Shown here piece after piece: positions 1 to 64,000 of a stretch of 64,000 bases of DNA. The notes beneath the pieces are model-generated. The model did no database searches and was not told the origin of the DNA. It saw only the letters and a list, made by a program, of their open reading frames with translations. The stretch lies in the NCBI RefSeq assembly GCF_003990975.1, contig NZ_RZJR01000006.1, forward strand, positions 310,001-374,000, given 5' to 3'. The position numbers and the translations under genes are program-made. Origin of the DNA: Cohnella sp. AR92 (GTDB lineage Bacteria; Bacillota; Bacilli; Paenibacillales; Paenibacillaceae). Within the stretch, counting starts at the first letter, position 1. Each line of letters opens with the position of its first letter.

Positions 1-186
1 TCCGCATTCGGCGTTTACGAAGCCGCTACCCTGCTGGAAGAATCGCTCAAGCTCAGCGATACGAACGGCCCGAAGCTGCTGGACGAGCTAGGGCGTCAAT
101 TGGACATCGTTTTTCGATCCATTGACAAATATAAGGAAAGTATTAGCGTAGCTAACATTTCAGACACAGGTGGAGATTTGCTTTGA
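1..186 (+). CDS. C-terminal end of an HPt (histidine phosphotransfer) domain protein, partial
   Basis: Reading frame 1 is open from the window edge to a TGA at 184-186. The 61 visible residues (AFGVYEAATLLEESLKLSD, then a second amphipathic helix around LLDELGRQLDIVF) look like the last helices of an HPt four-helix bundle. The phosphorylated His would lie upstream of the window. The stop overlaps the TTG start of the response regulator (TTGA), so the two are probably translationally coupled and act in one phosphorelay. It could be a free HPt protein or the tail of a hybrid kinase. Confidence 0.6.
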   Translation, partial: SAFGVYEAATLLEESLKLSDTNGPKLLDELGRQLDIVFRSIDKYKESISVANISDTGGDLL

Positions 187-872
187 CAAAGATTCTGGTC
201 ATAGAAGACGATCCAATTCTCGGCGAGATGCTGACGTTGTACCTGGCCGAAGAAAATTTCAATGTCATCCGGGTGGAATCGGCGCAGCAAGGGTTCCAAG
301 CCCTTGGCGTATTCGATCCCGATCTTATCATTCTGGATTTGATGCTTCCGGATGCGGACGGCCCGTCCGTCTGTACGGAATTCCGCGAGAAGACATCCGT
401 GCCGATCGTCGTCACTTCCATGAAGAATACGGTCGCCGATCGAATCCAGGCCATAAGCTTGGGAGCGGACGACTACTTGACGAAGCCTTACAGCGTGCAA
501 GAGCTGAAAGTAAGAATTCAAGCGGTTCTGCGGCGGGTGTCGGCCTCCATCCCGGAAGCGGATCCGATCGTGCCTTCCCAGTCTCCGAATCGGATCTCCC
601 TGAATACGGAGAGGCGTACGATCGTCCTTGAGGGCAGAATCATCGACACGACCTTCTCCGAGTACGAGATGATGAAGCTGTTCACGCAGAATCCCGGACG
701 GGTGTTCAGCCGCGAGGAACTTCTCAATTCGGTGCGGGGAATCGATTCTTTCGTCAACGAGCGGGCGATCGATGTGCATATCACGAATCTAAGGAGGAAG
801 ATCGAGAAGAACCCCAAAGAGCCCCAGCACATCAAGACCGTGTGGGGCATCGGGTATAAGTTTATGAAGTAG
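183..872 (+). CDS. OmpR/PhoB-family response regulator
   Basis: 229 aa. The receiver domain occupies about residues 1-120, with the acidic pair EDD near residue 8, the phospho-acceptor Asp in LIILDLMLPDADG near 53, and the conserved Lys in DYLTKPYS. A winged-helix DNA-binding domain (about 130-227) ends in the typical motif TVWGIGYKF. The start is TTG at 183, inside the stop of the HPt gene (TTGA overlap), with a GGTGGAG ribosome site at 170-176. Probably a DNA-binding output of the phosphorelay encoded just upstream. The target genes cannot be read from this window. It converges on glpX with a short gap. Confidence 0.9.
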   Translation: MTKILVIEDDPILGEMLTLYLAEENFNVIRVESAQQGFQALGVFDPDLIILDLMLPDADGPSVCTEFREKTSVPIVVTSMKNTVADRIQAISLGADDYLTKPYSVQELKVRIQAVLRRVSASIPEADPIVPSQSPNRISLNTERRTIVLEGRIIDTTFSEYEMMKLFTQNPGRVFSREELLNSVRGIDSFVNERAIDVHITNLRRKIEKNPKEPQHIKTVWGIGYKFMK

Positions 873-889
873 CGGAAGTCCCGGTCGGA

Positions 890-1861
890 TTAATCCAACT
901 CGTTCAACAGCTTCTTGTTCGGCAGATAGTGGATGGCGCGGATAAAACGAATCGTTCTGGTCTGGGCTCTCATCACGATGGAATGAGTCTCGGCACGTTG
1001 CTCGGACAGATAGCGGACGCCGCCCAAGAATTCGCCGGGCGTTACGCCCGTAGCGGCGAAGATGACATCCTCGGACCCGATCATATCCTCCATCGTGAGC
1101 ACCCGGTAAGGGTCCTCGATTCCCATCTCGACGCAGCGCTTGTATTCGTTCGCATCCGACGGCATCAACCGGCCCTGCAGCTCTCCTCCGAGACAGCGGA
1201 GCGCGGCGGCGGCGAGCACGCCTTCCGGAGCTCCTCCCGAACCGACGTAGAGGTCGATACCGGCTTCCGGGAAAGCGGGAGCCATGGCGCCTGCGACGTC
1301 TCCATCGGAGAGGAACTTGATCCGGACGCCCACCTTGCGAAGCGTCTTGATCATCGCCTCATGCCGGGAACGGTCGAGAATCATGACGGTCAGGTCCGCT
1401 ACCTTCTTATGCAGGTGAACGGCCGCTTTCTGAAGCGTCACCTCCAGCGGATCCATCAGGCTTAGCTTGCCGGCCAGTTCCGGCCCGACCGCGAGCTTCT
1501 CCATATACATATCCGGCGCATGAAGCAGGTTCCCTTTGCCGGCGACGGCGATGACCGACATCGCGTTGTTGAGTCCCCTTGCCACGATCTCGGTCCCTTC
1601 GAGCGGATCGACGGCCACATCAAGCTCCGGCCCGTTGCCGCTCCCGACTTCCTCGCCGATGTACAGCATCGGAGCTTCGTCCATCTCCCCTTCGCCGATC
1701 ACGACCGTTCCTTTCATGGAGACCGTATCGAACATCGATCGCATCGCGGAGGTTGCCGCTCCGTCGGCGCCGTTCTTGTCCCCTCTCCCCATCCAAGGCG
1801 CGGAGGCCAATGCCGCAAGTTCGGTTACGCGTACAATCTCAAGCGCCAATTCTCTCTCCAT
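890..1861 (-). CDS. glpX: Class II fructose-1,6-bisphosphatase
   Basis: 323 aa, GlpX family, close to the usual 320-335. It hydrolyses fructose-1,6-bisphosphate to fructose-6-phosphate in gluconeogenesis. Visible signatures are GEGEMDEAPMLYIGE (metal-binding Glu/Asp cluster), DPLEGT, and the substrate-loop region YVGSGGAPEGVLAAAA. Of two adjacent ATGs I chose the second (1861), because it gives MERELALEIVRVTE, the usual N-terminus, with a better distance from the GGGGGA site. It follows yqfL with an 18-nt gap on the same strand, so it is probably the last gene of a ccpN-yqfL-glpX operon. Confidence 0.95.
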   Translation of the reverse strand: MERELALEIVRVTELAALASAPWMGRGDKNGADGAATSAMRSMFDTVSMKGTVVIGEGEMDEAPMLYIGEEVGSGNGPELDVAVDPLEGTEIVARGLNNAMSVIAVAGKGNLLHAPDMYMEKLAVGPELAGKLSLMDPLEVTLQKAAVHLHKKVADLTVMILDRSRHEAMIKTLRKVGVRIKFLSDGDVAGAMAPAFPEAGIDLYVGSGGAPEGVLAAAALRCLGGELQGRLMPSDANEYKRCVEMGIEDPYRVLTMEDMIGSEDVIFAATGVTPGEFLGGVRYLSEQRAETHSIVMRAQTRTIRFIRAIHYLPNKKLLNELD

Positions 1862-1879
1862 CATGATCCCCCATTTGGT

Positions 1880-2707
1880 CTAACTGACCGTATTCTGCCA
1901 GTGTTCGAGTATGATTCCCGCCGTTTCTTCGATCGCTCTCTCGGTGACGTCGATGACGGGGCAGCCAAGCTGCTTGAGCAATTCGTCCGAGAAGCGAAGC
2001 TCCTCTTCAATTCTCGCAAGCGTCGCATATTGCGCATGCGACGGCAGGCCGAGGGCCTTCAAGCGCTCCGCCCGGATCTTCAGAAGACGCTCCGGCTGCA
2101 TCGACAGCCCAATCGTGATCCGCTCTCCCGGAACGGTCGGCAGGAACAGCTCGGCGGGCGGCTTTACTTCCGGCGTGAGCGGATAATTCGCCGTCCGATA
2201 GCCTTTGTGAGCCAGATAGATGCTAAGCGGCGTCTTCGACGTTCGCGAAACCCCGACCAGCACGATCTGCGCATGAAGAAGTCCTCTGACATCCTTGCCG
2301 TCGTCATATCGGACCGCGAACTCGACGGCCTCGATTTTCCGAAAATAATGGTCGTCCATCTCGTGAAGCAGGCCGGGCTTGTACTTCGGGGAGTCGTTAA
2401 AGGTGTCGATGAACGCCTGCATCATCGGTCCCATGACGTCGACCGCCTTCACCTCGGCCCGGATCGCCTCTTCCCTCATCGTCTCACGAAGCTCGGGCTG
2501 AACAAGGGTATAAGCGATGAATCCGCCTGTCCTCGCCGCTTCGAGCACGAGCGAACGAACCTCTTCCTCTTGCTTGATGCCGCCATACCGTTTGATTCGC
2601 ACGTTCTCGAAAGCGAACTGGCGGACCGTCGCCCGGGCAACCGCTTCTGCCGTCTCGCCCACGGCATCCGAGCAGACGTAGATGATTTTCTGATCTTCTG
2701 CTGGCAC
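1880..2707 (-). CDS. yqfL: PPDK/PEP-synthase regulatory kinase-phosphorylase (DUF299)
   Basis: 275 aa, DUF299/PPDK regulatory protein family. Known members phosphorylate and dephosphorylate a Thr of pyruvate phosphate dikinase or PEP synthase, using ADP as donor and inorganic phosphate in the reverse reaction. The P-loop-like stretch is GVSRTSKTPLSIYLA (about residues 150-165). The N-terminus VCSDAVGETAEAVARA is typical. It starts with GTG at 2707 behind AGGAGGAG. It is preceded by ccpN (17-nt gap) and followed by glpX. In Bacillus subtilis the homologue also sits in an operon with ccpN and modulates CcpN activity, so a regulatory partnership is likely here too. Confidence 0.93.
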   Translation of the reverse strand: MPAEDQKIIYVCSDAVGETAEAVARATVRQFAFENVRIKRYGGIKQEEEVRSLVLEAARTGGFIAYTLVQPELRETMREEAIRAEVKAVDVMGPMMQAFIDTFNDSPKYKPGLLHEMDDHYFRKIEAVEFAVRYDDGKDVRGLLHAQIVLVGVSRTSKTPLSIYLAHKGYRTANYPLTPEVKPPAELFLPTVPGERITIGLSMQPERLLKIRAERLKALGLPSHAQYATLARIEEELRFSDELLKQLGCPVIDVTERAIEETAGIILEHWQNTVS

Positions 2708-2724
2708 AGGTTCTCCTCCTACCC

Positions 2725-3408
2725 TTACATATCCGAGGCAAGCTCGACCAAGGCTTGGGTGATATTCGTCTTCGTAATCCGGCCGATCACCTCTAACTCC
2801 TGATGATGGTCCGGCGACGTTATCGCCCGCACGACCGGCAAGCTGTTCAACTGATGCGCCATCATTCGCCTAGCCGCCTCGAGCAAGGTATCCTCCGGAT
2901 CGATCGTCACCAATTGAGTCTGCTTCGTCATGACCATGCGAATCGGAATCGTCGATGCGCTCGCGTTGCCAAGCGTGAACTTGAGCAGGTCCTTCGGGGA
3001 TACCATTCCGATCAGCCGGCTATCTTCGTCCGTAACGATAAGGCTGCCGACATTCTCCACGAACATGCTGATAACGGCGTCTCCCACCGCGGCCGTATCG
3101 CGAATGACGACCGGACGGCTCATGCGGTCCTTGACCTTCCATTCCAACAGCCGATTATGCGCCTTGCGTTCGGGCTTAAGCTCTTTGCCTAGGAAGTAGC
3201 CCACCTTCGGCTTCGCGTCGATATAGCCGAGCATGACGAGTACGGACAGGTCGGAGCGGATGGTCGGCCGGCTGATCCCGAGCGTCTCGGCTATCTGCTC
3301 GCCGGTGATCGGGGCGTTGCGGGTGACAAGGTCTACGATCTCCAATTGCCGGGAAGTGAGTTCGATTCTCGCTCCCTCCTTCTTTACCGACTTTCTATGC
3401 GCTTTCAT
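2725..3408 (-). CDS. ccpN: CcpN-type transcriptional repressor of gluconeogenesis (HTH + two CBS domains)
   Basis: 227 aa as given. Residues about 15-70 form a winged HTH (ELTSRQLEIVDLV, GEQIAETLGISRPTIRSDL). Residues about 85-225 are two CBS domains (VENVGSLIVTDED, HQLNSLPVVRA), which in this family sense nucleotides. In B. subtilis CcpN represses gapB and pckA during glycolysis. The ATG at 3408 has only a weak upstream site. An AGGAGG lies inside the gene 8 nt before the ATC codon of IELTSR, and starting there would give a length near that of the B. subtilis protein as I remember it. The first 14 residues are therefore doubtful. A perfect CcpN-type operator lies just upstream of the ATG. 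Confidence 0.92.
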   Translation of the reverse strand: MKAHRKSVKKEGARIELTSRQLEIVDLVTRNAPITGEQIAETLGISRPTIRSDLSVLVMLGYIDAKPKVGYFLGKELKPERKAHNRLLEWKVKDRMSRPVVIRDTAAVGDAVISMFVENVGSLIVTDEDSRLIGMVSPKDLLKFTLGNASASTIPIRMVMTKQTQLVTIDPEDTLLEAARRMMAHQLNSLPVVRAITSPDHHQELEVIGRITKTNITQALVELASDM

Positions 3409-3422
3409 TCAAGCCTATTTAT

Positions 3423-3433
3423 TGTATATCATA
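3423..3433 (-). promoter_or_regulatory. Candidate CcpN operator in the ccpN promoter
   Basis: On the minus strand the 11-mer TATGATATACA matches TRTGHYATAYW, the B. subtilis CcpN binding consensus as I recall it, at every position. It lies 15 nt upstream of the ccpN ATG and overlaps a plausible -10 (TATACA). The perfect palindrome TTGTGACACAA (3441-3451) lies just upstream at about the -35 position. Autoregulation is inference. Confidence 0.5.
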
Positions 3434-3608
3434 AATTTATTTGTGACACAATATTAATTCATATATAACGTCATATATAGCAAGGGACTTCCAATAAATA
3501 AAGCGTCAAATAACCCACCTTGTCATTTAAGTTGTGGGCTGCTTTCTGTGGGAGCTAAGAATGTAGTGCGCAAAAAGCTTAAAAAGTCTCTTCGAACTCC
3601 CTATTCTG

Positions 3609-4072
3609 TTGCACCAAGTACCACGATTCCTCTCGTACCCAGTCATTCATCGCTCACTTGTTGCACTCAGTACCACGCTTTCGTTCGTGCTCCCTCTAAC
3701 TATCTGATTTGTTGCACCTAGTATCACGATTCCTCTCGTACCCAGTCATTCATCGCTCACTTGTTGCACTCAGTACCACGCTTTCGTTCGTGCTCCCTCT
3801 AACTATCTGATTTGTTTCACCTAGTACCACGATTCCTCTCGTACCCGGTCATTCATCGCTCACTTGTTGCACCCAGTACCACGCTTTCGTTCGTGCGCCC
3901 TCTAACTAACTGATTTGTTGCACCTAGTACCACGATTCCTCTCGTACCCAGTCATTCATCGCTCACTTGTTGCACCCAGTACCACGCTTTCGTTCGTGCG
4001 CCCTCTAACTAACTGATTTGTTGCACCTAGTACCACGATTCCTCTCGTACCCAATCATTCATCGCACACTCG
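3609..4072. repeat. Tandem repeat array, 103-bp period (52+51-bp half units)
   Basis: Units begin at 3609, 3712, 3815, 3918 and 4021, spaced exactly 103 bp. There are four full copies and a partial fifth. Each unit is a dimer of related halves that both start TTGCAC and continue with AGTACCACG. The first half carries ACGA-N6-TCGT and the second CACG-N8-CGTG, so each half holds a short palindrome. Copies differ by only a few bases. The array fills most of the gap between ccpN and the PAP2 gene. The rest of the gap (3409-3608) holds the ccpN promoter and a CCCAC...GTGGG stem near 3514-3539. No coding potential is apparent. Confidence 0.95.
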
Positions 4073-4092
4073 TCTGCTCCATTTTTCCTCGC

Positions 4093-4128
4093 AAAAAAAC
4101 ACGCTTAAGGCCGAAGCCATAAGCGTGT
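4093..4128 (-). terminator. Rho-independent terminator of the PAP2/metallophosphoesterase operon
   Basis: Stem ACACGCTTA/TAAGCGTGT with a 12-nt loop. The run of seven A on the plus strand is a U-tract on the minus strand, just past the PAP2 stop. Confidence 0.85.
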
Positions 4129-4142
4129 TGTCTCTTTACCGT

Positions 4143-4787
4143 TTAATACGAATAGGACGAGCTGCCGCTTCCTGCCGTCCACTTGCGATAAGCCATGATC
4201 GTCAGGCTGACCCAGAATCCGCTGAGCAGATAGCCTGCAACGACATCGCTCGGGTAATGAACGCCCAGATAGATGCGGCTGATTCCCATTACAACGAACC
4301 AGGTGACGGCCAAGAGGATTAGGACCGCGCGAAGCAATCTCGAGGAGACATGCTTCCAGAGCAGATATACGGTAATGACCGCTAAGGTGAAGGACGCCAT
4401 CGAGTGTCCGCTGGGGAAGCTAAAGCCCTCCTCCTCTGCCAGACGATGCAGCAACGGCCGATCCCGTTCGAAGACGTCTTTCAGTAGGCCGTTGATCAAC
4501 GCGGTGCCGCCGAGAGCCACTGCGAACAGCACAAGCTCCTTCCGATGGCGAAGAAAAAGAGCGAATGCTACCACAATAAGGATGGCAATGACGACAACAT
4601 CCAAAGTCGAGCCCAAGGTAGAGATCGTTCTCATGAATCTGGTTAAGCCAGGCGACTCCCAGCCTTGTACGACCTTGATAATGGGGTCGTCGAACCCGGA
4701 GACATCATCCTTCTTCACGAATACAGCAAACAGAACAAAACCGATTAAGCTCATTGCGCTTGCCAACTTCAAACTTGCGAATCTCAA
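4143..4787 (-). CDS. PAP2-superfamily membrane phosphatase
   Basis: 214 aa integral membrane protein. The three phosphatase motifs are visible: KDVFERDRP (K-x6-RP), SFPSGHS (PSGH) and SRIYLGVHYPSDVVAG (SR-x5-H-x3-D). Such enzymes dephosphorylate lipid phosphates, for example undecaprenyl diphosphate or phosphatidate, on the outer face of the membrane. The start is TTG at 4787, overlapping the TGA of the metallophosphoesterase gene (TTGA). AAGGAGG at 7-nt spacing inside the end of that gene supports the TTG over the internal ATG at 4754. The substrate is not determinable, but a bacitracin-resistance-type undecaprenyl phosphatase is possible. Confidence 0.9.
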   Translation of the reverse strand: MRFASLKLASAMSLIGFVLFAVFVKKDDVSGFDDPIIKVVQGWESPGLTRFMRTISTLGSTLDVVVIAILIVVAFALFLRHRKELVLFAVALGGTALINGLLKDVFERDRPLLHRLAEEEGFSFPSGHSMASFTLAVITVYLLWKHVSSRLLRAVLILLAVTWFVVMGISRIYLGVHYPSDVVAGYLLSGFWVSLTIMAYRKWTAGSGSSSYSY

Positions 4788-5935
4788 ACCATATCCTCCT
4801 TGAAATAGACCCGAATCTGGATAATCTCACTGCGGCTTGCCAGTCTAATAGGAGGTCCCCAGGTACCGAACCCGGAAGACACGAAAGCATGCATGCTGCC
4901 CTTCTTCAGATAACCCCAATCCAGCTCGAACAGCCGGCGGGTGATCCAATGATTCGGAGCGAATTGCCCGCGATGCGTATGGCCGGAGAGGAGCAGATCG
5001 ACGCCGGCTTCCGCCGCGGCCGCGTATTGATACGGCTGATGATCCATCGCGATGATGGGAAGCGATGGATCCAGCGCGGAGACCAGCTCCCGCATCGGAA
5101 GCCTGCCTTCCTTCTCCATCGCCTCGGCCGTCTTGTCCTTCCGTCCGACGAGCTGGATGCGACCGTCAGCGATCGCAGCCGTCTCGTCAAGAAGCACCGG
5201 AATGCCGATCCCCTTCATCCGGCGGACGAACTCATCGGCATGCCCTCCATAATATTCGTGATTCCCTAACACAGCATACGTACCGAAGCGTGCGCGAAGC
5301 TTCGCCAGCCGATCAAACATCCGATTGCGGACAAGCGGTTCGATGTCTTCGTCCATCACGTCTCCAGCCAACAGCAACAGGTCGGGCTTTAGATTGTTAA
5401 TGGCATTAAGCAATCGATCAAGATGCCGATTGCCTACGATATTGCCCAAGTGGATATCGGAGACGACGACAAGCTCAAGCTTGTCGAGGTTTCCCGCCTT
5501 CTTCTCGACCGTGACTTCGTACGGCCGCACGATCGGGCTCCAAGCGTTCCAGGACCCGATGGCCAACAGCAGAACGAGCAGACCGAGAGCAACTCCTCCG
5601 GTTGCCAGAACGAAGCCGGAAGAATAGAATCCGAACAGCTTAGCTGCGCCGGCTGCTAGATCGGCAGCGATCGATAGAATGATAGCATACTCGAACACGG
5701 CGAAGTAATAGGAACCTATTACCTTCAACAGCCGCGACAACGGCTTAGGCTTGAACTTGGTTCTTCCCAGGATGAAGCTCAAGGCCAACAAGGCGATAAC
5801 GACCCAGTAGACGGCCTTCGGATAAGCCGGCCACAACTCTCCCAGGAAGATGCTCGCGTTCCATCCGGCGTACCAGCTAAGCGCCCCATAGACAAGCAGA
5901 ATGGGAAGAAAAGATAGAAGAATTCGACGAGTCAT
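4784..5935 (-). CDS. Membrane-anchored calcineurin-like metallophosphoesterase
   Basis: 383 aa. The N-terminal part (about 1-135) has four hydrophobic segments. The rest is a metallophosphoesterase domain with VVSDIHLGN (D-x-H), LLAGDVMDE (GD), LGNHEYYGG (GNHE) and LSGHTHRGQ (GHTH), all metal ligands. This combination matches the YkuE/YpbG-like family, some of which act on envelope nucleotide-lipid or phospholipid substrates. It is translationally coupled to the downstream PAP2 phosphatase (TTGA overlap), so both probably work on membrane phosphate esters. The substrate is unknown. Confidence 0.88.
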   Translation of the reverse strand: MTRRILLSFLPILLVYGALSWYAGWNASIFLGELWPAYPKAVYWVVIALLALSFILGRTKFKPKPLSRLLKVIGSYYFAVFEYAIILSIAADLAAGAAKLFGFYSSGFVLATGGVALGLLVLLLAIGSWNAWSPIVRPYEVTVEKKAGNLDKLELVVVSDIHLGNIVGNRHLDRLLNAINNLKPDLLLLAGDVMDEDIEPLVRNRMFDRLAKLRARFGTYAVLGNHEYYGGHADEFVRRMKGIGIPVLLDETAAIADGRIQLVGRKDKTAEAMEKEGRLPMRELVSALDPSLPIIAMDHQPYQYAAAAEAGVDLLLSGHTHRGQFAPNHWITRRLFELDWGYLKKGSMHAFVSSGFGTWGPPIRLASRSEIIQIRVYFKEDMV

Positions 5936-6021
5936 GCGAAGACAGCGCCCCTTGAAGGAAGGATTAAAAACTGTGATCTATTATATCACACATCCTTCTC
6001 CCTCCCCAACGCTGCCATCCG

Positions 6022-8079
6022 CTAGACGATTAACGAGCTCGGATCGCCTTGGTGCAAGAGCTTCAATCTATGCAGGGCGCGCGTGCATGCCACGTAGAGC
6101 AGCTTGGCGTCGTCCGCCTCGTAGCTCTTCTCGTCCGCGTCGGCGATCAGAACGGCATCGAATTCCAGTCCCTTGGAGAGATAGGCCGGCAGGACCGTGA
6201 TGCCTCCGTTGTAAGCTTGCTGCTCCGCGGACAACAGAGACGCTTCGACTCCCCGCTTCTTCAAGTCGGCATGAAGCTGCTTGCTCTTGGCTGCCGTGCG
6301 GCACAGGACGGCAATCGTTGATACGCCGGGCTGCTGCTTCCATACTTGGATCGTAGAGGCCGTTTCCGCGGCCAACTCCTCCCGAGAAGAGCCCACCGCG
6401 ATCGTCTCGACCGGATCGCCGCTGCGGAATACCGGTACCGCCGGCTTGACTTCGCCTTCCATCCCGGCAAGGATCCGGTTCGCGAACTCGATGATCTCGG
6501 TCGTCGAACGATAGCTGCGATCCAACTCGTAGTAGGCGGTGCCTTCGGAAGGGAACAGCTTCGACAATTCCGACCAGGAATGGATACCCGCATAATCGTG
6601 AATCCCTTGCTGCAAGTCGCCCAGCACCGTCAAGGACGGCGTTCGCTGCCTGCCGGCGAGCACCTCCAGCTGCAGCGGGGAATAATCCTGCGCTTCGTCG
6701 ATGACGATATGGTCGTAGGCCGCTTCGGAAGAGCCATACAGCTGCAGATGGATGAAGGCTAGAATCGGCAGGTCTTCCGCCGGAATAACGACCGGCTTGC
6801 GCTTCGAAGCGGCAGGACGATAGGCTGCATCCTGGGGAAAATACTTGCGATAATAATCGGCCGCGGCGAGCAGGGGAACCTTATTCGAATAAGCCTTCCA
6901 CTTCGCCGTCGCCGCCGCTTTGATCGTCTTGTCGCTCCAACGGGCGCGGCCGAGCTGGATTTCCATCCATCGCTTCAGCCGGTTCAGCAGCCGTTCCCGC
7001 CGCTTCATGATCGGCTCTTCGGCCGGTTCTTCCCCGAACCATTCGCGAATCTGGCTGGCCGGAAGCGCTAGGCCGGGATATGGGCTGAAGGAATCGTCGG
7101 GGATGAACTCCTTCTCGAAGCGAAGGAGCGACTCGCGAAGGAGGTTGGCGTACTCCGCGCTTCCTTTGACTCGTCCCGGGGCCGTTTCCCGCTCCTCCTT
7201 CGTCGTCTTGCGCTCGAACCACTTCTCCAGCGACAGGACGGGACTCTCCACGGCGACCGTTCCGCCGAGCAGCTCGATCGCCCATTCCTCGAAGGTGGTC
7301 TGGCGGATGTTGCCGACGCCGAGCTCCGGCAGCACGCCCGAGATATAATCGAGGAACATGCGGCTCGGCGCGAGAATCATCATCCGGTCGGCGCGCACCC
7401 GATCTTGGTAGCGGTACAGAAGGTACGCCAGACGATGCAGCGCAACGGTCGTTTTGCCGCTTCCCGCCACCCCTTGGATGAACACCGCTTTGTTTTTCTC
7501 CGTCCGTATGATGGCGTCCTGTTCCTGCTGAATCGTCGAGACGATATCCTTGAGCTTGTTGTCCTTGCTCTCCCCGAGCTTATGGAGCAGGAATTCGTCC
7601 GTCGCCAGCGTCTCGCCTTCCTGTCCGGCCTCGTAGCTGTCCACCAGCCGCTGCAATTCGCCTTCCCGGATCAGCAAATTGCGTTTAAGCGAGATTCGCC
7701 CGCCGACGATTCCGTCGGGAGAATCGTAGGTGACGGAAGGATCCCCGCCGGTGAAGGAATAGAACAAGCTGGAGATCGGAGCTCTCCAGTCGATGACGAG
7801 CGGCTTCTGGGTCTCTTCTTCTCCGACGCCCGATTTGCCTATATAGAGGGGCTGCGCTTCCGGATGTCCCTCCTCTTGGAAGTCCAAGCGTCCGAAGTAC
7901 GGCTCGCGCTCCGCGATTTCGAGCCGCTTCTTGCGCTCCTGCCGCAGATCGTCCAGCACCTGCTCCGTAATATCCTTGCCCGTATAAGGCGTCCCTATCG
8001 CGTTCTTCTGCTGCTGGATCTCGCCGACAACCCGCTGCAGCTTAAGCGCTTCTTCCTGATATTTCGCATCGACCGACAT
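6022..8079 (-). CDS. helD: RNA polymerase recycling motor ATPase HelD (UvrD/Rep-like)
   Basis: 685 aa, superfamily-1 helicase fold. A coiled-coil N-terminus (about 1-60) precedes Walker A GVAGSGKTTVALHR (about 205), Walker B IVIDEAQDYSPLQ, LDRSYRST, and motif VI VACTRALHRLKLL near the end. HelD enters stalled RNA polymerase, releases nucleic acids and recycles the enzyme. The ATG at 8079 is preceded by GGGAGGAG. It stands alone, with no operon partner. Close UvrD/PcrA paralogues lack this N-terminus, which favours HelD. Confidence 0.9.
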   Translation of the reverse strand: MSVDAKYQEEALKLQRVVGEIQQQKNAIGTPYTGKDITEQVLDDLRQERKKRLEIAEREPYFGRLDFQEEGHPEAQPLYIGKSGVGEEETQKPLVIDWRAPISSLFYSFTGGDPSVTYDSPDGIVGGRISLKRNLLIREGELQRLVDSYEAGQEGETLATDEFLLHKLGESKDNKLKDIVSTIQQEQDAIIRTEKNKAVFIQGVAGSGKTTVALHRLAYLLYRYQDRVRADRMMILAPSRMFLDYISGVLPELGVGNIRQTTFEEWAIELLGGTVAVESPVLSLEKWFERKTTKEERETAPGRVKGSAEYANLLRESLLRFEKEFIPDDSFSPYPGLALPASQIREWFGEEPAEEPIMKRRERLLNRLKRWMEIQLGRARWSDKTIKAAATAKWKAYSNKVPLLAAADYYRKYFPQDAAYRPAASKRKPVVIPAEDLPILAFIHLQLYGSSEAAYDHIVIDEAQDYSPLQLEVLAGRQRTPSLTVLGDLQQGIHDYAGIHSWSELSKLFPSEGTAYYELDRSYRSTTEIIEFANRILAGMEGEVKPAVPVFRSGDPVETIAVGSSREELAAETASTIQVWKQQPGVSTIAVLCRTAAKSKQLHADLKKRGVEASLLSAEQQAYNGGITVLPAYLSKGLEFDAVLIADADEKSYEADDAKLLYVACTRALHRLKLLHQGDPSSLIV

Positions 8080-8168
8080 TGCTTCTCCTCCCGGACGTAT
8101 ATTCGATTCCTAAATGTGGACAATTAATGTAGCATAACGCGCTTCGGAAAGCAATTGCCTTCTAGGGG

Positions 8169-8212
8169 TGTGATCCCGATCACTTGCATTGCTTTCCAAA
8201 GAGTGCCATCAT
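8169..8212 (+). promoter_or_regulatory. Crp/Fnr-type operator and promoter of the universal stress gene
   Basis: TGTGA-TCCCGA-TCACT at 8169-8184 is a near-perfect TGTGA-N6-TCACA site. A -35-like TTGCAT (8184-8189), a 17-nt spacer and a -10-like CATCAT (8207-8212) follow. The site centre would lie at about -42 from the predicted start of transcription, the class II activator position used by Fnr in Bacillus. Anaerobic induction is inferred. Confidence 0.6.
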
Positions 8213-8258
8213 AAAGATAGGCTCATAAGCCCTACATTCTACAGGTGAGGTGTTATTC

Positions 8259-8687
8259 ATGAGTTACTCCAATATTCTTGTCGCTTATGATGGTTCCGAA
8301 CAATCAGATAAGGCCCTGAACCAGGCGGTCCAGATCGCGAGCCGTTTCGGATCGAAGCTGACCGTCGTACACGTCTTCTACCTTCCCGTCTATAACACCG
8401 GCGATCTATTCATCAATACGCCGGCCGATCTCGTCCAGCAACTGACGAATCAATCCACCCAAGTGCTCGAGAAAGCCAAGGTTCGCGTGCCGGACAGCGT
8501 CTCTGCGGATTATAAGCTGCTGGAAGGCAGCCCGGCTAACGCGATCCTCGAGAAGGCAGCAGAGGTTAAGAGCGACCTGATCGTCATCGGAAGCCGCGGC
8601 CTCGGCCCGATTCGCGAGTTCGTGCTCGGCAGCGTCAGCCACAACGTCGTGCAGCATGCCGAAGTCCCGGTACTCGTCGTAAAGTAA
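8259..8687 (+). CDS. Universal stress protein, UspA family
   Basis: 142 aa single Usp domain, the usual length. The N-terminus SYSNILVAYDGSEQSDKAL and the nucleotide-binding signature VIGSRGLGPIREFVLGSVS (G-x2-G-x9-G-S) are present, so it belongs to the ATP-binding subclass. I chose ATG 8259 (AGGTGAGG, 8-nt spacing) rather than the in-frame GTG at 8250, which lies inside the ribosome site. The Crp/Fnr-type site upstream suggests activation under oxygen limitation. A strong terminator follows. Confidence 0.93.
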   Translation: MSYSNILVAYDGSEQSDKALNQAVQIASRFGSKLTVVHVFYLPVYNTGDLFINTPADLVQQLTNQSTQVLEKAKVRVPDSVSADYKLLEGSPANAILEKAAEVKSDLIVIGSRGLGPIREFVLGSVSHNVVQHAEVPVLVVK

Positions 8688-8712
8688 CGGGAACGGTTAT
8701 ACCGCGGACAAC

Positions 8713-8757
8713 AAAGAGCAGCCCTCTCAACGATTCGTCGTTGAAGAGGGCTGCTTT
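8713..8757. terminator. Bidirectional terminator between usp and the small unknown gene
   Basis: Long stem with the arm AGCAGCCCTCTCAACGA, a TTCG loop and a matching arm with one bulged A. It is flanked by AAA and TTT and lies between converging genes. Confidence 0.8.
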
Positions 8758-8787
8758 GCTGTTGCCGATTCGCTTTATGCTTTTTGC

Positions 8788-9072
8788 TTATCGATTCTGC
8801 GCTTCGCTCTCGTTCCAAGCCTGCTCGGCGGCATCGATCAAAGAGAAGAACAGCTCATCGTTCGTATCCAGTTCCGCCTCGACGGAATCGATCTCTTCCT
8901 CGCTGCCCGATTCCCCCAAGAAGAACAACGAATGGCTCCATTCGCTCCCCCGGTCGCTCTGCAGCGTAGCCTCATAAGGCTGCTTGTGTCCCTCGACCTC
9001 GAACTGCACATGTGCGACATAACCGTTCGCCTCGTCATAGCTCATTCTGGCCCCTAGAATATGAAGCTTCAT
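8788..9072 (-). CDS. Conserved-looking small acidic protein of unknown function
   Basis: 94 aa from ATG 9072, chosen because AGGAGA stands 8 nt upstream. A longer in-frame version to 9141 has an unlikely Arg-rich N-terminus. The sequence MKLHILGARMSYDEANGYVA, then a beta-rich middle and an acidic C-terminus (GSEEEIDSVEAELDTNDELF), suggests a small soluble alpha/beta protein. I do not recognise the family. It shares the upstream terminator with usp but runs towards it on the other strand. Confidence 0.75.
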   Translation of the reverse strand: MKLHILGARMSYDEANGYVAHVQFEVEGHKQPYEATLQSDRGSEWSHSLFFLGESGSEEEIDSVEAELDTNDELFFSLIDAAEQAWNESEAQNR

Positions 9073-9317
9073 CGTCGCGCCACGTCTCCTTCTATTCTTG
9101 CGATATGCTCTATCATAGCAAATTCGGGAACGGACTTCCAAAGCCGTTTCGCGTTGGCTAATGAAGAAAGAACTCGATTCTGAGGAAATTCTTATCGGAT
9201 TTTCATCTGGCTTTAAGAAACCAGTCGTGTCAGGCTTCCTCTCTCTTATAGGAAATTCCTGGTTAAATCTATCGTGTTATAGTGAATTCACATCAAGAGA
9301 TACCAGGAGGTTCTGCC

Positions 9318-9809
9318 ATGAATACGCGCAAGTCCCTTATCGTCAAGCTGGCCGCCGCCGGCATCGCCCTGTCGATCCTCATGTACGGGGCGGCCGATCT
9401 GGTCGCACCGGCTCAAGCTAGCGCAGCTACGGTCAGCTCCCAATCGGCCAAAGCGTCCAAGATCATCGCCAAAGCAAAGACCTACATGGGCACCAAGTAT
9501 AAATTCGGAGCCACGACCGGCAAGACGGCTTCCTTCGACTGCTCTTCGTTCACTCAATATCTGTACAAGCTGTACGGCGTATCCCTGCCAAGATCGTCGG
9601 CCAGCCAAGCTAAGTCCGGCAAATACGTGTCCAAGGCTAATCTGAAGCCGGGCGATCTGGTCTTCTTCTACTCCCCGATTCACCACGTCGGCATCTATAT
9701 CGGGAACGGCAAGATCATTCATACGTACGGCTCTCCGGGCGTGACGATCAGCTCGATCAATTCGGGCTGGTGGAAGACTCACTATAAGACCGCTCGCCGC
9801 GTCTTGTAA
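9318..9809 (+). CDS. Secreted NlpC/P60-family cell-wall hydrolase
   Basis: 163 aa. Residues 1-40 are a signal peptide (basic start, hydrophobic core, cleavage near AQASAAT). The rest is a single NlpC/P60 domain with the catalytic Cys in FDCSSFTQYLY, the His in HHVGIYIG, and a third polar residue near IIHTYG. These enzymes usually cut D-gamma-glutamyl-meso-diaminopimelate peptides in peptidoglycan. There is no LysM or SH3 anchor, so it is a minimal secreted form. Start ATG 9318 follows CAGGAGG at 7-nt spacing. Confidence 0.92.
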   Translation: MNTRKSLIVKLAAAGIALSILMYGAADLVAPAQASAATVSSQSAKASKIIAKAKTYMGTKYKFGATTGKTASFDCSSFTQYLYKLYGVSLPRSSASQAKSGKYVSKANLKPGDLVFFYSPIHHVGIYIGNGKIIHTYGSPGVTISSINSGWWKTHYKTARRVL

Positions 9810-9823
9810 TTCCCGCTCCAGCG

Positions 9824-9856
9824 AAGGCTGTCCGAGGAGGACAGCCTTTCATTTTC
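9824..9856 (+). terminator. Terminator of the NlpC/P60 gene
   Basis: Perfect 10-bp stem AAGGCTGTCC/GGACAGCCTT with a 5-nt loop, followed by TCATTTTC. Confidence 0.85.
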
Positions 9857-9914
9857 ATCATTTACTCGATCTTTACCCGATCTTTTCCTTCTTCCCCATT
9901 TTCTCTTTTCCCTC

Positions 9915-11066
9915 TCAACTCTTCTGCAGCTTAATCTTCCCGGAATGCAGCAAGTGCACCTTCACCTCTATCTTAACGGGCAGCTTGTCGAATTCGGTCT
10001 CCCGTTGGTTTAACTTCTTCCAGTCGCGATGGTGAAAGCGATAGATATGATCCTCGAATTCAAATAGATCCAACCCCTTGCTTCGCGCGAGCTGAAGGGT
10101 GGTCTTAATCTGGTCGGTAATGGACTGAACGGCCTTCGACTCAATCTCATGCTCCGTCAGCTTCTCGTCGACTTCAAGCATCACGGCTTGAACGCTCAGT
10201 TTAAGTCTCATGGCCGGCGTCGGAGATTGAAGGAATCGATAGTCGCCTGACGATTTTTTGACCGCCAGGACCGAGGAAGGCTGATCCTGCGGCTCCAACG
10301 GAATAAATCGGCCTTGCGTCGAGCCTTTGAACCAATTCACTCCTTCCAGCTGTTTGTCGTCGAACTGCCCCGCGTACTTTCCTTTATGGATGACGAAGGC
10401 TCCATGGAAGCCCGGCAATCTCAGCCTCTGGCCCGTGCTCAGCTCCCAGTGACTCTCATCCAGCTTCAGCGCGGGAATATAAACCGTGCACGGACAGCCC
10501 TTATATGAACGGACAAGATCCCTCATCACATTATGCGTCGTGAATGGCAGACTCCTCTTATTGGAATTCGGCTGATAGATATCCGTATTGAGCGGAGAAA
10601 GCGCGATTCTGCCGGTCATCTGGAACAGCTCGCCGATCGGATTCTTGCTTCCGAGCACATGAATCCCATACCGAATGGAGCTGATCCGATTCACGCCGTC
10701 CATTAGTTCGTTCAGATGAGGAAGCGCGTTCTCGTCCACGATCAGCGACATCACGTGGTCCAGGTTCGGATCCATCTGCATCGTTTGGAACAAGCGGGCA
10801 AGCGCAAGGCTAGGGGTTTTGCCCGTCTCGTGTCCGTAAGACGACGTGACCTTCGTGTCTCCCGTATTCTCCTTCTTCGCTACCGCCGTCAAATCGACGA
10901 TCTGGGCGAACACCTCGTATTCCTTCGACTGCTCGCTGTACGAGAAGCCCAGAGAGGTGATGTAATGCAGATCCTGAATCATGACCTCGTCCCAGCAGCC
11001 GGTCATCCAGACGCACAGGAACAGCCATACGGCCGACGCTCCTAGTCTTCTGCCCCTTCTTCTCAT
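9915..11066 (-). CDS. Ger(x)C-family spore germination lipoprotein
   Basis: 383 aa from ATG 11066, which follows the gerA stop by 4 nt. An upstream in-frame start at 11120 would put a very basic extension before the signal peptide. Lipobox WMTGCWDE, typical of the family, is followed by the N-terminal GerC domain (DLHYITSLGFSY) and the C-terminal GerC domain (about 200-380). It is the C subunit of a germinant receptor, anchored on the outer face of the spore inner membrane. It is the last gene of a three-gene operon in order B-A-C and is probably expressed in the forespore. The germinant is unknown. Confidence 0.93.
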   Translation of the reverse strand: MRRRGRRLGASAVWLFLCVWMTGCWDEVMIQDLHYITSLGFSYSEQSKEYEVFAQIVDLTAVAKKENTGDTKVTSSYGHETGKTPSLALARLFQTMQMDPNLDHVMSLIVDENALPHLNELMDGVNRISSIRYGIHVLGSKNPIGELFQMTGRIALSPLNTDIYQPNSNKRSLPFTTHNVMRDLVRSYKGCPCTVYIPALKLDESHWELSTGQRLRLPGFHGAFVIHKGKYAGQFDDKQLEGVNWFKGSTQGRFIPLEPQDQPSSVLAVKKSSGDYRFLQSPTPAMRLKLSVQAVMLEVDEKLTEHEIESKAVQSITDQIKTTLQLARSKGLDLFEFEDHIYRFHHRDWKKLNQRETEFDKLPVKIEVKVHLLHSGKIKLQKS

Positions 11067-11070
11067 CGCT

Positions 11071-12483
11071 TTACTTCCCCGATTTCTTCTTTTTCTGCGG
11101 GTGATAGGGTCCTTGGGCAAACCTGGCGGGAAGCCGGAAAAAGGTGCTGATCGCCTTCTTCAGGTCCAGCGGTCCCAACGGATACAGATAAGGCTGCCCG
11201 AACGAACGAATGGAGCCGAGATAGGTCAAGACGGCCATCATGGCCAGGAAAAAGCCGTACATTCCGAACACCATGCACAAAAGCAGAACGAGCAGCCTCA
11301 TGATCGTCACCGCTCCGTACAGCGATTGATTGACGAGCGTAAACGACGCGACAATCGTCAGCGAGACGATGACGAGCATGGTCGGCGAGGTGAAGCCGGC
11401 TTGAATCGCCGCTTCCCCGACGATAATGCCCCCTACGACGGCTATCGTCTGGCCAACCGCCTTCGGCAGCCGAACGCCCGCTTCCCGGAACACCTCGAAG
11501 AGAGCCAGCATCAGAAGCATCTCGATGGTCGCCGACACCGGCAAGCCGACTCGCGAGAGGACGATGGTAGATAACAGCGGAAAAGGAATCTGGTCGACGT
11601 TATACGCGGAGACGGACACCCAGAACCCCGGCAAGAAGATCGTCGCGACGAGCGCAAAGCTGCGGACCAGCTTCTCGACCGTAACGAAATGATAAGGCAA
11701 ATAGTTGTCCTCGGGGGATCGAAGAAGCGAGAACAGATTCGACGGGGCCAGATAAACGAGCGGAGAGCCATCCAGCATAAAAATCAGGCTGCCGTTCATC
11801 AAGGCATCTACCGCGGAATCCGGCCTTCCCGCGTAATCGATCAAGGGGAACAAGGAAACGGAACGATCGCCCAGCATCTCCTCTACTTGCGCGGCGCCGT
11901 TCACCGTTCGTACACGCAAATTCTCCAAGCGCTTGCGCCCTTCCTTGACCAGCTCCGGCTTCGTCGTGCCTTCCAGGTAGAGGAACGCCATCTCGATACC
12001 TGTTTCCGTTCCGATCGTGAAGATTTCCACCTTAAGGTGGGTTGTCTTAAGTCTCTTGCGAATGAGCCCGAGGTTCACGGCCATTTCTTCGACGAAGCCG
12101 TCTCTCGGCCCTTTGATCGACAGCTCGGAGTTGGATTCCTCGGGCTGCCTACCCGGCACGTCCGCAATCGAGAAGGCTTGGATCCGATCCTCCCTGAACA
12201 AGAGCAGGTTGCCCGAGAACAGCTTCGAGACTACCTGCTTACGGTCCGAATCGGTATCGTACGGAAGCCTCTCGACGGGGTAGGAGGCTTGATAATCGAC
12301 TCCGTTCTCCAGCGACGCCTGAATCCGGGGAAGGATGGTCTGCGTCAGCAGCACCCCGTCGATCAGGCTTGGCGTGTATGCCAGAATGATGCCATTCCCG
12401 TTCGCCTCAAGCTTCTGCACGATGACGTCTCCGCAATTTTCCAACCCGTCGTCCAGCCATTTATGCCCCGTTATTGGCGTCAT
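11071..12483 (-). CDS. GerA-family spore germination protein (A subunit)
   Basis: 470 aa. A large N-terminal soluble domain (about 1-270, with DVIVQKLEANGNGIILAYTP and DRSVSLFPLIDYAGRPD) precedes a membrane domain of four to six helices ending near FRLPARF. The motif SPEDNYLPYHF...RSFALVATIFLPGFWVS is typical of GerAA/GerKA. The A subunit forms the oligomeric ion channel opened on germinant sensing. It overlaps the upstream gerB gene by 23 bp and is followed 4 nt later by gerC. The C-terminus ends in a Lys-rich tail (QKKKKSGK). Confidence 0.94.
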   Translation of the reverse strand: MTPITGHKWLDDGLENCGDVIVQKLEANGNGIILAYTPSLIDGVLLTQTILPRIQASLENGVDYQASYPVERLPYDTDSDRKQVVSKLFSGNLLLFREDRIQAFSIADVPGRQPEESNSELSIKGPRDGFVEEMAVNLGLIRKRLKTTHLKVEIFTIGTETGIEMAFLYLEGTTKPELVKEGRKRLENLRVRTVNGAAQVEEMLGDRSVSLFPLIDYAGRPDSAVDALMNGSLIFMLDGSPLVYLAPSNLFSLLRSPEDNYLPYHFVTVEKLVRSFALVATIFLPGFWVSVSAYNVDQIPFPLLSTIVLSRVGLPVSATIEMLLMLALFEVFREAGVRLPKAVGQTIAVVGGIIVGEAAIQAGFTSPTMLVIVSLTIVASFTLVNQSLYGAVTIMRLLVLLLCMVFGMYGFFLAMMAVLTYLGSIRSFGQPYLYPLGPLDLKKAISTFFRLPARFAQGPYHPQKKKKSGK

Positions 12484-13567
12484 GCGCGACTTCTCCTTTC
12501 CTGCCGAAAGCCGCTATCAACAGGAGGACGATGAACAAGGCAAGGAACGCGCACAGCATATAAGGCACATATTCCTTGTAGAGCCGATAGCCGGACGAAT
12601 CATCGAACGGATACAAGGTGAACCCGACGGTGAGCAAGCCGATCGCGCCTCCGAGAATCCCCCGCTTCACTCGGTTCCGGATCTGGAACAAGTCCATGAT
12701 CAGAGCAAGCGCGCAGGCCGTTCGAATATAGGCTCCCGATATCCATTGGAAGATCGCGAAGAAGTCGACATGTTCGAAGTACTTGCCGATCTGAACCTGC
12801 CTCCATTGGACGAAGGCCGGGTAACGCTGAATCGTGGCCTCGTAGGGACCCAATAACGTAAGAATGCCGATAATGGGACCAAGGCTTAAGATCACGACTA
12901 TCGCCGAAGTGACCGCCAGATGGGATTTGCGAAAAGGCTTATCGACGTAACCTTGGAACAAAGTGAACAGAGTCAATTCAATGAATCCCCCCGCCACCAT
13001 CACCATGCCGTTCACGATCGGCGACCAGCCGTGCTCCATGACGGGCAGCAGCTGACTGTAGTCCTTGTGCGGCGTATTGGCACCGGAGACGAAGAAGCCA
13101 AGCACGGTGACGACCGGCAGCAGAAGGCAGGAAACATACGCGATGACGTGAATGCCGAGGATGGCCCCGGATACGCTTAACGCGACGAAGACAATTGACG
13201 TTACAAAGGGAGGCGTGTTGGGCAGGTAGGTTGTCTCTCCCCAAGTAACCGTGTCAAATGCGGTGGAGATAGCAATCGCAGCGAGCAGCAAGCCGAAAGC
13301 GACGATCAGAATGTTCTTCGTTACGCGGCCCGCGCGCTCTTCCAGCCAGACCGGGAGCTGCTGCGTTCCGATCGACCGCATAGTCGCGTAAAGCGGCAGA
13401 AGCAAGAGCGGCAGCAGCGCTGCCGTTAGGATAATCGCGATCCACGAGTCTCTGCCCGCTTCGTCGAGAATCATAGGCGCGATGATGACATGGTTCATCA
13501 ATCCGATCGAGAGCAGCATCATCATGATGCAAGGAACGGGTCCGATCCGGACCAATTGATATTCCAT
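12461..13567 (-). CDS. GerB-family spore germination permease (B subunit)
   Basis: 368 aa from ATG 13567, behind AGAGGTGG. The longer frame to 13777 overlaps the upstream gene region and has no ribosome site. About ten transmembrane helices, APC-superfamily fold (endospore germination permease). The B subunit binds the germinant, usually an amino acid. It is first in the operon. The order B-A-C differs from the usual A-B-C or A-C-B. Confidence 0.93.
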   Translation of the reverse strand: MEYQLVRIGPVPCIMMMLLSIGLMNHVIIAPMILDEAGRDSWIAIILTAALLPLLLLPLYATMRSIGTQQLPVWLEERAGRVTKNILIVAFGLLLAAIAISTAFDTVTWGETTYLPNTPPFVTSIVFVALSVSGAILGIHVIAYVSCLLLPVVTVLGFFVSGANTPHKDYSQLLPVMEHGWSPIVNGMVMVAGGFIELTLFTLFQGYVDKPFRKSHLAVTSAIVVILSLGPIIGILTLLGPYEATIQRYPAFVQWRQVQIGKYFEHVDFFAIFQWISGAYIRTACALALIMDLFQIRNRVKRGILGGAIGLLTVGFTLYPFDDSSGYRLYKEYVPYMLCAFLALFIVLLLIAAFGRKGEVAHDANNGA

Positions 13568-13634
13568 CTTTACCACCTCTTTCCTTACTATCTCCTGCCG
13601 AACGGACAACCATGCGCATTCTCCCAAACAATGC

Positions 13635-13667
13635 CAAAAAAGCCCACGCCATGAAGGAGTGGACTTG
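13635..13667 (-). terminator. Terminator downstream of the CobW-type GTPase gene
   Basis: Imperfect stem AAGTCCACTCC/GGCGTGGGCTT (minus strand) with a short loop and a six-U tract. It lies just past the stop at 13683 and before the ger operon. Confidence 0.7.
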
Positions 13668-13682
13668 AAGTACAAGATGAGG

Positions 13683-14735
13683 TCAGGAGGACGGAGACGA
13701 TGCCTCCTGCAGTTTCGTAAGTCTGCTCTCCAGATCGGAGCGCGAGAAGCCTTCCCCGATAAAGACGAGAACGTCATGCACCGTCTTCTGGGGAGTAATT
13801 CTCATGAAGTCGCTTTCTTTGTAAGCGTATTGGAACAGGAAGCGGCTCGGCGCGTCAACGAAGGTGACGATCCCCTTGGCCCGGTAGACTTCGTCGGGCA
13901 GTTCTTGGAGGAATCGTTCAAAAAGTTCGCTGTCCAGAGGATTCTCCAAATAATGAGTCCAAACGTGGATATGATCGTGGTCGTGCCGGTGTTGATGATG
14001 ATCAGGATGAGCCTGATCATCATCATGGCGATCCTGGTCATGTTGGCGTTCATGTCCGGAAGAGTGATCGGATCCTCGTTCCGCATCGTTCCCCTGGCGC
14101 TCCATAGCAGCCCGCACTCCCGAATCCCGCCCCCGCTCCCACAAGAAGCCCAAGTTCGCTTCGCACCGAACGGTTGGATAAAGATCCGCGTGCGGATTCC
14201 ACTCCCTCAGCCAATCCTGAAGCTCCCGCAGCTCCTGCGGGCCTACGAGATCCGACTTGTTGAGCAGCAGCGTCGTCGACGCCCGGATCTGGTCCTTCAT
14301 CAACTTGAACGTCTTGCCGGTTCCGATCCGAATCCGGTCAAGCAGGTGCCTTGCGTCGACAACCGTAATAACGCCTTTGAGCTCCAGCTTCGTATAGAGA
14401 GACGTATCCGATACGGCATCGATGATCTCGAGCGGCTGGGCGACTCCCGTCGATTCGATCCATACGATGTCCGGCTTATGGACCTGTATCAGATTCAACA
14501 GCTCCATGCCGACATCCGATTTGATCGAACAGCAGATGCAGCCTCCCAGCAGTTCCGACATCGGAACCGTCTCGTCGACCGCCAATCCGTCGAGATTGAC
14601 GTCGCCGACCTCGTTCATGAGGACGGCGGACTTCTGTCCCCGCCTCTCCGCTTCCCGGATGAGCCTCTGCAACAGCGTTGTTTTGCCGCTGCCGAGGAAT
14701 CCCGACAGCAAGTAAACTTCGACTACCTTCTCCAA
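13683..14735 (-). CDS. CobW/COG0523-family GTPase, putative metal chaperone
   Basis: 350 aa. Walker A GFLGSGKTTLLQRL (about 11-24), the Zn-binding GGCICCSI (C-x-C-C) near 64-71, Walker B WIESTGVAQPLE and NKSD (G4) are all visible. A His/Asp-rich linker at about 225-255 (14050-13970), with several HxH and DHDH motifs, precedes the C-terminal CobW domain. The family hands Zn or another metal to client enzymes. It is not in a cobalamin synthesis cluster, so a zinc or nitrile-hydratase-type role is more likely than CobW proper. The nearest upstream gene (SRAP) runs in the same direction with an 88-nt gap. I see no clear Zur box. Confidence 0.88.
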   Translation of the reverse strand: MEKVVEVYLLSGFLGSGKTTLLQRLIREAERRGQKSAVLMNEVGDVNLDGLAVDETVPMSELLGGCICCSIKSDVGMELLNLIQVHKPDIVWIESTGVAQPLEIIDAVSDTSLYTKLELKGVITVVDARHLLDRIRIGTGKTFKLMKDQIRASTTLLLNKSDLVGPQELRELQDWLREWNPHADLYPTVRCEANLGFLWERGRDSGVRAAMERQGNDAERGSDHSSGHERQHDQDRHDDDQAHPDHHQHRHDHDHIHVWTHYLENPLDSELFERFLQELPDEVYRAKGIVTFVDAPSRFLFQYAYKESDFMRITPQKTVHDVLVFIGEGFSRSDLESRLTKLQEASSPSS

Positions 14736-14823
14736 ATGCTATACTCTCCTTCCGACCGCATCGCCTGGAATCGCAACAGCCTCATGCGGAACAAGATCGC
14801 CGCAGAGGCTGTCCATTCATCTT

Positions 14824-15504
14824 CTATCTTCTCATGGCAGCGAACACCGGACGAATCGGCTCCGCGCATTCCGGCGTTTCGAGCGTGAGGTTGTTGATGT
14901 ATTCGCCTACGGGATACGCCTCCAGGCGCTCAACCGGCAGCTCCCGGACCGAAGGATACACCTGCCGGTATTCCTTGTTCTCCTCGCTGAGCCAAGCGTC
15001 GATTCCCGCTTCATCCAGCAAGGCCGGCATCCGATCGGAATAGTTCTGGACGATACCCGACGAAGGCGTCGTCAGCATCGTGAACGCCTTGATCGCTCCG
15101 CCCTCCACTCTCGGCCAGATCTCATAAAAGCCGGGAATGGCGAAGGTGCGCCTGTCGCGGAAGACGATGCGCATCGGCTGCAGCACCTTCTTGTCGGCTC
15201 GCCAGCCGTAGAAGCCGCAGCACGGAATGACGCACCGCTGCTTGTTGACGATTCGGCGATAGATGAGGCGCTCGCCGATCGCGCTGCCGTCCGCATTGAC
15301 TCCGTCCTTCGACCAGTAAGGCATGAAGCCCCACCGGAAGTTGTCCAGAATCCGCTGATTCCGGTATTCGTAGACGATAGAACTCTCTTGGGTTGGCGAG
15401 AGGTTGTATCGCGGCCGATAAGTCGCGAACGGATCCACCTCGTCGATCCGAAACTGCTCGATTAGCTCTTGCAACCCTGTTGCAAGAGAGAAACGCTGAC
15501 ACAT
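14824..15504 (-). CDS. SOS response-associated peptidase (SRAP, YedK/HMCES family)
   Basis: 226 aa from ATG 15504. The frame could open at a GTG at 15513, but the ATG places Cys at position 2 (MCQRFSL). After Met removal that Cys forms the thiazolidine crosslink to abasic sites in single-stranded DNA. Other family marks are YNLSPTQ, RWGFMPYWSK, ARCVIP-like KQRCVIPCCGFYGWR, and the C-terminal DRMPALL with the catalytic region. It shields abasic sites from strand cleavage. I saw no clear LexA box next to it. Confidence 0.9.
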   Translation of the reverse strand: MCQRFSLATGLQELIEQFRIDEVDPFATYRPRYNLSPTQESSIVYEYRNQRILDNFRWGFMPYWSKDGVNADGSAIGERLIYRRIVNKQRCVIPCCGFYGWRADKKVLQPMRIVFRDRRTFAIPGFYEIWPRVEGGAIKAFTMLTTPSSGIVQNYSDRMPALLDEAGIDAWLSEENKEYRQVYPSVRELPVERLEAYPVGEYINNLTLETPECAEPIRPVFAAMRR

Positions 15505-15577
15505 GGGGAGCACCGCCTTTGGCTAGTCTTCCCCCAGTATCCGCTTATCCTGCCAAAATATGCGTCCGGCTTCCCGC

Positions 15578-15904
15578 TTACTGTTGTTGAATGAACACCG
15601 CGGTCCCGCTGGCGGCGACCATCAGCATGCCGTCTCGAACGACCTCGTAATCGACGTCTACCCCGACGATCGCGTTAGCGCCCATGCGATGCGCTTGACC
15701 GACCATCTCGGAGATCGCGGTGTCTCGCGCTTCCTTCAGCTTGTTCTCGTACGCGCCGGAACGTCCTCCAACAATATCCGTGATCGAAGCCATGAAGTCG
15801 CGGAAGACGTTCGCTCCCATGATCGTTTCTCCGTTGACGATACCGTAGTAGTTCGTGATTCGGTAACCTTCGACGTTATTGGTTGTCGTGACCAGCATGG
15901 ACAT
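15578..15904 (-). CDS. YbjQ/UPF0145 family protein
   Basis: 108 aa from ATG 15904 (behind GAGGGGG), the standard size. Typical motifs are [38 protein letters not shown], and [14 protein letters not shown]. Members form pentameric rings and are labelled heavy-metal-binding, but the function is not firmly known. Single-gene unit between SRAP and the TPR gene. Confidence 0.92.
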
Positions 15905-15984
15905 AATCGGGCCCCCTCGAGAGGTAATTGGTCCGCTGTCGCGGATACCCCTCATTTTACCATATTCGGAGGCTGCCTTCATCT

Positions 15985-17958
15985 TCAGGACAGATAGCGG
16001 CTCGTACCGAAGCCGATTAAGTATTGCTCTCGCGCCCGATTCCGCATCTCGTCGTCGAAGCCGTCAAGCTCATCCAGGAGCGCCAGCGGGTCTTGCCGCT
16101 CGCGCTCCGCGCCGGCGTATAGCAGCCATTGCGCGAGATCGTCCGAAGCCCGGGTGCGATCGAACCGGTGGTGATAATACAAAGAAGCGCGTTCCAGATA
16201 GAGCTGGGAGGTGAACGGGCTCAGCTCGATCGCCCGGTTGATCGCCTTGATCGCTTCGTCATAGCGGTGGAGGTTCGAATAGATCGTGGCCAGATTCTGC
16301 TGGCCTTGCTCGTCGTCCGGCACCAGCTTCGCATAATGCTGGGCGTCGAGAAGCGCCGCCTCGTACTCTCCTATCTCCCAATGAAGGTAACTCTTCATCC
16401 AGATCAGCCTGGCGTTATCGGGTACAAGAGCCAATCCGGCGCGGCAATCTTCGATGGCTGCGCCGTACCGCTTCGCCTTCATGCGCACGACGGCGCGGCG
16501 CTCGTACAGGTGCGGATTGCCCTCCTCTTGCGAGATGGCCAGACTGTATTCCGTTTCCGCGAATTCGAAGTTCTTCATCCCCGCATACAATTCGCCAAGC
16601 GCGAAGGCGGTCTTGCTCTCCCCTCGCAGGGAAGGGTCGATCGCCAAGGCTTCCTGGATGTCCAGCATGGCCGCTTCATAATGATTCGCCATATAGTGGG
16701 CAAAGCTGCGGCGCATGAAAAAATCGGCGGTGCGTTCGAGCTCGATCGCCTGCGTATAAGCGGCGACGGCTTCCTCGTATCGCTCCATGTCGATGAACAG
16801 CTCCGCTCTCTGCTTCCAGTTCAGCGGGTCTTCCGGCTCCGCCTCCGTCAAGTCGCCGCTAGCCTCGCGGGCATCCGACAACCTTCCGGCGTCGCGGTAT
16901 ACGTCGACGAGCCAATAGCGCACGACCGTCTGACCCGGGTTCATTCGCAGCGTTTCCGTCAGCTCGGCTATCGCCTCTTCCCAACGTCCGAGCTTCCGGT
17001 ACGTCAGAACAAGCTCCATTCGGGACGAGAAGCTGTCGGGCGACTCTTCTAGGAGCTGCCGGAATTGACGGATCGCCTCTTCGTCGCGGCCCAGCTGTCG
17101 GTACAGCACCCCCTGCCTCAGATGGAGGAGCTCTTCTCCCGGATACTCCCGCAGCCCTTGCTCGATCGCCTCCAGCGCTTCCGCCAATTGCCCCGCTCGC
17201 TCCAATAGCTGCGATTCCCTGATCCGGAAGCCGTACTCCGAATCGATGATCGACATCACGGTGCGAATCGCGGTATCCGAATCGCGGGTTCGCTCCCTTA
17301 AGTAAGACTCTCCGCGATCCTTGCTCATGTGCAGCTGGCTCTGCAGCCTCGCGGCTTTGCGGAGCGCCGCCAGCGCTTCGGCTTCGCGCCCGGAAGCTTC
17401 CAGCGCTTCCGACAATCGGGACAGATAGAGAGGGATCGCCCCGTTCTCCTGCCTAACGACCTGCTCGAGCTGCTCGGCCGCTTGCTCGTTCCTTTCCAAC
17501 CTCATGTAGATGCAGGCGAGCTCGTAGCCGGTCGACGCCCGGGAGTCCTCTCCGCAGCGATCCAGCGCCGCCTTCATGTTCTCCGCCGCCTTCTCGTACT
17601 CTCTCAGAAGGTTGTAAGAGATCGCCCTAGTAAACCAATAAACGGAACCATCCGGCTCCAGGCGAATCGCTTCGTCCAGATCCTGAATGGCTTCCCTCTC
17701 TCTGCCGATGTCGTTATAGACCAGCGCTCTCTGCAGCAGCGCATCCGCTCCGCCCGACTCGGCGATCAGCTCGTTGAACACGAGAACGGCTTCGGCCGAT
17801 CGATCCCGTTCATGCAGAAGCGTTCCGTAATCCAATCGATCCCGTCTCGTCATTCGCCGCCTTCCGATCCGACCGTACCAGAACAGCGATTGTTCAAGCT
17901 TTCCCTGATTCTTTCTTCTGACCGCCATCCATCGGGCCCATGCCGCACCTATCCTCAT
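15985..17958 (-). CDS. Large tetratricopeptide-repeat protein
   Basis: 657 aa, almost entirely TPR helices: about fifteen units of roughly 34 residues with the usual W/L-G-Y-A-P pattern (for example [32 protein letters not shown]). No signal peptide or catalytic domain is visible. The first 20 residues are basic ([10 protein letters not shown]). It is probably a cytoplasmic scaffold for protein-protein contacts with no assignable pathway. Start ATG 17958 follows a GGGGGGAA site. A strong hairpin separates it from the upstream 18007-18531 gene. Confidence 0.85.
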
Positions 17959-17977
17959 TCGTTCCCCCCTAGCGCGA

Positions 17978-18005
17978 GAAGCTGCCGGCTTCGGCCGGCA
18001 GCTTC
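17978..18005 (-). terminator. Intercistronic hairpin, U-tract absent
   Basis: Perfect 12-bp stem GAAGCTGCCGGC/GCCGGCAGCTTC closed by four bases, directly after the stop of the 18007-18531 gene. There is no U run on either strand, so it may stabilise the upstream message or terminate weakly. Confidence 0.5.
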
Positions 18006-18006
18006 C

Positions 18007-18531
18007 TTATTGCGAATATCCATCCGTTGTCGGCACGTCTTCCTCAAGGGCGAATTCATAATCGTCAATATCATAGAGAAGGACCGGAATGCTATTCTGC
18101 ACCGCTTTGTCTTGGAACTCGATCTGATCGGTCAGAATCGGGCATTGAAGGCGCAGCGAGGTCAAGATGAGCTCCGTCTCGATCGGATCGAACACTTCGC
18201 CGTACTGCATGTTCTCGACCGCGTTAACGACGATAAACGTGACGTGCTCGTTAATAGGGAGAGGAGGACTTTCGCGCCATGGCGCAAGAAGGGCTCTCTC
18301 CAGCTTTTTCTTGTTGAAGGGATCCTCGAAGAATTGAATCATCTCCGCGACTTTCGCCTTGACGTGGCGATCGTCCTCCGGCTCCGGCATGATCGGTTCC
18401 GGGCTATCCTTCATATCGTACAACTCCATGATCGTGGAGTAAGGAATCCTGTATTCGACAGGACGTTTCGGCAGAAGCAGCTGGCCATAGGTGGCGATCA
18501 TAACCGCCTCGATGACAAAACGTCGTTCCAT
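18007..18531 (-). CDS. Protein of unknown function
   Basis: 174 aa from ATG 18531, chosen for the GGGAGGG site. The frame extends further upstream without a ribosome site. The N-terminus MERRFVIEAVMIATYGQLLL is hydrophobic in part, then comes a short acidic Pro-rich patch (SPEPIMPEPEDD) and an alpha/beta C-terminus ending in an acidic stretch (DIDDYEFALEEDVP). There is no signal peptide or recognisable catalytic motif. It looks like a well-folded cytoplasmic protein, but I cannot name the family with confidence. Confidence 0.75.
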   Translation of the reverse strand: MERRFVIEAVMIATYGQLLLPKRPVEYRIPYSTIMELYDMKDSPEPIMPEPEDDRHVKAKVAEMIQFFEDPFNKKKLERALLAPWRESPPLPINEHVTFIVVNAVENMQYGEVFDPIETELILTSLRLQCPILTDQIEFQDKAVQNSIPVLLYDIDDYEFALEEDVPTTDGYSQ

Positions 18532-18684
18532 TGATTTGTTCCCTCCCGCGGACATCTCGCACTTATCCTTGATTGCGTTGACTCTCATTATATCACAAAT
18601 ACAAGGAACGTGATGACGGCCATTTATCCGGAAATGGAAACAAAATATTGGCTGCAGGGAAATGACGAGCGGCGCCCCGAAAAC

Positions 18685-18719
18685 AAAAAACGGTTAATCG
18701 GAACATTCCGTTTAACCGT
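18685..18719 (-). terminator. Terminator after the 18790-19143 gene
   Basis: ACGGTTAA...TTAACCGT with an inner CGGAA/TTCCG stem. The six A on the plus strand give a U-tract on the minus strand. It ends the transcript running from the ferredoxin oxidoreductase genes. Confidence 0.85.
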
Positions 18720-18789
18720 CTCTCGTCGTTTATCCGCCTTATTGTATAAGGCGTTCGCCTAATAGGTGCCTGTTTTATCGTTAGGGATA

Positions 18790-19143
18790 CTAACTGCTGC
18801 CGGCCGGGTACGCAACCATCTGACCGTCCCGCAAGTAGACCCGAAGCGCGGGGTCGTTGCGCAGCTTGACGTTGCCGAGCTTCGCTTCCTGCTCCGTCAG
18901 CAGCGTTACTTTCCAACGTCCCATCTCCAGAACCTGCTCCCATTCGGCCGCATGCCGGTTCTTGAAGTTGATCCCTTCCCCGAACGCCCGGTAACGCCCC
19001 GAATTCATCAAGCCATCGAAGCGCAGCGCATCGTCCGGCTCGTCGTCCCAGAGCCACAGCCCATAATACGGGAGCTGATAGGCGTTCGCCTGCATGCCCG
19101 CCAGCAGCTCCCCGGTCACGGAATGCCTAAGCGCATACGGCAT
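18790..19143 (-). CDS. Protein of unknown function downstream of the 2-oxoacid oxidoreductase
   Basis: 117 aa. The sequence is rich in aromatic residues in the first half (YQLPYYGLWLWDDEPDD) and ends YLRDGQMVAYPAGSS. No known motif. It follows the alpha-beta oxidoreductase gene by 14 nt on the same strand and precedes a strong terminator, so it is probably the last gene of that operon. A role tied to the oxidoreductase is only an inference from position. Confidence 0.7.
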   Translation of the reverse strand: MPYALRHSVTGELLAGMQANAYQLPYYGLWLWDDEPDDALRFDGLMNSGRYRAFGEGINFKNRHAAEWEQVLEMGRWKVTLLTEQEAKLGNVKLRNDPALRVYLRDGQMVAYPAGSS

Positions 19144-19157
19144 CTCCGCTCACCGCC

Positions 19158-21467
19158 TTACAGATAGGGGCTCTCATGCTTCGCCTTCAGCACGGCCCAC
19201 CTGCGCTCGATCTCTCTCTCGAACTCTTGCAGCGTCTCCTGGTTCTCGGGTTTGGACAAGTGCTTCGTCTTGCCCATCATTCGCAGCCAATCGAGGACGG
19301 GGCTCTTCTTGCCCTTCTCTTCCGGGTTATACGTAATATTCGTGATGCCCCGCTCTATCTCGTAAAGCGGGAAGAAGCACGTATTGACCGCCTGCTCGAT
19401 GATCGTGGATCCATCCTTGTCTTCCGACAGCCAGTTCAGCGGGCAGGTGATCAGGATCTTGCCATACACCAATCCCTCGTTCTGCGCGTACCACTGCGCC
19501 TTGGCCGCCTTGCGCACCAGATCGGGGGCATTCGCTTCGCTTCCCGTGAACACGTAAGGAATGTTCGTCGCCGCCATGATCTGCGCCGTGTCCTTATGGT
19601 GGAACACCTTGCCCGCTTGCTTCTTGCCGACATTCGAGGTCGAGGTCCGATGCCCGAGCGGCGTCGAATACGACAGCTGGGCTCCCGTGTTCATATAGCC
19701 TTCGTTATCGTACTCCAGAATGATCATTTTATGATTCCGCAGCGCCGCGCCGATCGCAGGACCCATCCCGATGTCCATCCCGCCGTCGCCGGTGATCATC
19801 ACGAACGTGAAGTCGTCCTTCAGGCCGAGATGGTCGAGCTCTCCTCTGCGCTTGCGCTCGTAGAACATCTCTACGACGCCCGACAGCGTGGCCGCCCCGT
19901 TCTGGAACAGGTTGTGGATGTACGTCGCCTTATGCGCGGAGTACGGGTAGCCGGTCGTGACGACCATCGCGCAGCCGGTATGGAAGAGGGCGATCATGTC
20001 TCCCTCGATCCCCTTGAAGAACAGCTCCAATCCGGAGAAAATGCCGCAGCCCGGACAAGCGCCGTGACCGGGCGCGATGCGCTTCGGTTTCTTGGTCAGG
20101 CTGCGCAGCGGCGGCACGCGAACGTTCAGCTTGCCGGTAGCCTCGTCGGGGGTGACGGTGATGAGGCCGGTCTTCAGCTCCTCGTACCTCATCGGCTCCA
20201 GAACCCGCTTCGGCGCTTTGGCCGGATCGCCCGGCGTGTGGCCGTGATAATCGAACGGCTTCTCGACCTGGCCGGTGCCGGCCGCCTCGATCGCCGCTTC
20301 GAACAGCTTCAGCCCGTCCTCGGCGTAGAAGTCCTTGCCGCCTAGCCCGTAGATGCGGCTGATCACCTTCGTCGTATGCACTTCATAGGTCTGCAGTGCG
20401 GCCTTCACTTCGAGGGACATGTTGCCGCCGTGGCCGCCATAGGAATCGGCCCGGTCCCCGACCGTGACCGCCTTGACCCCGCGAAGGGCATCCGCGATCT
20501 GCTTCGCCGGGAACGGCCGAATGATATTCGGCGAGATCGCCCCCGCCTTCACGCCCTTCTCCCGCAGCTGGTCGACGACGTCCTTGACGATCTCAGCCGA
20601 CGAGTTCAAGAGGAAGACGGCGACCTCGGCGTCGTCCATCCGATACAGCTCGAGAACGGGATAATCGCGTCCGGTCAGCTCGGCGTACTCTTGGCGGATC
20701 CGGTCGTAGACCTCTTCCGCGCGGTACATCGCCATTGATTGCTGATAGCAGTTGTTGATGTAATCCGGTTCGTTCATGTACGGCCCGACCGTTATCGGGT
20801 TGTTCCGGTCCAGCACGTGAGCGAACCCTTCCGGCGGCTTATCGCCGACGAAGGAAAGCACGTCCTCGCGATTGGCGAACGTCATGACGCGCCGCTTCTG
20901 GTGGCTCGTGAAGTAACCGTCCGAAGCGACCAGCACGGGAAGGCGAACCTCGGGATCCTCCGCCAGCTTCAGCGCGATGATGTTCATGTCGTACACCGCC
21001 TGCGGGTCGCGGCATAGCACGATCGGCCAGCCGGTGTTCAAAGCAAAATACAAGTCCGAATGATCGCCGTGGATGTCGAGCGGTCCCGACACGGAGCGGC
21101 ACACCAGATTCATGACCATCGGGAAGCGGGTTCCCGACTGGACGGGCATCTGCTCGAGCATATACAGGTAGCCGTTCGCGCTCGTCGCGTTGAAGACGCG
21201 TCCGCCCGCCGTCGAAGCCCCGTAGCAGACGCCCGCGGAGCCATGCTCGCCGTCCGCCGGGATGAGCACGATATCGTGCTGCCCGTTCGCCTTCATCAAG
21301 TCGAGGAACTGCGCGACTTCGGTCGAAGGCGATATCGGAAAATAGCCCATGATATGGTAGTTGATTTGATGCGCGGCATAGGCGGCCATCTCGTTGCCCG
21401 ATTCGTAAACGATTCGCTGCTCGACCTTCCCCTTGGGGGCCGTCGTCTTGCTTAGATCAATCGCCAT
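19158..21467 (-). CDS. 2-oxoacid:ferredoxin oxidoreductase, fused alpha-beta chain
   Basis: 769 aa from ATG 21467 (GGTGGAG site at 6 nt). Residues about 10-400 are the alpha part (GYFPISPSTEVAQFL, PADGEHGSAG, then domain II ending SYGGHGGNMS). Residues about 470-740 are the TPP-binding beta part: HGACPGCG (cluster/TPP Cys), FVMITGDGGMDIGMG (Mg-TPP) and YDNEGYMNTGAQLS. The pattern fits pyruvate-type enzymes that convert pyruvate and CoA to acetyl-CoA, CO2 and reduced ferredoxin. Substrate specificity is not certain. The partner gamma-delta chain lies 42 nt upstream. Confidence 0.92.
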   Translation of the reverse strand: MAIDLSKTTAPKGKVEQRIVYESGNEMAAYAAHQINYHIMGYFPISPSTEVAQFLDLMKANGQHDIVLIPADGEHGSAGVCYGASTAGGRVFNATSANGYLYMLEQMPVQSGTRFPMVMNLVCRSVSGPLDIHGDHSDLYFALNTGWPIVLCRDPQAVYDMNIIALKLAEDPEVRLPVLVASDGYFTSHQKRRVMTFANREDVLSFVGDKPPEGFAHVLDRNNPITVGPYMNEPDYINNCYQQSMAMYRAEEVYDRIRQEYAELTGRDYPVLELYRMDDAEVAVFLLNSSAEIVKDVVDQLREKGVKAGAISPNIIRPFPAKQIADALRGVKAVTVGDRADSYGGHGGNMSLEVKAALQTYEVHTTKVISRIYGLGGKDFYAEDGLKLFEAAIEAAGTGQVEKPFDYHGHTPGDPAKAPKRVLEPMRYEELKTGLITVTPDEATGKLNVRVPPLRSLTKKPKRIAPGHGACPGCGIFSGLELFFKGIEGDMIALFHTGCAMVVTTGYPYSAHKATYIHNLFQNGAATLSGVVEMFYERKRRGELDHLGLKDDFTFVMITGDGGMDIGMGPAIGAALRNHKMIILEYDNEGYMNTGAQLSYSTPLGHRTSTSNVGKKQAGKVFHHKDTAQIMAATNIPYVFTGSEANAPDLVRKAAKAQWYAQNEGLVYGKILITCPLNWLSEDKDGSTIIEQAVNTCFFPLYEIERGITNITYNPEEKGKKSPVLDWLRMMGKTKHLSKPENQETLQEFEREIERRWAVLKAKHESPYL

Positions 21468-21509
21468 CTTAAGCTCCACCCTTCTTAACCGTCTGAGACT
21501 TGCGGTTGC

Positions 21510-22517
21510 TTAGGAGATCGCCAGATTGAATCGATGGGGAACGCGGGTGCCGTCGGCGTAGCCTTCTTCCTCAAGTTCGCCCGTCAGCGCCGCGGTCGGG
21601 CAAGCCTGAACGCACTTCAGGCAGCCCTTGCAATATTGGTAGTCGATGCCTTGGAGGAACATCTGCGGACGCCCTTTCTTGTCGGGCTGCTCCTCCCAGA
21701 CGAAGCAGTAATCCGGGCACACATTGTCGCAGGCCGCGCAATGAATGCACTTGTCGTCGGCGAAGTGCGGCAGCCGTCCCGCCCTGGAGATGCTGAGATC
21801 CTTCAGAATGCTGTTGCCGGGGTTGGTGATAAGCCCGCCGATCGGCTGCGTCTCGTAGCCGAGAACCGGGGTATCCATGCGGACGAAGCCCGGCATCTCT
21901 TCGCCTTCGGGCAGCGCGAACGTCTGGAAGCTGACCTCGTCGTAGCCTCGTTGGAACGTATTCAACGCGGGCTGAACCGCCCCCGGATACTTCTTCTCCA
22001 GCGACTTGCGGACGACGCCTTTCATGAACTCCGGGTCAAGGAAGCCGCACAGGCGGAATAAACCGCCCAGCATCGCCATGTTGACGCGGTTGTTCTCTTC
22101 GAGCGCGATTCCGGTCGCATCGACGACCGCGATCGTTCCGCTCTTCAGCTTCAGCTTTTCTTTGAGCTCTTCGGGAGTTTTTCTGGAGTTCACCAGGACG
22201 ATGCTGTCCTCGTACATGCCGGAGATGACGTTGACGGTGCGGGATAAATTCTCGTGGAAAATGCCGATGACGTGGGGTCGTTCGACCGGTGAGGTGTCGC
22301 GGATCCGGGTGTCCAGGTCGCAGAAGCGGATGTGCGCCTTGACCGGCGAGCCCTTCTTCTCGGAGCCGTACGAGCTGAAGCTGACGCCGTTGAGCTCCGC
22401 TCCCATGACGCCGGCTTCCGCCAGCATCTTGCCCGCCAGGTTCGCTCCGAGCCCTCCGATCGATTCCAAGCGAATCTCAAAAAAACCGAGTTCATTCCAT
22501 CTAGGCAGCAGTGACAT
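21510..22517 (-). CDS. 2-oxoacid:ferredoxin oxidoreductase, fused gamma-delta chain
   Basis: 335 aa from ATG 22517. The gamma domain (about 10-190, RLESIGGLGANLAGKML) is followed by a delta ferredoxin domain with two [4Fe-4S] motifs, CIHCAACDNVCPDYC and CKGCLKCVQACP. It passes electrons from the TPP site of the alpha-beta chain to ferredoxin. The start is not settled: an in-frame ATG at 22541 is the alternative. The enzyme is thus made of two fused polypeptides. It is first in an operon with the alpha-beta gene and the small unknown gene. Confidence 0.92.
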   Translation of the reverse strand: MSLLPRWNELGFFEIRLESIGGLGANLAGKMLAEAGVMGAELNGVSFSSYGSEKKGSPVKAHIRFCDLDTRIRDTSPVERPHVIGIFHENLSRTVNVISGMYEDSIVLVNSRKTPEELKEKLKLKSGTIAVVDATGIALEENNRVNMAMLGGLFRLCGFLDPEFMKGVVRKSLEKKYPGAVQPALNTFQRGYDEVSFQTFALPEGEEMPGFVRMDTPVLGYETQPIGGLITNPGNSILKDLSISRAGRLPHFADDKCIHCAACDNVCPDYCFVWEEQPDKKGRPQMFLQGIDYQYCKGCLKCVQACPTAALTGELEEEGYADGTRVPHRFNLAIS

Positions 22518-22646
22518 AAGCCTCAGATTCCCCCTTCGCATTGTCGTAGCCGAAACGAAAGAAGTGAATGATACGCTTGCTGATGCGGTTATTAAGTACC
22601 TTTTCGCCATCCTTCCGGGCAATTCCTTCTGACTTTGACGGAAAAT

Positions 22647-22660
22647 GGAAAACGCTTACG
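22647..22660 (-). promoter_or_regulatory. Possible catabolite-responsive (cre) site upstream of the oxidoreductase operon
   Basis: GGAAAACGCTTACG differs from the CcpA box TGNAANCGNWNNCW only at the two outer positions. It lies about 130 nt upstream of the gamma-delta start. Position relative to the promoter is unknown. Confidence 0.35.
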
Positions 22661-22672
22661 AGGAAAATAGGG

Positions 22673-22731
22673 AAAAAGGAGCAGCACGGGCCGGATCGCG
22701 AGTTATCGTTCGCTTCCTGCTCATCTGCTCC
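22673..22731 (-). terminator. Possible terminator after the SDR gene
   Basis: GGAGCAG/CTGCTCC stem enclosing about 40 nt with its own weak pairing. Five A on the plus strand form a U-tract on the minus strand. Long loop, so moderate support. Confidence 0.4.
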
Positions 22732-22799
22732 TATTCTATGTCGCAACTATCCGGCGATTGCATAGGTTGTGCCAATGCTTCGATCCTGTCGGCAAGCAA

Positions 22800-23552
22800 C
22801 TACTCGACGTAGATCATTTTGCGCGTCATGCCGCCGTCAATCGTCAGGTTGATGCCTGTCACAAAGTCGTTCTCGGGATCGGTCAGATAGAAGCAGGCGC
22901 GCGCGATATCCATCGTCGTCCCGACGCGTCCCGCCGGATGCTGGCCGTGATCCTCCGGGCGAAGCTCGCCGAACTTCCCATTGTCGATCCAGCCCGGACT
23001 GATGGCGTTTACCCGGATCCGGTCCGGTCCGAGCGACAACGCCAGCGCATGGGTGATGGATAGGATTCCGCCTTTGGACGCGGCGTACGCCTCCGAGTTC
23101 GGTTCGGATTGAACCGCTCTCGTGGAAGCGATGTTCACGATCGCGCCGCCGTCCCCCTGCCGCTTCATGAGCTTCGCCGCTTCCCGCGAGCAGAGAAACG
23201 TTCCTCGAAGGTTAACGTTCAGCACCGAATCCCATTCCTCGACCGTCAGCTCCAGCGGCGACTTCCAGATGCCGAAGCCCGCGTTGTTGATCAGAATGTC
23301 GACGCGGCCGAACGTTCGCTCTGCCGCTTCCACGATCGTCTCGGCTGATTCCGCCTTGGCCAGGTCCGCTCCGTAGAACGCCGCCTTCCCTTCTCCGCGG
23401 TTCAGCTCGAACGCGAGCTTCTCGCCTTCTTCGCTCGGCTGATCGGTCAGAAGCACGGCGGCACCTCGCTCGGAATAAGCGCGAGCCAAGTCCCTGCCGA
23501 TGCCTCCGGCCGCTCCGGTCAGAATGACCGTCTTCCCCTGGAACATCGTCAT
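22800..23552 (-). CDS. Short-chain dehydrogenase/reductase (SDR)
   Basis: 250 aa classical SDR. Cofactor motif TGAAGGIG (about 11-18), Asp in LLTDQ suggesting NAD preference, NNAG (about 87), the catalytic Ser in NIASTRA, and YAASKG (Y-x3-K). C-terminal GINLTIDGGMTRKM is typical. The alcohol or sugar substrate is unknown. The ATG overlaps the TGA of the MOSC gene (ATGA), so the two are translationally coupled. Confidence 0.9.
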   Translation of the reverse strand: MTMFQGKTVILTGAAGGIGRDLARAYSERGAAVLLTDQPSEEGEKLAFELNRGEGKAAFYGADLAKAESAETIVEAAERTFGRVDILINNAGFGIWKSPLELTVEEWDSVLNVNLRGTFLCSREAAKLMKRQGDGGAIVNIASTRAVQSEPNSEAYAASKGGILSITHALALSLGPDRIRVNAISPGWIDNGKFGELRPEDHGQHPAGRVGTTMDIARACFYLTDPENDFVTGINLTIDGGMTRKMIYVE

Positions 23553-24229
23553 CCCTCTTCTCCTTCGAGTCGATTCAGCCTCTTCGCGAACGTATTCTTC
23601 CAGCTGTCCGCAAGCGCGTCCAACGAGAGCATTTTCCTCAAGCCATCTTTATCCGTTCGATCCCCATGCATGACCCGGTTCGCTTCCGTGACGGTAATTC
23701 GCGCAGGATGCCGTTCGAGAAGTCGTACATCGCCCGTGCCGACAAGCCCGGGCTCCAGGACGCGGAAGTAGAAGCCGGTCGCTCCCTTCTCCGTTACAAG
23801 AACGGGAAGCTCGTCCAAGCTCCACTTCATCGCGAGCTTCCAGCAAGGCTGTCTCGGCTGGCTCACCTGCACGACCGCATCCCCGATCCGATAAGTGTCT
23901 CCGATATGGACCTCGTTCTCGGAGAGCCCCTCAACCGTAAAATTCTCACCGAAGGCGCCGATCGGAAGCGAACGGCCGAGAACCCGCTCCCAATGCGGAT
24001 AATGGTCGCGGCTGTAGACGCAGACGGCCTTATCCGGTCCGCCGTGGTTGACCAAGTCCGCCTGCTCGTCCCCCTCGATCCCCGTCAAGCCTAATCGAAC
24101 CGGCTGAGCCACGGGTTCCTTATAGATGCCCGAGAGAGCCGCCTTGCCTTTGAACGTTCCCTCCAGAACCTTGCCGATATTGATCGATACGAGCCGATCT
24201 TCCCGCTTGATCGCTTGCTTATCACTCAT
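23549..24229 (-). CDS. MOSC-domain protein, YiiM type
   Basis: 226 aa. The MOSC core contains GDEQADLVNHGGPDKAV, YPHWERVLGR, GAFGENFTVEGL, and the conserved Cys in QPRQPCWKLA. A 3-alpha domain follows. MOSC proteins of the YiiM group carry molybdenum cofactor and reduce N-hydroxylated bases and similar compounds (6-hydroxylaminopurine detoxification in E. coli). Start ATG 24229 behind GGAAAGGGG. It is coupled to the SDR gene, which could supply a reductase activity, but this is inference. Confidence 0.88.
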   Translation of the reverse strand: MSDKQAIKREDRLVSINIGKVLEGTFKGKAALSGIYKEPVAQPVRLGLTGIEGDEQADLVNHGGPDKAVCVYSRDHYPHWERVLGRSLPIGAFGENFTVEGLSENEVHIGDTYRIGDAVVQVSQPRQPCWKLAMKWSLDELPVLVTEKGATGFYFRVLEPGLVGTGDVRLLERHPARITVTEANRVMHGDRTDKDGLRKMLSLDALADSWKNTFAKRLNRLEGEEG

Positions 24230-24335
24230 GATCGTTCCCCTTTCCGCATGCGTCCCATGAACTGCCGGGAATGGCCTCCAGACTAAGGCGCCATCCTAAG
24301 GAATGCTCTTCATCTTTGCGACAGGAGGCTGCCCA

Positions 24336-24455
24336 ATGTCCACATCCAAGCAAAGGCGGGAGAACGCCTGGAAGGTCCGCAAGCAATCTCAGCATCCTCA
24401 CCGCAAAATTACGTCGTTGCACGATCTGGCCACGAGCAGCCCCAAGCACTTATAA
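24336..24455 (+). CDS. Very small basic protein, 39 aa
   Basis: ATG 24336 stands 7 nt after a strong AGGAGG and opens a 39-codon frame ending TAA at 24453-24455. The product is basic and His/Gln/Ser rich (start MSTSKQRREN, then KVRKQSQHPHRKITSLHD). A long hairpin follows. No family is recognised. Size and composition would fit a spore-associated or nucleic-acid-binding peptide, but that is a guess. It runs opposite to both neighbours. Confidence 0.6.
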   Translation: MSTSKQRRENAWKVRKQSQHPHRKITSLHDLATSSPKHL

Positions 24456-24465
24456 GGAGCGTTTG

Positions 24466-24498
24466 CGAAGGAGACCGGGTTGCCCCGGTCTCTCTTCG
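24466..24498. terminator. Hairpin between the 39-aa gene and the GNAT gene
   Basis: CGAAG-GAGACCGGG...CCCGGTCTC-CTTCG, loop TTGC. It abuts the GNAT stop codon. There is no long U-tract, so it probably works as a bidirectional terminator or block between converging transcripts. Confidence 0.6.
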
Positions 24499-24999
24499 TT
24501 AACCATTTAACCGCTTGACCATGTCGTGCCAGTCGACTCCGCCATGCTCGCTATGGACAATTCCGGTCGCTTCGAAGCCGCCGGATTCGTACCACGGAAC
24601 GAGCTCTCGCTGGCTCATCAGCATCACGGCGGACAGTCCGTTACCCTTCGCAGCCGAGACGATGTTCTGAAGCAGCCGTCTCCCCAGCCCCTTAGCCCGG
24701 TATTCCGGATGAACCGCAACCGACAGGATGCACAGCTTGCTCCCGTCGATGCGGCCGCCGTGGCGCTGCTTGATGCCGATGTCGGTGCAATCCGCCGCGT
24801 CGGTTCGGACTCCGCAGACAAGCCCGATCAACCCCTCTCCTTGCCAAGCCGACAGAAAATAATCGGGGAACGCGGATTGGCGGTAACGGAACGCTTCCAG
24901 CGAAGCCGCTTGATCGGCCGGGTAGCAGCGAGTCTCCAGTTCGTAAGCCTGCCGCACTTCGTCTTCGGATAACGGCTTGATGATGATCTCGATGCTCAA
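24499..24999 (-). CDS. GNAT-family N-acetyltransferase
   Basis: 166 aa. The acetyl-CoA binding motif A is visible as LSVAVHPEYRAKGLGRRLLQ (R/Q-x2-G-x-G/A). The N-terminus resembles arylalkylamine N-acetyltransferases (YELETRCYPADQAASLEAF), so an amine substrate is possible. The start overlaps the stop of the ABC ATPase gene (ATGA), which implies coupled expression. The substrate is unknown. Confidence 0.88.
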   Translation of the reverse strand: MSIEIIIKPLSEDEVRQAYELETRCYPADQAASLEAFRYRQSAFPDYFLSAWQGEGLIGLVCGVRTDAADCTDIGIKQRHGGRIDGSKLCILSVAVHPEYRAKGLGRRLLQNIVSAAKGNGLSAVMLMSQRELVPWYESGGFEATGIVHSEHGGVDWHDMVKRLNG

Positions 25000-25724
25000 G
25001 ACAGCCTGACCTTCTCGGCGCCGGTCAGCCTGCGCCCTCTTACGATCAGCTCGATCTGCCCATCCTTCAGTCCCCAGATCTCGTCCGCGAACTTCTCGGC
25101 TAGCTCGACCCGGTGCATGGCGACGACGACCGTCGTCTTCTTTTCTTTGCAGATCTTCTTCAGCATCTCCATAATGTCCTCTTGGGAATGCGGGTCGAGT
25201 CCCGATACCGGCTCGTCCGCGAGCAGCATCTCGGCGCCGTGTGCGATCGCTCTCGCAATGGCGACGCGCTGCCGCTCTCCGCCGCTCAGCTTCTCGGCTT
25301 GCTGATGCGCGCGATCGATCAAACCGACCGATTCGAGCGTCTCCATCGCGCCCATATAGTCATCGTTGCGAACCATGCCCGTTACCCGGCGGAACCAAGG
25401 CACCTGGCCGATCGCGCCGATCAGGACGTTCTTGAGCGCGGATTTCCTCTCGTAGAGGAGGGGCTTCTGCTCCAGATAAGCAATCTTGCGGCGGGACTTC
25501 CACTTGGCGAACAAGCTCGCCTTCAGCAGGTTCTTCCCGTCATACAGGTATTCTCCGCCGTTCCAAGTCTCCTTCATGGCCAGGCAGCGCAGCAGCGTCG
25601 ACTTGCCGCTGCCGCTCGGTCCGACGACGGCGACGAACGTTCCTTGCTCCAGTTGGCCTCGTATATCCTTCAGCACGACTTTGCCTTGAGGCAGCTTGCG
25701 GGTCAAGCCAGCTATCGTAATCAT
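24996..25724 (-). CDS. ABC transporter ATP-binding protein without a nearby permease
   Basis: 242 aa. Walker A VVGPSGSGKSTLLRC (about 33-47), Q-loop YLEQKPLLYE, signature KLSGGERQRVAIARA, Walker B MLLADEPVSGLDP, and H-loop AMHRVELAE. Similar to PhnC/MetN-like importer ATPases. No permease or binding protein gene is adjacent, and it is coupled instead to a GNAT acetyltransferase. It may serve a permease encoded elsewhere. Confidence 0.85.
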   Translation of the reverse strand: MITIAGLTRKLPQGKVVLKDIRGQLEQGTFVAVVGPSGSGKSTLLRCLAMKETWNGGEYLYDGKNLLKASLFAKWKSRRKIAYLEQKPLLYERKSALKNVLIGAIGQVPWFRRVTGMVRNDDYMGAMETLESVGLIDRAHQQAEKLSGGERQRVAIARAIAHGAEMLLADEPVSGLDPHSQEDIMEMLKKICKEKKTTVVVAMHRVELAEKFADEIWGLKDGQIELIVRGRRLTGAEKVRLS

Positions 25725-25807
25725 CGCTATTAAGTGCTCCTTCTGAATGACGGATAGAATTTCGTTAAATTTCGCAATAAATATAGTTTATTGTATTCCG
25801 GAACACC

Positions 25808-25856
25808 TTTCCATACGAACAAACGTTTGCTATAATGAGAACAAGAACAATTGTTC
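25808..25856 (+). promoter_or_regulatory. Promoter with LexA (DinR)-type operator pair
   Basis: CGAACAAACGTTTG at 25816-25829 matches the Gram-positive SOS box CGAACRNRYGTTYC at all but the last base. It sits directly before a perfect -10 TATAAT (25831-25836), with a -35-like TTTCCA at 25808-25813 and a 17-nt spacer. A second palindrome, GAACAATTGTTC (25845-25856), lies 28 bp downstream centre to centre and resembles a weaker box. LexA bound here would block the promoter. Confidence 0.7.
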
Positions 25857-25887
25857 TCCTATCATCTGTCAGAGAGGTGGATCAGGG

Positions 25888-26118
25888 ATGGTTAACTGCG
25901 AGCACTTCCGTTATCTGGAGGCATCGAGAGGAAGCCTCCCGTCTAAAGACCTTACGTTCAAATTTTACGCCGACGGGAAACTTATCATAGTGGATAACGA
26001 CACCGGACACACGATAAACCCCCGCGAGCTTCGCGGGGGGAGCTACGACTTCTATGTGCGGCAGAGAATCGCCTTCATTCGGCGAGATTTGAACGCCAAG
26101 CGAGCCAAATACGCGTAA
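25888..26118 (+). CDS. Small protein of unknown function under SOS-type control
   Basis: 76 aa from ATG 25888, 7 nt after AGAGAGGTGG. A longer frame to 25747 runs through the promoter and is rejected. Sequence features: MVNCEHFRYLEA, a beta-rich centre (FKFYADGKLIIVDNDTGHTI) and a basic tail (RRDLNAKRAKYA). It has no transmembrane segment or LysM, so it is not a YneA-like division inhibitor. A perfect 9-bp GC hairpin (26019-26039) lies inside the coding region. I do not recognise the family. Expression upon DNA damage is inferred from the operator. Confidence 0.75.
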   Translation: MVNCEHFRYLEASRGSLPSKDLTFKFYADGKLIIVDNDTGHTINPRELRGGSYDFYVRQRIAFIRRDLNAKRAKYA

Positions 26119-26132
26119 CAACGCATTTCCGA

Positions 26133-26270
26133 TTACGGCAGGTTCTTGTTGATCTTGTTCATGCTTGCCGGATAACGGGACATCTTATCCAGACGGATGG
26201 ATCTCGACTTCTCCCGAATAGACGAATGGTTCTGTTGGTCGTCGATTTTGGAGCTGCTGTTTCTTGGCAT
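26133..26270 (-). CDS. Very small basic protein, 45 aa
   Basis: ATG 26270 is preceded on the minus strand by AGGAGGTGAG, about 11-13 nt upstream. The product is rich in Ser, Lys, Arg and Asn (MPRNSSSKIDDQQNHSS..., ending NKINKNLP). It converges on the SOS-type small gene. A small spore-associated protein is conceivable, but no family is recognised. The frame can be extended to 26345 without a better ribosome site. Confidence 0.5.
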   Translation of the reverse strand: MPRNSSSKIDDQQNHSSIREKSRSIRLDKMSRYPASMNKINKNLP

Positions 26271-26320
26271 CGGCTTCCACTCACCTCCTGACCGGATGGA
26301 TCGCTCTGCGTCGACCCTTC

Positions 26321-26349
26321 GCCCCTTTTCGGGGCTTTCTTTCATTTTG
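26321..26349 (+). terminator. Hairpin with T-rich tail, plus strand
   Basis: GCCCC-TTTTC-GGGGC followed by TTTCTTTCATTTT. It could end read-through from the SOS-type gene, or be part of the leader of the 45-aa gene on the other strand. Confidence 0.5.
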
Positions 26350-26435
26350 CCACGTTCATCGCATTTACAAACCTTTGCCTCCTCGCCATAATGGATATAT
26401 TATGTTTGCAATGGCTTGGATGAAGGAGCATGAAG

Positions 26436-27185
26436 ATGAAGCAAACCCTGTTGTTCGATCTTGACGACACGTTGATCTACTGCAACAAGTACTTCAATTT
26501 AACGCTCGAGCAGTTCGCCGACACGATGATGGATTGGTTCTCGTCATACGGCCCCTCCCGGGCCGGAATCCTCGATAAGCATACGGAGATCGACATTGCC
26601 GGGGTTAAGGTACTCGGCTTCCAGAGCGAGCACTTCCCGCAGTCGTTCGTCGATACGTACCTGCATTACAGCAGCCTCTATGGACGGGAGCCGAACGCCA
26701 AGGAACAGAAGCTCCTATGGGATATCGGCATCAGCGTATACGAACACGAAGTCGAACCTTATCCGCATATGGAAGAGACTCTTGGGTTCTTGCGGGACAA
26801 CGGACACGAGCTTCATCTGTATACGGGAGGCGACCCGGCCATTCAACGCCGGAAGATCGAGCGGCTGGAATTGGATCGGTTCTTCGAGGACCGAATCTAT
26901 GTTCGCATGCACAAGAATACCGAGGCTCTCAAGGGGATTCTCGCGGAACGCTCCTTCGAACAAGGCCGTACCTGGATGATCGGCAATTCGATCCGAACGG
27001 ATGTCGTTCCCGCTCTCGAATGCGGGTTGAACGCGATTTACATGAAGCGGGATAGGGAATGGACGTTCAACATGGTCCCAATCGAAGCGGCGCCTCAAGG
27101 CGCGTTCTTAACGCTGACGGACCTGTCGGAAGTGCCAGGGGCTATCGAACAATATACGATAAACGGGAAGGAACCTGGCGTCTGA
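26436..27185 (+). CDS. HAD-superfamily hydrolase
   Basis: 249 aa from ATG 26436, 7 nt after AAGGAG. The ATG at 26430 is too close to that site. Motif I FDLDDTLIYCN (nucleophile Asp 8), motif II LYTGGD, the Lys of motif III near KNTEALK, and motif IV IGNSIRTDVVPALECG. A cap domain of about 90 residues lies between motifs I and II. Probably a small-molecule phosphatase. Substrate unknown. Confidence 0.9.
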   Translation: MKQTLLFDLDDTLIYCNKYFNLTLEQFADTMMDWFSSYGPSRAGILDKHTEIDIAGVKVLGFQSEHFPQSFVDTYLHYSSLYGREPNAKEQKLLWDIGISVYEHEVEPYPHMEETLGFLRDNGHELHLYTGGDPAIQRRKIERLELDRFFEDRIYVRMHKNTEALKGILAERSFEQGRTWMIGNSIRTDVVPALECGLNAIYMKRDREWTFNMVPIEAAPQGAFLTLTDLSEVPGAIEQYTINGKEPGV

Positions 27186-27206
27186 CGCGCAGGTTCCTTC
27201 TTCCGT
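27167..27206 (+). terminator. Terminator of the HAD gene, overlapping its stop codon
   Basis: Stem GAAGGAACCTG/CAGGTTCCTTC around the stop codon, followed by TTCCGTTC. The last codons of the gene form the left arm. Confidence 0.7.
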
Positions 27207-27283
27207 TCGTTATTCAGAATTTACAAGTTTCACTTTTATCCATTTCTGAATAACCTCCGCAAAGCTGCATCAACGTCCAGAAG

Positions 27284-27301
27284 ACGCCGAAGGCGTTTTT
27301 G
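27284..27301. terminator. Short terminator-like hairpin between HAD and CDF genes
   Basis: ACGCC-GAA-GGCGT followed by TTTTG on the plus strand. It lies between converging genes. Confidence 0.5.
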
Positions 27302-27310
27302 CTTGAATCG

Positions 27311-28336
27311 TTATTTAACGGTTTCTTTCACCGATTGCTCCTCTTCCTCTTCATCTACCCAGTCCGTCACCCCGTTGTCTTCGATAATGCCCAGGTTGAC
27401 GTCCGAGATCGACGGATCTTGGAGCAAGCGGTCGCGAACGCTGAACTTGATATCGTCAGCGTCGGCCAGCGACAATCCTTTTCTCAATTCAATCATACCC
27501 TCAACGTGGTAGTAGCGCCCTTCCTGCATGATTCGCATCTTGTTGATATCGACCACGTTAGATTCGGCGAAGATCAGCTCCGCGACCTTCTTCTCGACGT
27601 CCCGGGGAGCGGCGACGCCGATCAGGCCTACCATATTGTCATAGCCGACGCGGAACGCGACGATCACCATCAGAAGCCCGATGAGGATCGAGGAGATGCC
27701 GTCGATCTGATGGAACGACGTCAAGGACGTCACCACGACGGCGACCAGGGCGAACAAGGCTCCAAGGGTCGCGACCAAATCTTCATAGAACACCAGTCGG
27801 GTCGGCGGAGCCGCGCGGCCTACGTTCCGGAATGCGGCGGGCAGCAGGGCTAATCCCTTCGCTTCGATTCCGGCCTCGTGGCGGATCTCCTTCATCGCCT
27901 TGATCAGAACGAAGCCGTCCGTGGCAAGAGCGAGAAGCAGAACGATCAAGTTAAGCAAGAAGCCGTGCGACTCGGCCGGGTGCTTCAGAAGATGGAAGCC
28001 TTCATGAATGGTCTCGTAGGCCATGATCGTTACCACGATGACGGCGACCATGCAGAAGATGTTGATGACGCGGCCGAAGCCGGTCGGGAACCTGCGGGTA
28101 GGCTTCTTCTCCGCGAGCACGCTGCCCGTGAATACGAACGCTTGGTTCACGGCATCCGCGATGGAATGCATCGTCGATGCGAACATGGCGCCGCTGCCGG
28201 TCATGCTTGCGGCGATGCCCTTCACGATGGCAAGCAGCGTGTTGCCGAGCGCGGCGGATGCCGACGACATGTTGCCCTTGCGGAGCAGGTAGAAGAATGA
28301 ATTCGAGGGATCGGGGACTGACGACGCTTCTGCCAT
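27311..28336 (-). CDS. Cation diffusion facilitator (CDF) family metal transporter
   Basis: 341 aa. About six transmembrane helices (residues 30-230) carry metal-site residues in TMHSIADAVNQ (helix II, H/S-x2-D) and a second site in helix V (SSILIGLLMV preceded by HQIDG). The cytoplasmic C-terminal domain (about 250-320) has a ferredoxin-like dimerisation fold. CDF proteins exchange protons for Zn, Mn, Fe or Co and export the metal. The metal is not determinable. Ribosome site AGGAGGTT lies 12 nt before the ATG. Confidence 0.9.
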   Translation of the reverse strand: MAEASSVPDPSNSFFYLLRKGNMSSASAALGNTLLAIVKGIAASMTGSGAMFASTMHSIADAVNQAFVFTGSVLAEKKPTRRFPTGFGRVINIFCMVAVIVVTIMAYETIHEGFHLLKHPAESHGFLLNLIVLLLALATDGFVLIKAMKEIRHEAGIEAKGLALLPAAFRNVGRAAPPTRLVFYEDLVATLGALFALVAVVVTSLTSFHQIDGISSILIGLLMVIVAFRVGYDNMVGLIGVAAPRDVEKKVAELIFAESNVVDINKMRIMQEGRYYHVEGMIELRKGLSLADADDIKFSVRDRLLQDPSISDVNLGIIEDNGVTDWVDEEEEEQSVKETVK

Positions 28337-28440
28337 TGCTGAATGTATAACCTCCTGGTTAATAGCGGCGCTGTAGGATTTTGGGTTGCGCAGCTTACCT
28401 TTTTATACGGAACTTGTCCTCTATACGTTTCAGCATACAT

Positions 28441-28476
28441 AAAAAAAGCCGTCCCTAAACCTGCTCGGGACAGCTT
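28441..28476 (-). terminator. Terminator of the selD-mnmH operon
   Basis: Stem AAGCTGTCCC/GGGACGGCTT (minus strand, one G-U pair), 11-nt loop and seven U. Confidence 0.85.
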
Positions 28477-28483
28477 CTCTCGA

Positions 28484-29530
28484 TTAATTCGCTCTCGCGA
28501 AATCATTCTTCAGCAGCTTCTCTACTTCCAGCGCCGCTTCTTCGGTCGACCGCGCATGAATGACGGTCTCCGATCCCGGCGTCCGCTGGCTGGAGCTATG
28601 TTCGTACTTGGGATCGTAATAAAACAATAACAACAGCATCACGGCCCGCTCGTACTTCTCTTCTCTCAGACAGAGGTCGATCTCGGCCGCGACGGGCGTA
28701 TGAATCGTGGACTTGATCTTGCGGAACGCTATCAGGCATTCCTCTTGATGGTTCCAAGGCTCATAATCGTTCAAGAGATTCTGGATGCGGGCTTCGAGCG
28801 GGAGCTCGATCCAGATCTCCTTCGCTTCCTCGCGCTTGCGAACCATGAGCTCCGGCTGGACGATCTTGCCGATGCGCTTCGCTTCGGCTTCGAACACCAA
28901 GAAGGGCGCTTGCTTGGCCCGCTGCAATTGATCGAAAAGCAACGAATCGAACATTTTCTGATTATTCGCCTTCAAGCCGATATTGCCGAAGATAGAGCCG
29001 CGATGACCCGCCATTCCCTCCAGGTCCAGTACGGCGATCCCGCGTTCCTCCAACCGATGCAGGATCTTCGTCTTGCCCGTGCCGGTCAATCCGTTCAGAA
29101 TGACGGCGGAAGCTGCGATATCCATCGTTGTCAGCTGTTCCAGAAGCCAATTCCGATAAGCCCGGTATCCTCCCGTCAAACGATTCACATGAATATCCAT
29201 CAAGGAAAGCAAAGTTGCCGTCGTTCGGCTGCGCATGCCGCCTCTCCAGCAGAAGACGGACTTCTTCCCCGGGATGGAGCCGATCTCTCGAATGAAAGCC
29301 GGCAGCTTCGCGGAGATGATCTCCAGGCCTCGATCCTTGGCCGCCTGCACGCCGACTTGCTTGTACAAAGTCCCGACCTCCGTTCTCTCCTCGTTGTTGA
29401 AGAAAGGAACGTTCACGCTGCCCGGGATCGAGGCTTCCTCGAATTCCCCCGGCGAGCGGACGTCGATCGTCGTCATCTCGCCTGCTTGCCGAAGCTCGAA
29501 CCAATGCTCAATGCTAATGTCTTGGAACAT
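28484..29530 (-). CDS. mnmH: tRNA 2-selenouridine synthase
   Basis: 348 aa from ATG 29530 (AGAAGGGA site). The frame continues 57 codons upstream into selD but without support. The N-terminal rhodanese domain carries the catalytic Cys in VFCWRGGMRSRT (about residue 97). The C-terminal P-loop domain has NGLTGTGKTKIL (about 145). The enzyme (SelU/YbbB) replaces sulfur by selenium at the wobble 2-thiouridine of tRNA Lys/Glu/Gln, through a geranylated intermediate. It is directly downstream of selD, which makes the selenophosphate donor. Confidence 0.94.
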   Translation of the reverse strand: MFQDISIEHWFELRQAGEMTTIDVRSPGEFEEASIPGSVNVPFFNNEERTEVGTLYKQVGVQAAKDRGLEIISAKLPAFIREIGSIPGKKSVFCWRGGMRSRTTATLLSLMDIHVNRLTGGYRAYRNWLLEQLTTMDIAASAVILNGLTGTGKTKILHRLEERGIAVLDLEGMAGHRGSIFGNIGLKANNQKMFDSLLFDQLQRAKQAPFLVFEAEAKRIGKIVQPELMVRKREEAKEIWIELPLEARIQNLLNDYEPWNHQEECLIAFRKIKSTIHTPVAAEIDLCLREEKYERAVMLLLLFYYDPKYEHSSSQRTPGSETVIHARSTEEAALEVEKLLKNDFARAN

Positions 29531-29550
29531 AGACGAATCCCTTCTTCCGA

Positions 29551-30600
29551 TCACTCGACCGTAATTCGGCCCGGGTGATCGGATGTAATCTCGCCGATAA
29601 GGCTGGCTTCCACGCCGGCCTCGACCAGCTCGGCGAGCAGACGCTCCGAAGCTTCCGCTTCCACGGAGATCAGCAGGCCGCCGGAAGTGACCGCGTCGCA
29701 CAGGATCCAGCGATCGATCTGGTCCATCTCTTCCGGGAAGTCGACATCGTCCTTGACATGGTTGAAGTTGTTCTTCGTTCCGCCGGGCACGAAGCCGTTC
29801 TCCGCCAATTCGCGAATGCGAGGCAGCTTCCGAACGTCGTCGTTCCGGATCACGAGCCCGTTCCCGCTTCCCTTCGCCATCTCCAACGCATGCCCGATAA
29901 GGCCGAAGCCGGTGACGTCCGTGCAGGCGTTGACCGGGTAAGGCTCCATGATCTCCGCGGCCCTCTTGTTCAGCGTCGCCATCACCTGCGTCATCCGCTT
30001 GATCTCTTCTTTGCTCAATTGGTCCTTCTTGATCGAGGTCGTCAGAATGCCGACGCCGATCGGTTTCGTCAGGATCAGCTTGTCTCCGGCTTTCGCTCCC
30101 GCATTCGTACGAACCCGCTTGGGATCCACGAGGCCTGTCACCGCAAGCCCGAACTTCGGTTCCTTGTCGTCGATGGAGTGTCCTCCGACCAGGGTCGCCC
30201 CCGCCTCGCGAACCTTATCGCCCGCTCCTCGAAGGATATCCGTCAGCACCTGCTTGTCCAGCGTGGAGATCGGGAAAGCGACGATATTTAACACCGTTAA
30301 AGGCTTGCCGCCCATCGCATAAATATCGCTGATGGCGTTGGCTGCGGCGATCTGGCCGAAGTCGTACGGGTCATCCACGATCGGGGTGAAGAAGTCGACC
30401 GTCTGGACGAGCGCCAGCTCGTCGCTAAGCCGATAGACGCCCGCATCGTCGCTCGTATCGAGTCCGACCAGCAGGTTCGGATTCGGCTCCGACGGAGGAA
30501 GGTTCCGTATCACCTGCTGCAGATCCGCCGGCCCTATTTTGCAGCCGCAGCCTCCTTTGGTGGAGTATGATGTAAGCTTCACTTGTTCGTTCGATTCCAT
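29551..30600 (-). CDS. selD: Selenophosphate synthase
   Basis: 349 aa. Makes selenophosphate from selenide, ATP and water. The catalytic loop is GGCGCKIGP, with Cys instead of selenocysteine at the active position (about residue 18) and the following Lys. AIR-synthase-like motifs AISDIYAMGGKP and VGGHSIDD, plus GTKNNFNHV, are present. Upstream of mnmH with a 20-nt gap. No selA or selB is in the window, so the visible role is tRNA selenation. Confidence 0.95.
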   Translation of the reverse strand: MESNEQVKLTSYSTKGGCGCKIGPADLQQVIRNLPPSEPNPNLLVGLDTSDDAGVYRLSDELALVQTVDFFTPIVDDPYDFGQIAAANAISDIYAMGGKPLTVLNIVAFPISTLDKQVLTDILRGAGDKVREAGATLVGGHSIDDKEPKFGLAVTGLVDPKRVRTNAGAKAGDKLILTKPIGVGILTTSIKKDQLSKEEIKRMTQVMATLNKRAAEIMEPYPVNACTDVTGFGLIGHALEMAKGSGNGLVIRNDDVRKLPRIRELAENGFVPGGTKNNFNHVKDDVDFPEEMDQIDRWILCDAVTSGGLLISVEAEASERLLAELVEAGVEASLIGEITSDHPGRITVE

Positions 30601-30673
30601 CTACGATCTCATCCTCTCTCTGTCGCATGACCATTCTATAATCGTACAAGATCGTACCGCGCAAGGCAAACAA

Positions 30674-30702
30674 GAAAAGCCCCTCGGACAAGCCGAGGGG
30701 CT
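30674..30702 (-). terminator. Terminator at the end of the B12-uptake gene cluster
   Basis: Perfect 10-bp stem AGCCCCTCGG/CCGAGGGGCT, loop of 5, A-run on the plus strand giving a short U-tract on the minus strand, past the stop of the SLH-DUF4430 gene. The remaining gap to selD (30601-30673) holds the selD ribosome site and promoter region. Confidence 0.85.
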
Positions 30703-30730
30703 GGCAAAGACGATTATCGATATAGCGCGC

Positions 30731-32032
30731 TTAAGCCGCAGGATGGCTGGAAGGATAGGATTGGTACGCCCGGAGCGCCACGACCGTCGCCATCTCCCGG
30801 GTTACTTCGCCTTGCGGGTTGAAGAGATTGCCTTGGCCTTGCAGAAGCTTCGCCGCAACCGCCTTCTCCACGTCCGACTTTGCCCAAGCGGAGACGTCTT
30901 GGCTGTCTTTAAATGTCAAGCCTGCCGACGCTCCCTTAAGGCCAAGCGCTTTGACCAGGATGGAAGCCATCTGCTCGCGCGTGATCGTGTCGTTCGGATG
31001 GAACTCTCCGTTGTAGCCGCTGATGAACCCGGCTTCGCTCGCGGTATTCACGTAAGAGAAGTACCACTTGTCCTTCGGGACATCCTTGAAGCTGCTGCTC
31101 GTCGAGGCAGACAAAGGAAGACCCAGCACGTTCACGAGCAGCTTCGCGAACTCCGCGCGCGTGATCGTCGCTTGAGGGTTGAGCTTTCCTTCGCTTCCTT
31201 GAAGGTATCCCTTGTCGACGGCCGTCTCGACGGCGGACAACGCCCAGCCGGAGACCGAACCGGCATCCGCGAAGGCTTTCTTCCAATCGACCAGCGGCGC
31301 CAAGCGGTTATAAGCGGCATCCACGCTTGCTTGCGTGCTCTCCAGATTCTCCAAGACCGAATAGGCATTCTCGTAAGCGGACTTCACGTCCGGCTTCTTC
31401 AGCTTCTCTTCCTTCGAGGACGAGCTGTTGATCGAAGCGACAAGCGCCGTCAGATCGTCCTTATCGGCGAATGGAACATAACCCTCCGCCCACTGGCTGG
31501 TGGTGATGTCGCTGCCGTACCCGTAGACGGAGAATTGATAGCGAATGACATCGCCGTCCTGCGGATGGTAATCCGATGGGCCGACCTCCGGCGGAACATT
31601 GTTGACGACCGACAACCAGCCCGCCATTTTCGAATAATCCAGCTCGCCAAGCCATTCATCGCCCGCCTCTCTGGCCGTCGGCTTCTCTTCCATACGGGTT
31701 TGAATGTATGCCGGAATGGTCGCTTCGACCGTCGAATCCTTGACCGCGGTCATGTAGAAGCCGCTGGCCGCCGTCCCTTGATAGCGCAGATTGCCTTCCC
31801 CTATAGCTCGAAGCAACAGGTTCGCTCCGTTCTCTCCCTGGTAGAACGGTACCTGGATCGGTTCCAGGTAATAGCCTTGGCCGAGCGTGAACTTCTCGAC
31901 CGATAGAGTGACCTTGCCGACAGGCGCGGTTCCCGTATCGGCGGCAGCCGCGTAGGCCCCCATGTTCGCGGTAATTCCCAGCGCCGCAATTCCCAATGAC
32001 AACAACGTGCTCAACGATTTCTTGCCTCTCAT
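30731..32032 (-). CDS. S-layer-anchored DUF4430 protein, putative cobalamin-binding surface protein
   Basis: 433 aa from ATG 32032 (AGAGAGG at 9 nt). Signal peptide (1-31, ending AYAAA), then a DUF4430-like region (about 35-190: KVTLSVEKFTLGQGYYLEP, WLSVVNNVPPE, DGDVIRYQFSVYGYG). A helical linker follows, then three SLH repeats (about 250-425, for example ITRAEFAKLLV, ITREQMASILVKA, VTREMATVVALRA). SLH repeats bind pyruvylated wall polymers. DUF4430 resembles the C-terminal beta domain of transcobalamin. As last gene of the riboswitch-led cluster, next to an ECF S component, it is inferred to hold B12 or a related corrinoid at the wall. Confidence 0.82.
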   Translation of the reverse strand: MRGKKSLSTLLSLGIAALGITANMGAYAAAADTGTAPVGKVTLSVEKFTLGQGYYLEPIQVPFYQGENGANLLLRAIGEGNLRYQGTAASGFYMTAVKDSTVEATIPAYIQTRMEEKPTAREAGDEWLGELDYSKMAGWLSVVNNVPPEVGPSDYHPQDGDVIRYQFSVYGYGSDITTSQWAEGYVPFADKDDLTALVASINSSSSKEEKLKKPDVKSAYENAYSVLENLESTQASVDAAYNRLAPLVDWKKAFADAGSVSGWALSAVETAVDKGYLQGSEGKLNPQATITRAEFAKLLVNVLGLPLSASTSSSFKDVPKDKWYFSYVNTASEAGFISGYNGEFHPNDTITREQMASILVKALGLKGASAGLTFKDSQDVSAWAKSDVEKAVAAKLLQGQGNLFNPQGEVTREMATVVALRAYQSYPSSHPAA

Positions 32033-32103
32033 CGATAACATCCTCTCTTTTCTACCAAAATGAATGTATGACTGCGTGTTACGCAGCGACTATGCAAACG
32101 AAC

Positions 32104-32841
32104 TTAGCGTTCGACGAGTCCATACTTGGTCTTGATCCGATCCAGCTTCTCGATCATGGGACGCGAGAGCGCGAACAGGAAGATCACCGTCGCGATCGCA
32201 TGCACCAGATCGAACCAGAAGCCTGTCCCGTAAGCGGCCATCAGCGTCTCCCAATTGAGCTTGGGCGTAAACATCATCACCGAGCCGATATTGATAATGC
32301 CGCCATAGATAATTAATGTCGTTAATCCTCCGAACAAACAGAGAGAGAAACGGGATCTTCTCAGCCAGCCTTTGCGATAGAGCAGTCCGGCGATGAAGCC
32401 GATGATGCCGAAGCAGAACATCTGCCACGGCGTCCAAGGCCCTTGGCCGAAGAAGAAGTTCGAGACGAAGCCGGTCGTCGCCCCGACGAGAAATCCGGCC
32501 TCCGCCCCGAAGCTGACGCCCGCGATGATCACGATCGCGACGACCGGCTTGAACTGCGGAAACATGAAGAACGCCGCCCTGCCGGCGACCGCGATGGCGG
32601 CGAGCACCGCGATGACGACCAGCTCTCTCGCTTGCGGCTTGCGCTTCTCGAAGACAAGCGCGAACGGAACGAGCGTATACAGAATGATCAGCAGGCTGAT
32701 GAAGTAATACTTCCGATCGTCTAGGACAAAGATTCCGAAAAGGATCGTTGCCGGGATGACGATCAGGATCAGCAGAGCGGCAAGCCAAGTGCGGCTCGAG
32801 AGCTTATGCGTCCTTATCGGTTGTTTCGGTTGATCTGGCAT
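32104..32841 (-). CDS. ECF transporter substrate-binding S component, predicted cobalamin
   Basis: 245 aa from ATG 32841. Six to seven transmembrane helices, with the typical S-component stretch FFMFPQFKPVVAIVIIAGVS and the helix-1-like motif. It overlaps the end of the ATPase gene by 28 bp, so translation is coupled. S components give an ECF transporter its specificity. Here specificity for cobalamin is inferred from the riboswitch and the transcobalamin-like neighbours, as in CbrT-type systems. Another corrinoid or cobamide precursor is possible. Confidence 0.85.
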   Translation of the reverse strand: MPDQPKQPIRTHKLSSRTWLAALLILIVIPATILFGIFVLDDRKYYFISLLIILYTLVPFALVFEKRKPQARELVVIAVLAAIAVAGRAAFFMFPQFKPVVAIVIIAGVSFGAEAGFLVGATTGFVSNFFFGQGPWTPWQMFCFGIIGFIAGLLYRKGWLRRSRFSLCLFGGLTTLIIYGGIINIGSVMMFTPKLNWETLMAAYGTGFWFDLVHAIATVIFLFALSRPMIEKLDRIKTKYGLVER

Positions 32842-34517
32842 AAGCGAATCACATCCTCCTCCGTAACCGCCATCGGATCGAGATGGCGCGCCATGCGATT
32901 GGCGGAGGTCGTGTAGAACGAATTCCCCGCGAAGAACGATGACGTCTCCTTGGTCGAGATGACGGTGCCGTCGAAGAACATGGCGCATTCCTCAGCGTAC
33001 TTGGCGCAGAACTCGATGTCGTGCGAGACCATGACCACCGTCTTGCCTTCCTCGTTCAGCCTCTTCAGGAGCTGGCCCAGCTTCTCCTTGAAGAAGTTGT
33101 CCAGCCCTTTCGTCGGCTCGTCCAGCAGCAGGATCGCCGGTTCCAGCAGCAGCACCTTGGCCAGCGCCGCCCTCTGCTGCTCCCCGCCGCTCAGATCGTA
33201 TGGATGCTTCTGAAGATGAGGCTCCATCTCCGCGAACCGAACAACCCGCTCGATCCGCTCCGCTTTCTCCTCGGCCGACAGCTTCAAGCCGGACAGCATC
33301 TCGTATAGATCAAGCTCGACCGTCTTCTTCACGAACAGAGATTGCGGGTTCTGGGGCAGGACGCCGAGGCGTCCCCGGAACAGCTTGCCCGGGCTCGTCG
33401 AAGCCGGGTCGTCGCCTCCGACTCGGACTTTGCCGCGATAAGGCTTCAGCACGCCGCTGATCAAGGACAACGTCGTCGTCTTGCCGGTCCCGTTCCCGCC
33501 GACAATCCCATAGAATTGGCCCTCTCTCACCTTCAAGGATAAATCTTTGATCGTATCCGGCGCGTGCTTGTCGAACTTGAACCAGACGTCCTTCAGCTCG
33601 ATGGCGATCGGCCGCTGCTCCTTCACCGGGACTTCGGTCAATGCCTCCGCCGTCCGGAGCGGGTATTGCGCCGCCTCTGCCGAACCCAGAACCGCGTCCA
33701 GCCATTGGCGACCTTCCTTCACGGTGATCGGAGGCTCCGATACGGCGTTCGTCTCCGCTTCGGCATGAATCCGCATCGGCGTCGGCATCGAGCGGAACAT
33801 CGGATGCCCGAGCTGCCGCAGCTTCTCGCCCGCTTCTCTCGGCGCCGCATCCGCCACCACGACGCCATGGTCAAGCACGATCAGGCGATCGGACACGGGA
33901 AGCACTTCTTCGAGGCGATGCTCCGTCAGAACGATCGTCGTTCCGAGCTCGCGGTTGATCTTGCTCAGCGTCCCGAGAAATTCCGCGGCCGCGATCGGGT
34001 CCAGCTGAGAAGTCGGCTCGTCCAGCACGAGCACGGACGGATGCATCGCCATAATGGACGCCAGATTCAGAAGCTGCTTCTGGCCTCCGGACAGTTCGGC
34101 GACATCCCGGTGGAACCAGGTCTGAATGCCGAAGTAGCTCGCCATCTCGGCGACCCGCAGCCGGATCGTCGGCGTATCGAAGCCGAGGCTCTCGAGGCCG
34201 AACGCCAGCTCGTGCCATACCTTGTCCGTGACGATCTGGTTATCCGGGCTTTGCAGCACGTAGCCGATCTCCGAAGCCTGCGTTCTGGCGTCCCATTCCG
34301 CGACCGGACGGCCGCGATAGAGAATCTCTCCTTCTCGCCGGCCGTGAGGCGTCAGCGCCGGCTTGAGGTGGCGGAGCAGCGTGCTCTTGCCGCAGCCGGA
34401 TTTGCCGCAGATCGTGACGAACTCTCCGCTTCGGATTCCGATGTCGATATCGGATAGGGCGCTGCGCTCCTGTTCGGGGAACGTGAAGCTTACATTCTGG
34501 ATGCGATAGATCTCCAT
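32814..34517 (-). CDS. ECF transporter double ATPase (fused A1-A2)
   Basis: 567 aa from ATG 34517 (GGAGG site). Two full ABC ATPase domains. The first has GKSGCGKST (about 37-45), ELSGGQKQ and LDEPTSQLDP. The second has GGNGTGKTT (about 335), DLSGGEQQRAALAK and LDEPTKGLD. Most ECF modules encode two separate ATPases, but here they are fused. It overlaps the T-component gene upstream by 28 bp and the S-component gene downstream by 28 bp. Confidence 0.93.
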   Translation of the reverse strand: MEIYRIQNVSFTFPEQERSALSDIDIGIRSGEFVTICGKSGCGKSTLLRHLKPALTPHGRREGEILYRGRPVAEWDARTQASEIGYVLQSPDNQIVTDKVWHELAFGLESLGFDTPTIRLRVAEMASYFGIQTWFHRDVAELSGGQKQLLNLASIMAMHPSVLVLDEPTSQLDPIAAAEFLGTLSKINRELGTTIVLTEHRLEEVLPVSDRLIVLDHGVVVADAAPREAGEKLRQLGHPMFRSMPTPMRIHAEAETNAVSEPPITVKEGRQWLDAVLGSAEAAQYPLRTAEALTEVPVKEQRPIAIELKDVWFKFDKHAPDTIKDLSLKVREGQFYGIVGGNGTGKTTTLSLISGVLKPYRGKVRVGGDDPASTSPGKLFRGRLGVLPQNPQSLFVKKTVELDLYEMLSGLKLSAEEKAERIERVVRFAEMEPHLQKHPYDLSGGEQQRAALAKVLLLEPAILLLDEPTKGLDNFFKEKLGQLLKRLNEEGKTVVMVSHDIEFCAKYAEECAMFFDGTVISTKETSSFFAGNSFYTTSANRMARHLDPMAVTEEDVIRLCQINRNNR

Positions 34518-35383
34518 TTGATGTCCTCCAAGATTTGAATGCCGACCGGCATGAGGCATAACGCGAAGTAAGCGACATAGACGATCGCGCTGAACGATGA
34601 GTAAGGATCCAACCGGATGGATGGAAAATAGCGGATCGTGTTCTCGCCAAGCGCCGCCCCCGCCAGAATGACCAGAAGGAGGCCGGCCAGGATGCCGAGA
34701 GCCAGCCGGTCCCGGTTATCGAAGCGGTAGAGCGAGAAGCTTGTCCGCTTCGGCAGCCCGTACCCTCTCGATCTCATGGAATCGGCCGTCTCGATCGCGT
34801 TCTCCAGCGCCCAGGTCGTCATGATGGAGACGATCCGAAGGCCATGCTTGGCCCTGCGGTACGGCGAGCCTTGCGTGACGTCCCTGCCGATGCTGCGCTG
34901 CGCATGGGAGATTCTCCGGATCTGGCTTTTGTACCGCGGCACGAATCGGAGAACCATCGAGAAGATAAGCGATAAAGCGGGAATCGCTCGTCCGAAAAGG
35001 TAAATGAATTTGTCCGACGTCATCACGGCGTTGTAGCAAGAGAACCAAATAATAACCGTCACGAACATGACAGCCGTAGCGACTCCGTACAGGATCGATT
35101 CCAGCGTGACCGGATTGCCGCTCTTCAAGTAGAAAAGAATCGTCACTCCCGCATGGTTGAACGCGGGATTGATCACGGCCGTTATCAAGAGGAGCGGCAG
35201 CATGTAGATCAGATTGAACTTAAGCGCACGCTTGCCTTTAAGCATCTGGGAATAAACGACGGCGCTGACCAAGGCGATAGCTTGCAGGACAGGATGCATG
35301 AAGAACATGCCGAACGCGATGACCGAGACGAAGAAGAGCATGTTGACGACGGGATGGTAACCGGAGAACGCGTCCCGCTTCAC
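34490..35383 (-). CDS. ECF transporter transmembrane T component
   Basis: 297 aa. About six transmembrane segments. The cytoplasmic coupling helices carry ADSMRSRGYGLPKR (the EcfT A-R-G-like motif) and FVPRYKSQIRRISHAQRSIG. It couples ATP hydrolysis in the A-A protein to toppling of the S component. The start overlaps the stop of the DUF4430 protein gene (4 bp), showing a tightly packed operon. Confidence 0.93.
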   Translation of the reverse strand: MKRDAFSGYHPVVNMLFFVSVIAFGMFFMHPVLQAIALVSAVVYSQMLKGKRALKFNLIYMLPLLLITAVINPAFNHAGVTILFYLKSGNPVTLESILYGVATAVMFVTVIIWFSCYNAVMTSDKFIYLFGRAIPALSLIFSMVLRFVPRYKSQIRRISHAQRSIGRDVTQGSPYRRAKHGLRIVSIMTTWALENAIETADSMRSRGYGLPKRTSFSLYRFDNRDRLALGILAGLLLVILAGAALGENTIRYFPSIRLDPYSSFSAIVYVAYFALCLMPVGIQILEDIKWRSIASRM

Positions 35384-36351
35384 TTCTGCGCCCCCGCTGC
35401 CTTGTCTCCGCCGACGTCACGGCCGAGGTCGCACGTATACACCCATTCGATGACGTCTCCGTCCTTCAATGGATAGCGGCTGCTGCCGTAGTTCGGGAAC
35501 CATCCGTTCACCTTGTACATCCACCCGCTTAGCTCGCCGCAGTCGAATTCGTAAATGTTGTTGATCCCTTCGATATAATTGCTGTTGTAGATCGGGGTCA
35601 TGGAGAACTCCATGTGAATCTTGTGCTTCTTCATCTCCCGCTGCAGAACGTCGAACACGGATTCTCCCTCGTAGAAGCTCACCTTCTGCGACGCGAAAAT
35701 AACGCCGTCATCCGGTAGCACCTCGAGCTTATCCTCATTGAAGTAGTCGAGGTTATCGAGGATCGTCTTGCACGTGACGGAGAGAGTGGCCGTCAGCACT
35801 TTCTTCTTGTCGACGTCCGCGTCCTGCCACTCTACCGGCTTCGGCTTGCCTTCTGGGACAGGTTCGGTCAGGTATTTGTCCTTCCCTCCCGCCGATGCCG
35901 AAGGCGACGGCGAAGCCGGTTTGCCAGCGGCGGTCTTGTTCCCCTTGCTTGGAGTCGCGCCGGCGCTTGGCTTAGAAGCGGTCTCCTTCGAGGGAGAAGC
36001 GCTCGCAGGTGCCGAGACCGATGGCGATGGCTCCCCTGACGATGGCAGAGCGGATGATTGGCCCGGACTTTCCTTCGGCGCGATCGTCGAGTTCGCGGCC
36101 TCCGGGGCCGATGCCGACTCTTGAGGAGCCGGTTCGGCGGATGAATCCGGCGCTTCCGAAGACGGATCCGAACTTGCGTCCTGCCCCGCTGAAGGCGAAG
36201 CTTCTGCTCCAAGATCGGAAGATTCGGTTGCGGCCGGCGGCGCCGCCGGCTCGGATCGGCCGGAAGGACGATCTCCGCCCCAGACGAAAGCAAGCGCCAG
36301 CACGCACAGGATCCCTGCCGCGACCAGCCATTTTTTAGGTGTCATTCTCAT
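35380..36351 (-). CDS. Membrane-anchored DUF4430 protein with Pro/Ser/Ala stalk
   Basis: About 323 aa from ATG 36351. GTG 36363 and ATG 36345 are alternatives, and the GGAG site is poorly spaced for all. One N-terminal transmembrane segment (about 8-25) is followed by a 130-residue low-complexity linker rich in Pro, Ser, Ala and Glu. The DUF4430 domain comes at about 180-310 (VSFYEGESVFDVLQREMKK, ELSGWMYKVNGWFPNYGSSRY, DGDVIEWVYTCDLGRDVG). The stalk could span the wall, presenting the domain between S-layer and membrane. A role as a relay between the surface binder and the ECF S component is inference. Confidence 0.8.
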   Translation of the reverse strand: MRMTPKKWLVAAGILCVLALAFVWGGDRPSGRSEPAAPPAATESSDLGAEASPSAGQDASSDPSSEAPDSSAEPAPQESASAPEAANSTIAPKESPGQSSALPSSGEPSPSVSAPASASPSKETASKPSAGATPSKGNKTAAGKPASPSPSASAGGKDKYLTEPVPEGKPKPVEWQDADVDKKKVLTATLSVTCKTILDNLDYFNEDKLEVLPDDGVIFASQKVSFYEGESVFDVLQREMKKHKIHMEFSMTPIYNSNYIEGINNIYEFDCGELSGWMYKVNGWFPNYGSSRYPLKDGDVIEWVYTCDLGRDVGGDKAAGAQK

Positions 36352-36374
36352 TGGTTTATGCACGCTCCATGCGA

Positions 36375-36405
36375 CTAAGCAAGGGCGCCGTACGCCCTTG
36401 CTTAG
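36375..36405 (-). other. Perfect intercistronic stem-loop without U-tract
   Basis: CTAAGCAAGGGCG/CGCCCTTGCTTAG, 13 bp perfect, loop of 5. It lies between the stop of the giant SLH gene and the next gene. No T-run follows on the minus strand, so it is more likely a message-stability or partial-termination element. Confidence 0.75.
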
Positions 36406-36419
36406 CTCAAATCATTTCC

Positions 36420-39400
36420 TTATTTGACGTCTGTCAGGTCATAGAGCCTAGGGAGCCCTTCTGCGAAACGTTCGTATGCGACAAGCGCATACATCGCTTG
36501 ATCGGTCGCCATGGCGTCGGTGTTCCCCGGACTCGCTCCGCCATTGGCGACGCCGCCGGTTTTGACGTGATAGAATCCGCCCTCAGGGGCCGCGAAGCTT
36601 AACAGCGCCTCGAGAGCCGAATGCCCGTTCTTCACGAACCGGGCATCCGCGGCCGGATCGATGCCGAGACTTGTCAGGGCCACGATTACCTGAGCGATGC
36701 TCTCCGAGTTCACGGTCTGCGAGATCGCGAAGCTTCCGTCCGCCAGTTGGGCCTTGGACAGCCAAGCGACGCCGCGGTCGACCGCCGCATGCACCTTCTC
36801 ATTCGTATCGTAGTACGGTGCGAGCGCTTGGAGCGCCATCGACGTGATGTCCGGATCGGATTCCTTCGCGTTGGCGCCGAGGGCCCATCCGCCGCCGGCC
36901 ACTTCGCGCTTCAGGATGAAGTCGATCAGCAACTCCCGCGTTGTCTGCGTCTTGACGCCGGTCACGGCCGGTATCTCGTAATTCCGGCTGTCGAGAGCGA
37001 TCAGCGCGAAGATCGGGCCGTTGATGCCCTGCTTGATCAACGTCTCGTAATCCGCGAGCTTATCGAGCAGGTTGTACCCTGCCGCATCCGTGACGCTCTT
37101 GCCTAAGGCCGACAGGGCCAGAATTACCCGGTCGTATTCCGTGTACTTCACCGAATGCAGGTTGCCAAGCTTGTCTTTTAACGTCTTGTTCAAGTTCTCG
37201 ATATATTTATCGTAATAAGACTCCGGAACTTGAACCCCCGAACGGGACAGACCGAATACCGTCCACTCTCCTCCGATGCTGCCGACGATCGGATCGGCGA
37301 TCGTCTTCTGCATGTACGCGGCGGTCATCGGAATGAGCTTTTGTACTTTGTTGCGCAGATCTTCGGCCGTCGACCCTTCGTCCGCCTTGTGCTCGTTCCG
37401 GTAGTCATATGCTCTCATGGCGACCACGATCGCCATCTCGCGCGTTACCGAATCCTTCGGAGCGAATCGATCGCCCTGCCCCTTCATGATCTGAAGCGAG
37501 AGAATCTTCTGCACGTCTGACTTCGCCCAAGCCGATACTTGGTCCATATCCTTCAGCGATTCGGCTGCGGTCGCCGATTCAAGATCGAGTGCCCTAGACA
37601 GGATCGAAGCCATCTGCTCCCGGGTAATCCGGTCGTTCGGGTTGAACTTGTCGCCATAACCGCTGACGAAGCCGGCCTGTTGCGCGGTATTCACGTAAGC
37701 GTAGAACCACTTGTCTTCTGTGACGTCCGTGAAGCCGTTCGTCTTCGTCTCGGATGCGGCTATTCCGAGGACGCTTACCAGAAGCTTCGCGAATTCGGCT
37801 TTGGTAATCGAAGCCTGGGGACTCAGCTTGCCGCCGCTGCCTTGCACGAAGCCTTGGCTCGCAGCCTTGCTCATCGAGTCGAATGCCCAGCTAGAGACGC
37901 TTGCCGCATCCGAATACTGCTTCTTCAGATCAAAGTCTTCGGTTGCCGGTGCCGCAATGCCGTAAGTCAGATACGTCGTAAAATGATTCGTCTTCACGAT
38001 CAGATCGTTGCCGTCCGCATAGGCGTAGGCGAACTTCTCTTGTCCGGCCGTGGCGTAAGCTCCTTGCTCGTCGGACTTGTAGATCGTGATCGGAGTGAAC
38101 TTCCCGTTCTCGACGAAGCCGGCCAGCTGGTCCTTCGCCCCTGCGATCGTCAACGTAACGGGCCTGTCAAAGACGAAGGAGTCGTTATCGCTTCCCATCG
38201 AGAACGAATGAACGATGCCTTTAAGCTCCCGGCCTTCGCTCAGGCTTTCCTTGACCAGCCCGGCGAGCTTGTCGGCGTTCGCGGCGTCCGCGAACATCTC
38301 GAGCGTCTCTCCGCCAGCCTTGAGCTGCGTTCCGTAATCAATTGCAAGCTTATAATCGCCTCTGGTAACGATCAGGTTGGGAATGGCGGCTTTAACCGCC
38401 TTAAGGTTAATAAAGAACTTGAATGGCGACGTTGCCGGAATGTCGTAATAAATCTTACCGGAAGACTTATCCGGATACAGGACGTCCAGTACGAAGTCCT
38501 GCTGCTGCTCCGTCGGGAGCTTGACCACGACGTCGCCTTCTTCGGCTCCTTCGCTTCCGCCGTCCATCGGCCGCTTGCCCGGATCTTGGCCGAGGTCCTC
38601 GCCTAGATTCGTCGTGTAGCGCCATTGAACCCTATCGCCGTTCTTAAGCGTGTAATTGCTCGCGCCGTAATTCGGATATTTGCCGTTGACGCTGTACATC
38701 CAGCCGCTGCCGGAGCCGTGATCGAATTCGCCGTCTCCCGCTATGGATTGCAAGTAGACGCTGTCGTACTTGTCCGTCCATGCGTAGCTGTACTCGATGT
38801 TCCTCGCGTCAAGCTCGCGCTGAAGGACGCTCCATACGGTGTCGCCCCCGTACAGCTCGACGCTTGCCGGATCAAGGACATACCCCTTGCCGATCGTATT
38901 CTTGTCGATGGAGAGGGTGATCTTGCCCGTCGAAGCTTGTCCGCCGCCGGTCCCTCCGCCCGAGTTGACGGCGGCCGTCGAGTAAGCGACGTAGTCGGTA
39001 AAGTGATTGGTCTTGACGATCAGGTCGGGGCCGCTATCGTATGCATATTCGTCCAAGCCGCTTTCGATTCCTTCCGAGTCGGATGCGAATCGCGCGATCG
39101 GATGCGCGGATCCGCTCTCGATATAAGCGGCGGACTTGCCCTTCATGCCCGAGAACGTAAGGGTGACATAGGAGTCGAACTCGACCCGGTCCGTTCCTCC
39201 CATCGAGAAGGCTTGGGAGATCGAATCGAGAGATCGGCCTTTCTCCACGATTTTGCCGATCGTGCTCTTTAGGGCGTCGCTGGCCGGATCAAGCTTCGTC
39301 AGCCACTCAAGCTCCGAACTGTCTCCGCGCGTTACCTCCGAATTCCGCGGAAGGAGGACCGAAACGCTGCCCTTTACGGCTTCGATTCCCGGCAGCTTGC

Positions 39401-40781
39401 TTCCGAACGGAAGCTTAAAGCTAACGGCGGAATCCGAGTCGTCCGGGATTGCGACCTTGATCGTGCGGGAAGAGTCAGCTGCGGAGACCAGAATTCGATA
39501 GCTGCGATGATCGGCCGGAATCTCAATGCTTGCCGGATCCTCATCGGGGAGGTTGATTTGTACGGGGCCGCCTGCATTGATGCCCGTATCCGTCATCTCG
39601 TATAAGCGGGTCTGTCCCTGCTTCATCCGTTCGTAGGCGACGAGCGCGTAGGTTCCTTGATCGGTCGCCATTCCGTTCGCGGCGCCCGTCAGAACGTGCT
39701 TGAACCCGCCTGTCGGCACGGCGAAGCTTAGCAAAGCGTCGATCGCGGAGATTCCGTTCTTGACGAATCTCGGATCCGTTGCCGAATCGATTCCCAATTC
39801 GGATAAGGCCGTAATGACCTGAGCGATACTCTCGCTGCTGACCGTTCCGTAGCTCGCGAAGCCTCCCGTCGAATTCTGGGCATTCGACAGCCAGGTCACC
39901 GCGCGGTCGACGGCCGCTCTGACGTTCTCGTTCGAGTCATAGTACGGAGCCAGAGCCTGGAGTGTCATGGCGGTCAGATCGACGTCCGCAGCCGAGGTGC
40001 CGAGCGCCCATCCCCCCGCTTGCGCGGTTCCGGCCTTGATTTCCTTGCTCAGAAGATAGGCTAGGAGCTTCTCTCGCGATGCCTGGGTCTTCCCTTCGGC
40101 GGCCTGCGGGAACTCGAATTGAAGGGTATCCATAGCGATTAAAGCGAAGATTGGACCGTTAATTCCTTGCTTGACGATATAATCGTAATCGGATAAGGCC
40201 TGCGTGATGTCGTACCCCGCTACATAGCGCGGATCCAATCCCGCCGAGGCGAATCCGATGATCAATCTGGAATGCTCGGTGCTCCTGTTCTTGTCCAGAA
40301 CGCCGCCGTTGGCGTTCATTAGATTCTTAACGCTGTTAACGACATTCTTGCGATAGATCTCATAATAGTTGGCAGGCACCGAATAGCCGGCTCTCGCAAG
40401 CGAGAGTACGCTCCATTCGCCGCCGGAAGTGCTGAATGTCGGGTTCGGAACGTCGGCCAGAATCTTCGCCAGGTTCTTCTCCAACTGCTCGCTGACCGCG
40501 TCCGGGCTGGCCAGCTCCTCCGAATCGCTCAGCGCATTCAGACTGCCCGGATCTTCCGATTGGTTCGGTTCTTCAAGGCTGCTCGGTTCTTTCGAGGCGT
40601 TCGGATCTTCAACATTGCTAGGTTCTTCAAGACTGCTTGCATCTTCTGAACGGCCGATCGACGCTTGAAGCCCGTCCTCCGCTGCGAAGGCTCGGCTAGG
40701 CGCGACTCCAACGTTCGCGGCGAATAACGTAATGAAAAGGACAAAAGCCAGTAACCCGTATAAAGTTTTCTTTATCTTCAT
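36420..40781 (-). CDS. Giant S-layer-anchored transcobalamin-like protein (two alpha/alpha barrels, DUF4430, SLH)
   Basis: 1453 aa from ATG 40781 (AAAGG site). Layout: signal peptide 1-34; acidic Ser/Pro linker 40-95; alpha/alpha barrel 1 at 100-400 of the prenyltransferase/terpene-cyclase-like type (KQGINGPIFALIA, LQALAPYYDSNE, SESIAQVI, GMATDQ); beta module 410-605; DUF4430 at 619-730 (GSGWMYSVNGKYPNYG); second beta module 750-945, a copy of the first (DLIVKTNHFT in both); three SLH repeats 955-1125; barrel 2 at 1140-1453, clearly homologous to barrel 1. Animal intrinsic factor and transcobalamin grip B12 between such a barrel and a DUF4430-like domain. It is the first gene after the cobalamin riboswitch. 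Direct cobalamin binding is inferred. Confidence 0.88.
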   Translation of the reverse strand: MKIKKTLYGLLAFVLFITLFAANVGVAPSRAFAAEDGLQASIGRSEDASSLEEPSNVEDPNASKEPSSLEEPNQSEDPGSLNALSDSEELASPDAVSEQLEKNLAKILADVPNPTFSTSGGEWSVLSLARAGYSVPANYYEIYRKNVVNSVKNLMNANGGVLDKNRSTEHSRLIIGFASAGLDPRYVAGYDITQALSDYDYIVKQGINGPIFALIAMDTLQFEFPQAAEGKTQASREKLLAYLLSKEIKAGTAQAGGWALGTSAADVDLTAMTLQALAPYYDSNENVRAAVDRAVTWLSNAQNSTGGFASYGTVSSESIAQVITALSELGIDSATDPRFVKNGISAIDALLSFAVPTGGFKHVLTGAANGMATDQGTYALVAYERMKQGQTRLYEMTDTGINAGGPVQINLPDEDPASIEIPADHRSYRILVSAADSSRTIKVAIPDDSDSAVSFKLPFGSKLPGIEAVKGSVSVLLPRNSEVTRGDSSELEWLTKLDPASDALKSTIGKIVEKGRSLDSISQAFSMGGTDRVEFDSYVTLTFSGMKGKSAAYIESGSAHPIARFASDSEGIESGLDEYAYDSGPDLIVKTNHFTDYVAYSTAAVNSGGGTGGGQASTGKITLSIDKNTIGKGYVLDPASVELYGGDTVWSVLQRELDARNIEYSYAWTDKYDSVYLQSIAGDGEFDHGSGSGWMYSVNGKYPNYGASNYTLKNGDRVQWRYTTNLGEDLGQDPGKRPMDGGSEGAEEGDVVVKLPTEQQQDFVLDVLYPDKSSGKIYYDIPATSPFKFFINLKAVKAAIPNLIVTRGDYKLAIDYGTQLKAGGETLEMFADAANADKLAGLVKESLSEGRELKGIVHSFSMGSDNDSFVFDRPVTLTIAGAKDQLAGFVENGKFTPITIYKSDEQGAYATAGQEKFAYAYADGNDLIVKTNHFTTYLTYGIAAPATEDFDLKKQYSDAASVSSWAFDSMSKAASQGFVQGSGGKLSPQASITKAEFAKLLVSVLGIAASETKTNGFTDVTEDKWFYAYVNTAQQAGFVSGYGDKFNPNDRITREQMASILSRALDLESATAAESLKDMDQVSAWAKSDVQKILSLQIMKGQGDRFAPKDSVTREMAIVVAMRAYDYRNEHKADEGSTAEDLRNKVQKLIPMTAAYMQKTIADPIVGSIGGEWTVFGLSRSGVQVPESYYDKYIENLNKTLKDKLGNLHSVKYTEYDRVILALSALGKSVTDAAGYNLLDKLADYETLIKQGINGPIFALIALDSRNYEIPAVTGVKTQTTRELLIDFILKREVAGGGWALGANAKESDPDITSMALQALAPYYDTNEKVHAAVDRGVAWLSKAQLADGSFAISQTVNSESIAQVIVALTSLGIDPAADARFVKNGHSALEALLSFAAPEGGFYHVKTGGVANGGASPGNTDAMATDQAMYALVAYERFAEGLPRLYDLTDVK

Positions 40782-40860
40782 GCCTCTCAACCTTTCGACT
40801 AGCTAAACTCAACTGCAGGTCCATCCATGTTCTGCATCATGCCTCCGTCGCGTACAAACC

Positions 40861-40895
40861 AAAAAAACCTCTTAACCCAGTAGGTTAAGAGGTTT
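40861..40895 (-). terminator. Riboswitch-controlled terminator (expression platform)
   Basis: On the minus strand AAACCTCTTAACC pairs with GGTTAAGAGGTTT (13-bp perfect stem, loop 5) and is followed by a U-tract. It lies between the cobalamin aptamer and the first gene, as expected for transcriptional OFF control when B12 is bound. Confidence 0.9.
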
Positions 40896-40976
40896 AATCC
40901 ATGCCGCGGTCGTCAAGTTTACCAGCCATGAATCAAACACCCCCTATCGCTCGTAGAGTTGATGGTGTTGTCATTC

Positions 40977-41137
40977 AGGCAGGTCTTCTGGCTCGAGAGT
41001 CGATGCGCTTGCTGCCTTCCCGGTTGCCCAGTGGCGCATTAGCAAGAGCTTCTCTCTTACAGCGGCGGGACCGCGCGGGATTCTCACCCGGCTTCCCTTT
41101 TAATCCTTGCGTAAGACGGCAAGGAACCTGAACTCCT
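40977..41137 (-). ncRNA. Cobalamin (adenosylcobalamin-type) riboswitch aptamer
   Basis: On the minus strand the B12 box GCCACTGG is at 41035-41028. It is preceded by the conserved blocks GGGAAxCCGGGTGAGAATCC and CGCGGTCCCGCCGCTGT (about 41105-41060), and followed by GGAAGGC and CCAGAAGACCTGCC (40991-40978), which closes the aptamer. Order and spacing fit the Rfam Cobalamin family. It controls the gene cluster running to 30731. Confidence 0.93.
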
Positions 41138-41152
41138 ATTCGATTAGTCTCT

Positions 41153-41181
41153 ATCTTATCGCGTTCCTATGAATTTGTCAT
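41153..41181 (-). promoter_or_regulatory. Promoter driving the riboswitch transcript
   Basis: Minus-strand -35 ATGACA (41181-41176), 17-nt spacer and -10 TAAGAT (41158-41153). Transcription would begin near 41146, just before the aptamer. No terminator is visible between modB and this promoter, so read-through from mod is possible. Confidence 0.6.
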
Positions 41182-41227
41182 TGCTTGTTCTTGTCGCATT
41201 CCTGATATTTTTGCGTCCGGCGTTCTC

Positions 41228-41914
41228 TCAGCGGTTGAACGACTCGGATGCCGAAGCCTTCCGGCCCCTTCCCGTCGCCAGCAGCATCAGGAACGAGATG
41301 ATGAGAATCGTTCCGGTCCAAGCCCATGCCAGCTTCGTATGCCCCGCGTCGACGGCGACATAGATCGCGGTCGGAAGCGTCTGGGTCCGCCCCGGGATAT
41401 TCCCGGCGATCATCAGCGTGGCGCCGAACTCCCCCAACCCTCTCGCGAAACCGAGAATAAACGCGGTCACCAGCGAACGGTAGCTGAGCGGCAGCGTGAT
41501 ATACCGGAACACCTGCCACTCGTTCGCTCCGATCGATCTGCCGGCTTCCTCCAGGCTGCGGTCGACCGAATCGAAGCCCGCTCTGAGCGACTGGTAGACG
41601 AGCGGGAATGCGACGACGACCGCCGCGATTACCGCCGCCCACCAGGTGAAGATGATCGGAGCGCGGAATGCCCATTCGATCAGCTGTCCCGCCCAGCTTC
41701 GGCGGCCAAGCGCAACCAGCAGGATGAACCCCACGACCGTCGGAGGAAGCACCAGCGGCAGCATGAAGGCCGTCTCGACTAGCACTTTCCCCTTGAACGC
41801 TGCGCGGCTCATCCATCTGGCGGCGATCATTCCCGCAATCATGACTATAACGCCGGCCAGTAGAGACACTTGAAGCGACAGTTTGATCGGCTCCCAGTAA
41901 TTCGCTCCATTCAT
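41228..41914 (-). CDS. modB: Molybdate ABC transporter permease ModB
   Basis: 228 aa. Five to six transmembrane helices, the EAA loop EEAGRSIGANEWQVFRYITLP contacting the ATPase, and FARGLGEFGATLMIAGNIPGRTQTLP, characteristic of ModB. It follows modA with a 2-nt gap. No modC ATPase gene follows: the next element is the cobalamin riboswitch. The ATPase must be encoded elsewhere or be shared. Confidence 0.94.
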   Translation of the reverse strand: MNGANYWEPIKLSLQVSLLAGVIVMIAGMIAARWMSRAAFKGKVLVETAFMLPLVLPPTVVGFILLVALGRRSWAGQLIEWAFRAPIIFTWWAAVIAAVVVAFPLVYQSLRAGFDSVDRSLEEAGRSIGANEWQVFRYITLPLSYRSLVTAFILGFARGLGEFGATLMIAGNIPGRTQTLPTAIYVAVDAGHTKLAWAWTGTILIISFLMLLATGRGRKASASESFNR

Positions 41915-41916
41915 CG

Positions 41917-42726
41917 TTATGCCTTAGGCGCCGAGAAGCCGTATTCGGTAAAAATCTTCATGGCGTCATCGGTCTGCAGATAGTCGTAGAAAGCTTTGGC
42001 GGCATCCGGATGGCTCGTTGCCGCAACGATGCCGATCGGGTATTCGATCTCCTTATACGTTGCCGGGTCGACCGAGAAGGCGATCTTGACCTTGCCAGAG
42101 ACGAGCGCGTCCGTCTTGTAGACGAAGCCGACATCCGCGTTGCCGGTCTCTACGTATTGAAGCACTTGCTTGACGTCCTTCCCTTGCACCATCTTGCTCC
42201 GCAGAGAAGCCCAAAGGCCCGCTTGGGTAAGGGATTCTTGCGCATATTGGCCGGCTGGAACACTGTCCGGGATGCCGATTGCGACGAATTTTACCGCGTC
42301 CGAGGAGAGATCCGTTACGTTTGCAATCCGTGTATCGCTATCCTTCGGAACAACGGCGACCAGTTCGTTGTTCAGGAGCGTCGTCGTTTGATCGGCTTGG
42401 ATAAGCTCCTTATCGACCAAAGCCTTCATGTTCTTCGTTGCGGCAGAGAGGAACAGGTCGGCTGGAGCTCCCTGCTCGATCTGCTGCTGAAGAGCTCCGG
42501 AAGCGCCGAAGTTAAAGCGAAGGGTCACATTTGGCGCCACGGTCGAGTATGCTTTCTGAATGTCGTTTAGAGCGTCGGTCAGGCTGGCCGCGGCGGAGAT
42601 CGTCAACTCTGCTTTCTCTGCCGGAGCCGCTGCATCTTCCTTCGAATGGTCGTTGCCGCATGCCGCCATCGAGATCATCAAGACGGTCAACAGCAGGAAC
42701 AGTCCCATTTTCCAGATCGGTCGCAT
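41917..42726 (-). CDS. modA: Molybdate-binding lipoprotein ModA
   Basis: 269 aa. Lipoprotein signal with SMAACGN (Cys about 22). The periplasmic-binding-protein fold contains LTISAAASLTDALNDIQ, FNFGASGALQQQIEQGAPADLF (oxyanion-binding Ser residues), IGIPDSVPAGQYA and VGFVYKTDAL. Captures molybdate or tungstate at the cell surface for ModB. Start ATG 42726 behind AGAGGTG. Probably controlled by the divergent HTH regulator. Confidence 0.94.
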   Translation of the reverse strand: MRPIWKMGLFLLLTVLMISMAACGNDHSKEDAAAPAEKAELTISAAASLTDALNDIQKAYSTVAPNVTLRFNFGASGALQQQIEQGAPADLFLSAATKNMKALVDKELIQADQTTTLLNNELVAVVPKDSDTRIANVTDLSSDAVKFVAIGIPDSVPAGQYAQESLTQAGLWASLRSKMVQGKDVKQVLQYVETGNADVGFVYKTDALVSGKVKIAFSVDPATYKEIEYPIGIVAATSHPDAAKAFYDYLQTDDAMKIFTEYGFSAPKA

Positions 42727-42746
42727 CTCTACAACACCTCTCCAAA

Positions 42747-42776
42747 TTATATCTAATTATATTTATTTATATCTAA
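42747..42776. promoter_or_regulatory. Three 10-bp tandem iterons between modA and its divergent regulator
   Basis: TTATATCTAA (42747-42756), TTATATTTAT (42757-42766) and TTATATCTAA (42767-42776) follow each other head to tail, one helical turn each. They sit in the 160-nt divergent gap in an otherwise GC-rich region. Candidate cooperative operator for the HTH regulator. Confidence 0.6.
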
Positions 42777-42886
42777 ACATCATCATACTTAGCGTCTACT
42801 GGTTTGACAACCCTGCTTCGCTTCGATTGTGCTACAATACAATCAATCGAACCCTCCATGTGAGAATGTCCAAGGGAGAATGGCGA

Positions 42887-43849
42887 ATGACCGAAGAAAT
42901 GTCCTACACGACCGAGGAGATTGCGAAGCTCCTGAGAATATCCAAGCTGACGGTATACGACTTGATCAAGAAGGGCGAGCTCCCCGCTTACCGGGTCGGC
43001 AAGCAGATGAGGGTGGATTCTACGGATCTGGAAGCTTATAAAAGACGATCCAAGGAGGCCGTCGCCGCCCATGAGGAATCCGGCAAGCCCGTCCATTCCG
43101 TTCCGTCGTTCCCCGCCGCCTCTTCCCCCGCTTCCGGCAGCCGGCGTCCGATCGTCATCACCGGGCAGGACGTCAGCCTCGATATCTTGGCGAAGCACAT
43201 GGAGAAAAACATTCCGGGCGTGCGGCCTCTTCGAGCCTACGTCGGCAGCCTGGACAGCCTGATCGCCATGTACCGCGGAGAATCGGATATCGTCAGCACC
43301 CATCTGCTGGACGGAGATACCGGAGAATACAACCTCCCCTACATCCGCAAGCTGCTGATCGGCTCCTCCTACCTGGTAGTGAACCTGCTCAGCCGACAAG
43401 CGGGCTTCTATGTGCGGAAGGGCAATCCGAAGAAGCTGTACGGCTGGGACGATCTTAAGCAGCCGGGGCTGCGCATCGTGAATCGCGAGCGAGGCTCGGG
43501 GGCGCGAGTTCTGCTGGACGAGCAGCTGCGGCTGAACGGCATTCCGAGCTCCGGACTGGCGGGATATGACCGGGAGGAGAACAATCACCTGGGAGTCGCG
43601 GGCAAAGTGGCATCGGGCGAAGCCGATGCCGGAGTCGGCATCGAGAAGGCGGCGGCGATCGTCGGCGGGGTCGATTTTGTCCCGTTGGCGAAGGAACGCT
43701 ACGATCTTGTTCTGCTCAAGCGTCCGGACAACCTGCCGTGGATCGAGTCCGTCCTGGCGATTCTTCGTTCGGAATCGTTCTTAAGCGAGCTGCGCTCCAT
43801 CGCCGGCTATGATCTGTCGCTTACCGGCCGGATTCTCCTGGAGACATAA
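42887..43849 (+). CDS. HTH regulator with periplasmic-binding-like sensor domain, putative molybdate regulator
   Basis: 320 aa from ATG 42887, 7 nt after AAGGGAGA. The frame extends far upstream but crosses the divergent promoter. Residues about 5-55 are an excisionase/MerR-like HTH (YTTEEIAKLLRISKLTVYDLI, then KGELPAYRVGKQMRVD). Residues about 95-315 are a type 2 substrate-binding domain of the ModA-related group (VSLDILAKHME, VGSLDSLIAMYRGESDIVSTH, NRERGSGARVLLDEQL). Such proteins sense molybdate, tungstate or a related anion and control mod genes. Divergent position supports this. A strong terminator follows. Confidence 0.88.
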   Translation: MTEEMSYTTEEIAKLLRISKLTVYDLIKKGELPAYRVGKQMRVDSTDLEAYKRRSKEAVAAHEESGKPVHSVPSFPAASSPASGSRRPIVITGQDVSLDILAKHMEKNIPGVRPLRAYVGSLDSLIAMYRGESDIVSTHLLDGDTGEYNLPYIRKLLIGSSYLVVNLLSRQAGFYVRKGNPKKLYGWDDLKQPGLRIVNRERGSGARVLLDEQLRLNGIPSSGLAGYDREENNHLGVAGKVASGEADAGVGIEKAAAIVGGVDFVPLAKERYDLVLLKRPDNLPWIESVLAILRSESFLSELRSIAGYDLSLTGRILLET

Positions 43850-43883
43850 GAAAAACAAATGCGGCGTCCTCTGGACGCGAAAT

Positions 43884-43931
43884 AAAAGGATCGTCCCTGC
43901 GCGCCGACGCGCTTGGGAACGATCCTTTTTT
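43884..43931 (+). terminator. Terminator of the HTH regulator gene
   Basis: Outer stem AAAGGATCGT(C)CC/GGGAACGATCCTTT with an inner GCGCG/CGCGC hairpin and six T. Confidence 0.88.
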
Positions 43932-43958
43932 CGATTGAGCGGTTTTGGCATCTCGCGT

Positions 43959-44050
43959 TTACTTCGATTTTCTAAGTAGCGCCGCCCTCGGAGCCCTGTA
44001 TACGCAGCTGTTACTTCGATTTCCTAAGTAACGCCGCCCTCGGAGAGCCT
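43959..44050. repeat. Two tandem 52-bp units with internal palindrome
   Basis: Units start at 43959 and 44011. Each contains TTACTT-N8-AAGTAR (a 6-bp inverted repeat) and continues with CGCCGCCCTCGGAG. They fill the gap between the regulator terminator and the stop of the 44072 gene. Same design as the arrays at 3609 and 50974, but different sequence. Confidence 0.85.
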
Positions 44051-44071
44051 GAAGCGCCGCTTGAAAACAAG

Positions 44072-44602
44072 CTACTCCTTGTCTTCCGCAAGATCCCAAC
44101 GCTCCCTATACTTAAGCAATTGGGGATGAGGCTTCTCCGGCATCTCCGCCAGGATCAGCCTCAGCTTGACGATCCATTCCTCGAACGAGGAGAACGACGC
44201 GATAGCATTCGCCATCTCCGGCGTCAAGTAAAGAAAGTACGGAGCGGGGAGCGTCTCCGTCAGATGGCGAAGGGCATAGTCGATCGGAGTGTACTTCTTT
44301 CTCTTGCCCTCCCACCTGTCGACGTCGATCCGCTCCTCTCCCCGTTCCTCCAGCCATTCGATCAGCTTTTTCTCCCGTTTATGGAACGCCAGGACCGGCT
44401 CCTTGGACATCCTCTTCCAAGTCTCCTCGTGGAGCAAATAAAGAACCAATCGCGAGAAGGAACGGAGCTCCGCCGTATTCGCCGCCCGGTCCAATTGCTC
44501 ATCCGTTATCCGTTCGAACGAATCGTAGAAAATAAGCGTTCCACGCGTCCGTTCCTCAGGAGGTTCGTATCCGAAGGGTACCTTCTGGACGTTCGCCGGC
44601 AT
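44072..44602 (-). CDS. Protein of unknown function coupled to the MidA-like methyltransferase
   Basis: 176 aa, mainly alpha-helical and charged (WKRMSKEPVLAFHKREKKLIEWLEERGEERIDV, split by short loops). No signal peptide, transmembrane helix or known motif. It starts 2 nt after the stop of the upstream methyltransferase/TPR gene, so the two are cotranscribed and may act together. Family not recognised. Confidence 0.75.
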   Translation of the reverse strand: MPANVQKVPFGYEPPEERTRGTLIFYDSFERITDEQLDRAANTAELRSFSRLVLYLLHEETWKRMSKEPVLAFHKREKKLIEWLEERGEERIDVDRWEGKRKKYTPIDYALRHLTETLPAPYFLYLTPEMANAIASFSSFEEWIVKLRLILAEMPEKPHPQLLKYRERWDLAEDKE

Positions 44603-44604
44603 TC

Positions 44605-46167
44605 TCAGTCTCCCTCTCCCGCCAGAGCGTTCAACAGCTCCCGGGCTTCCTCGTGGTCGGGTTCCTGCTCTAAGGCTTGCTTCAAATATTCCGTCGCCCG
44701 GTCGTTATCCTCCTGCTCCAAGCAGCAGATCGCCAGACAGTAATACACCATCGGGTCCGGCAGTTCCGCTGCTGCCGCAACCGAGTCTTCCAGGTATCGC
44801 CGGGATTCCTCGAACTGATCCATCTCGAAGAGCAGCATGCCGATATCCAGCGCCAGGTCGTATTTCTGCTCCAGGACATAATACGACGACCACATGCGGC
44901 GAATGCCGAGCTGCAGATCCAGCTTCTCTTCGTCGGTTGCCTCCGGCATGAGCGTCGAGATTCTTCGTCCGCTCTGGGCGAACCATTCGGCATCGTACCG
45001 GCCGAGCCTCCAGAACGCGAGCAGCTGCTGCAGATGCATGTCTTCGATCTGCTTGTCGGCCCATAGCTTGAGGCTAAAGAAATCGTCCGGACCGAAGTTC
45101 TCGACGGACCTGCGATAGGCGAGCCTCGTATTCGCGAAGCTCGCGGGGTCTTGCACCGCCAGCAAGCAACCCACGTTAAGGTTCTTGTAATGATGCTCCG
45201 TGAAGAGGGCCTGGCCGCCCCTGCTCTCGAACACATGGTTGATCGCATGATAATTGGCCGTCAAGGAGAAGCTGCCGTGCACGACCAGCTTCGGAGGCTC
45301 GAGGAAACGCCAGTTGTCCGCCAGATGGTCCCCTTTGTCCGCCGTGAGAAGGATGAAGCCTTCCTGGGACAGGGCTTGCAGCCGTTCCAAGCAACGAAGG
45401 CTCGCTTCCGGGAACAGGATATGGGAATCCTCCATCTCTTCCCGATAGAAGGTCAGAATGTCCCGATAGCGGTAATCCGGAGACTCATATTCCGGCGCCC
45501 GGCGATGGTTGTAGGACAGCTCCACTGCCGCAATGGCATCCTGGGCTTTCTTCCGGCTGCTTCCCTCTTCAATCTCGATCTCCACGTCGCATTCATAAAT
45601 ATCGCCGTCCCCGACATAGATCAGTTCCTGGGGGAGGCTGTCGAAGAAATAATTGGCGACGACGATCAGCGGCTGCGAGAATTGTCCCTCTCTTATCGAC
45701 TCGCCCGAAACGACCGGCCGCAGCTCTTCGTCGTATACGGCGTCGAAGCGGGCGAAATCCAGCACGCCTTCGCTGACATATTCCTGGAGGGCGGAATGCC
45801 GCCGCCAACCGGCTACGTTATCCGCGACCAAGTCCGTCATGAGGTAACGGTAAGGCGGCAGCGGGATCCCCGCGTATTGGACGAGCTCGTTCAGCGAATG
45901 CAGGATGTGCTTCGCCAGCCGCCCGGCCCCCGCCCCAAGCTCGACGATCTGCACCGGCTCATCTAGCTGCTTCCGTGCCGCCAAATCTTGAAGCACGCCG
46001 AAGATCATCTCCGCGTACGCCGTTCCGATCATCGGATTGCTCGTTATGTATTGAGGGACTTGGTCGTTTCTCCATGCCTGCAGTCCAAGTTCCTCGTAGT
46101 ATTGCCGAAGAAGCTCCCAGATCGGGGCTTCGCTGAAGCGATATCGTTTCGCCTTTACTTTATTCAT
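44605..46167 (-). CDS. MidA-like SAM-dependent methyltransferase with C-terminal TPR repeats
   Basis: 520 aa from ATG 46167 (AAAGGCGG site). SAM motif I is VELGAGAGRLAKHILHSL (about 90-107), and the COG1565/NDUFAF7 group mark is VVANYFFDSLPQELIYV. The C-terminal 150 residues are TPR-like (YDLALDIGMLLFEMDQFEESRRYL, then DNDRATEYLKQALEQEP). The mitochondrial relative methylates an Arg of complex I, but the bacterial target is unknown. The fused TPR suggests a protein substrate or partner. Cotranscribed with the unknown 176-aa protein. Confidence 0.85.
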   Translation of the reverse strand: MNKVKAKRYRFSEAPIWELLRQYYEELGLQAWRNDQVPQYITSNPMIGTAYAEMIFGVLQDLAARKQLDEPVQIVELGAGAGRLAKHILHSLNELVQYAGIPLPPYRYLMTDLVADNVAGWRRHSALQEYVSEGVLDFARFDAVYDEELRPVVSGESIREGQFSQPLIVVANYFFDSLPQELIYVGDGDIYECDVEIEIEEGSSRKKAQDAIAAVELSYNHRRAPEYESPDYRYRDILTFYREEMEDSHILFPEASLRCLERLQALSQEGFILLTADKGDHLADNWRFLEPPKLVVHGSFSLTANYHAINHVFESRGGQALFTEHHYKNLNVGCLLAVQDPASFANTRLAYRRSVENFGPDDFFSLKLWADKQIEDMHLQQLLAFWRLGRYDAEWFAQSGRRISTLMPEATDEEKLDLQLGIRRMWSSYYVLEQKYDLALDIGMLLFEMDQFEESRRYLEDSVAAAAELPDPMVYYCLAICCLEQEDNDRATEYLKQALEQEPDHEEARELLNALAGEGD

Positions 46168-46257
46168 TCGGTCGGGTACCGCCTTTATCTGGATTGAATT
46201 GTTCTGGAACCGTAATCTTATCATATCATTTCAGTTTACCCAATGGACCGCGCGAAT

Positions 46258-46301
46258 AAAAAACCATCCCGTCGTCATGGGGATGACTTAACGGGATGGT
46301 C
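46258..46301 (-). terminator. Terminator of ctaB
   Basis: ACCATCCCGT/ACGGGATGGT outer stem with an inner GTCAT/ATGAC hairpin. A-run on the plus strand gives the U-tract on the minus strand. Confidence 0.85.
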
Positions 46302-46307
46302 CTCGGG

Positions 46308-47228
46308 TTAGAACAAGGGTTTAATCAGCGAATAGCCGATAATGATCAGCATGACGAACGTCATGTGGTACAAGGAGAAGATGAACATCGTCTTCGACCA
46401 CCCGTTCTCGGCCATGCGGCGATAACCGACGATGCTGAGAACGAGCCAGGCGATGCTGAGCACCGCGTTGAGGATGGCGATGGCCGGGCTGAAGCTCCAG
46501 AACAGCGCGCTGGTCGCCAGCAGCAGAACCAGATAGAAGTTCTGCATGTAGTAAGTGCGTCGAATTCCATAGACGACCGGCAGCATCGGAATGTTCGCGG
46601 CTTTGTACTCTTCCATGCGGCGAATGGCGATGGCATAGAAGTGCGGCATCTGCCAGACGAGCATGAGCAAGAAGATCGCGAGCAGCGCCGGATGGCTCAG
46701 ATCGCTCGTAATGGCCGCCCAACCGATAAGCGGCGGCGTTGCCCCCGACAAGCTGCCGACTTCGGTGTTGTAGACGGTCCGACGCTTCGTCCACATGGTG
46801 TAAGGGACAACGTACAGGAACAAGCCGAGGAAACCGAACAGGGCCGCCATCGGGGAAGCCCAATACAGCAGCAGTACGCCCGCCAGCGCCAGCGCGCCGC
46901 CGATGATCAGAGCGTTCCTCGCGCTGACCTGGCCGGTAACCGTCGGTCTTTTTCTCGTTCGTTCCATGATGATGTCGATGTCCCGATCGTAGACGTTGTT
47001 GATCGCTCCCGCCGCGCCGATGACGAAGGTTGTCCCGATCAAAGCCAGGATGATCTCCCCGATCTTATCGAAGAACGAAACGTCCGAGATGTACAGCGCC
47101 ATGCAGAGACCCGCGAACATCGAGATGAGGTTCGACTTGATGATTCCTATTTTAATGGTCTCGAATACGATGTTGGTGAATGACCTTACGGATATGCCGT
47201 ATCCGAGACGATCGGCTTGCGCACGCAT
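46308..47228 (-). CDS. ctaB: Protoheme IX farnesyltransferase (heme O synthase)
   Basis: 306 aa from ATG 47228, 8 nt after AAGGAG. UbiA superfamily with about nine transmembrane helices and the two Asp-rich motifs NNVYDRDIDIIMERTRKRP (N-x3-D-x3-D) and YTMWTKRRTVYN. Converts heme B to heme O for heme A/O-type terminal oxidases. It stands apart from any cta/qox oxidase genes in this window. Confidence 0.95.
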   Translation of the reverse strand: MRAQADRLGYGISVRSFTNIVFETIKIGIIKSNLISMFAGLCMALYISDVSFFDKIGEIILALIGTTFVIGAAGAINNVYDRDIDIIMERTRKRPTVTGQVSARNALIIGGALALAGVLLLYWASPMAALFGFLGLFLYVVPYTMWTKRRTVYNTEVGSLSGATPPLIGWAAITSDLSHPALLAIFLLMLVWQMPHFYAIAIRRMEEYKAANIPMLPVVYGIRRTYYMQNFYLVLLLATSALFWSFSPAIAILNAVLSIAWLVLSIVGYRRMAENGWSKTMFIFSLYHMTFVMLIIIGYSLIKPLF

Positions 47229-47354
47229 GCACGACACTCCTTCCGCTTTCTCTCTCCTCCCATGCTATCACAAAATGAGCTTCGATTCCTCTTCAAATGA
47301 CACCTAACATGATTCTGTCAAAAACTTGTGTCTCTTTCGTTAACTCCTATGGAC

Positions 47355-47402
47355 AAAAAAGCGGCTTAAAAGCACCCTGTTCCGGATGCGCTTAAACCGC
47401 TT
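47355..47402 (-). terminator. Terminator after the DHHW-protein gene
   Basis: Interrupted stem AAGCGG-TTAA-GCA/TGC-TTAA-CCGCTT with a six-A run on the plus strand (U-tract on minus). Between it and the DHHW stop (47403-47486) there is nothing recognisable. Confidence 0.75.
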
Positions 47403-47486
47403 GGCATGGAGATCGGATGCCTTACTAGTCTGCGCTTGCGCAAAACTTCTATCCTTCATTTATCCTTAGTCGGATATTTAATGGCA

Positions 47487-48545
47487 TTAATTAAGCAACC
47501 CATCGATCGCTTGGGCGATCCCGGCGTTGCGAGCGACCGTCGCGTTGTTCAGGAACAGCACTTCGGTTGCCTGACGCTCCTTCACGAAGTCCGTCAGATT
47601 CCCCTTGTAGGTGCGAGGATCGACGAAATAGATCGACTCGTAATGAGGCAGCAGATAAGGAATGAACGGGTTCGCGAAGGAATCCTTCACGACGACCAGC
47701 CTGCGTCCGTTCTTGTTGTCGGTCGAGATCTCTCCCCAAGGATAGTCGCCTCCCAAGAACACGGAATAAAGCCCGATGCTGTCGTTCGCATACTTCGCGT
47801 TCACGACGTCCCGCTTCATCGGTTGGTTTTTCGTCGAGTAGGCGGTGTACGTATAGTTCGTTTGGGGAACGTAATACGCGATCGTATCGGGCTTCGTCCT
47901 CAGCGCCTCGCTCTTGAGCGTTTTGTATTCGGTGCCGAGGAAGCCGTCGATCGTTCCTTCTTTGTATTGGCTGAGGCTCGCCGGTTTCTCCCCGATCGTC
48001 TCCATAAACCGGGAATAGGCGTAGTACGCGCCTAGAGCCGTCCAATGATGATCGGTTCGGAAGAACACGTATTCGTCGAGGTGCGTCGCAATGGCGTTAT
48101 AAGCGTCAACCTGGTTGATCTCCGAATCCAGCTTCTCGTTAATGCGGGCGAACGCTTCCTTCTCCGAATCCGAATTCTGCTTGGCCAACTCGCTCGTCTC
48201 GAATTCCGCAGCCGTCGGAGCCAGAAGCGAATAAACGCGAATGGTCGGATCGATGCTTTTCTTGAACTTGTTCAATGCCTCGGCGTATTGATCGGCCGCG
48301 TTCGGGTCGTAAGCGAACAAGGTGACCGCCGTATTGCCGGACAGGAAGTATTTGACGGCTCCCTGGCTGATGATCTGATCCTCCGCTTCTACCGGGGTCT
48401 CCGCAGACTGCTTGGCCGCGTGGGAAGCCGCGGGCTCGGCATCGTTCTTTTCATTGTCCGCGCGAGTATGAATTATGCCGAAGATCCCCACTGCCGCGAG
48501 GAAAACAATAAAAATAGTAAGCGTGAGTTTAAACGAAGCTTTCAT
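47487..48545 (-). CDS. DHHW-family protein (AlgX/AlgJ-like O-acetylation accessory), orphan
   Basis: 352 aa. N-terminal transmembrane/signal anchor (about 8-25), then a SGNH-like domain with FFRTDHHWTALGAYYAYSRF (the DHHW motif; Asp/His catalytic pair) and LVVVKDSFANPFIPYL (the Ser of the GDS-like site). Relatives transfer acetyl groups to exported polysaccharides together with an MBOAT acyltransferase. No MBOAT gene is nearby, so the partner is elsewhere. GGAGG precedes the ATG. The upstream gap (48546-48669) is AT-rich, with no clear promoter match. Confidence 0.85.
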   Translation of the reverse strand: MKASFKLTLTIFIVFLAAVGIFGIIHTRADNEKNDAEPAASHAAKQSAETPVEAEDQIISQGAVKYFLSGNTAVTLFAYDPNAADQYAEALNKFKKSIDPTIRVYSLLAPTAAEFETSELAKQNSDSEKEAFARINEKLDSEINQVDAYNAIATHLDEYVFFRTDHHWTALGAYYAYSRFMETIGEKPASLSQYKEGTIDGFLGTEYKTLKSEALRTKPDTIAYYVPQTNYTYTAYSTKNQPMKRDVVNAKYANDSIGLYSVFLGGDYPWGEISTDNKNGRRLVVVKDSFANPFIPYLLPHYESIYFVDPRTYKGNLTDFVKERQATEVLFLNNATVARNAGIAQAIDGLLN

Positions 48546-48669
48546 CCTGCATATCCTCCATGAACAATCATTCTAAAATCCTATTTACAATCCATAATGA
48601 TTAGAGTACAAGTCCTAATTTAAATATTCTACGATACAAATCTTAATTTTTCTTAAAAATCGTGATGGA

Positions 48670-48708
48670 AAATAAAAGATCGCCTCCCGGCAGTCGGGAA
48701 GCGATCTT
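48670..48708 (-). terminator. Terminator of rnz
   Basis: AAGATCGC(C)TCCCG/CGGGA(A)GCGATCTT with loop GCAGT. The A-rich plus-strand flank gives a U-rich tail. Confidence 0.88.
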
Positions 48709-48740
48709 GTTAGATGTTGCATAAGGATAGGCGTCGAGCC

Positions 48741-49685
48741 TTATTCCACCTTCGTTGAGGCAGCCGAGATCTCGAATTCTCTCCCGTCGTATGCGGCGTG
48801 CAGATTGGCGAAAATACCGCGGGCATCGTCCACCATCCGCTCGACGTCCTCCTCCCCGAACCGGGCGCTGAAATGTGTGACGACGAGACAACCGGCTCTC
48901 GCGGCATGGGCTGCTTGGGCGGCTTGCGCGATAGTCGAATGCCCGTACGCCTCCGCCTTCTCTTCCATGCCCGCCGCGAAGGTCGATTCATGGACGAGTA
49001 GATCCGCATCCCGCGCCAGCTCGACCGCATTCGCGCACGGCGCCGTATCTCCTAGAATGGCGACCGTCAAGCCCGGCTGAGGCGAGAGCAGCACCTCTTC
49101 GGGCTTGATTGCCGAACCGTCCTCCAGCACGATAGACTCGCCGCGCTTCAGCTTGCCGTATGCGGGACCCGGAGGGATCCCCAGATGAGCCAGCTTCTCC
49201 AGATCAAGCGCGCCGCTCTTCGGCGACTCCAAGATCCGATACCCGAAGCATTGAATCCGATGATCCAGCTCTTCGGCTTCGACGCGGAAGCTCTCGTCCT
49301 CGAACGCGACTTGCCCTCCGTCCAATTCAAGGATCTCCAGTTCATAGTCCAGATGCACCTGGCTGATCTCCATGATCGTCTCCAGATAAGCTCTTAATCC
49401 CTTCGGCCCATGAACCGTCAGCTTCCCGGCCCCTTCGATGAAGGAGCGGCTCGTCAGAATGCCCGGCAATCCGTATAGGTGGTCCCCGTGAAGATGGGTG
49501 ATGAAGATTCGGTCCAGCTTGCTCAGCTTTAGCTGCTTTATGCCAAGCAGCCGATGCTGCGTGCCTTCCCCCGCATCGAACAGCCAGAAACGGTTATGCC
49601 GTTCGGGAAAATGAAGCGCGATGGAAGTGACATTGCGTTCGAGAGTCGGGCGTCCCGCCCCCGTGCCCAGAAAGATAAGCTTCAT
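48741..49685 (-). CDS. rnz: Ribonuclease Z (tRNA 3'-endonuclease)
   Basis: 314 aa, full length. Metallo-beta-lactamase motifs FITHLHGDHLYGLPG (H-x-H-x-D-H), GDTAPC, and VTHFSARF, plus the RNase Z marker GTGAGRPTLERNVTS. Cuts the 3' trailer of pre-tRNAs that lack encoded CCA. Monocistronic. Confidence 0.95.
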   Translation of the reverse strand: MKLIFLGTGAGRPTLERNVTSIALHFPERHNRFWLFDAGEGTQHRLLGIKQLKLSKLDRIFITHLHGDHLYGLPGILTSRSFIEGAGKLTVHGPKGLRAYLETIMEISQVHLDYELEILELDGGQVAFEDESFRVEAEELDHRIQCFGYRILESPKSGALDLEKLAHLGIPPGPAYGKLKRGESIVLEDGSAIKPEEVLLSPQPGLTVAILGDTAPCANAVELARDADLLVHESTFAAGMEEKAEAYGHSTIAQAAQAAHAARAGCLVVTHFSARFGEEDVERMVDDARGIFANLHAAYDGREFEISAASTKVE

Positions 49686-49907
49686 CTTAAGTCATCCCCT
49701 TCCCGCCATGAAGCCATCCGAATAGGTTTAGTATGTCATCGATGAAGTCCTTCGATTAGGATAACACGCCGGAAGGACGAAGAATAGAATGAGCCTGTAC
49801 GCAATTAGCCCTTGATAAACTTCAGCAATTTTCCGATAATAGCCTACATCAGAAGCCGGAGGACGGTGCGTAGCATCCTCTTCGCGGCAAAAAGGGGAAG
49901 TGTCATC

Positions 49908-50849
49908 ATGACTACGGCAGATTGGCAACGCCTGGAGACAAGCTTGCCGGCATGGGTATCCGAATGCCGGGGCTACACGGCGCAGGGCAAAGTCGCCTCC
50001 TACATTCCGGAGCTGTCCAAGGCTCCCAAGGACGCGCTGGGGATCACGATTATGAGCTCGGACGGCAGGAGCGTATCCGCAGGGGACAGCGAGCTGGCGT
50101 TCACCATGCAGAGCATCTCGAAGGTGTTCACGCTTATTCTCGCGCTGATGGACAACGGCGAGGAAGCCGTCTTCCGGAAGGTCGGCATGGAGCCGACGGG
50201 GGACAACTTCAATTCGATGCTCAAGCTGGAGCTCGTGCAGCCGGGAATACCCTTCAACCCGCTGATCAACGCGGGCGCGATCACGATCTCCTCGCTGATC
50301 AAGGGCAACGGTTCCGCCGAGAAGTCGGCGCGGATTCTGCAATTCTTCAAGCGCCTCTCCGGCAACGCTTCGCTCGCTTACGATTCCGACGTCTACCTCT
50401 CGGAATCCGATACCGGCGACCTGAACCGGTCGATGGCGTACCTGCTCAAGGATCACGGCGTTCTCGAAGGCAAGGTGGACGACGTCCTCGACGTCTACTT
50501 CCGTCACTGCTCGATCCGGGGGACCTGCGCCGACCTGGCTCGCATGGCTCTCGTGCTCGCCAATAACGGCAGCGATCCGCTCACGGGAGAGATCCTGATC
50601 CCCCGCCGCTACGTCCAGATCGCCAAGACGTTCATGACGACCTGCGGCATGTACAACGCCTCCGGCGAATTCGCCATCCAGGTGGGTCTCCCGGCCAAGA
50701 GCGGCGTGTCCGGCGGCATTCTCGCCCTGCTTCCCGGCCGGTACGGAATCGGCGTCATCGGCCCGGCGCTTAACGCCAAGGGCAACAGCTGCGCGGGCGT
50801 TCGTCTTCTGGAGACGATTTCTCAAGAGATGGATTGGAGCATGTTCTGA
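49908..50849 (+). CDS. glsA: Glutaminase A
   Basis: 313 aa from ATG 49908 (AAAGGGGAAG site). The frame extends to 49812 without a ribosome site. Serine-beta-lactamase-like fold: nucleophile in MQSISKVF (S-x2-K), PFNPLINAGAI, and KSGVSGGILALLPG. Hydrolyses glutamine to glutamate and ammonia. The 220-nt gap between rnz and glsA holds its promoter region, with no distinct boxes that I can defend. Confidence 0.95.
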   Translation: MTTADWQRLETSLPAWVSECRGYTAQGKVASYIPELSKAPKDALGITIMSSDGRSVSAGDSELAFTMQSISKVFTLILALMDNGEEAVFRKVGMEPTGDNFNSMLKLELVQPGIPFNPLINAGAITISSLIKGNGSAEKSARILQFFKRLSGNASLAYDSDVYLSESDTGDLNRSMAYLLKDHGVLEGKVDDVLDVYFRHCSIRGTCADLARMALVLANNGSDPLTGEILIPRRYVQIAKTFMTTCGMYNASGEFAIQVGLPAKSGVSGGILALLPGRYGIGVIGPALNAKGNSCAGVRLLETISQEMDWSMF

Positions 50850-50893
50850 AGCGAGGAACCGGAAGTAGGTCTAATAGTGATCTGGATCTTTGG

Positions 50894-50926
50894 CCCAAAT
50901 CCCTTAAGGATGAGGGTCTATTTTTC
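50894..50926 (+). terminator. Weak terminator of glsA
   Basis: CCC-AA-ATCC/GGAT-GA-GGG with an internal mismatch, then TCTATTTTTCT. Confidence 0.5.
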
Positions 50927-50973
50927 TGCCCTAATTCTCAATCTGCAATATGGCTTTGGCAATTCGCTCAAAT

Positions 50974-51112
50974 CCCATGTCTCGGCCCTCTTACCCGACA
51001 TTGTCGGGGTACTGCTTCTCGATCCTATGTCGCGACTCTCTAACCGACATTGTCGGGTTACAGCTTCTCGAATCCCATGTCTCGGCCCTGTAACCCGAAT
51101 TTATCGGGTTAC
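50974..51112. repeat. Three tandem 50-bp units with internal palindrome
   Basis: Units begin at 50974, 51024 and 51074 (exact 50-bp spacing). Each starts CCYATGTCKCG and carries a palindrome: CCGACATTGTCGG in the first two and AACCCGAATTTATCGGGTT in the third, where compensating changes keep the pairing. The remainder of the glsA-ubiD gap (51113-51288) contains the short direct repeats GTTTGGCCTCCGTTCGGCCTC (51149-51170 approx.) and the decarboxylase promoter region. Confidence 0.85.
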
Positions 51113-51288
51113 ATCCGACCAGCGCTTTCCCTTCCCCGTTTCGCCTCTGTTTGGCCTCCGTTCGGCCTCCGTTTGGCGTTCGTTTCTTCGACAACCCTTC
51201 GACAATCCGCCGCCTTTCATTGAGAACATTCGCGGATTGCGATATTCTGTTAATATCCTTTTCTATCGTCGATTGGAGATTATCCGTT

Positions 51289-53124
51289 ATGTATAAGAGT
51301 TTGGAAGAATGCGTCCTGGATTTGGAGCGCCACGGGCATCTTGTTCGCGTCCGCGAGGAAGTCGACCCGCACCTGGAGATGGCGGCCATCCATCTGAAAG
51401 TATACGAAGCCGGCGGCCCGGCCCTGCTGTTCGAACGCGTGAGAGGCACCGCCTTCCCGGCCGTGTCCAACTTGTTCGGAACGCTCGAACGCAGCAAGTT
51501 CATCTTCCGGCACACGCTTGCCAACGTGCAGAAGGTCGTGCAGCTGCGCGACGATCCGATGCAGGCGCTCCGGCATCCGCTGCAGAACATCTCCTCCGGC
51601 TTCGCCGCTCTTAAGGCGCTGCCGTCGAAGAAGTCGAGCAGCTTCCCCGTTGCCGAGCAGGAGATCCGGATCTCCGATCTTCCTCTCATCAAGCACTGGC
51701 CGATGGACGGAGGCGCCTTCGTGACGCTGCCTCAAGTCTATTCGGAAGATCCCGACAAACCTGGGATCATGAATTCCAATCTTGGCATGTACCGCGTCCA
51801 GCTTAGCGGCAACGACTATCGCCTGAACGAAGAGATCGGGCTTCATTATCAGATTCATAGAGGCATCGGCATCCACCAGGAGAAGGCGAATCGTCGCGGC
51901 GAGCCGCTCAAGGTGAGCTGCTTCGTCGGCGGTCCTCCCGCCCACATGCTGTCCGCCGTAATGCCGCTGCCCGAAGGGCTGAGCGAGCTGCTGTTCGCCG
52001 GCCTGCTCGCCGGCCGCCGCTTCCGTTACAGCTACCGGGACGGCTATTGCATCAGCAACGACGCCGACTTCGTCATCACCGGCGAGATTCATCCGATGGA
52101 TACGAAGCCGGAGGGCCCCTTCGGCGATCACTTAGGCTATTACAGCCTCGCCCATCCCTTCCCCGTCATGAAGGTCCGGAAGGTGTACGCGAAGAAGAAC
52201 GCCATCTGGCCGTTTACCGTCGTCGGCCGGCCCCCTCAGGAGGATACCTCCTTCGGGGAACTGATCCACGAGATTACCGGAGACGCGATCAAGCAGGAGA
52301 TTCCCGGCGTCAAGCAGGTTCATGCCGTCGACGCGGCGGGCGTTCATCCGCTCCTCCTCGCGATCGGCAGCGAGCGCTACACGCCTTACCTGAACACGAA
52401 GAAGCCGACCGAGCTGCTTACGATAGCCAACCGGATTCTCGGCACCAACCAGCTCAGCCTGGCGAAGTATCTGTTCATCACGGCGGAGGACAATCGTCCT
52501 CTCGATACGCACGATATCGTCGATTTTCTTACCTATATCCTGGAGAGAATCGATCTGCGGCGAGACCTCCACTTCCACACGAATACGACCATCGACACGC
52601 TCGATTATTCGGGCGGCGAGCTGAACGGCGGCAGCAAGGTCGTATTCGCCGCCTATGGAGACGTTCGCCGCGAGCTGTGCCGCGAGGTTCCCGACTCTCT
52701 GAAGGCCATTCGCGGATTCGAGAACGCCAAGCTGGTCATGCCTGGAATCGTCGCCCTTCAAGCCTCAAGGTTCGTCAGCTATGAAGCGGCGGCGAGCGAG
52801 CTCCAGGGGTTGTGCGAAGAGCTTCGCGCCCGCGGAGAGCTGGAAGGCTGTCCGATGCTGCTAGCGTGCGACGACAGCGAATTCGTAAGCGCAAGCCTCG
52901 CGAACTTCCTCTGGGTCGCGTTTACGCGCAGCAACCCGTCCCACGACATTTATGGCGTGGGCAGCGCTTACGAGAACAAGCATTGGGGCTGCGATAACGT
53001 TATCCTGGACATCCGGCTTAAGCCTCACCACGCGCCTCCGCTCATACCGGATCCGGTTGTCGAGAAGAACATCGGCCGCTTCTTCGCAAGCGGCGCCAGC
53101 TTAAGCGGTATCAAGAATGTATGA
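51289..53124 (+). CDS. UbiD-family (prenylated-FMN) decarboxylase
   Basis: 611 aa from ATG 51289. The frame can be extended to 51151 but without a ribosome site. The UbiD fingerprint KPEGPFGDHLGYYS is at about 275-290, with prFMN/metal-binding residues in the centre (MNSNLGMYRVQL, HYQIHRGIGIHQ). It removes carboxylate from aromatic or polyunsaturated acids. The roughly 600-residue size fits the group annotated for menaquinone biosynthesis. No UbiX flavin prenyltransferase gene is in the window. Convergent with the sulfotransferase gene (3-nt gap). Confidence 0.88.
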   Translation: MYKSLEECVLDLERHGHLVRVREEVDPHLEMAAIHLKVYEAGGPALLFERVRGTAFPAVSNLFGTLERSKFIFRHTLANVQKVVQLRDDPMQALRHPLQNISSGFAALKALPSKKSSSFPVAEQEIRISDLPLIKHWPMDGGAFVTLPQVYSEDPDKPGIMNSNLGMYRVQLSGNDYRLNEEIGLHYQIHRGIGIHQEKANRRGEPLKVSCFVGGPPAHMLSAVMPLPEGLSELLFAGLLAGRRFRYSYRDGYCISNDADFVITGEIHPMDTKPEGPFGDHLGYYSLAHPFPVMKVRKVYAKKNAIWPFTVVGRPPQEDTSFGELIHEITGDAIKQEIPGVKQVHAVDAAGVHPLLLAIGSERYTPYLNTKKPTELLTIANRILGTNQLSLAKYLFITAEDNRPLDTHDIVDFLTYILERIDLRRDLHFHTNTTIDTLDYSGGELNGGSKVVFAAYGDVRRELCREVPDSLKAIRGFENAKLVMPGIVALQASRFVSYEAAASELQGLCEELRARGELEGCPMLLACDDSEFVSASLANFLWVAFTRSNPSHDIYGVGSAYENKHWGCDNVILDIRLKPHHAPPLIPDPVVEKNIGRFFASGASLSGIKNV

Positions 53125-53127
53125 TGG

Positions 53128-53874
53128 CTACAATGCGCCAGGAACAAGCACACCCGTTTGTTTAAAGCTGCGAATCGCTGCCTTCGCCTCGGAGGGGAGA
53201 GACAGAATCCTCTTCGCCAGACGGGAACGCACATAGGAATAAACCTCAAGATCGACATCGACAAGCTCTTCAATGCCGCGGAGTTCCGCCCAGGAGAGTT
53301 TGTCGTTTTTTCTAATGTCGTCCCTGCTGTTCTCCTTGAACATCTTGACTTCTCCCCAACCGAACCTTTCCTGCCATAAGTAAACGGTCTCTTCGAACCT
53401 CTCCACCGTCCCCAGAATCGGATATTTCCGCTCGATGATCTCTATCGCTTCCGCAGCGGTCGCGTTCAGCTTGCCCGTCAGCATGGTTGTCTGGTAATTG
53501 CGGAAAGCATACATAAGCTCGGAAGGCAGCTTAAGGAATTGCTTCAAGCTCCCGTTCCCCATCCATTGATGAAACGGATGATCCGCTCTCCTGACGATAT
53601 AGGAATGGTAAGAGAGAATCGCATCGACCGGATTACGCATCACGGACGTATATTCGCATGAACGAGGGATATCGTCATGGAGTCCATAGAAGAAGTGCCC
53701 GAACAGGCATTCATAATGAAAAGGAAGCACCCTCAATAGTTGCTGCCAGCTCTCCCAATCGTTCATATCGATAACGCCTAGCCGTTCCTTGTATTGCTCG
53801 TAGAACATCGATGCCGCGCTAGTCCCTGCCGCTTTGGGAATGTGAACGTAGAGAATCATCGGTCCGACGCTCAT
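53128..53874 (-). CDS. PAPS-dependent sulfotransferase
   Basis: 248 aa from ATG 53874, which overlaps the TGA of cysC (ATGA). The PAPS-binding loop is LYVHIPKAAGTSAAS (about 8-22), and the 3'-phosphate motif is VMRNPVDAILSYHS (about 80-93, R-x-P-x5-SY-x-S). This is the sulfotransferase family 2 pattern typical of carbohydrate sulfotransferases. The acceptor, perhaps a wall or capsular glycan, lipid or secreted metabolite, is not known. Direct coupling to an APS kinase shows that PAPS is its donor. Confidence 0.87.
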   Translation of the reverse strand: MSVGPMILYVHIPKAAGTSAASMFYEQYKERLGVIDMNDWESWQQLLRVLPFHYECLFGHFFYGLHDDIPRSCEYTSVMRNPVDAILSYHSYIVRRADHPFHQWMGNGSLKQFLKLPSELMYAFRNYQTTMLTGKLNATAAEAIEIIERKYPILGTVERFEETVYLWQERFGWGEVKMFKENSRDDIRKNDKLSWAELRGIEELVDVDLEVYSYVRSRLAKRILSLPSEAKAAIRSFKQTGVLVPGAL

Positions 53875-54392
53875 CGGATCCACTTCCGAATGGCCGCAAC
53901 GAGCCGGTCCGCGCTCTGCTTCGGCGACATCTCCAACGTTGGAATGACAAGATCAGGGCTAACGGGGATATCGTAAGCATCGCTAAGTCCCGTGAAGTGG
54001 GCGATTTGCCCCTCGAGCGCTTTCCGGTAGAGCCCCTTCACGTCGCGACGCGCGCACTCGGCGAACGGGCATTCCACATAGATCTCGCGATATTGGCTCA
54101 GCATCGCCCTGGCATAGGCCCTCATCTCCCGGTAGGGAGTGATAAAGGGCACCAAGACGGTGACGTCATGCTTGGCGAGCAAGCCGGCTACGTAGACGGT
54201 TCGCTTCACGTGCCGCATTCGATCGTCGTAGGTATATCCAAGCTCCGGGTTAAGCGCGAGGCGCACCTCGTCTCCATCCAGAACCTCCACTCGCATCCCT
54301 TCTTCCACGAGGATCCGCTCCGTCAGACGGGCAATCGTGGACTTTCCCGAGCCGGACAATCCGGTGAACCAGCAGACCAAGCCTTCGTTCAT
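53871..54392 (-). CDS. cysC: Adenylyl-sulfate (APS) kinase
   Basis: 173 aa from ATG 54392 (AGGGAGG site). Walker A CWFTGLSGSGKSTIA (about 7-21), DGDEVR, the APS-lid motif FITPYREMRAYAR, and KGLYRKALEGQIAHFTGLSDAYD. Makes PAPS from APS. It is not in a sulfate-assimilation operon (no ATP sulfurylase or PAPS reductase nearby). It is coupled to the sulfotransferase instead, so it probably serves sulfation. Confidence 0.94.
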   Translation of the reverse strand: MNEGLVCWFTGLSGSGKSTIARLTERILVEEGMRVEVLDGDEVRLALNPELGYTYDDRMRHVKRTVYVAGLLAKHDVTVLVPFITPYREMRAYARAMLSQYREIYVECPFAECARRDVKGLYRKALEGQIAHFTGLSDAYDIPVSPDLVIPTLEMSPKQSADRLVAAIRKWIR

Positions 54393-54460
54393 GGCCAACC
54401 CTCCCTAAGTAGCATATTCAACGGAGGTGCAACGGTATGGACGAGACGGCCGTTCTCCCG

Positions 54461-54503
54461 AAAAAAACGGCGCGGATCGAGCTTTCGCTCTCTCCGCGCC
54501 GTT
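54461..54503 (-). terminator. Terminator of the YebC gene
   Basis: AACGGCGCGGA/TCCGCGCCGTT stem, inner GAGC/GCTC pairing, and a seven-A run on the plus strand (U-tract on minus). Confidence 0.9.
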
Positions 54504-54520
54504 ACCTTGCCCAGGTTCTC

Positions 54521-55252
54521 TTATTCTTCGTCCTCGTCCGCCAATTCTACGTTATGATACACCTGCTGGACATCTTCGAGATCGTCCAACGCGTCGATGA
54601 TCTTCTCGAAACTAGGCAGCGATTCCTCCGGCAGCGTCACATACGTCTGAGGAATCATCGTCAACTCCGCGACCGTGAACTCCGTCACGCCCATGCTCTT
54701 GATTGCGTCTTGAACGGCATGGAACTGCTCCGGATCGGAATAAACGACGACCGATTCGTCTTCTTCCACGACGTCGCGCACGTCTACGTCCGTCTCAAGC
54801 AGCAATTCCATCACGTCGTCTACCGACTTGCCGGTCAGGCCGATGACGGCCGCCGAGTCGAACATGTAAGCAACCGAGCCGGATACGCCCATGTTGCCGC
54901 CGTTCTTGCTGAACGCGGCGCGAACGGAGGAAGCCGTACGGTTGACGTTGTTCGTCAGCGTGTCGACGATGATCATCGAACCATTCGGGCCGAAGCCTTC
55001 ATAACGAAGCTCGACGTAGTTCTCATCCCCGGAACCCTTGGCTTTCTCCAGGGCGCGATCGATGATCGCCTTCGGCACGTTATATGTCTTCGCGCGTTCC
55101 AGGACCACTTTAAGAGCGCGATTCGCTTCCGGATCCGGCTCGCCTTTCTTGGCGGCAACGTAAATCTCGATCCCGAATTTGGCATAAATCTTGCTATTGC
55201 TCGCGTCCTTCGACGCTTTCTTGTTCTTAATGTTGTTCCATTTGCGTCCCAT
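54521..55252 (-). CDS. YebC/PmpR-family protein (TACO1-like)
   Basis: 243 aa. Family marks: [26 protein letters not shown] [39 protein letters not shown], and [14 protein letters not shown]. Recent work links YebC proteins to translation of difficult (polyproline) sequences as well as to transcription control. Here the subgroup is closer to YeeN/YrbC. Monocistronic. Confidence 0.93.
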
Positions 55253-55300
55253 GATCTGTCCTGCTTTCTTTATTTATAATATTGCATTATACCAAATGAC

Positions 55301-56062
55301 TCATTGCTTAATCCAGTACAAGCTGCCATTCGGTTCCCGATCCATGAATCCGTACTCGATCAAATACCTTCTCAACGTGGCAAAATCGGCATGCCGCTTC
55401 TTCAGGACCTCATTGACTTCCTTCTCCGTATACTTCTTGTTATCCGAGAATTGCCGCGCCAGATGCCGCAGGACGACCAGCTTGCGCTTCTCCTTGCGCG
55501 GGATCTCGCTTAGCGGTCCGTCCGGGCCTTCCTTAAAGTAAATCTTCATGACGCTCTCTCGTTCTTGCTCGGTTACTGCATATCTCTCATCCACCATAGT
55601 CGCCGTCTTATGAGGCGTAATCAATCGCTGAGGCTTGGCCGTTCGACCGTCCGCCAGCTCCATCAGAGCCAGGAATACCTTAGCCTGCTTCGCTCTCTCC
55701 CGCAGGGCGAAACGATGATTGCGAATCGTCGACGAGCTCCCTCCTTCCATTGTCTTCACGATCTCATTGTCGGACAAACCTTCATGAAACAGCGTCAATA
55801 ATCTTTTCTGCAGATCGGTAAGCCCCGTCAGCTTCTTGTCCAGTCCCATCAGGTATTCGAACATCGAGCCATGAGCCTCCGCTAGATGAACCTGCACGAA
55901 TCGAGAGGCTTCGTAGAAAACCCCATCGTGAGGAAAGACGATGCCTTGTTCGAAGCTCTCCCCGCACGCAAGGCAAAGATAGGCTCCTTGCTCTTCGCGA
56001 TAGGCGTACCCTTGAACCAACTCGTGAAGCGGCACTTCCCAGAACAAATCCGACACTTGCAT
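55301..56062 (-). CDS. DUF2087-domain transcriptional regulator
   Basis: 253 aa from ATG 56062. ATG 56080 and a longer frame to 56203 are alternatives, but homologues that I recall begin M-x-x-S-ELFW. Zn-finger-like CLACGESFEQGIVF-x-HLAEAH (C-x2-C...H...H, about 30-65), an HTH of the LuxR/sigma-4 type (LTDLQKRLLTLFHEGLSDNEI, then SSSTIRNHRFALRE), and the C-terminal DUF2087 (RKEKRKLVVLRHLARQF, YTEKEVNEVL). It binds DNA, but the target is unknown. The palindrome in its own promoter suggests autoregulation. Confidence 0.85.
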   Translation of the reverse strand: MQVSDLFWEVPLHELVQGYAYREEQGAYLCLACGESFEQGIVFPHDGVFYEASRFVQVHLAEAHGSMFEYLMGLDKKLTGLTDLQKRLLTLFHEGLSDNEIVKTMEGGSSSTIRNHRFALRERAKQAKVFLALMELADGRTAKPQRLITPHKTATMVDERYAVTEQERESVMKIYFKEGPDGPLSEIPRKEKRKLVVLRHLARQFSDNKKYTEKEVNEVLKKRHADFATLRRYLIEYGFMDREPNGSLYWIKQ

Positions 56063-56097
56063 ATCGCCGACACCGTCCATAATTGTTTGTTTAATAT

Positions 56098-56132
56098 ATA
56101 GACATTTTATTATTATGTCTATTATTTGTAAA
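56098..56132 (-). promoter_or_regulatory. Promoter and palindromic operator of the DUF2087 regulator
   Basis: Minus-strand -35 TTTACA (56132-56127), 17-nt spacer, -10 TAAAAT (56109-56104). The palindrome TAGACAT-N9-ATGTCTA spans the -10 and spacer (about 56098-56120), a typical place for an autorepressor. Confidence 0.65.
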
Positions 56133-56733
56133 CACCCTGCTGTTCCTGCTTCGAAAAGTGCAATGACTGCGAAGACGAACTCGTAGGCTAATTCGCCTTC
56201 CACCGAGTACGCATAGAAGGAATTGCCCCTTCATTATTCCGGACATCGGAAGGAACGTTTCGCTCGAACAGTGTTTACATATCTCTTATTATGTAAACTC
56301 AAAATTAAAATTTAGCGCCATGGGTCTCTTTTCCATTTTGTAATCCTGGCACCAGCAAGCATCACCATACCGTCCCAACGCGCAGACCGGCACGAATCGG
56401 ACCGAGTCATTATCGCCAGATGCTTAACCGCTACCGTGTGAACAGACTCGCCTTGCATCTCCTCCTCGGATCGAACGCAATCTGAAGCTTTACCGCTTGC
56501 CCTCCTTTTATCCAAGAAATTCTCCTATCTCGAATTGTCCCAATATCCTCCCATAGAAGCTCGACTATTTAATGTCATTAATCACTGCACTCTCGTTCTA
56601 TTTCGTTAAGTTTACATATATATGTTTATGTTAACTTAATTCATTTTATTTAACCATGTTAAGTGTTTTTGTTGAAATGTAAGGCTTGCACACCCGGCGA
56701 ACTAGCCAAACATCGCAGCAGCATTAAAATCGT
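56133..56733. other. AT-rich gene-free island with related palindromes
   Basis: No convincing gene in about 600 bp. Two palindromes share one core: GTTTACATA-N8-TATGTAAAC (56273-56298, perfect 9-bp arms) and an imperfect one around 56606-56642 (GTTAAGTTTACATA...TATGTTAACTTAAT). The heptamer TGTAAAC also recurs at 56127-56133. The base composition of 56560-56680 is far more AT-rich than the neighbouring genes. Confidence 0.6.
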
Positions 56734-56761
56734 TTGATGAAATAGGAATTGTTGATAGAAT
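56734..56761 (+). promoter_or_regulatory. Promoter of the VOC-family gene
   Basis: -35 TTGATG (56734-56739), 16-nt spacer, -10 TAGAAT (56756-56761). Confidence 0.5.
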
Positions 56762-56812
56762 AAGGATGAAGACGATCAGGCACTCCATTTGTACCCATAA
56801 GGAGCTAAATCG

Positions 56813-57265
56813 ATGGCAACTAACCAATTACTAAGGATGGACAATGTCGGAATCGTTGTCGAATCCCTTGATGAGGCCATCTCCTTCTTCGAGGAGGTAG
56901 GCTTGAAGCTGGAAGGTCGTGCTACTGTCGAAGGTGAATGGGCGGGTCGCGTAACCGGGCTGGGCTCGCAGCGCGTAGAGATCGCAATGATGGTTACCCC
57001 GGATGGGCACAGCCGACTTGAACTTTCGCGATTTGTCACCCCGTCTCCTGTCTCGGATCACCGAACGGCTCCCGTCAATGCCCTCGGTTATCTTCGCGTC
57101 ATGTTCACCGTGGAAGACATTGACGAAATGGTATCCAGGCTCTCAAAGCTTGGCGCGCAGGTCGTTGGGGAAGTGGTTCAGTACGAGGACTCGTATCGGC
57201 TCTGCTATATTCGCGGGAATGAAGGACTTCTAATCGGTTTGGCGCAGCAGCTCGGGAAAAAATAA
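56813..57265 (+). CDS. VOC-superfamily (glyoxalase-like) protein
   Basis: 150 aa, two beta-alpha-beta-beta-beta modules. MDNVGIVVESLDEAISFFEEVG opens the first and LGYLRVMFTVEDIDEMVSRL the second. Conserved positions LRMDNVGIVV and YIRGNEGLLIGLAQQLG fit metal-site geometry, but not every ligand is obvious. Could be a glyoxalase-, dioxygenase- or resistance-type protein. ATG 56813 follows AAGGAG at 8 nt. Monocistronic. Confidence 0.88.
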   Translation: MATNQLLRMDNVGIVVESLDEAISFFEEVGLKLEGRATVEGEWAGRVTGLGSQRVEIAMMVTPDGHSRLELSRFVTPSPVSDHRTAPVNALGYLRVMFTVEDIDEMVSRLSKLGAQVVGEVVQYEDSYRLCYIRGNEGLLIGLAQQLGKK

Positions 57266-57291
57266 GTTCCGAGGGACGAGTTAGCTAACTC

Positions 57292-57324
57292 AAAAAGCCG
57301 CCCCTTCAACGAGGCGGCTTACTT
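57292..57324. terminator. Bidirectional terminator between VOC and coiled-coil genes
   Basis: AAGCCGCC/GGCGGCTT stem with a 10-nt loop, five A on the left (U-tract for the minus strand) and TTACTT on the right. Confidence 0.85.
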
Positions 57325-57355
57325 ATCGAACCCGATTCGGATGGGATGATTCCCG

Positions 57356-58315
57356 TTATCGATTCTCGATCAATTCCTTATAGCTTCCATCCAGCCCCGC
57401 GATCTCCAGCTCCAGCCTCTTCCGCTCATCCGCCAGCCGCTCTAGCTGAACCTTCACTTCGACTACGCCTCGGTCTACCTTCCTCAACGCATCGTTGATT
57501 CGCCCTTGAACGACCCAATCCGTGATGAAACCGTCGAAGAAGTAATCCGCGAATGTCAGGAAGCCGCTCATCTCCACGTCGCCGGCGCCCGTTCGCCAGT
57601 TCAAGTCGGCCAATTCCCGTTCGAAGGCTCTCAGGGAGGATTGGGCTTGCTGCATCTGCGCCCTGGCCGCGTCGATTCGGCTATGCTTGACCGCCGTTGA
57701 GATCGCGCCTCCGCCGAGCATGTCGTACGTGCCCCAATTCCGCGCGGAACGAAGCTTATCTTGGGCGCCAGTCAGCTTGCTATACGCTCTGGAGCCGGCG
57801 TCTTCCGCTTCTGCCGTCTCCCTAAGGCGAGCGCGCAGCGTTCCCGCTTCGTTGGAGAGGCGTTCCAGCTCCTTCTCGGTCTCCTCGTCGAACAGGCGTA
57901 TCCAACCTTTTTTCTTCGCGAGCAGCTCTTCGAATTCGAGCTCCGCATTCGTGACTTCGGCATACAGCCTGCTTGCTTCCTCATGCTCCGATTCCAGCGA
58001 CGCAAGCGCCGATAAAGCCGAATCCAGCTTAAGCGCCGCTTCGGCGGCTTCTTTCTCCTCGCGCTCAAGCTTCTCCTCCAGCTGGCCGATCAGCTTGTAC
58101 CATGCCCGCGGGAGCGAAGCGTTCGTCAGCGTCTCGACGTCGGCTTGCTCCTCGTTCGCGGCCGACCGGCATTGCTGCACAACGGCTTGCTGACGGGAAA
58201 TTTGGGTCTCCAGTTCGGACAATCGGCGTTGTCGCTTCTCCTTTAACTGTCTTTTCTCCCTGCATGCCGCCAATTGTTCGTTCCATTCGAGAAGCTGCGT
58301 CCTCGCTTGATCCAT
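57356..58315 (-). CDS. Coiled-coil protein of unknown function
   Basis: 319 aa from ATG 58315, 10 nt after AGGAG. ATG 58336 lacks a site. Residues about 5-180 are heptad-rich, Glu/Lys/Arg/Gln coiled coil. The middle (about 195-225) contains ARNWGTYDMLGGGAISTAVKHS, a Gly-rich non-helical segment. The end returns to coiled coil. No transmembrane segment. The Gly-rich core flanked by coils may be the functional site. Family not recognised. Confidence 0.75.
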   Translation of the reverse strand: MDQARTQLLEWNEQLAACREKRQLKEKRQRRLSELETQISRQQAVVQQCRSAANEEQADVETLTNASLPRAWYKLIGQLEEKLEREEKEAAEAALKLDSALSALASLESEHEEASRLYAEVTNAELEFEELLAKKKGWIRLFDEETEKELERLSNEAGTLRARLRETAEAEDAGSRAYSKLTGAQDKLRSARNWGTYDMLGGGAISTAVKHSRIDAARAQMQQAQSSLRAFERELADLNWRTGAGDVEMSGFLTFADYFFDGFITDWVVQGRINDALRKVDRGVVEVKVQLERLADERKRLELEIAGLDGSYKELIENR

Positions 58316-58397
58316 TCCCGTCTCTCTCCTCTTCATCCGCTATTTTCCATATCTTCTCTATATATAACGTCTGAAGAGAGCTTTTGGTTGTCATTTA

Positions 58398-59333
58398 TTA
58401 CGAAATCGCCGGGATCAGCCCCGCTATCTGGTCCATCGCCCGCTTCATCTGTTTGTTGTCTACGTGCGTATAGATCTGCGTCGTCTCGATGCTCGAATGC
58501 CCGAGCAGTTCCTGCAGCGTGCGGATATCCGTTCCGCGGCGGATCTGCATCGTCGCGAACGAATGGCGCAGCTTATGGCAGCTCAGCTTCGTATCCCGCA
58601 AGGCCGGCAGCTGTTCGGCGAGTCGATGCAGCGTCTCTTCCGCAATCGACTGAATGCGGCGAATCGACAGCCTTCTGCCGAACTGGGAGATGAAGAACGC
58701 CTTCTCTTTGCTCTGCCGCGGCTCTCTTCTATCCGACAGGGATTGCCGAAGCAGCTCGGCCAACGGTTCCGGGAGCGGCACCAACCGCCACTTGCGGCCT
58801 TTGCCCAGAATGCGGAGCAAGCCGTCCTCCCCGAGATCCGTCGCGTTCAGCCGGTGTACCTCTCCTACCCGTAAGCCCGCGTACGCCATGAGCAGCAGAA
58901 TCGCCAGGTTGCGCGAGCGATATTTGCCGTCCACCAGCTCGACCATCTCGCGAAGCTGATCTTCCTCCAGGTACGCGGGAATCCGATTCTTCTCCTGCTT
59001 CGACTTCGCGACGGCCGCGGCCGGATTTTCCTTCAACACTTCCAATTCGATCAATGCTTTATACAAGGAACGAATCGACGACAGCTTGCGGTTGCGAGCT
59101 TCATCCCCGGCTCCGCTCTCCCTGCACTCGGACAGATACAACATGAGTTCGATTTTGCCCGTGTCCGCCAACGCTTTGGGATAGATCGATCGAAGGTAGC
59201 CTCTCGCGTCGTTTAGATAAGCCCTTTGAGTAGCCGAGGTCATCCCCCGGTTCTTCATCCAGAGGAGGAACAATCGAAGCTCTTTCTCGTACTGCTCTTC
59301 CAATTCGTTCTTCATGACGTTCGACATGCCCAT
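58398..59333 (-). CDS. Tyrosine recombinase (XerC/XerD-like)
   Basis: 311 aa from ATG 59333 (AGGAGG at 6 nt). N-terminal SAM-like domain (about 10-105) and catalytic domain with Arg in [12 protein letters not shown], Lys in [13 protein letters not shown]-x-x-R in HKLRHSFAT, His in [10 protein letters not shown] and the nucleophile Tyr in IYTHVD. It has the size of chromosomal XerC/D rather than phage integrases. It is not next to attachment repeats or phage genes. Whether it is the housekeeping dimer-resolution enzyme or a lineage-specific paralogue cannot be told. Confidence 0.9.
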
Positions 59334-59436
59334 GCTGCGCCTCCTGATGTGAACAAAGTCCTTCTATCCTATCAAAAAAACGGCTTAGAATTCAAATAGC
59401 GTGAAATTCATATTTCGCGCCATTTTTTTTGCGCGT

Positions 59437-59844
59437 TTACGCAACGGGATAACTGCTTAAGAAGGAGAAGGAATGCGCCATCTTTCTAGCGAAACCCAGC
59501 GGAGGTTCGACCGATTGAATGTGCATGTAATAGATCGAAGGCGTCATGTACAACCAGTGATTGTGCAAGGCGCTGACGATCAGCCCTTGCTGGATAACCG
59601 AATGCATAAAGCGGGGAATCTCTTCGCCCAGCACCGCTATCTCGGCCAAGCATAAGGCATTGCCGCTGGCATCCAGCGCTTCGAATGAGATTTCCGCCGG
59701 TACGACGGATTTGCTCGGTCTTCCTTGCACGGTAACCTTGAGATTGCGGTTCAAGGAGATCGAACAAGCTTCCTGGTCAACGGTGCTCTTGGCATGGAAA
59801 ATAGCAGCGAATTGTTCGCAAACCGATAACAGGTTGTTGTCCAT
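59437..59844 (-). CDS. DUF1259-family protein, single-domain (half-length) form
   Basis: 135 aa from ATG 59844, chosen because AGAGGGAGA lies 10 nt upstream. ATGs at 59853 and 59892 are worse spaced. The DUF1259 hallmark ALHNHWLY is followed by a conserved-type YYMHIQSVEPP. Known DUF1259 proteins (LppY/LpqO type) often have a signal peptide and two such domains. This one has neither. Function unknown. Weak hairpin GCGTGAAAT/ATTTCGCGC at 59399-59420 may end its transcript. Confidence 0.75.
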   Translation of the reverse strand: MDNNLLSVCEQFAAIFHAKSTVDQEACSISLNRNLKVTVQGRPSKSVVPAEISFEALDASGNALCLAEIAVLGEEIPRFMHSVIQQGLIVSALHNHWLYMTPSIYYMHIQSVEPPLGFARKMAHSFSFLSSYPVA

Positions 59845-59934
59845 ATCAGGCATTCTCCCTCTGCTCGTCAAAAGATGCCTATAAGTATTCAAGGAGGGTT
59901 AGGATTATGCGGGCATGACGCGAATATATAGAAA

Positions 59935-59960
59935 CAAAAAAACCGCGCTTGCGCGCGGCT
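59935..59960 (-). terminator. Terminator of the DMT exporter gene
   Basis: CCGCGC-TTGC-GCGCGG with seven A on the plus strand (U-tract on minus). The stretch from here to the stop at 60065 holds nothing recognisable. Confidence 0.8.
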
Positions 59961-60064
59961 TCAATAAAATCGATCTATGGATCGAACGATGCAATCGAAG
60001 AATGTCGTCGAACCATGCAGTCGGTTGTTATTCTCGGGGGTGCTGCAGGTCCGCAGCTAACCGT

Positions 60065-61012
60065 CTAGGCCGATAAAGAATTTCTATGGCCCGACGACAG
60101 CCTGCGGCTCAGCTCCGGAATGGCGACCCCGATCAGGACCAGCGCGACGCCTCCCCATTGCAAGAGGCTGATGCTCTCATGCAAGGCAACCGCCGACATG
60201 GAGACCGTTACCGGCAGCTCTACCGAGCCCAAGATCCCCGCCAAGCCGTTGCTGATTCGCGGAACTCCGATCGCGAACAGGGCCGGCGGAATGAAGGAAC
60301 CGAATAACCCGAGCGCCAGACCGAACAGCAGCAGCTCCCCCGTCATAGTCCCGTTGAACAAGTAGACCGGCGGATGAAGGATGAGCACGCCGAGCATCGA
60401 GCCGGTAATCATCCAAGCCGTTCTCTCTGCCGGTTCCGCGGTCACGACCGCTTTGCCGCTCACCAGAATAAAGAGCGAGTAGGTGACGGCCGACAGAAGG
60501 CCGAGCATGATGCCGAATCGGCTGAACTCGTCGACCCCCTTCTCCAGCAGGCCTGCCGCCAGCGCGGTTCCGCCGAGCAGCACCGCCAGCGTCAGAAAGA
60601 CGGAGACTCCCGGCCTTCTGCGGCGCATGACCGATTCGATCAGGACACCGATCCAGGTAAATTGGAACAACAGGATAATGGCAAGGGAAGCCGACACGTG
60701 ATGCAGCGCTTCGCCGTAAGCCAGGCTCGTGCACGTCGACGGGAGACCGCACAAGAGAAGAATCCCCCGCTGCTTCCAGGTTAAAGATGATGAAGTGGGC
60801 TGGGCTTTTCTCCCCTTGACGCGGCTTGCTCTCCAAGCTCGAATCGTTCTCAACAGCCATGCCCATCCCCAGCAGAGGCAGACACCCAGCATCAATTGCG
60901 TTCCTATGACTTGAGGCATCGAATAGCCTTCATTATATGCATGTACCGTAATCGTCGATAGAACTCCATAACTTGCCGCACCGAGCAGTACAGATAATCC
61001 GTCGTATCTCAT
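60065..61012 (-). CDS. EamA/DMT-superfamily transporter
   Basis: 315 aa from ATG 61012 (AGGGAGAAGG site). The frame to 61165 is an unsupported extension. Ten transmembrane helices in two EamA repeats: YGVLSTITVHAYNEGYS opens repeat 1, GLLSAVTYSLFILVSGKAV opens repeat 2, and GSVELPVTVSMSAVALHE is typical of the second. Such proteins export amino acids or other metabolites. Substrate unknown. Confidence 0.88.
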   Translation of the reverse strand: MRYDGLSVLLGAASYGVLSTITVHAYNEGYSMPQVIGTQLMLGVCLCWGWAWLLRTIRAWRASRVKGRKAQPTSSSLTWKQRGILLLCGLPSTCTSLAYGEALHHVSASLAIILLFQFTWIGVLIESVMRRRRPGVSVFLTLAVLLGGTALAAGLLEKGVDEFSRFGIMLGLLSAVTYSLFILVSGKAVVTAEPAERTAWMITGSMLGVLILHPPVYLFNGTMTGELLLFGLALGLFGSFIPPALFAIGVPRISNGLAGILGSVELPVTVSMSAVALHESISLLQWGGVALVLIGVAIPELSRRLSSGHRNSLSA

Positions 61013-61158
61013 CGTTGCCTTCTCCCTATCTGCGCGTGAAGCCGTCAAGCAACCGTACAGCCTTTTAAATAACTTCCGAACCTTCGCCATCTTACAATGG
61101 AATCCAGGGGGAGTCAATCCGACCTTACTCGCAGATCTCCAAACGCGGCTGGTCCGAA

Positions 61159-61188
61159 TTGACAAACGCCTTCAAGAAGTCTTATGAT
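61159..61188 (+). promoter_or_regulatory. Promoter of greA
   Basis: Perfect -35 TTGACA (61159-61164), 18-nt spacer, -10 TATGAT (61183-61188). Predicted leader of about 65 nt. The rest of the gap to 61012 shows nothing else. Confidence 0.7.
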
Positions 61189-61258
61189 TATAGTTCATTG
61201 AACAGCTGAACGGGATGCTCATTGAACCAATCGAGAATACGACGAAGGAGTTGTACCC

Positions 61259-61726
61259 ATGTCTAACGAAGAAGTCATCCTCACTCCGGAAGGCAAAGAG
61301 AAGCTCGAACAGGAGCTTGAAGAGCTTAAGACGGTCAAGCGCAAGGAGCTCGCCGCCCGAATCAAGACAGCCATCAGCTACGGCGACTTGAAGGAGAACA
61401 GCGAGTACCACTCCGCGAAGGAAGATCAAGCGTTCATGGAGACGCGCATTCTGACGATAGAAGGCATGCTTCGCAAAGCCCGTATCGTTCAGACGGTCAA
61501 CGACAATCGCATTCAGGTGGGAACGACGGTCGTTCTGCATGACGTGGAGATGAACGAGAAGGTCGAATACAAGATCGTGGGCACTGCGGAAGCGGATGCC
61601 ATGGAGAACAAGATCTCCTATGAGAGCCCGATGGGCGTAGCCCTCATCGGCAAGTCGGCCGGGGACAAGGTTGTCGTCAATGCTCCGGTTGGCGAGATCG
61701 AGTTCAAGGTACTTGAGATTAAATAA
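61259..61726 (+). CDS. greA: Transcription elongation factor GreA
   Basis: 155 aa, standard length. The N-terminal coiled coil carries the catalytic acidic tip in SYGDLKENSEYHSAKE (the D-x3-E pair that coordinates Mg in the RNA polymerase channel), and the C-terminal FKBP-like domain includes ALIGKSAGDKV. It rescues backtracked RNA polymerase by stimulating transcript cleavage. ATG 61259, AAGGAG at 8 nt. Confidence 0.96.
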   Translation: MSNEEVILTPEGKEKLEQELEELKTVKRKELAARIKTAISYGDLKENSEYHSAKEDQAFMETRILTIEGMLRKARIVQTVNDNRIQVGTTVVLHDVEMNEKVEYKIVGTAEADAMENKISYESPMGVALIGKSAGDKVVVNAPVGEIEFKVLEIK

Positions 61727-61747
61727 AGAACGAAACAGAATGACAAC

Positions 61748-61801
61748 AAAGGCAGTCCATTCGGTCGCTCGGAACCGATTGGACTGCCTTTTCGGTTTTT
61801 T
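61748..61801 (+). terminator. Terminator of greA
   Basis: AAAGGCAGTCCA...TGGACTGCCTTTT with inner CGGT/ACCG pairing, followed by CGGTTTTTT. Confidence 0.88.
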
Positions 61802-61830
61802 GCCATTCTGCACGTCAAAATGCGATTGCG

Positions 61831-62913
61831 TTATACGATCCGAGTCTGAGTCGGCCCGTCCGCCGTTCCGCTTCTGCCGGTATGGGTAGCAGGGTCCTGC
61901 CACCAGTCGGCCTCCCTGCCCCACTCCGTCTCGGCTTCCGAATCCCGATCCAGGTACACCGTCTCTCCGATCTTCGGAATCCGTACGGGGACCCCTAGCT
62001 TCTCCGCTTCGGCGGACACCCTTCTCGCCGGATCGTTCCAATCGTGCAGGGCCAAAGTGAAGGCTCCCCAATGAACCGGCAGCAGCACGCCCCCCTGTAC
62101 GTCGCGATGGGCCTGAACCGTCTCCTCCGGGAGCATATGGACGCCGCGCCAACGCTCATCGTATTGCCCGCATTCCATGATGGCCAGCTCGAACGGGCCG
62201 TGCTGGCGGCCGATTCTCTCGAAATGGGGTCCGTAGCCGCCGTCTCCGCTGTAGAACAGCTTCCTCTCCTCCGATTGAATGACCCAAGAGCACCAGAGAG
62301 TAGAATCCCGATCGAACAGCCCTCTTCCCGAGAAATGCCGGGCGGGAGTGCAAACGAAGCGAATGCCTTGCACGTTGCGCTCCTCTCCCCAATCCAGCTC
62401 GATGACCGCATCGGCCGAAGCCCCCCGCTTCCGGATTCGCTTGCCGACTCCCGTCGGTACGAGGAATACGCCGGTCTTCGGAACCAGCCTGCGGATCGAA
62501 GACGAGTCCAGATGATCGTAATGGTCGTGGGACAGCAGAACGATATCGATGGGCGGCAGCTCTTCGATCGAGATCGGCAGCTTCACGCTGTAACGCCGAT
62601 TGCGGGAGAACGGAACCGGCGAAGGATTGTTGCCCAGCATCGGATCGATCAGGATCGTCTTGCCGCCTATCTGAAGCAAGGACGCCGAATGGCCGAACCA
62701 GACGACCTTGTCCTTGCCGTCGCGCAGGGTTGCCGGAGCGAGCGGTACGACCGGAAGCGGCTGCTTCGGCCTTCTCAACGTTCCGGAAGCAAGGAATGCC
62801 CGCAGCAACGACACCATGTCGCCGGCGCCCATCTTCATCTTCGCGGAGATCTCATTCTGGAATTTGCCGCTCCGGGCACGGCGGGACTTGTTCCAATCCT
62901 GCGTCTCGTTCAT
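61831..62913 (-). CDS. MBL-fold metallohydrolase (NAPE-PLD/UlaG-like group)
   Basis: 360 aa. Metal-binding LLSHDHYDHLDSSS (H-x-H-x-D-H), further ligands in TPARHFSGRG, YSGDGGYG and LLPVHWGAFTLALHDW. The arrangement resembles N-acyl-phosphatidylethanolamine phospholipase D-type proteins, so a phosphodiester or lipid substrate is possible. No membrane segment. The start ATG 62913 is followed by a basic stretch. An internal ATG near residue 26 is an alternative. Confidence 0.88.
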   Translation of the reverse strand: MNETQDWNKSRRARSGKFQNEISAKMKMGAGDMVSLLRAFLASGTLRRPKQPLPVVPLAPATLRDGKDKVVWFGHSASLLQIGGKTILIDPMLGNNPSPVPFSRNRRYSVKLPISIEELPPIDIVLLSHDHYDHLDSSSIRRLVPKTGVFLVPTGVGKRIRKRGASADAVIELDWGEERNVQGIRFVCTPARHFSGRGLFDRDSTLWCSWVIQSEERKLFYSGDGGYGPHFERIGRQHGPFELAIMECGQYDERWRGVHMLPEETVQAHRDVQGGVLLPVHWGAFTLALHDWNDPARRVSAEAEKLGVPVRIPKIGETVYLDRDSEAETEWGREADWWQDPATHTGRSGTADGPTQTRIV

Positions 62914-63087
62914 GGTTCCGCACTCCTCTCCGTTGTTAGCGATAGTCTAATCCGTCTTCTTCTCCCTGTCAAACGGGCGTTCGGCTCGTCGGCTCCAAGA
63001 GTCGGCTTCGCCCTGGTTTTATGGTACGATGGATAGAGATAAACGGGGAAAATGGATCCGGTACGCGGTTTGGAAAGGAAATCATCT

Positions 63088-64000
63088 ATGCCTTCAACTC
63101 TATCAACCAAAGAAATCAAACAGCTGTGCGGACGGTTGTCCTATGAGCGCGGTCAGGCTTACCTGCGGGACGGACAAGTCTTCCTGCACCGATATGACGA
63201 GAACGGCGCCCGGTATGAAGCCGCCGTCCAGGCGAATAAGACCTATGAAGTGGTCGTCGAGCTGGGCGGACGCGGAGACGCCGCCGTTGTCGGCGCCCGA
63301 TGCAGCTGCCCTTCATTGGAATCCTATCGGCAATACTGCTCGCATATCGCCGCCGTTCTGCTCGGGATCGCGGAGCTTAACCGGGGGAACGCAGCCAAGC
63401 CTGCCGCAACGCGGCTGGCTGCGGAGTCCGAGGAGGCGAGAAACTTGGAACGGTCAAGAAGCCATCTTTCTTCCAATGACTCCGGCCATGACCTGGATGA
63501 GCGGGTTTTGCGGCTGTTCTTGCCCAAGACGCCGGCGCCGGGCAGCCGCGCTTCCGTCGTTCGGGAAGCGCGCCGCTTATGGAACGTGGAATTCGCGGTT
63601 CGTCCGGTCGCATACGGAATCTCGGATCCTCAGTGGCTGTTCGGCCTGGAGTTGAAGCTGGGAGAGACAAAGAGTTCCTCCGTGCCTAACATTCGGGAAT
63701 TCCTGGGGTTCTATGAGCGGTCCGAACGTTATTCTTTCGCGAGAAACGCGGAGTATGATCCGCTGCTTCATGCGTTCGCGCCGGTGGACGATGATATTCT
63801 TCGCCTTCTCGTTCGCGTTGCGGCGAATGAAAGAACGATACAAGCGACGGCGCCGGCCGTCGCCACGCGCATGCAAGCCAAGAGCGACGAACGGGTCTTG
63901 CCGGTCCCTCCCGTCTATTGGAAGGAGCTTGAGCCTCTGCTGGTCGCCGCCGCCCGCGTTCGCCTGATTACGCAAGATGGCGAAGTCGAAGGGCTAGCCG
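63088..64000 (+). CDS. SWIM zinc-finger protein, N-terminal part of a probable SNF2-family helicase, cut by window edge
   Basis: At least 304 codons from ATG 63088 (AAAGGAA site), open at 64000. The N-terminus (MPSTLSTKEIKQLCGRLSYERG) leads to a SWIM motif C-x-C-x(n)-C-x-H (CSCPSLESYRQYCSHIAAVL, about residues 72-91). In Bacillales this layout normally precedes a Swi2/Snf2 ATPase domain, which would lie beyond the window. Likely a DNA-dependent ATPase. The ATPase is not visible here, so that part is inference. Confidence 0.8.
   Translation, partial: MPSTLSTKEIKQLCGRLSYERGQAYLRDGQVFLHRYDENGARYEAAVQANKTYEVVVELGGRGDAAVVGARCSCPSLESYRQYCSHIAAVLLGIAELNRGNAAKPAATRLAAESEEARNLERSRSHLSSNDSGHDLDERVLRLFLPKTPAPGSRASVVREARRLWNVEFAVRPVAYGISDPQWLFGLELKLGETKSSSVPNIREFLGFYERSERYSFARNAEYDPLLHAFAPVDDDILRLLVRVAANERTIQATAPAVATRMQAKSDERVLPVPPVYWKELEPLLVAAARVRLITQDGEVEGLA

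Follow-up and report, generated by a model that had tools for sequence, protein, structure and literature searches.

Surface capture of vitamin B12 in Bacteroides uses a β-propeller protein (BtuG), not a toroid combined with a DUF4430 domain. As in the locus described below, a surface-exposed capture protein stands ahead of a membrane transporter in that case, but the account given is of a Gram-negative outer-membrane system (PMC6143338). For transcobalamin-like domains, frequently found in fusion with toroids and encoded alongside CbiO/CbiQ genes, Burroughs et al. 2007 proposed a role in scavenging B12 or its precursors (PMC1796856); since that prediction covers such proteins, the core idea pursued here is not new. 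The locus shares with the SLBB proteins of that account DUF4430-type domains on the Gram-positive surface, toroid fusions and CbiO/CbiQ genes, as well as the presence of two paralogues per operon. It goes beyond the sections of the account drawn on here in its riboswitch, SLH anchoring, S component, division between wall and membrane and double-toroid fusion, and the term S-layer has 0 occurrences in the main text of that paper. On the transporter side, ECF-CbrT of Lactobacillus delbrueckii (6FNP) is an established cobalamin transporter, studied in an E. coli strain that lacks btuF, btuC and metE, and the relevant sections of its description name no wall partners (PMC5997447). Experimental work on Gram-positive capture of B12 at the wall and its transfer to the membrane was not found in the literature searched. 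What is added here is the order wall toroid, membrane DUF4430 and EcfT-A-S, drawn from gene-order counts among relatives. The cluster probably captures B12 or related corrinoids at the wall, and it would likely pass them via the stalk DUF4430 to a CbrT-like ECF transporter.

A riboswitch-led cluster of wall, stalk and transporter genes

Within the window, i.e., the whole 64,000-nucleotide stretch of Cohnella sp. AR92 DNA that was analysed, six genes lie on the minus strand with short gaps or overlaps between neighbours (open reading frames, 30731..40781), bounded by a riboswitch and terminator in front and by a second terminator-like hairpin at the end (Table 1); terminator-like sites overall occur at the shuffle rate in a scan of the region (10 vs 9.4). 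The cluster led by a cobalamin riboswitch and terminator that the initial annotation described is present with all six of its genes. The aptamer, which it had placed at 40977-41137, was recovered over a somewhat longer interval, the RF00174 match spanning model positions 1-189 of 189 and scoring 124.6 bits, where the gathering score is 31.5. The terminator was likewise borne out as a hairpin in the stretch 40905-40855, which folds at -21.4 kcal/mol (z -5.62, with 0/200 shuffles as good). The promoter-like site, with 9/12 consensus matches, is weak evidence because such sites occur near the shuffle rate in the region (6 found vs 3.7 in shuffles). RF00174 leaders let transcription through when internal cobalamin is scarce; under such scarcity the leader would switch on the genes behind it, which may be co-transcribed.

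Table 1. Positions of the regulatory elements, genes and domains of the cluster in the window
Feature	Position	Strand	Basis or remark
Promoter-like site (ATGACA, 17 nt, TAAGAT)	41153..41181	-	consensus scan, weak
Cobalamin riboswitch aptamer RF00174	40961..41146	-	124.6 bits, E 7.4e-31
Intrinsic terminator of riboswitch leader	40865..40895	-	hairpin scan and folding energy
Large wall protein, 1453 aa	36420..40781	-	ATG 40781; open frame from TTG 40790
α/α toroid 1	39576..40469 (approximate borders)	-	AF2 model pLDDT 90.5
X domain, first copy, β-rich	38871..39548 (approximate borders)	-	no Pfam family found
Wall-protein DUF4430 (transcobalamin β-domain-like)	38613..38846	-	Pfam and predicted model
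X domain, second copy	37902..38483 (approximate borders)	-	
Three SLH repeats of large wall protein	37419..37898	-	Pfam; S-layer protein Sap chains
α/α toroid 2	36429..37340	-	51% identical to toroid 1; AF2 pLDDT 93.5
Membrane-anchored DUF4430 (stalk) protein	35380..36363	-	sequence, Pfam
DUF4430 domain of stalk protein	35434..35667	-	Pfam
EcfT (CbiQ family)	34490..35383	-	Pfam
EcfAA', two fused ATPases	32814..34559	-	Pfam
EcfS, CbrT-like, N-terminal hydrophobic extension	32104..32841	-	Pfam, PDB match
Small wall protein, borderline DUF4430 and three SLH repeats	30731..32041	-	Pfam
Terminator-like hairpin directly after last gene	30678..30702	-	10 pairs, 8 G-C

The large wall protein has the constitution first ascribed to it, namely SLH repeats, α/α barrels and DUF4430: Pfam recovers three SLH stretches (4.1e-34), a DUF4430 domain (1.1e-20, 74.3 bits vs a cut-off of 23.8) and toroid-type matches in both halves (SQHop_cyclase_C 1e-10, Prenyltrans 2.5e-6), which give two toroids, and its SLH region matches S-layer protein Sap chains at E about 1e-18 in a PDB sequence search. 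The small wall protein, annotated as a second SLH-DUF4430 protein, also carries three SLH stretches, but its DUF4430 is borderline (21.7 bits vs the cut-off of 23.8; 24.2 bits with neighbours). Between these genes lies the predicted membrane-stalked protein, which combines an N-terminal hydrophobic segment and a long Pro/Ser/Ala-rich stalk with a DUF4430 domain (9.1e-18, 64.9 bits vs 23.8). It also has a conserved pair of cysteines, which may form a disulfide or bind cobalt.

In Pfam terms, EcfT is of the CbiQ type, EcfA is a fused double ATPase and EcfS matches ECF_trnsprt; EcfT, the two ATPases and the S component thus stand together in one gene cluster as a dedicated ECF module, the complete transporter originally claimed. 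CbiM and CbiN are absent from the Pfam matches shown for the six proteins. The best PDB match of EcfS is 6fnp_A (E 2e-11, residues 66-242), followed by 4hzu_S (0.014). Chain A of 6fnp bears no label beyond 'Membrane protein'; its length (182 aa) and the code 6FNP are the grounds for equating it with CbrT, and on the distant match to it a cobalamin specificity is predicted for EcfS. Compared with ECF-CbrT, the window has a dedicated T-AA'-S set in one cluster and an EcfS with about 65 extra N-terminal residues.

Riboswitch linkage and gene order among relatives

The linkage of DUF4430 to cobalamin riboswitches, which the initial annotation had suggested surveying, holds across 148 family genomes (own genome included): a cobalamin riboswitch lies less than 6 kb upstream on the same strand in 70 of the 77 listed DUF4430 clusters, against about 0.1 expected by chance on a rough estimate. 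Matches of at least 77 bits account for 64 of the linked clusters and matches of 32.6-40 bits for 6, and the remaining 7/77 have no riboswitch at the cut-off. Further, in 15 of 80 EcfS-selected loci searched with Rfam, a riboswitch stands ahead of the cluster in 13 (cobalamin 11, AdoCbl 2), and none was found at L065 and L087. A strict B12-box regular expression gave a plus-strand site in only 37/81 loci; it was dropped as too strict because Rfam found riboswitches in 11 of 13 loci negative by the expression on that strand, as it did in both of the others searched (L070, L104).

A lone DUF4430 gene directly precedes EcfT in 73/81 loci, and in 68/73 of these (69/74 with L103) a toroid is encoded by the closest preceding gene that bears a domain. 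These counts underlie the order wall toroid, membrane DUF4430 and EcfT-A-S, which resembles a transcobalamin whose two parts are distributed over wall and membrane. In 3/81 loci (L072, L109, L112), EcfT is present but a DUF4430 or toroid gene was not found upstream.

Comparison with the animal B12 carriers

DUF4430 is likewise the designation of the domain at the C-terminus of animal TCN proteins (PMC4350170), and by the predicted models animal transcobalamin, intrinsic factor and haptocorrin would have the same two folds as the window proteins. In a Foldseek comparison with the PDB, the predicted model of toroid 1, the X domain and DUF4430 has transcobalamin, haptocorrin or intrinsic factor at all of ranks 1-15 and the isolated human transcobalamin β domain at ranks 17-18. 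The β-grasp fold comparison concerns the wall DUF4430 model alone, not the stalk DUF4430, and gives a TM(target) of 0.78 with an rmsd of 2.6 Å against 5np4, and of 0.80 with 2.4 Å against 5no0. The similarity of fold to intrinsic factor and transcobalamin proposed in the initial annotation therefore stands. In the animal carriers the toroid is followed directly by the β domain and the two close on one B12; in the window an additional domain intervenes between toroid and DUF4430, or the two reside on different proteins. A β-rich stretch of about 245 residues lies between toroid 1 and DUF4430 in the large wall protein, and their relative placement is unsettled by the model (pTM 0.54; full-length rmsd to the carriers 23-26 Å), hence this protein is no simple copy of an animal carrier. 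A single animal-type carrier was rejected, as domain order and spacing differ.

Taken by themselves, the toroids are as close in structure comparisons to several kinds of α/α-toroid enzyme as to transcobalamin. For toroid 2 on its own, cyclases, epimerases and GH105 hydrolases rank level with or above transcobalamin. By sequence, the toroid profiles match terpene cyclases in the PDB at E <= 0.1, not transcobalamin. The solved animal carrier chains were matched neither by the toroid and DUF4430 profiles at E <= 0.1 nor by the stalk profile at E <= 10, and the PDB sequence matches of the latter were not significant (best 0.15).

Proposed relay, alternative readings and host corrinoid use

These parts can be assembled into a working scheme in which SLH repeats would hold both wall proteins on wall polymers, while the ligand would be caught by toroid 1 and the DUF4430 of the same protein, perhaps with a contribution from the small DUF4430-SLH protein. 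B12 would then be enclosed between toroid 2 and the membrane-anchored DUF4430, and this stalk domain would hand it over to EcfS, with EcfT-AA' powering import. It is doubtful, though conceivable, that the wall toroid and membrane β-grasp form a split carrier closing round B12 in trans, which would cross the thick Gram-positive wall to the ECF transporter and of which animals inherited the fused form. If this were true, the family would be a living bacterial stage of the machine behind animal intrinsic factor and transcobalamin, the descent already proposed by Burroughs et al. (PMC1796856), and would offer small, well-conserved proteins on which the origin of the animal carriers can be tested in vitro.

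Co-variation of distances was used as a contact test, through partial correlations that ignore shared descent. Toroid 2 and the stalk DUF4430 correlate at 0.45 in 69 loci (bootstrap 5-95% 0.22-0.62; rank 0.29), at 0.29 (rank 0.25) when five outliers are left out and at 0.41-0.42 in 47 closer loci. Among the 38 loci with both toroids, the value is 0.38 (rank 0.24) for toroid 2 with the stalk and -0.19 for toroid 1 with the stalk, and the wall DUF4430 gives 0.35 with toroid 1 and 0.19 with toroid 2. Wall and stalk DUF4430 correlate too (0.35-0.41), as do toroid 2 and EcfA (0.37-0.38), and stalk DUF4430 and EcfS show no clear co-variation (-0.06 in 69 loci; 0.23, rank 0.12, in 38). The toroid 2-stalk signal in these distances leans in the predicted direction, but is given little weight because of these other correlations, the lack of one between stalk and EcfS in the 69 loci and the neglect of kinship; from the stalk-EcfS values, direct delivery to EcfS gains no support.

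The B12 reading of the cluster is well supported; corrinoid binding and a relay are inferred. There is a tangible, if tentative, case that the main ligand is other corrinoids or precursors (cobinamide, non-DMB cobamides) remodelled by the host, rather than vitamin B12: CobS is present and CbiC was not found in the own genome, which fits salvage, and cobinamide is also taken up by ECF-CbrT (PMC5997447) and bound by the human β domain (PMC5599065). The present evidence does not separate these ligands, as the riboswitch reports on cobalamin and not on the imported substrate. A reading without any relay, in which free B12 is captured directly by the S component and the wall proteins serve for no more than its storage or concentration, would accord with the transport of cobalamin by purified ECF-CbrT (PMC5997447) and with the lack of clear co-variation between stalk DUF4430 and EcfS. 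It is nevertheless unlikely: no piece is better conserved than the stalk DUF4430 (median identity to the window 79.7%; EcfS 72.9%, toroid 2 64.7%), and this, together with the position of its gene next to EcfT, points to an essential step at the membrane.

It is improbable that the wall toroids are enzymes, whether polysaccharide hydrolases or terpene-cyclase-like, with only the membrane DUF4430 and ECF handling B12; cyclases, GH105 hydrolases and epimerases do figure among their sequence and fold matches, but an enzymatic role would not explain the pairing of toroid and stalk genes in 69/74 loci, and the animal B12 carriers are the top matches of the toroid-DUF4430 model. Highly improbable is the import of cobalt, another metal or a tetrapyrrole, with the riboswitch merely tying import to B12 need. 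The CbiQ type of EcfT is compatible with it, and cobalt transporters are described as riboswitch targets (PMC3766115), but the S component is CbrT-like, CbiM/CbiN are missing from the Pfam matches shown and a host in which CbiC was not found would have no need of cobalt for making a corrin ring de novo. Cobalt import as the main reading was rejected on the CbrT-like S component and the CbiC result.

Beyond CobS, the own genome encodes the class II ribonucleotide reductase NrdJ (572 bits) and three B12-binding domains. Returning to B12 capture, the host would use the imported corrinoid through CobS for salvage, with the class II enzyme as one user. Across the survey, CbiC occurs in 9/64 DUF4430 genomes vs 23/84 others (Fisher p 0.07, kinship ignored); scavenging is therefore not strictly tied to auxotrophy, and the association of DUF4430 with missing CbiC does not count as proof here. 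The host's other cobalamin riboswitch leads nrdI-nrdE-nrdF-like genes (gene names assigned by eye).

Organisation of the cluster and its conservation in relatives

Six minus-strand genes, encoding a large wall protein, a membrane-anchored stalk protein with a lone DUF4430, EcfT, EcfAA', EcfS and a small wall protein, stand between the terminator of a cobalamin riboswitch leader and a terminator-like hairpin (see the table). Neighbours overlap or are closely spaced: the first 4 bases of EcfT overlap the end of the stalk gene, EcfAA' begins within the end of EcfT, and EcfS begins 28 bases ahead of the EcfAA' end. We infer that the six genes form one transcript. Pfam bore out the domain assignments for these proteins, with the DUF4430 of the small wall protein borderline. 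Outside the unit, as judged by eye, are a ModA/ModB pair for molybdate on the upstream side of the riboswitch and a divergently oriented helix-turn-helix protein that carries a binding-protein-like domain; genes for selenophosphate synthase and tRNA 2-selenouridine synthase, likewise recognised by eye, lie directly downstream of the cluster.

Positions of features (in the window unless a locus or contig is named)
Feature	Position	Strand	Remark
Cobalamin riboswitch	40961-41146	-	124.6 bits
Terminator hairpin 3' of riboswitch	40895-40865	-	folding z -5.62
Terminator-like hairpin after sixth gene	30702-30678	-	10 pairs, 8 G-C
X domain copies flanking wall DUF4430	38871-39548 and 37902-38483		repeated
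Stalk DUF4430	35395-35715	-	alignment A3
ModA/ModB pair	41228-42726	-	by eye
Helix-turn-helix protein	42560-43849	+	by eye
Selenium genes	28484-30600	-	by eye
Second host riboswitch (contig C24)	C24:272583-272751		in L116 (G000, the host, C24:262000-275500)
Beta-propeller gene, locus L070	4209-6569
Beta-propeller gene, locus L114	1943-4696
Weak second riboswitch match, locus L036	469-632		35.9 bits

Genome contigs were scanned with EcfS, and the best 80 of 259 relatives, mostly from Paenibacillus, plus Cohnella, Clostridia and one Bacillus, were kept and combined with the window into a set of 81 loci. In 80/80 of these relatives the EcfS alignment starts at or before query residue 18, and hence the N-terminal extension, which is outside the range of the match to the ECF-CbrT chain 6fnp_A, is common to them. 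A lone DUF4430 gene is immediately upstream of EcfT in 73/81 loci; in a 74th (L103) it lies 529 bases before it. Further, the nearest domain-bearing gene upstream of the stalk gene encodes a toroid in 69 of these 74 loci, 61 within 300 bases and 8 farther, where another gene may intervene, as only genes with a searched domain were counted. In the remaining five, that gene has no toroid in one and none was seen in four. Elsewhere in the set, three loci have no visible EcfT, in three neither a DUF4430 nor a toroid gene was found ahead of EcfT, and L115 is arranged differently. In two loci (L070, L114) a PQQ-type beta-propeller gene occupies the toroid gene's place before the stalk gene, preceded in L070 by a cobalamin riboswitch.

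Pattern searches recovered SLH in 56 of the 69 toroid genes, while 5 end in a dockerin-like and 2 in an LPxTG-like sequence and 2 have a lipobox; the patterns used found none of these in 4/69, one of which (L065) has a dockerin by Pfam. Thus the anchor varies while the toroid, stalk DUF4430 and ECF components remain. When each piece of the window is compared with its best match in the relatives, median identity is highest in the stalk DUF4430 region (79.7%, 74 loci) and EcfS (72.9%, 80 loci), followed by toroid 2 (64.7%, 70), EcfT (64.5%, 76), EcfA (63.2%, 76), the wall DUF4430 (62.8%, 73), toroid 1 (49.8%, 70), which is less well kept than toroid 2, and SLH (48.7%, 58). The stalk DUF4430 contains a conserved cysteine pair (63/74 and 72/74 sequences), a candidate disulfide or cobalt ligand; the wall DUF4430 has histidine at the first of these positions in 31/39.

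The large wall protein comprises a signal, toroid 1, an X domain, DUF4430, a second X domain, three SLH repeats and toroid 2. A Pfam search assigned the X domain to no family; its first copy is beta-rich in the predicted model. The toroids are identical in 157/307 alignment columns, a sequence likeness which points to duplication. In 41/81 loci a single frame encodes both a DUF4430 part and a terminal SLH-toroid part, the arrangement also seen in the window; 16 others encode a short stand-alone SLH-toroid protein, in several cases adjoining a separate DUF4430-SLH protein (e.g., L058, L094, L101). The window's protein, with its mid-chain SLH repeats, is most plausibly two wall proteins fused into one.

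Riboswitch linkage across the family

DUF4430 occurs in 64/148 family genomes and the cobalamin riboswitch in 144/148. Among the listed DUF4430 matches, at least 150 forming 77 clusters in 61 genomes (G018, G044 and G144, with weak matches only, being absent), 70/77 clusters have a same-strand riboswitch less than 6 kb upstream (median 2.0 kb), six of them through weak matches of 32.6-40 bits, versus a chance expectation of about 0.1, estimated roughly by taking a 6.2 Mb genome to carry 3 riboswitches. Among the seven clusters without one, G064 C27 begins 410 bases from a contig end, and G072 C9 and G082 C70 have sub-threshold matches close by. Short weak matches (33-40 bits, ~110-130 nt) precede DUF4430 genes with open frames of ~700-960 aa in G024, G048, G069, G106 and G118, and perhaps represent a shorter riboswitch class. 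In L036 a weak match stands ahead of the strong one.

A possible carrier divided between wall and membrane

The alpha and beta domains of human transcobalamin, made separately, associate only upon cobalamin addition, and the beta domain by itself binds cobalamin, as reported in PMC5599065. By analogy, it is reasonable that B12 could be enclosed in trans by a toroid at the wall and a DUF4430 at the membrane. The observations comprise the genes, their order, conservation and riboswitch linkage, and the predicted folds; the proteins would bind B12, pass it along and deliver it to EcfS. A distance co-variation test leans weakly to the toroid 2-stalk DUF4430 pair and did not clearly indicate pairing between the stalk and EcfS.

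The core kind of system was already predicted by Burroughs et al. 2007 (PMC1796856), who connected B12 scavenging with DUF4430-type domains, toroids and CbiO/CbiQ operons, and who envisaged complexes among paralogous surface proteins as well as a transfer to animals. Relative to the portion of that paper covered here, the quantified riboswitch linkage, CbrT-like S component, SLH and other anchors, fusion history and split-carrier order are additions. Among the listed open-licence PMC matches, judged mostly by title and abstract start, no experimental work on DUF4430 or Gram-positive wall-bound B12 capture was recognised.

B12 economy of the host

The window EcfS shares 89% identity with its counterpart in Cohnella fermenti and 85% with the one in C. 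thailandensis, which makes the host a probable Cohnella. The 6.0 Mb host genome contains two cobalamin riboswitches and three DUF4430 matches, all three within this cluster. It encodes the class II, B12-dependent ribonucleotide reductase NrdJ (572 bits), three B12-binding domains and CobS, and no CbiC was found in the assembly (rated 99.98% complete); therefore the host appears to use B12 without making the corrin ring. The second riboswitch is followed by nrdI-nrdE-nrdF by eye, encoding a B12-independent ribonucleotide reductase, and a B12-dependent choice between this enzyme and NrdJ, encoded elsewhere, is likely.
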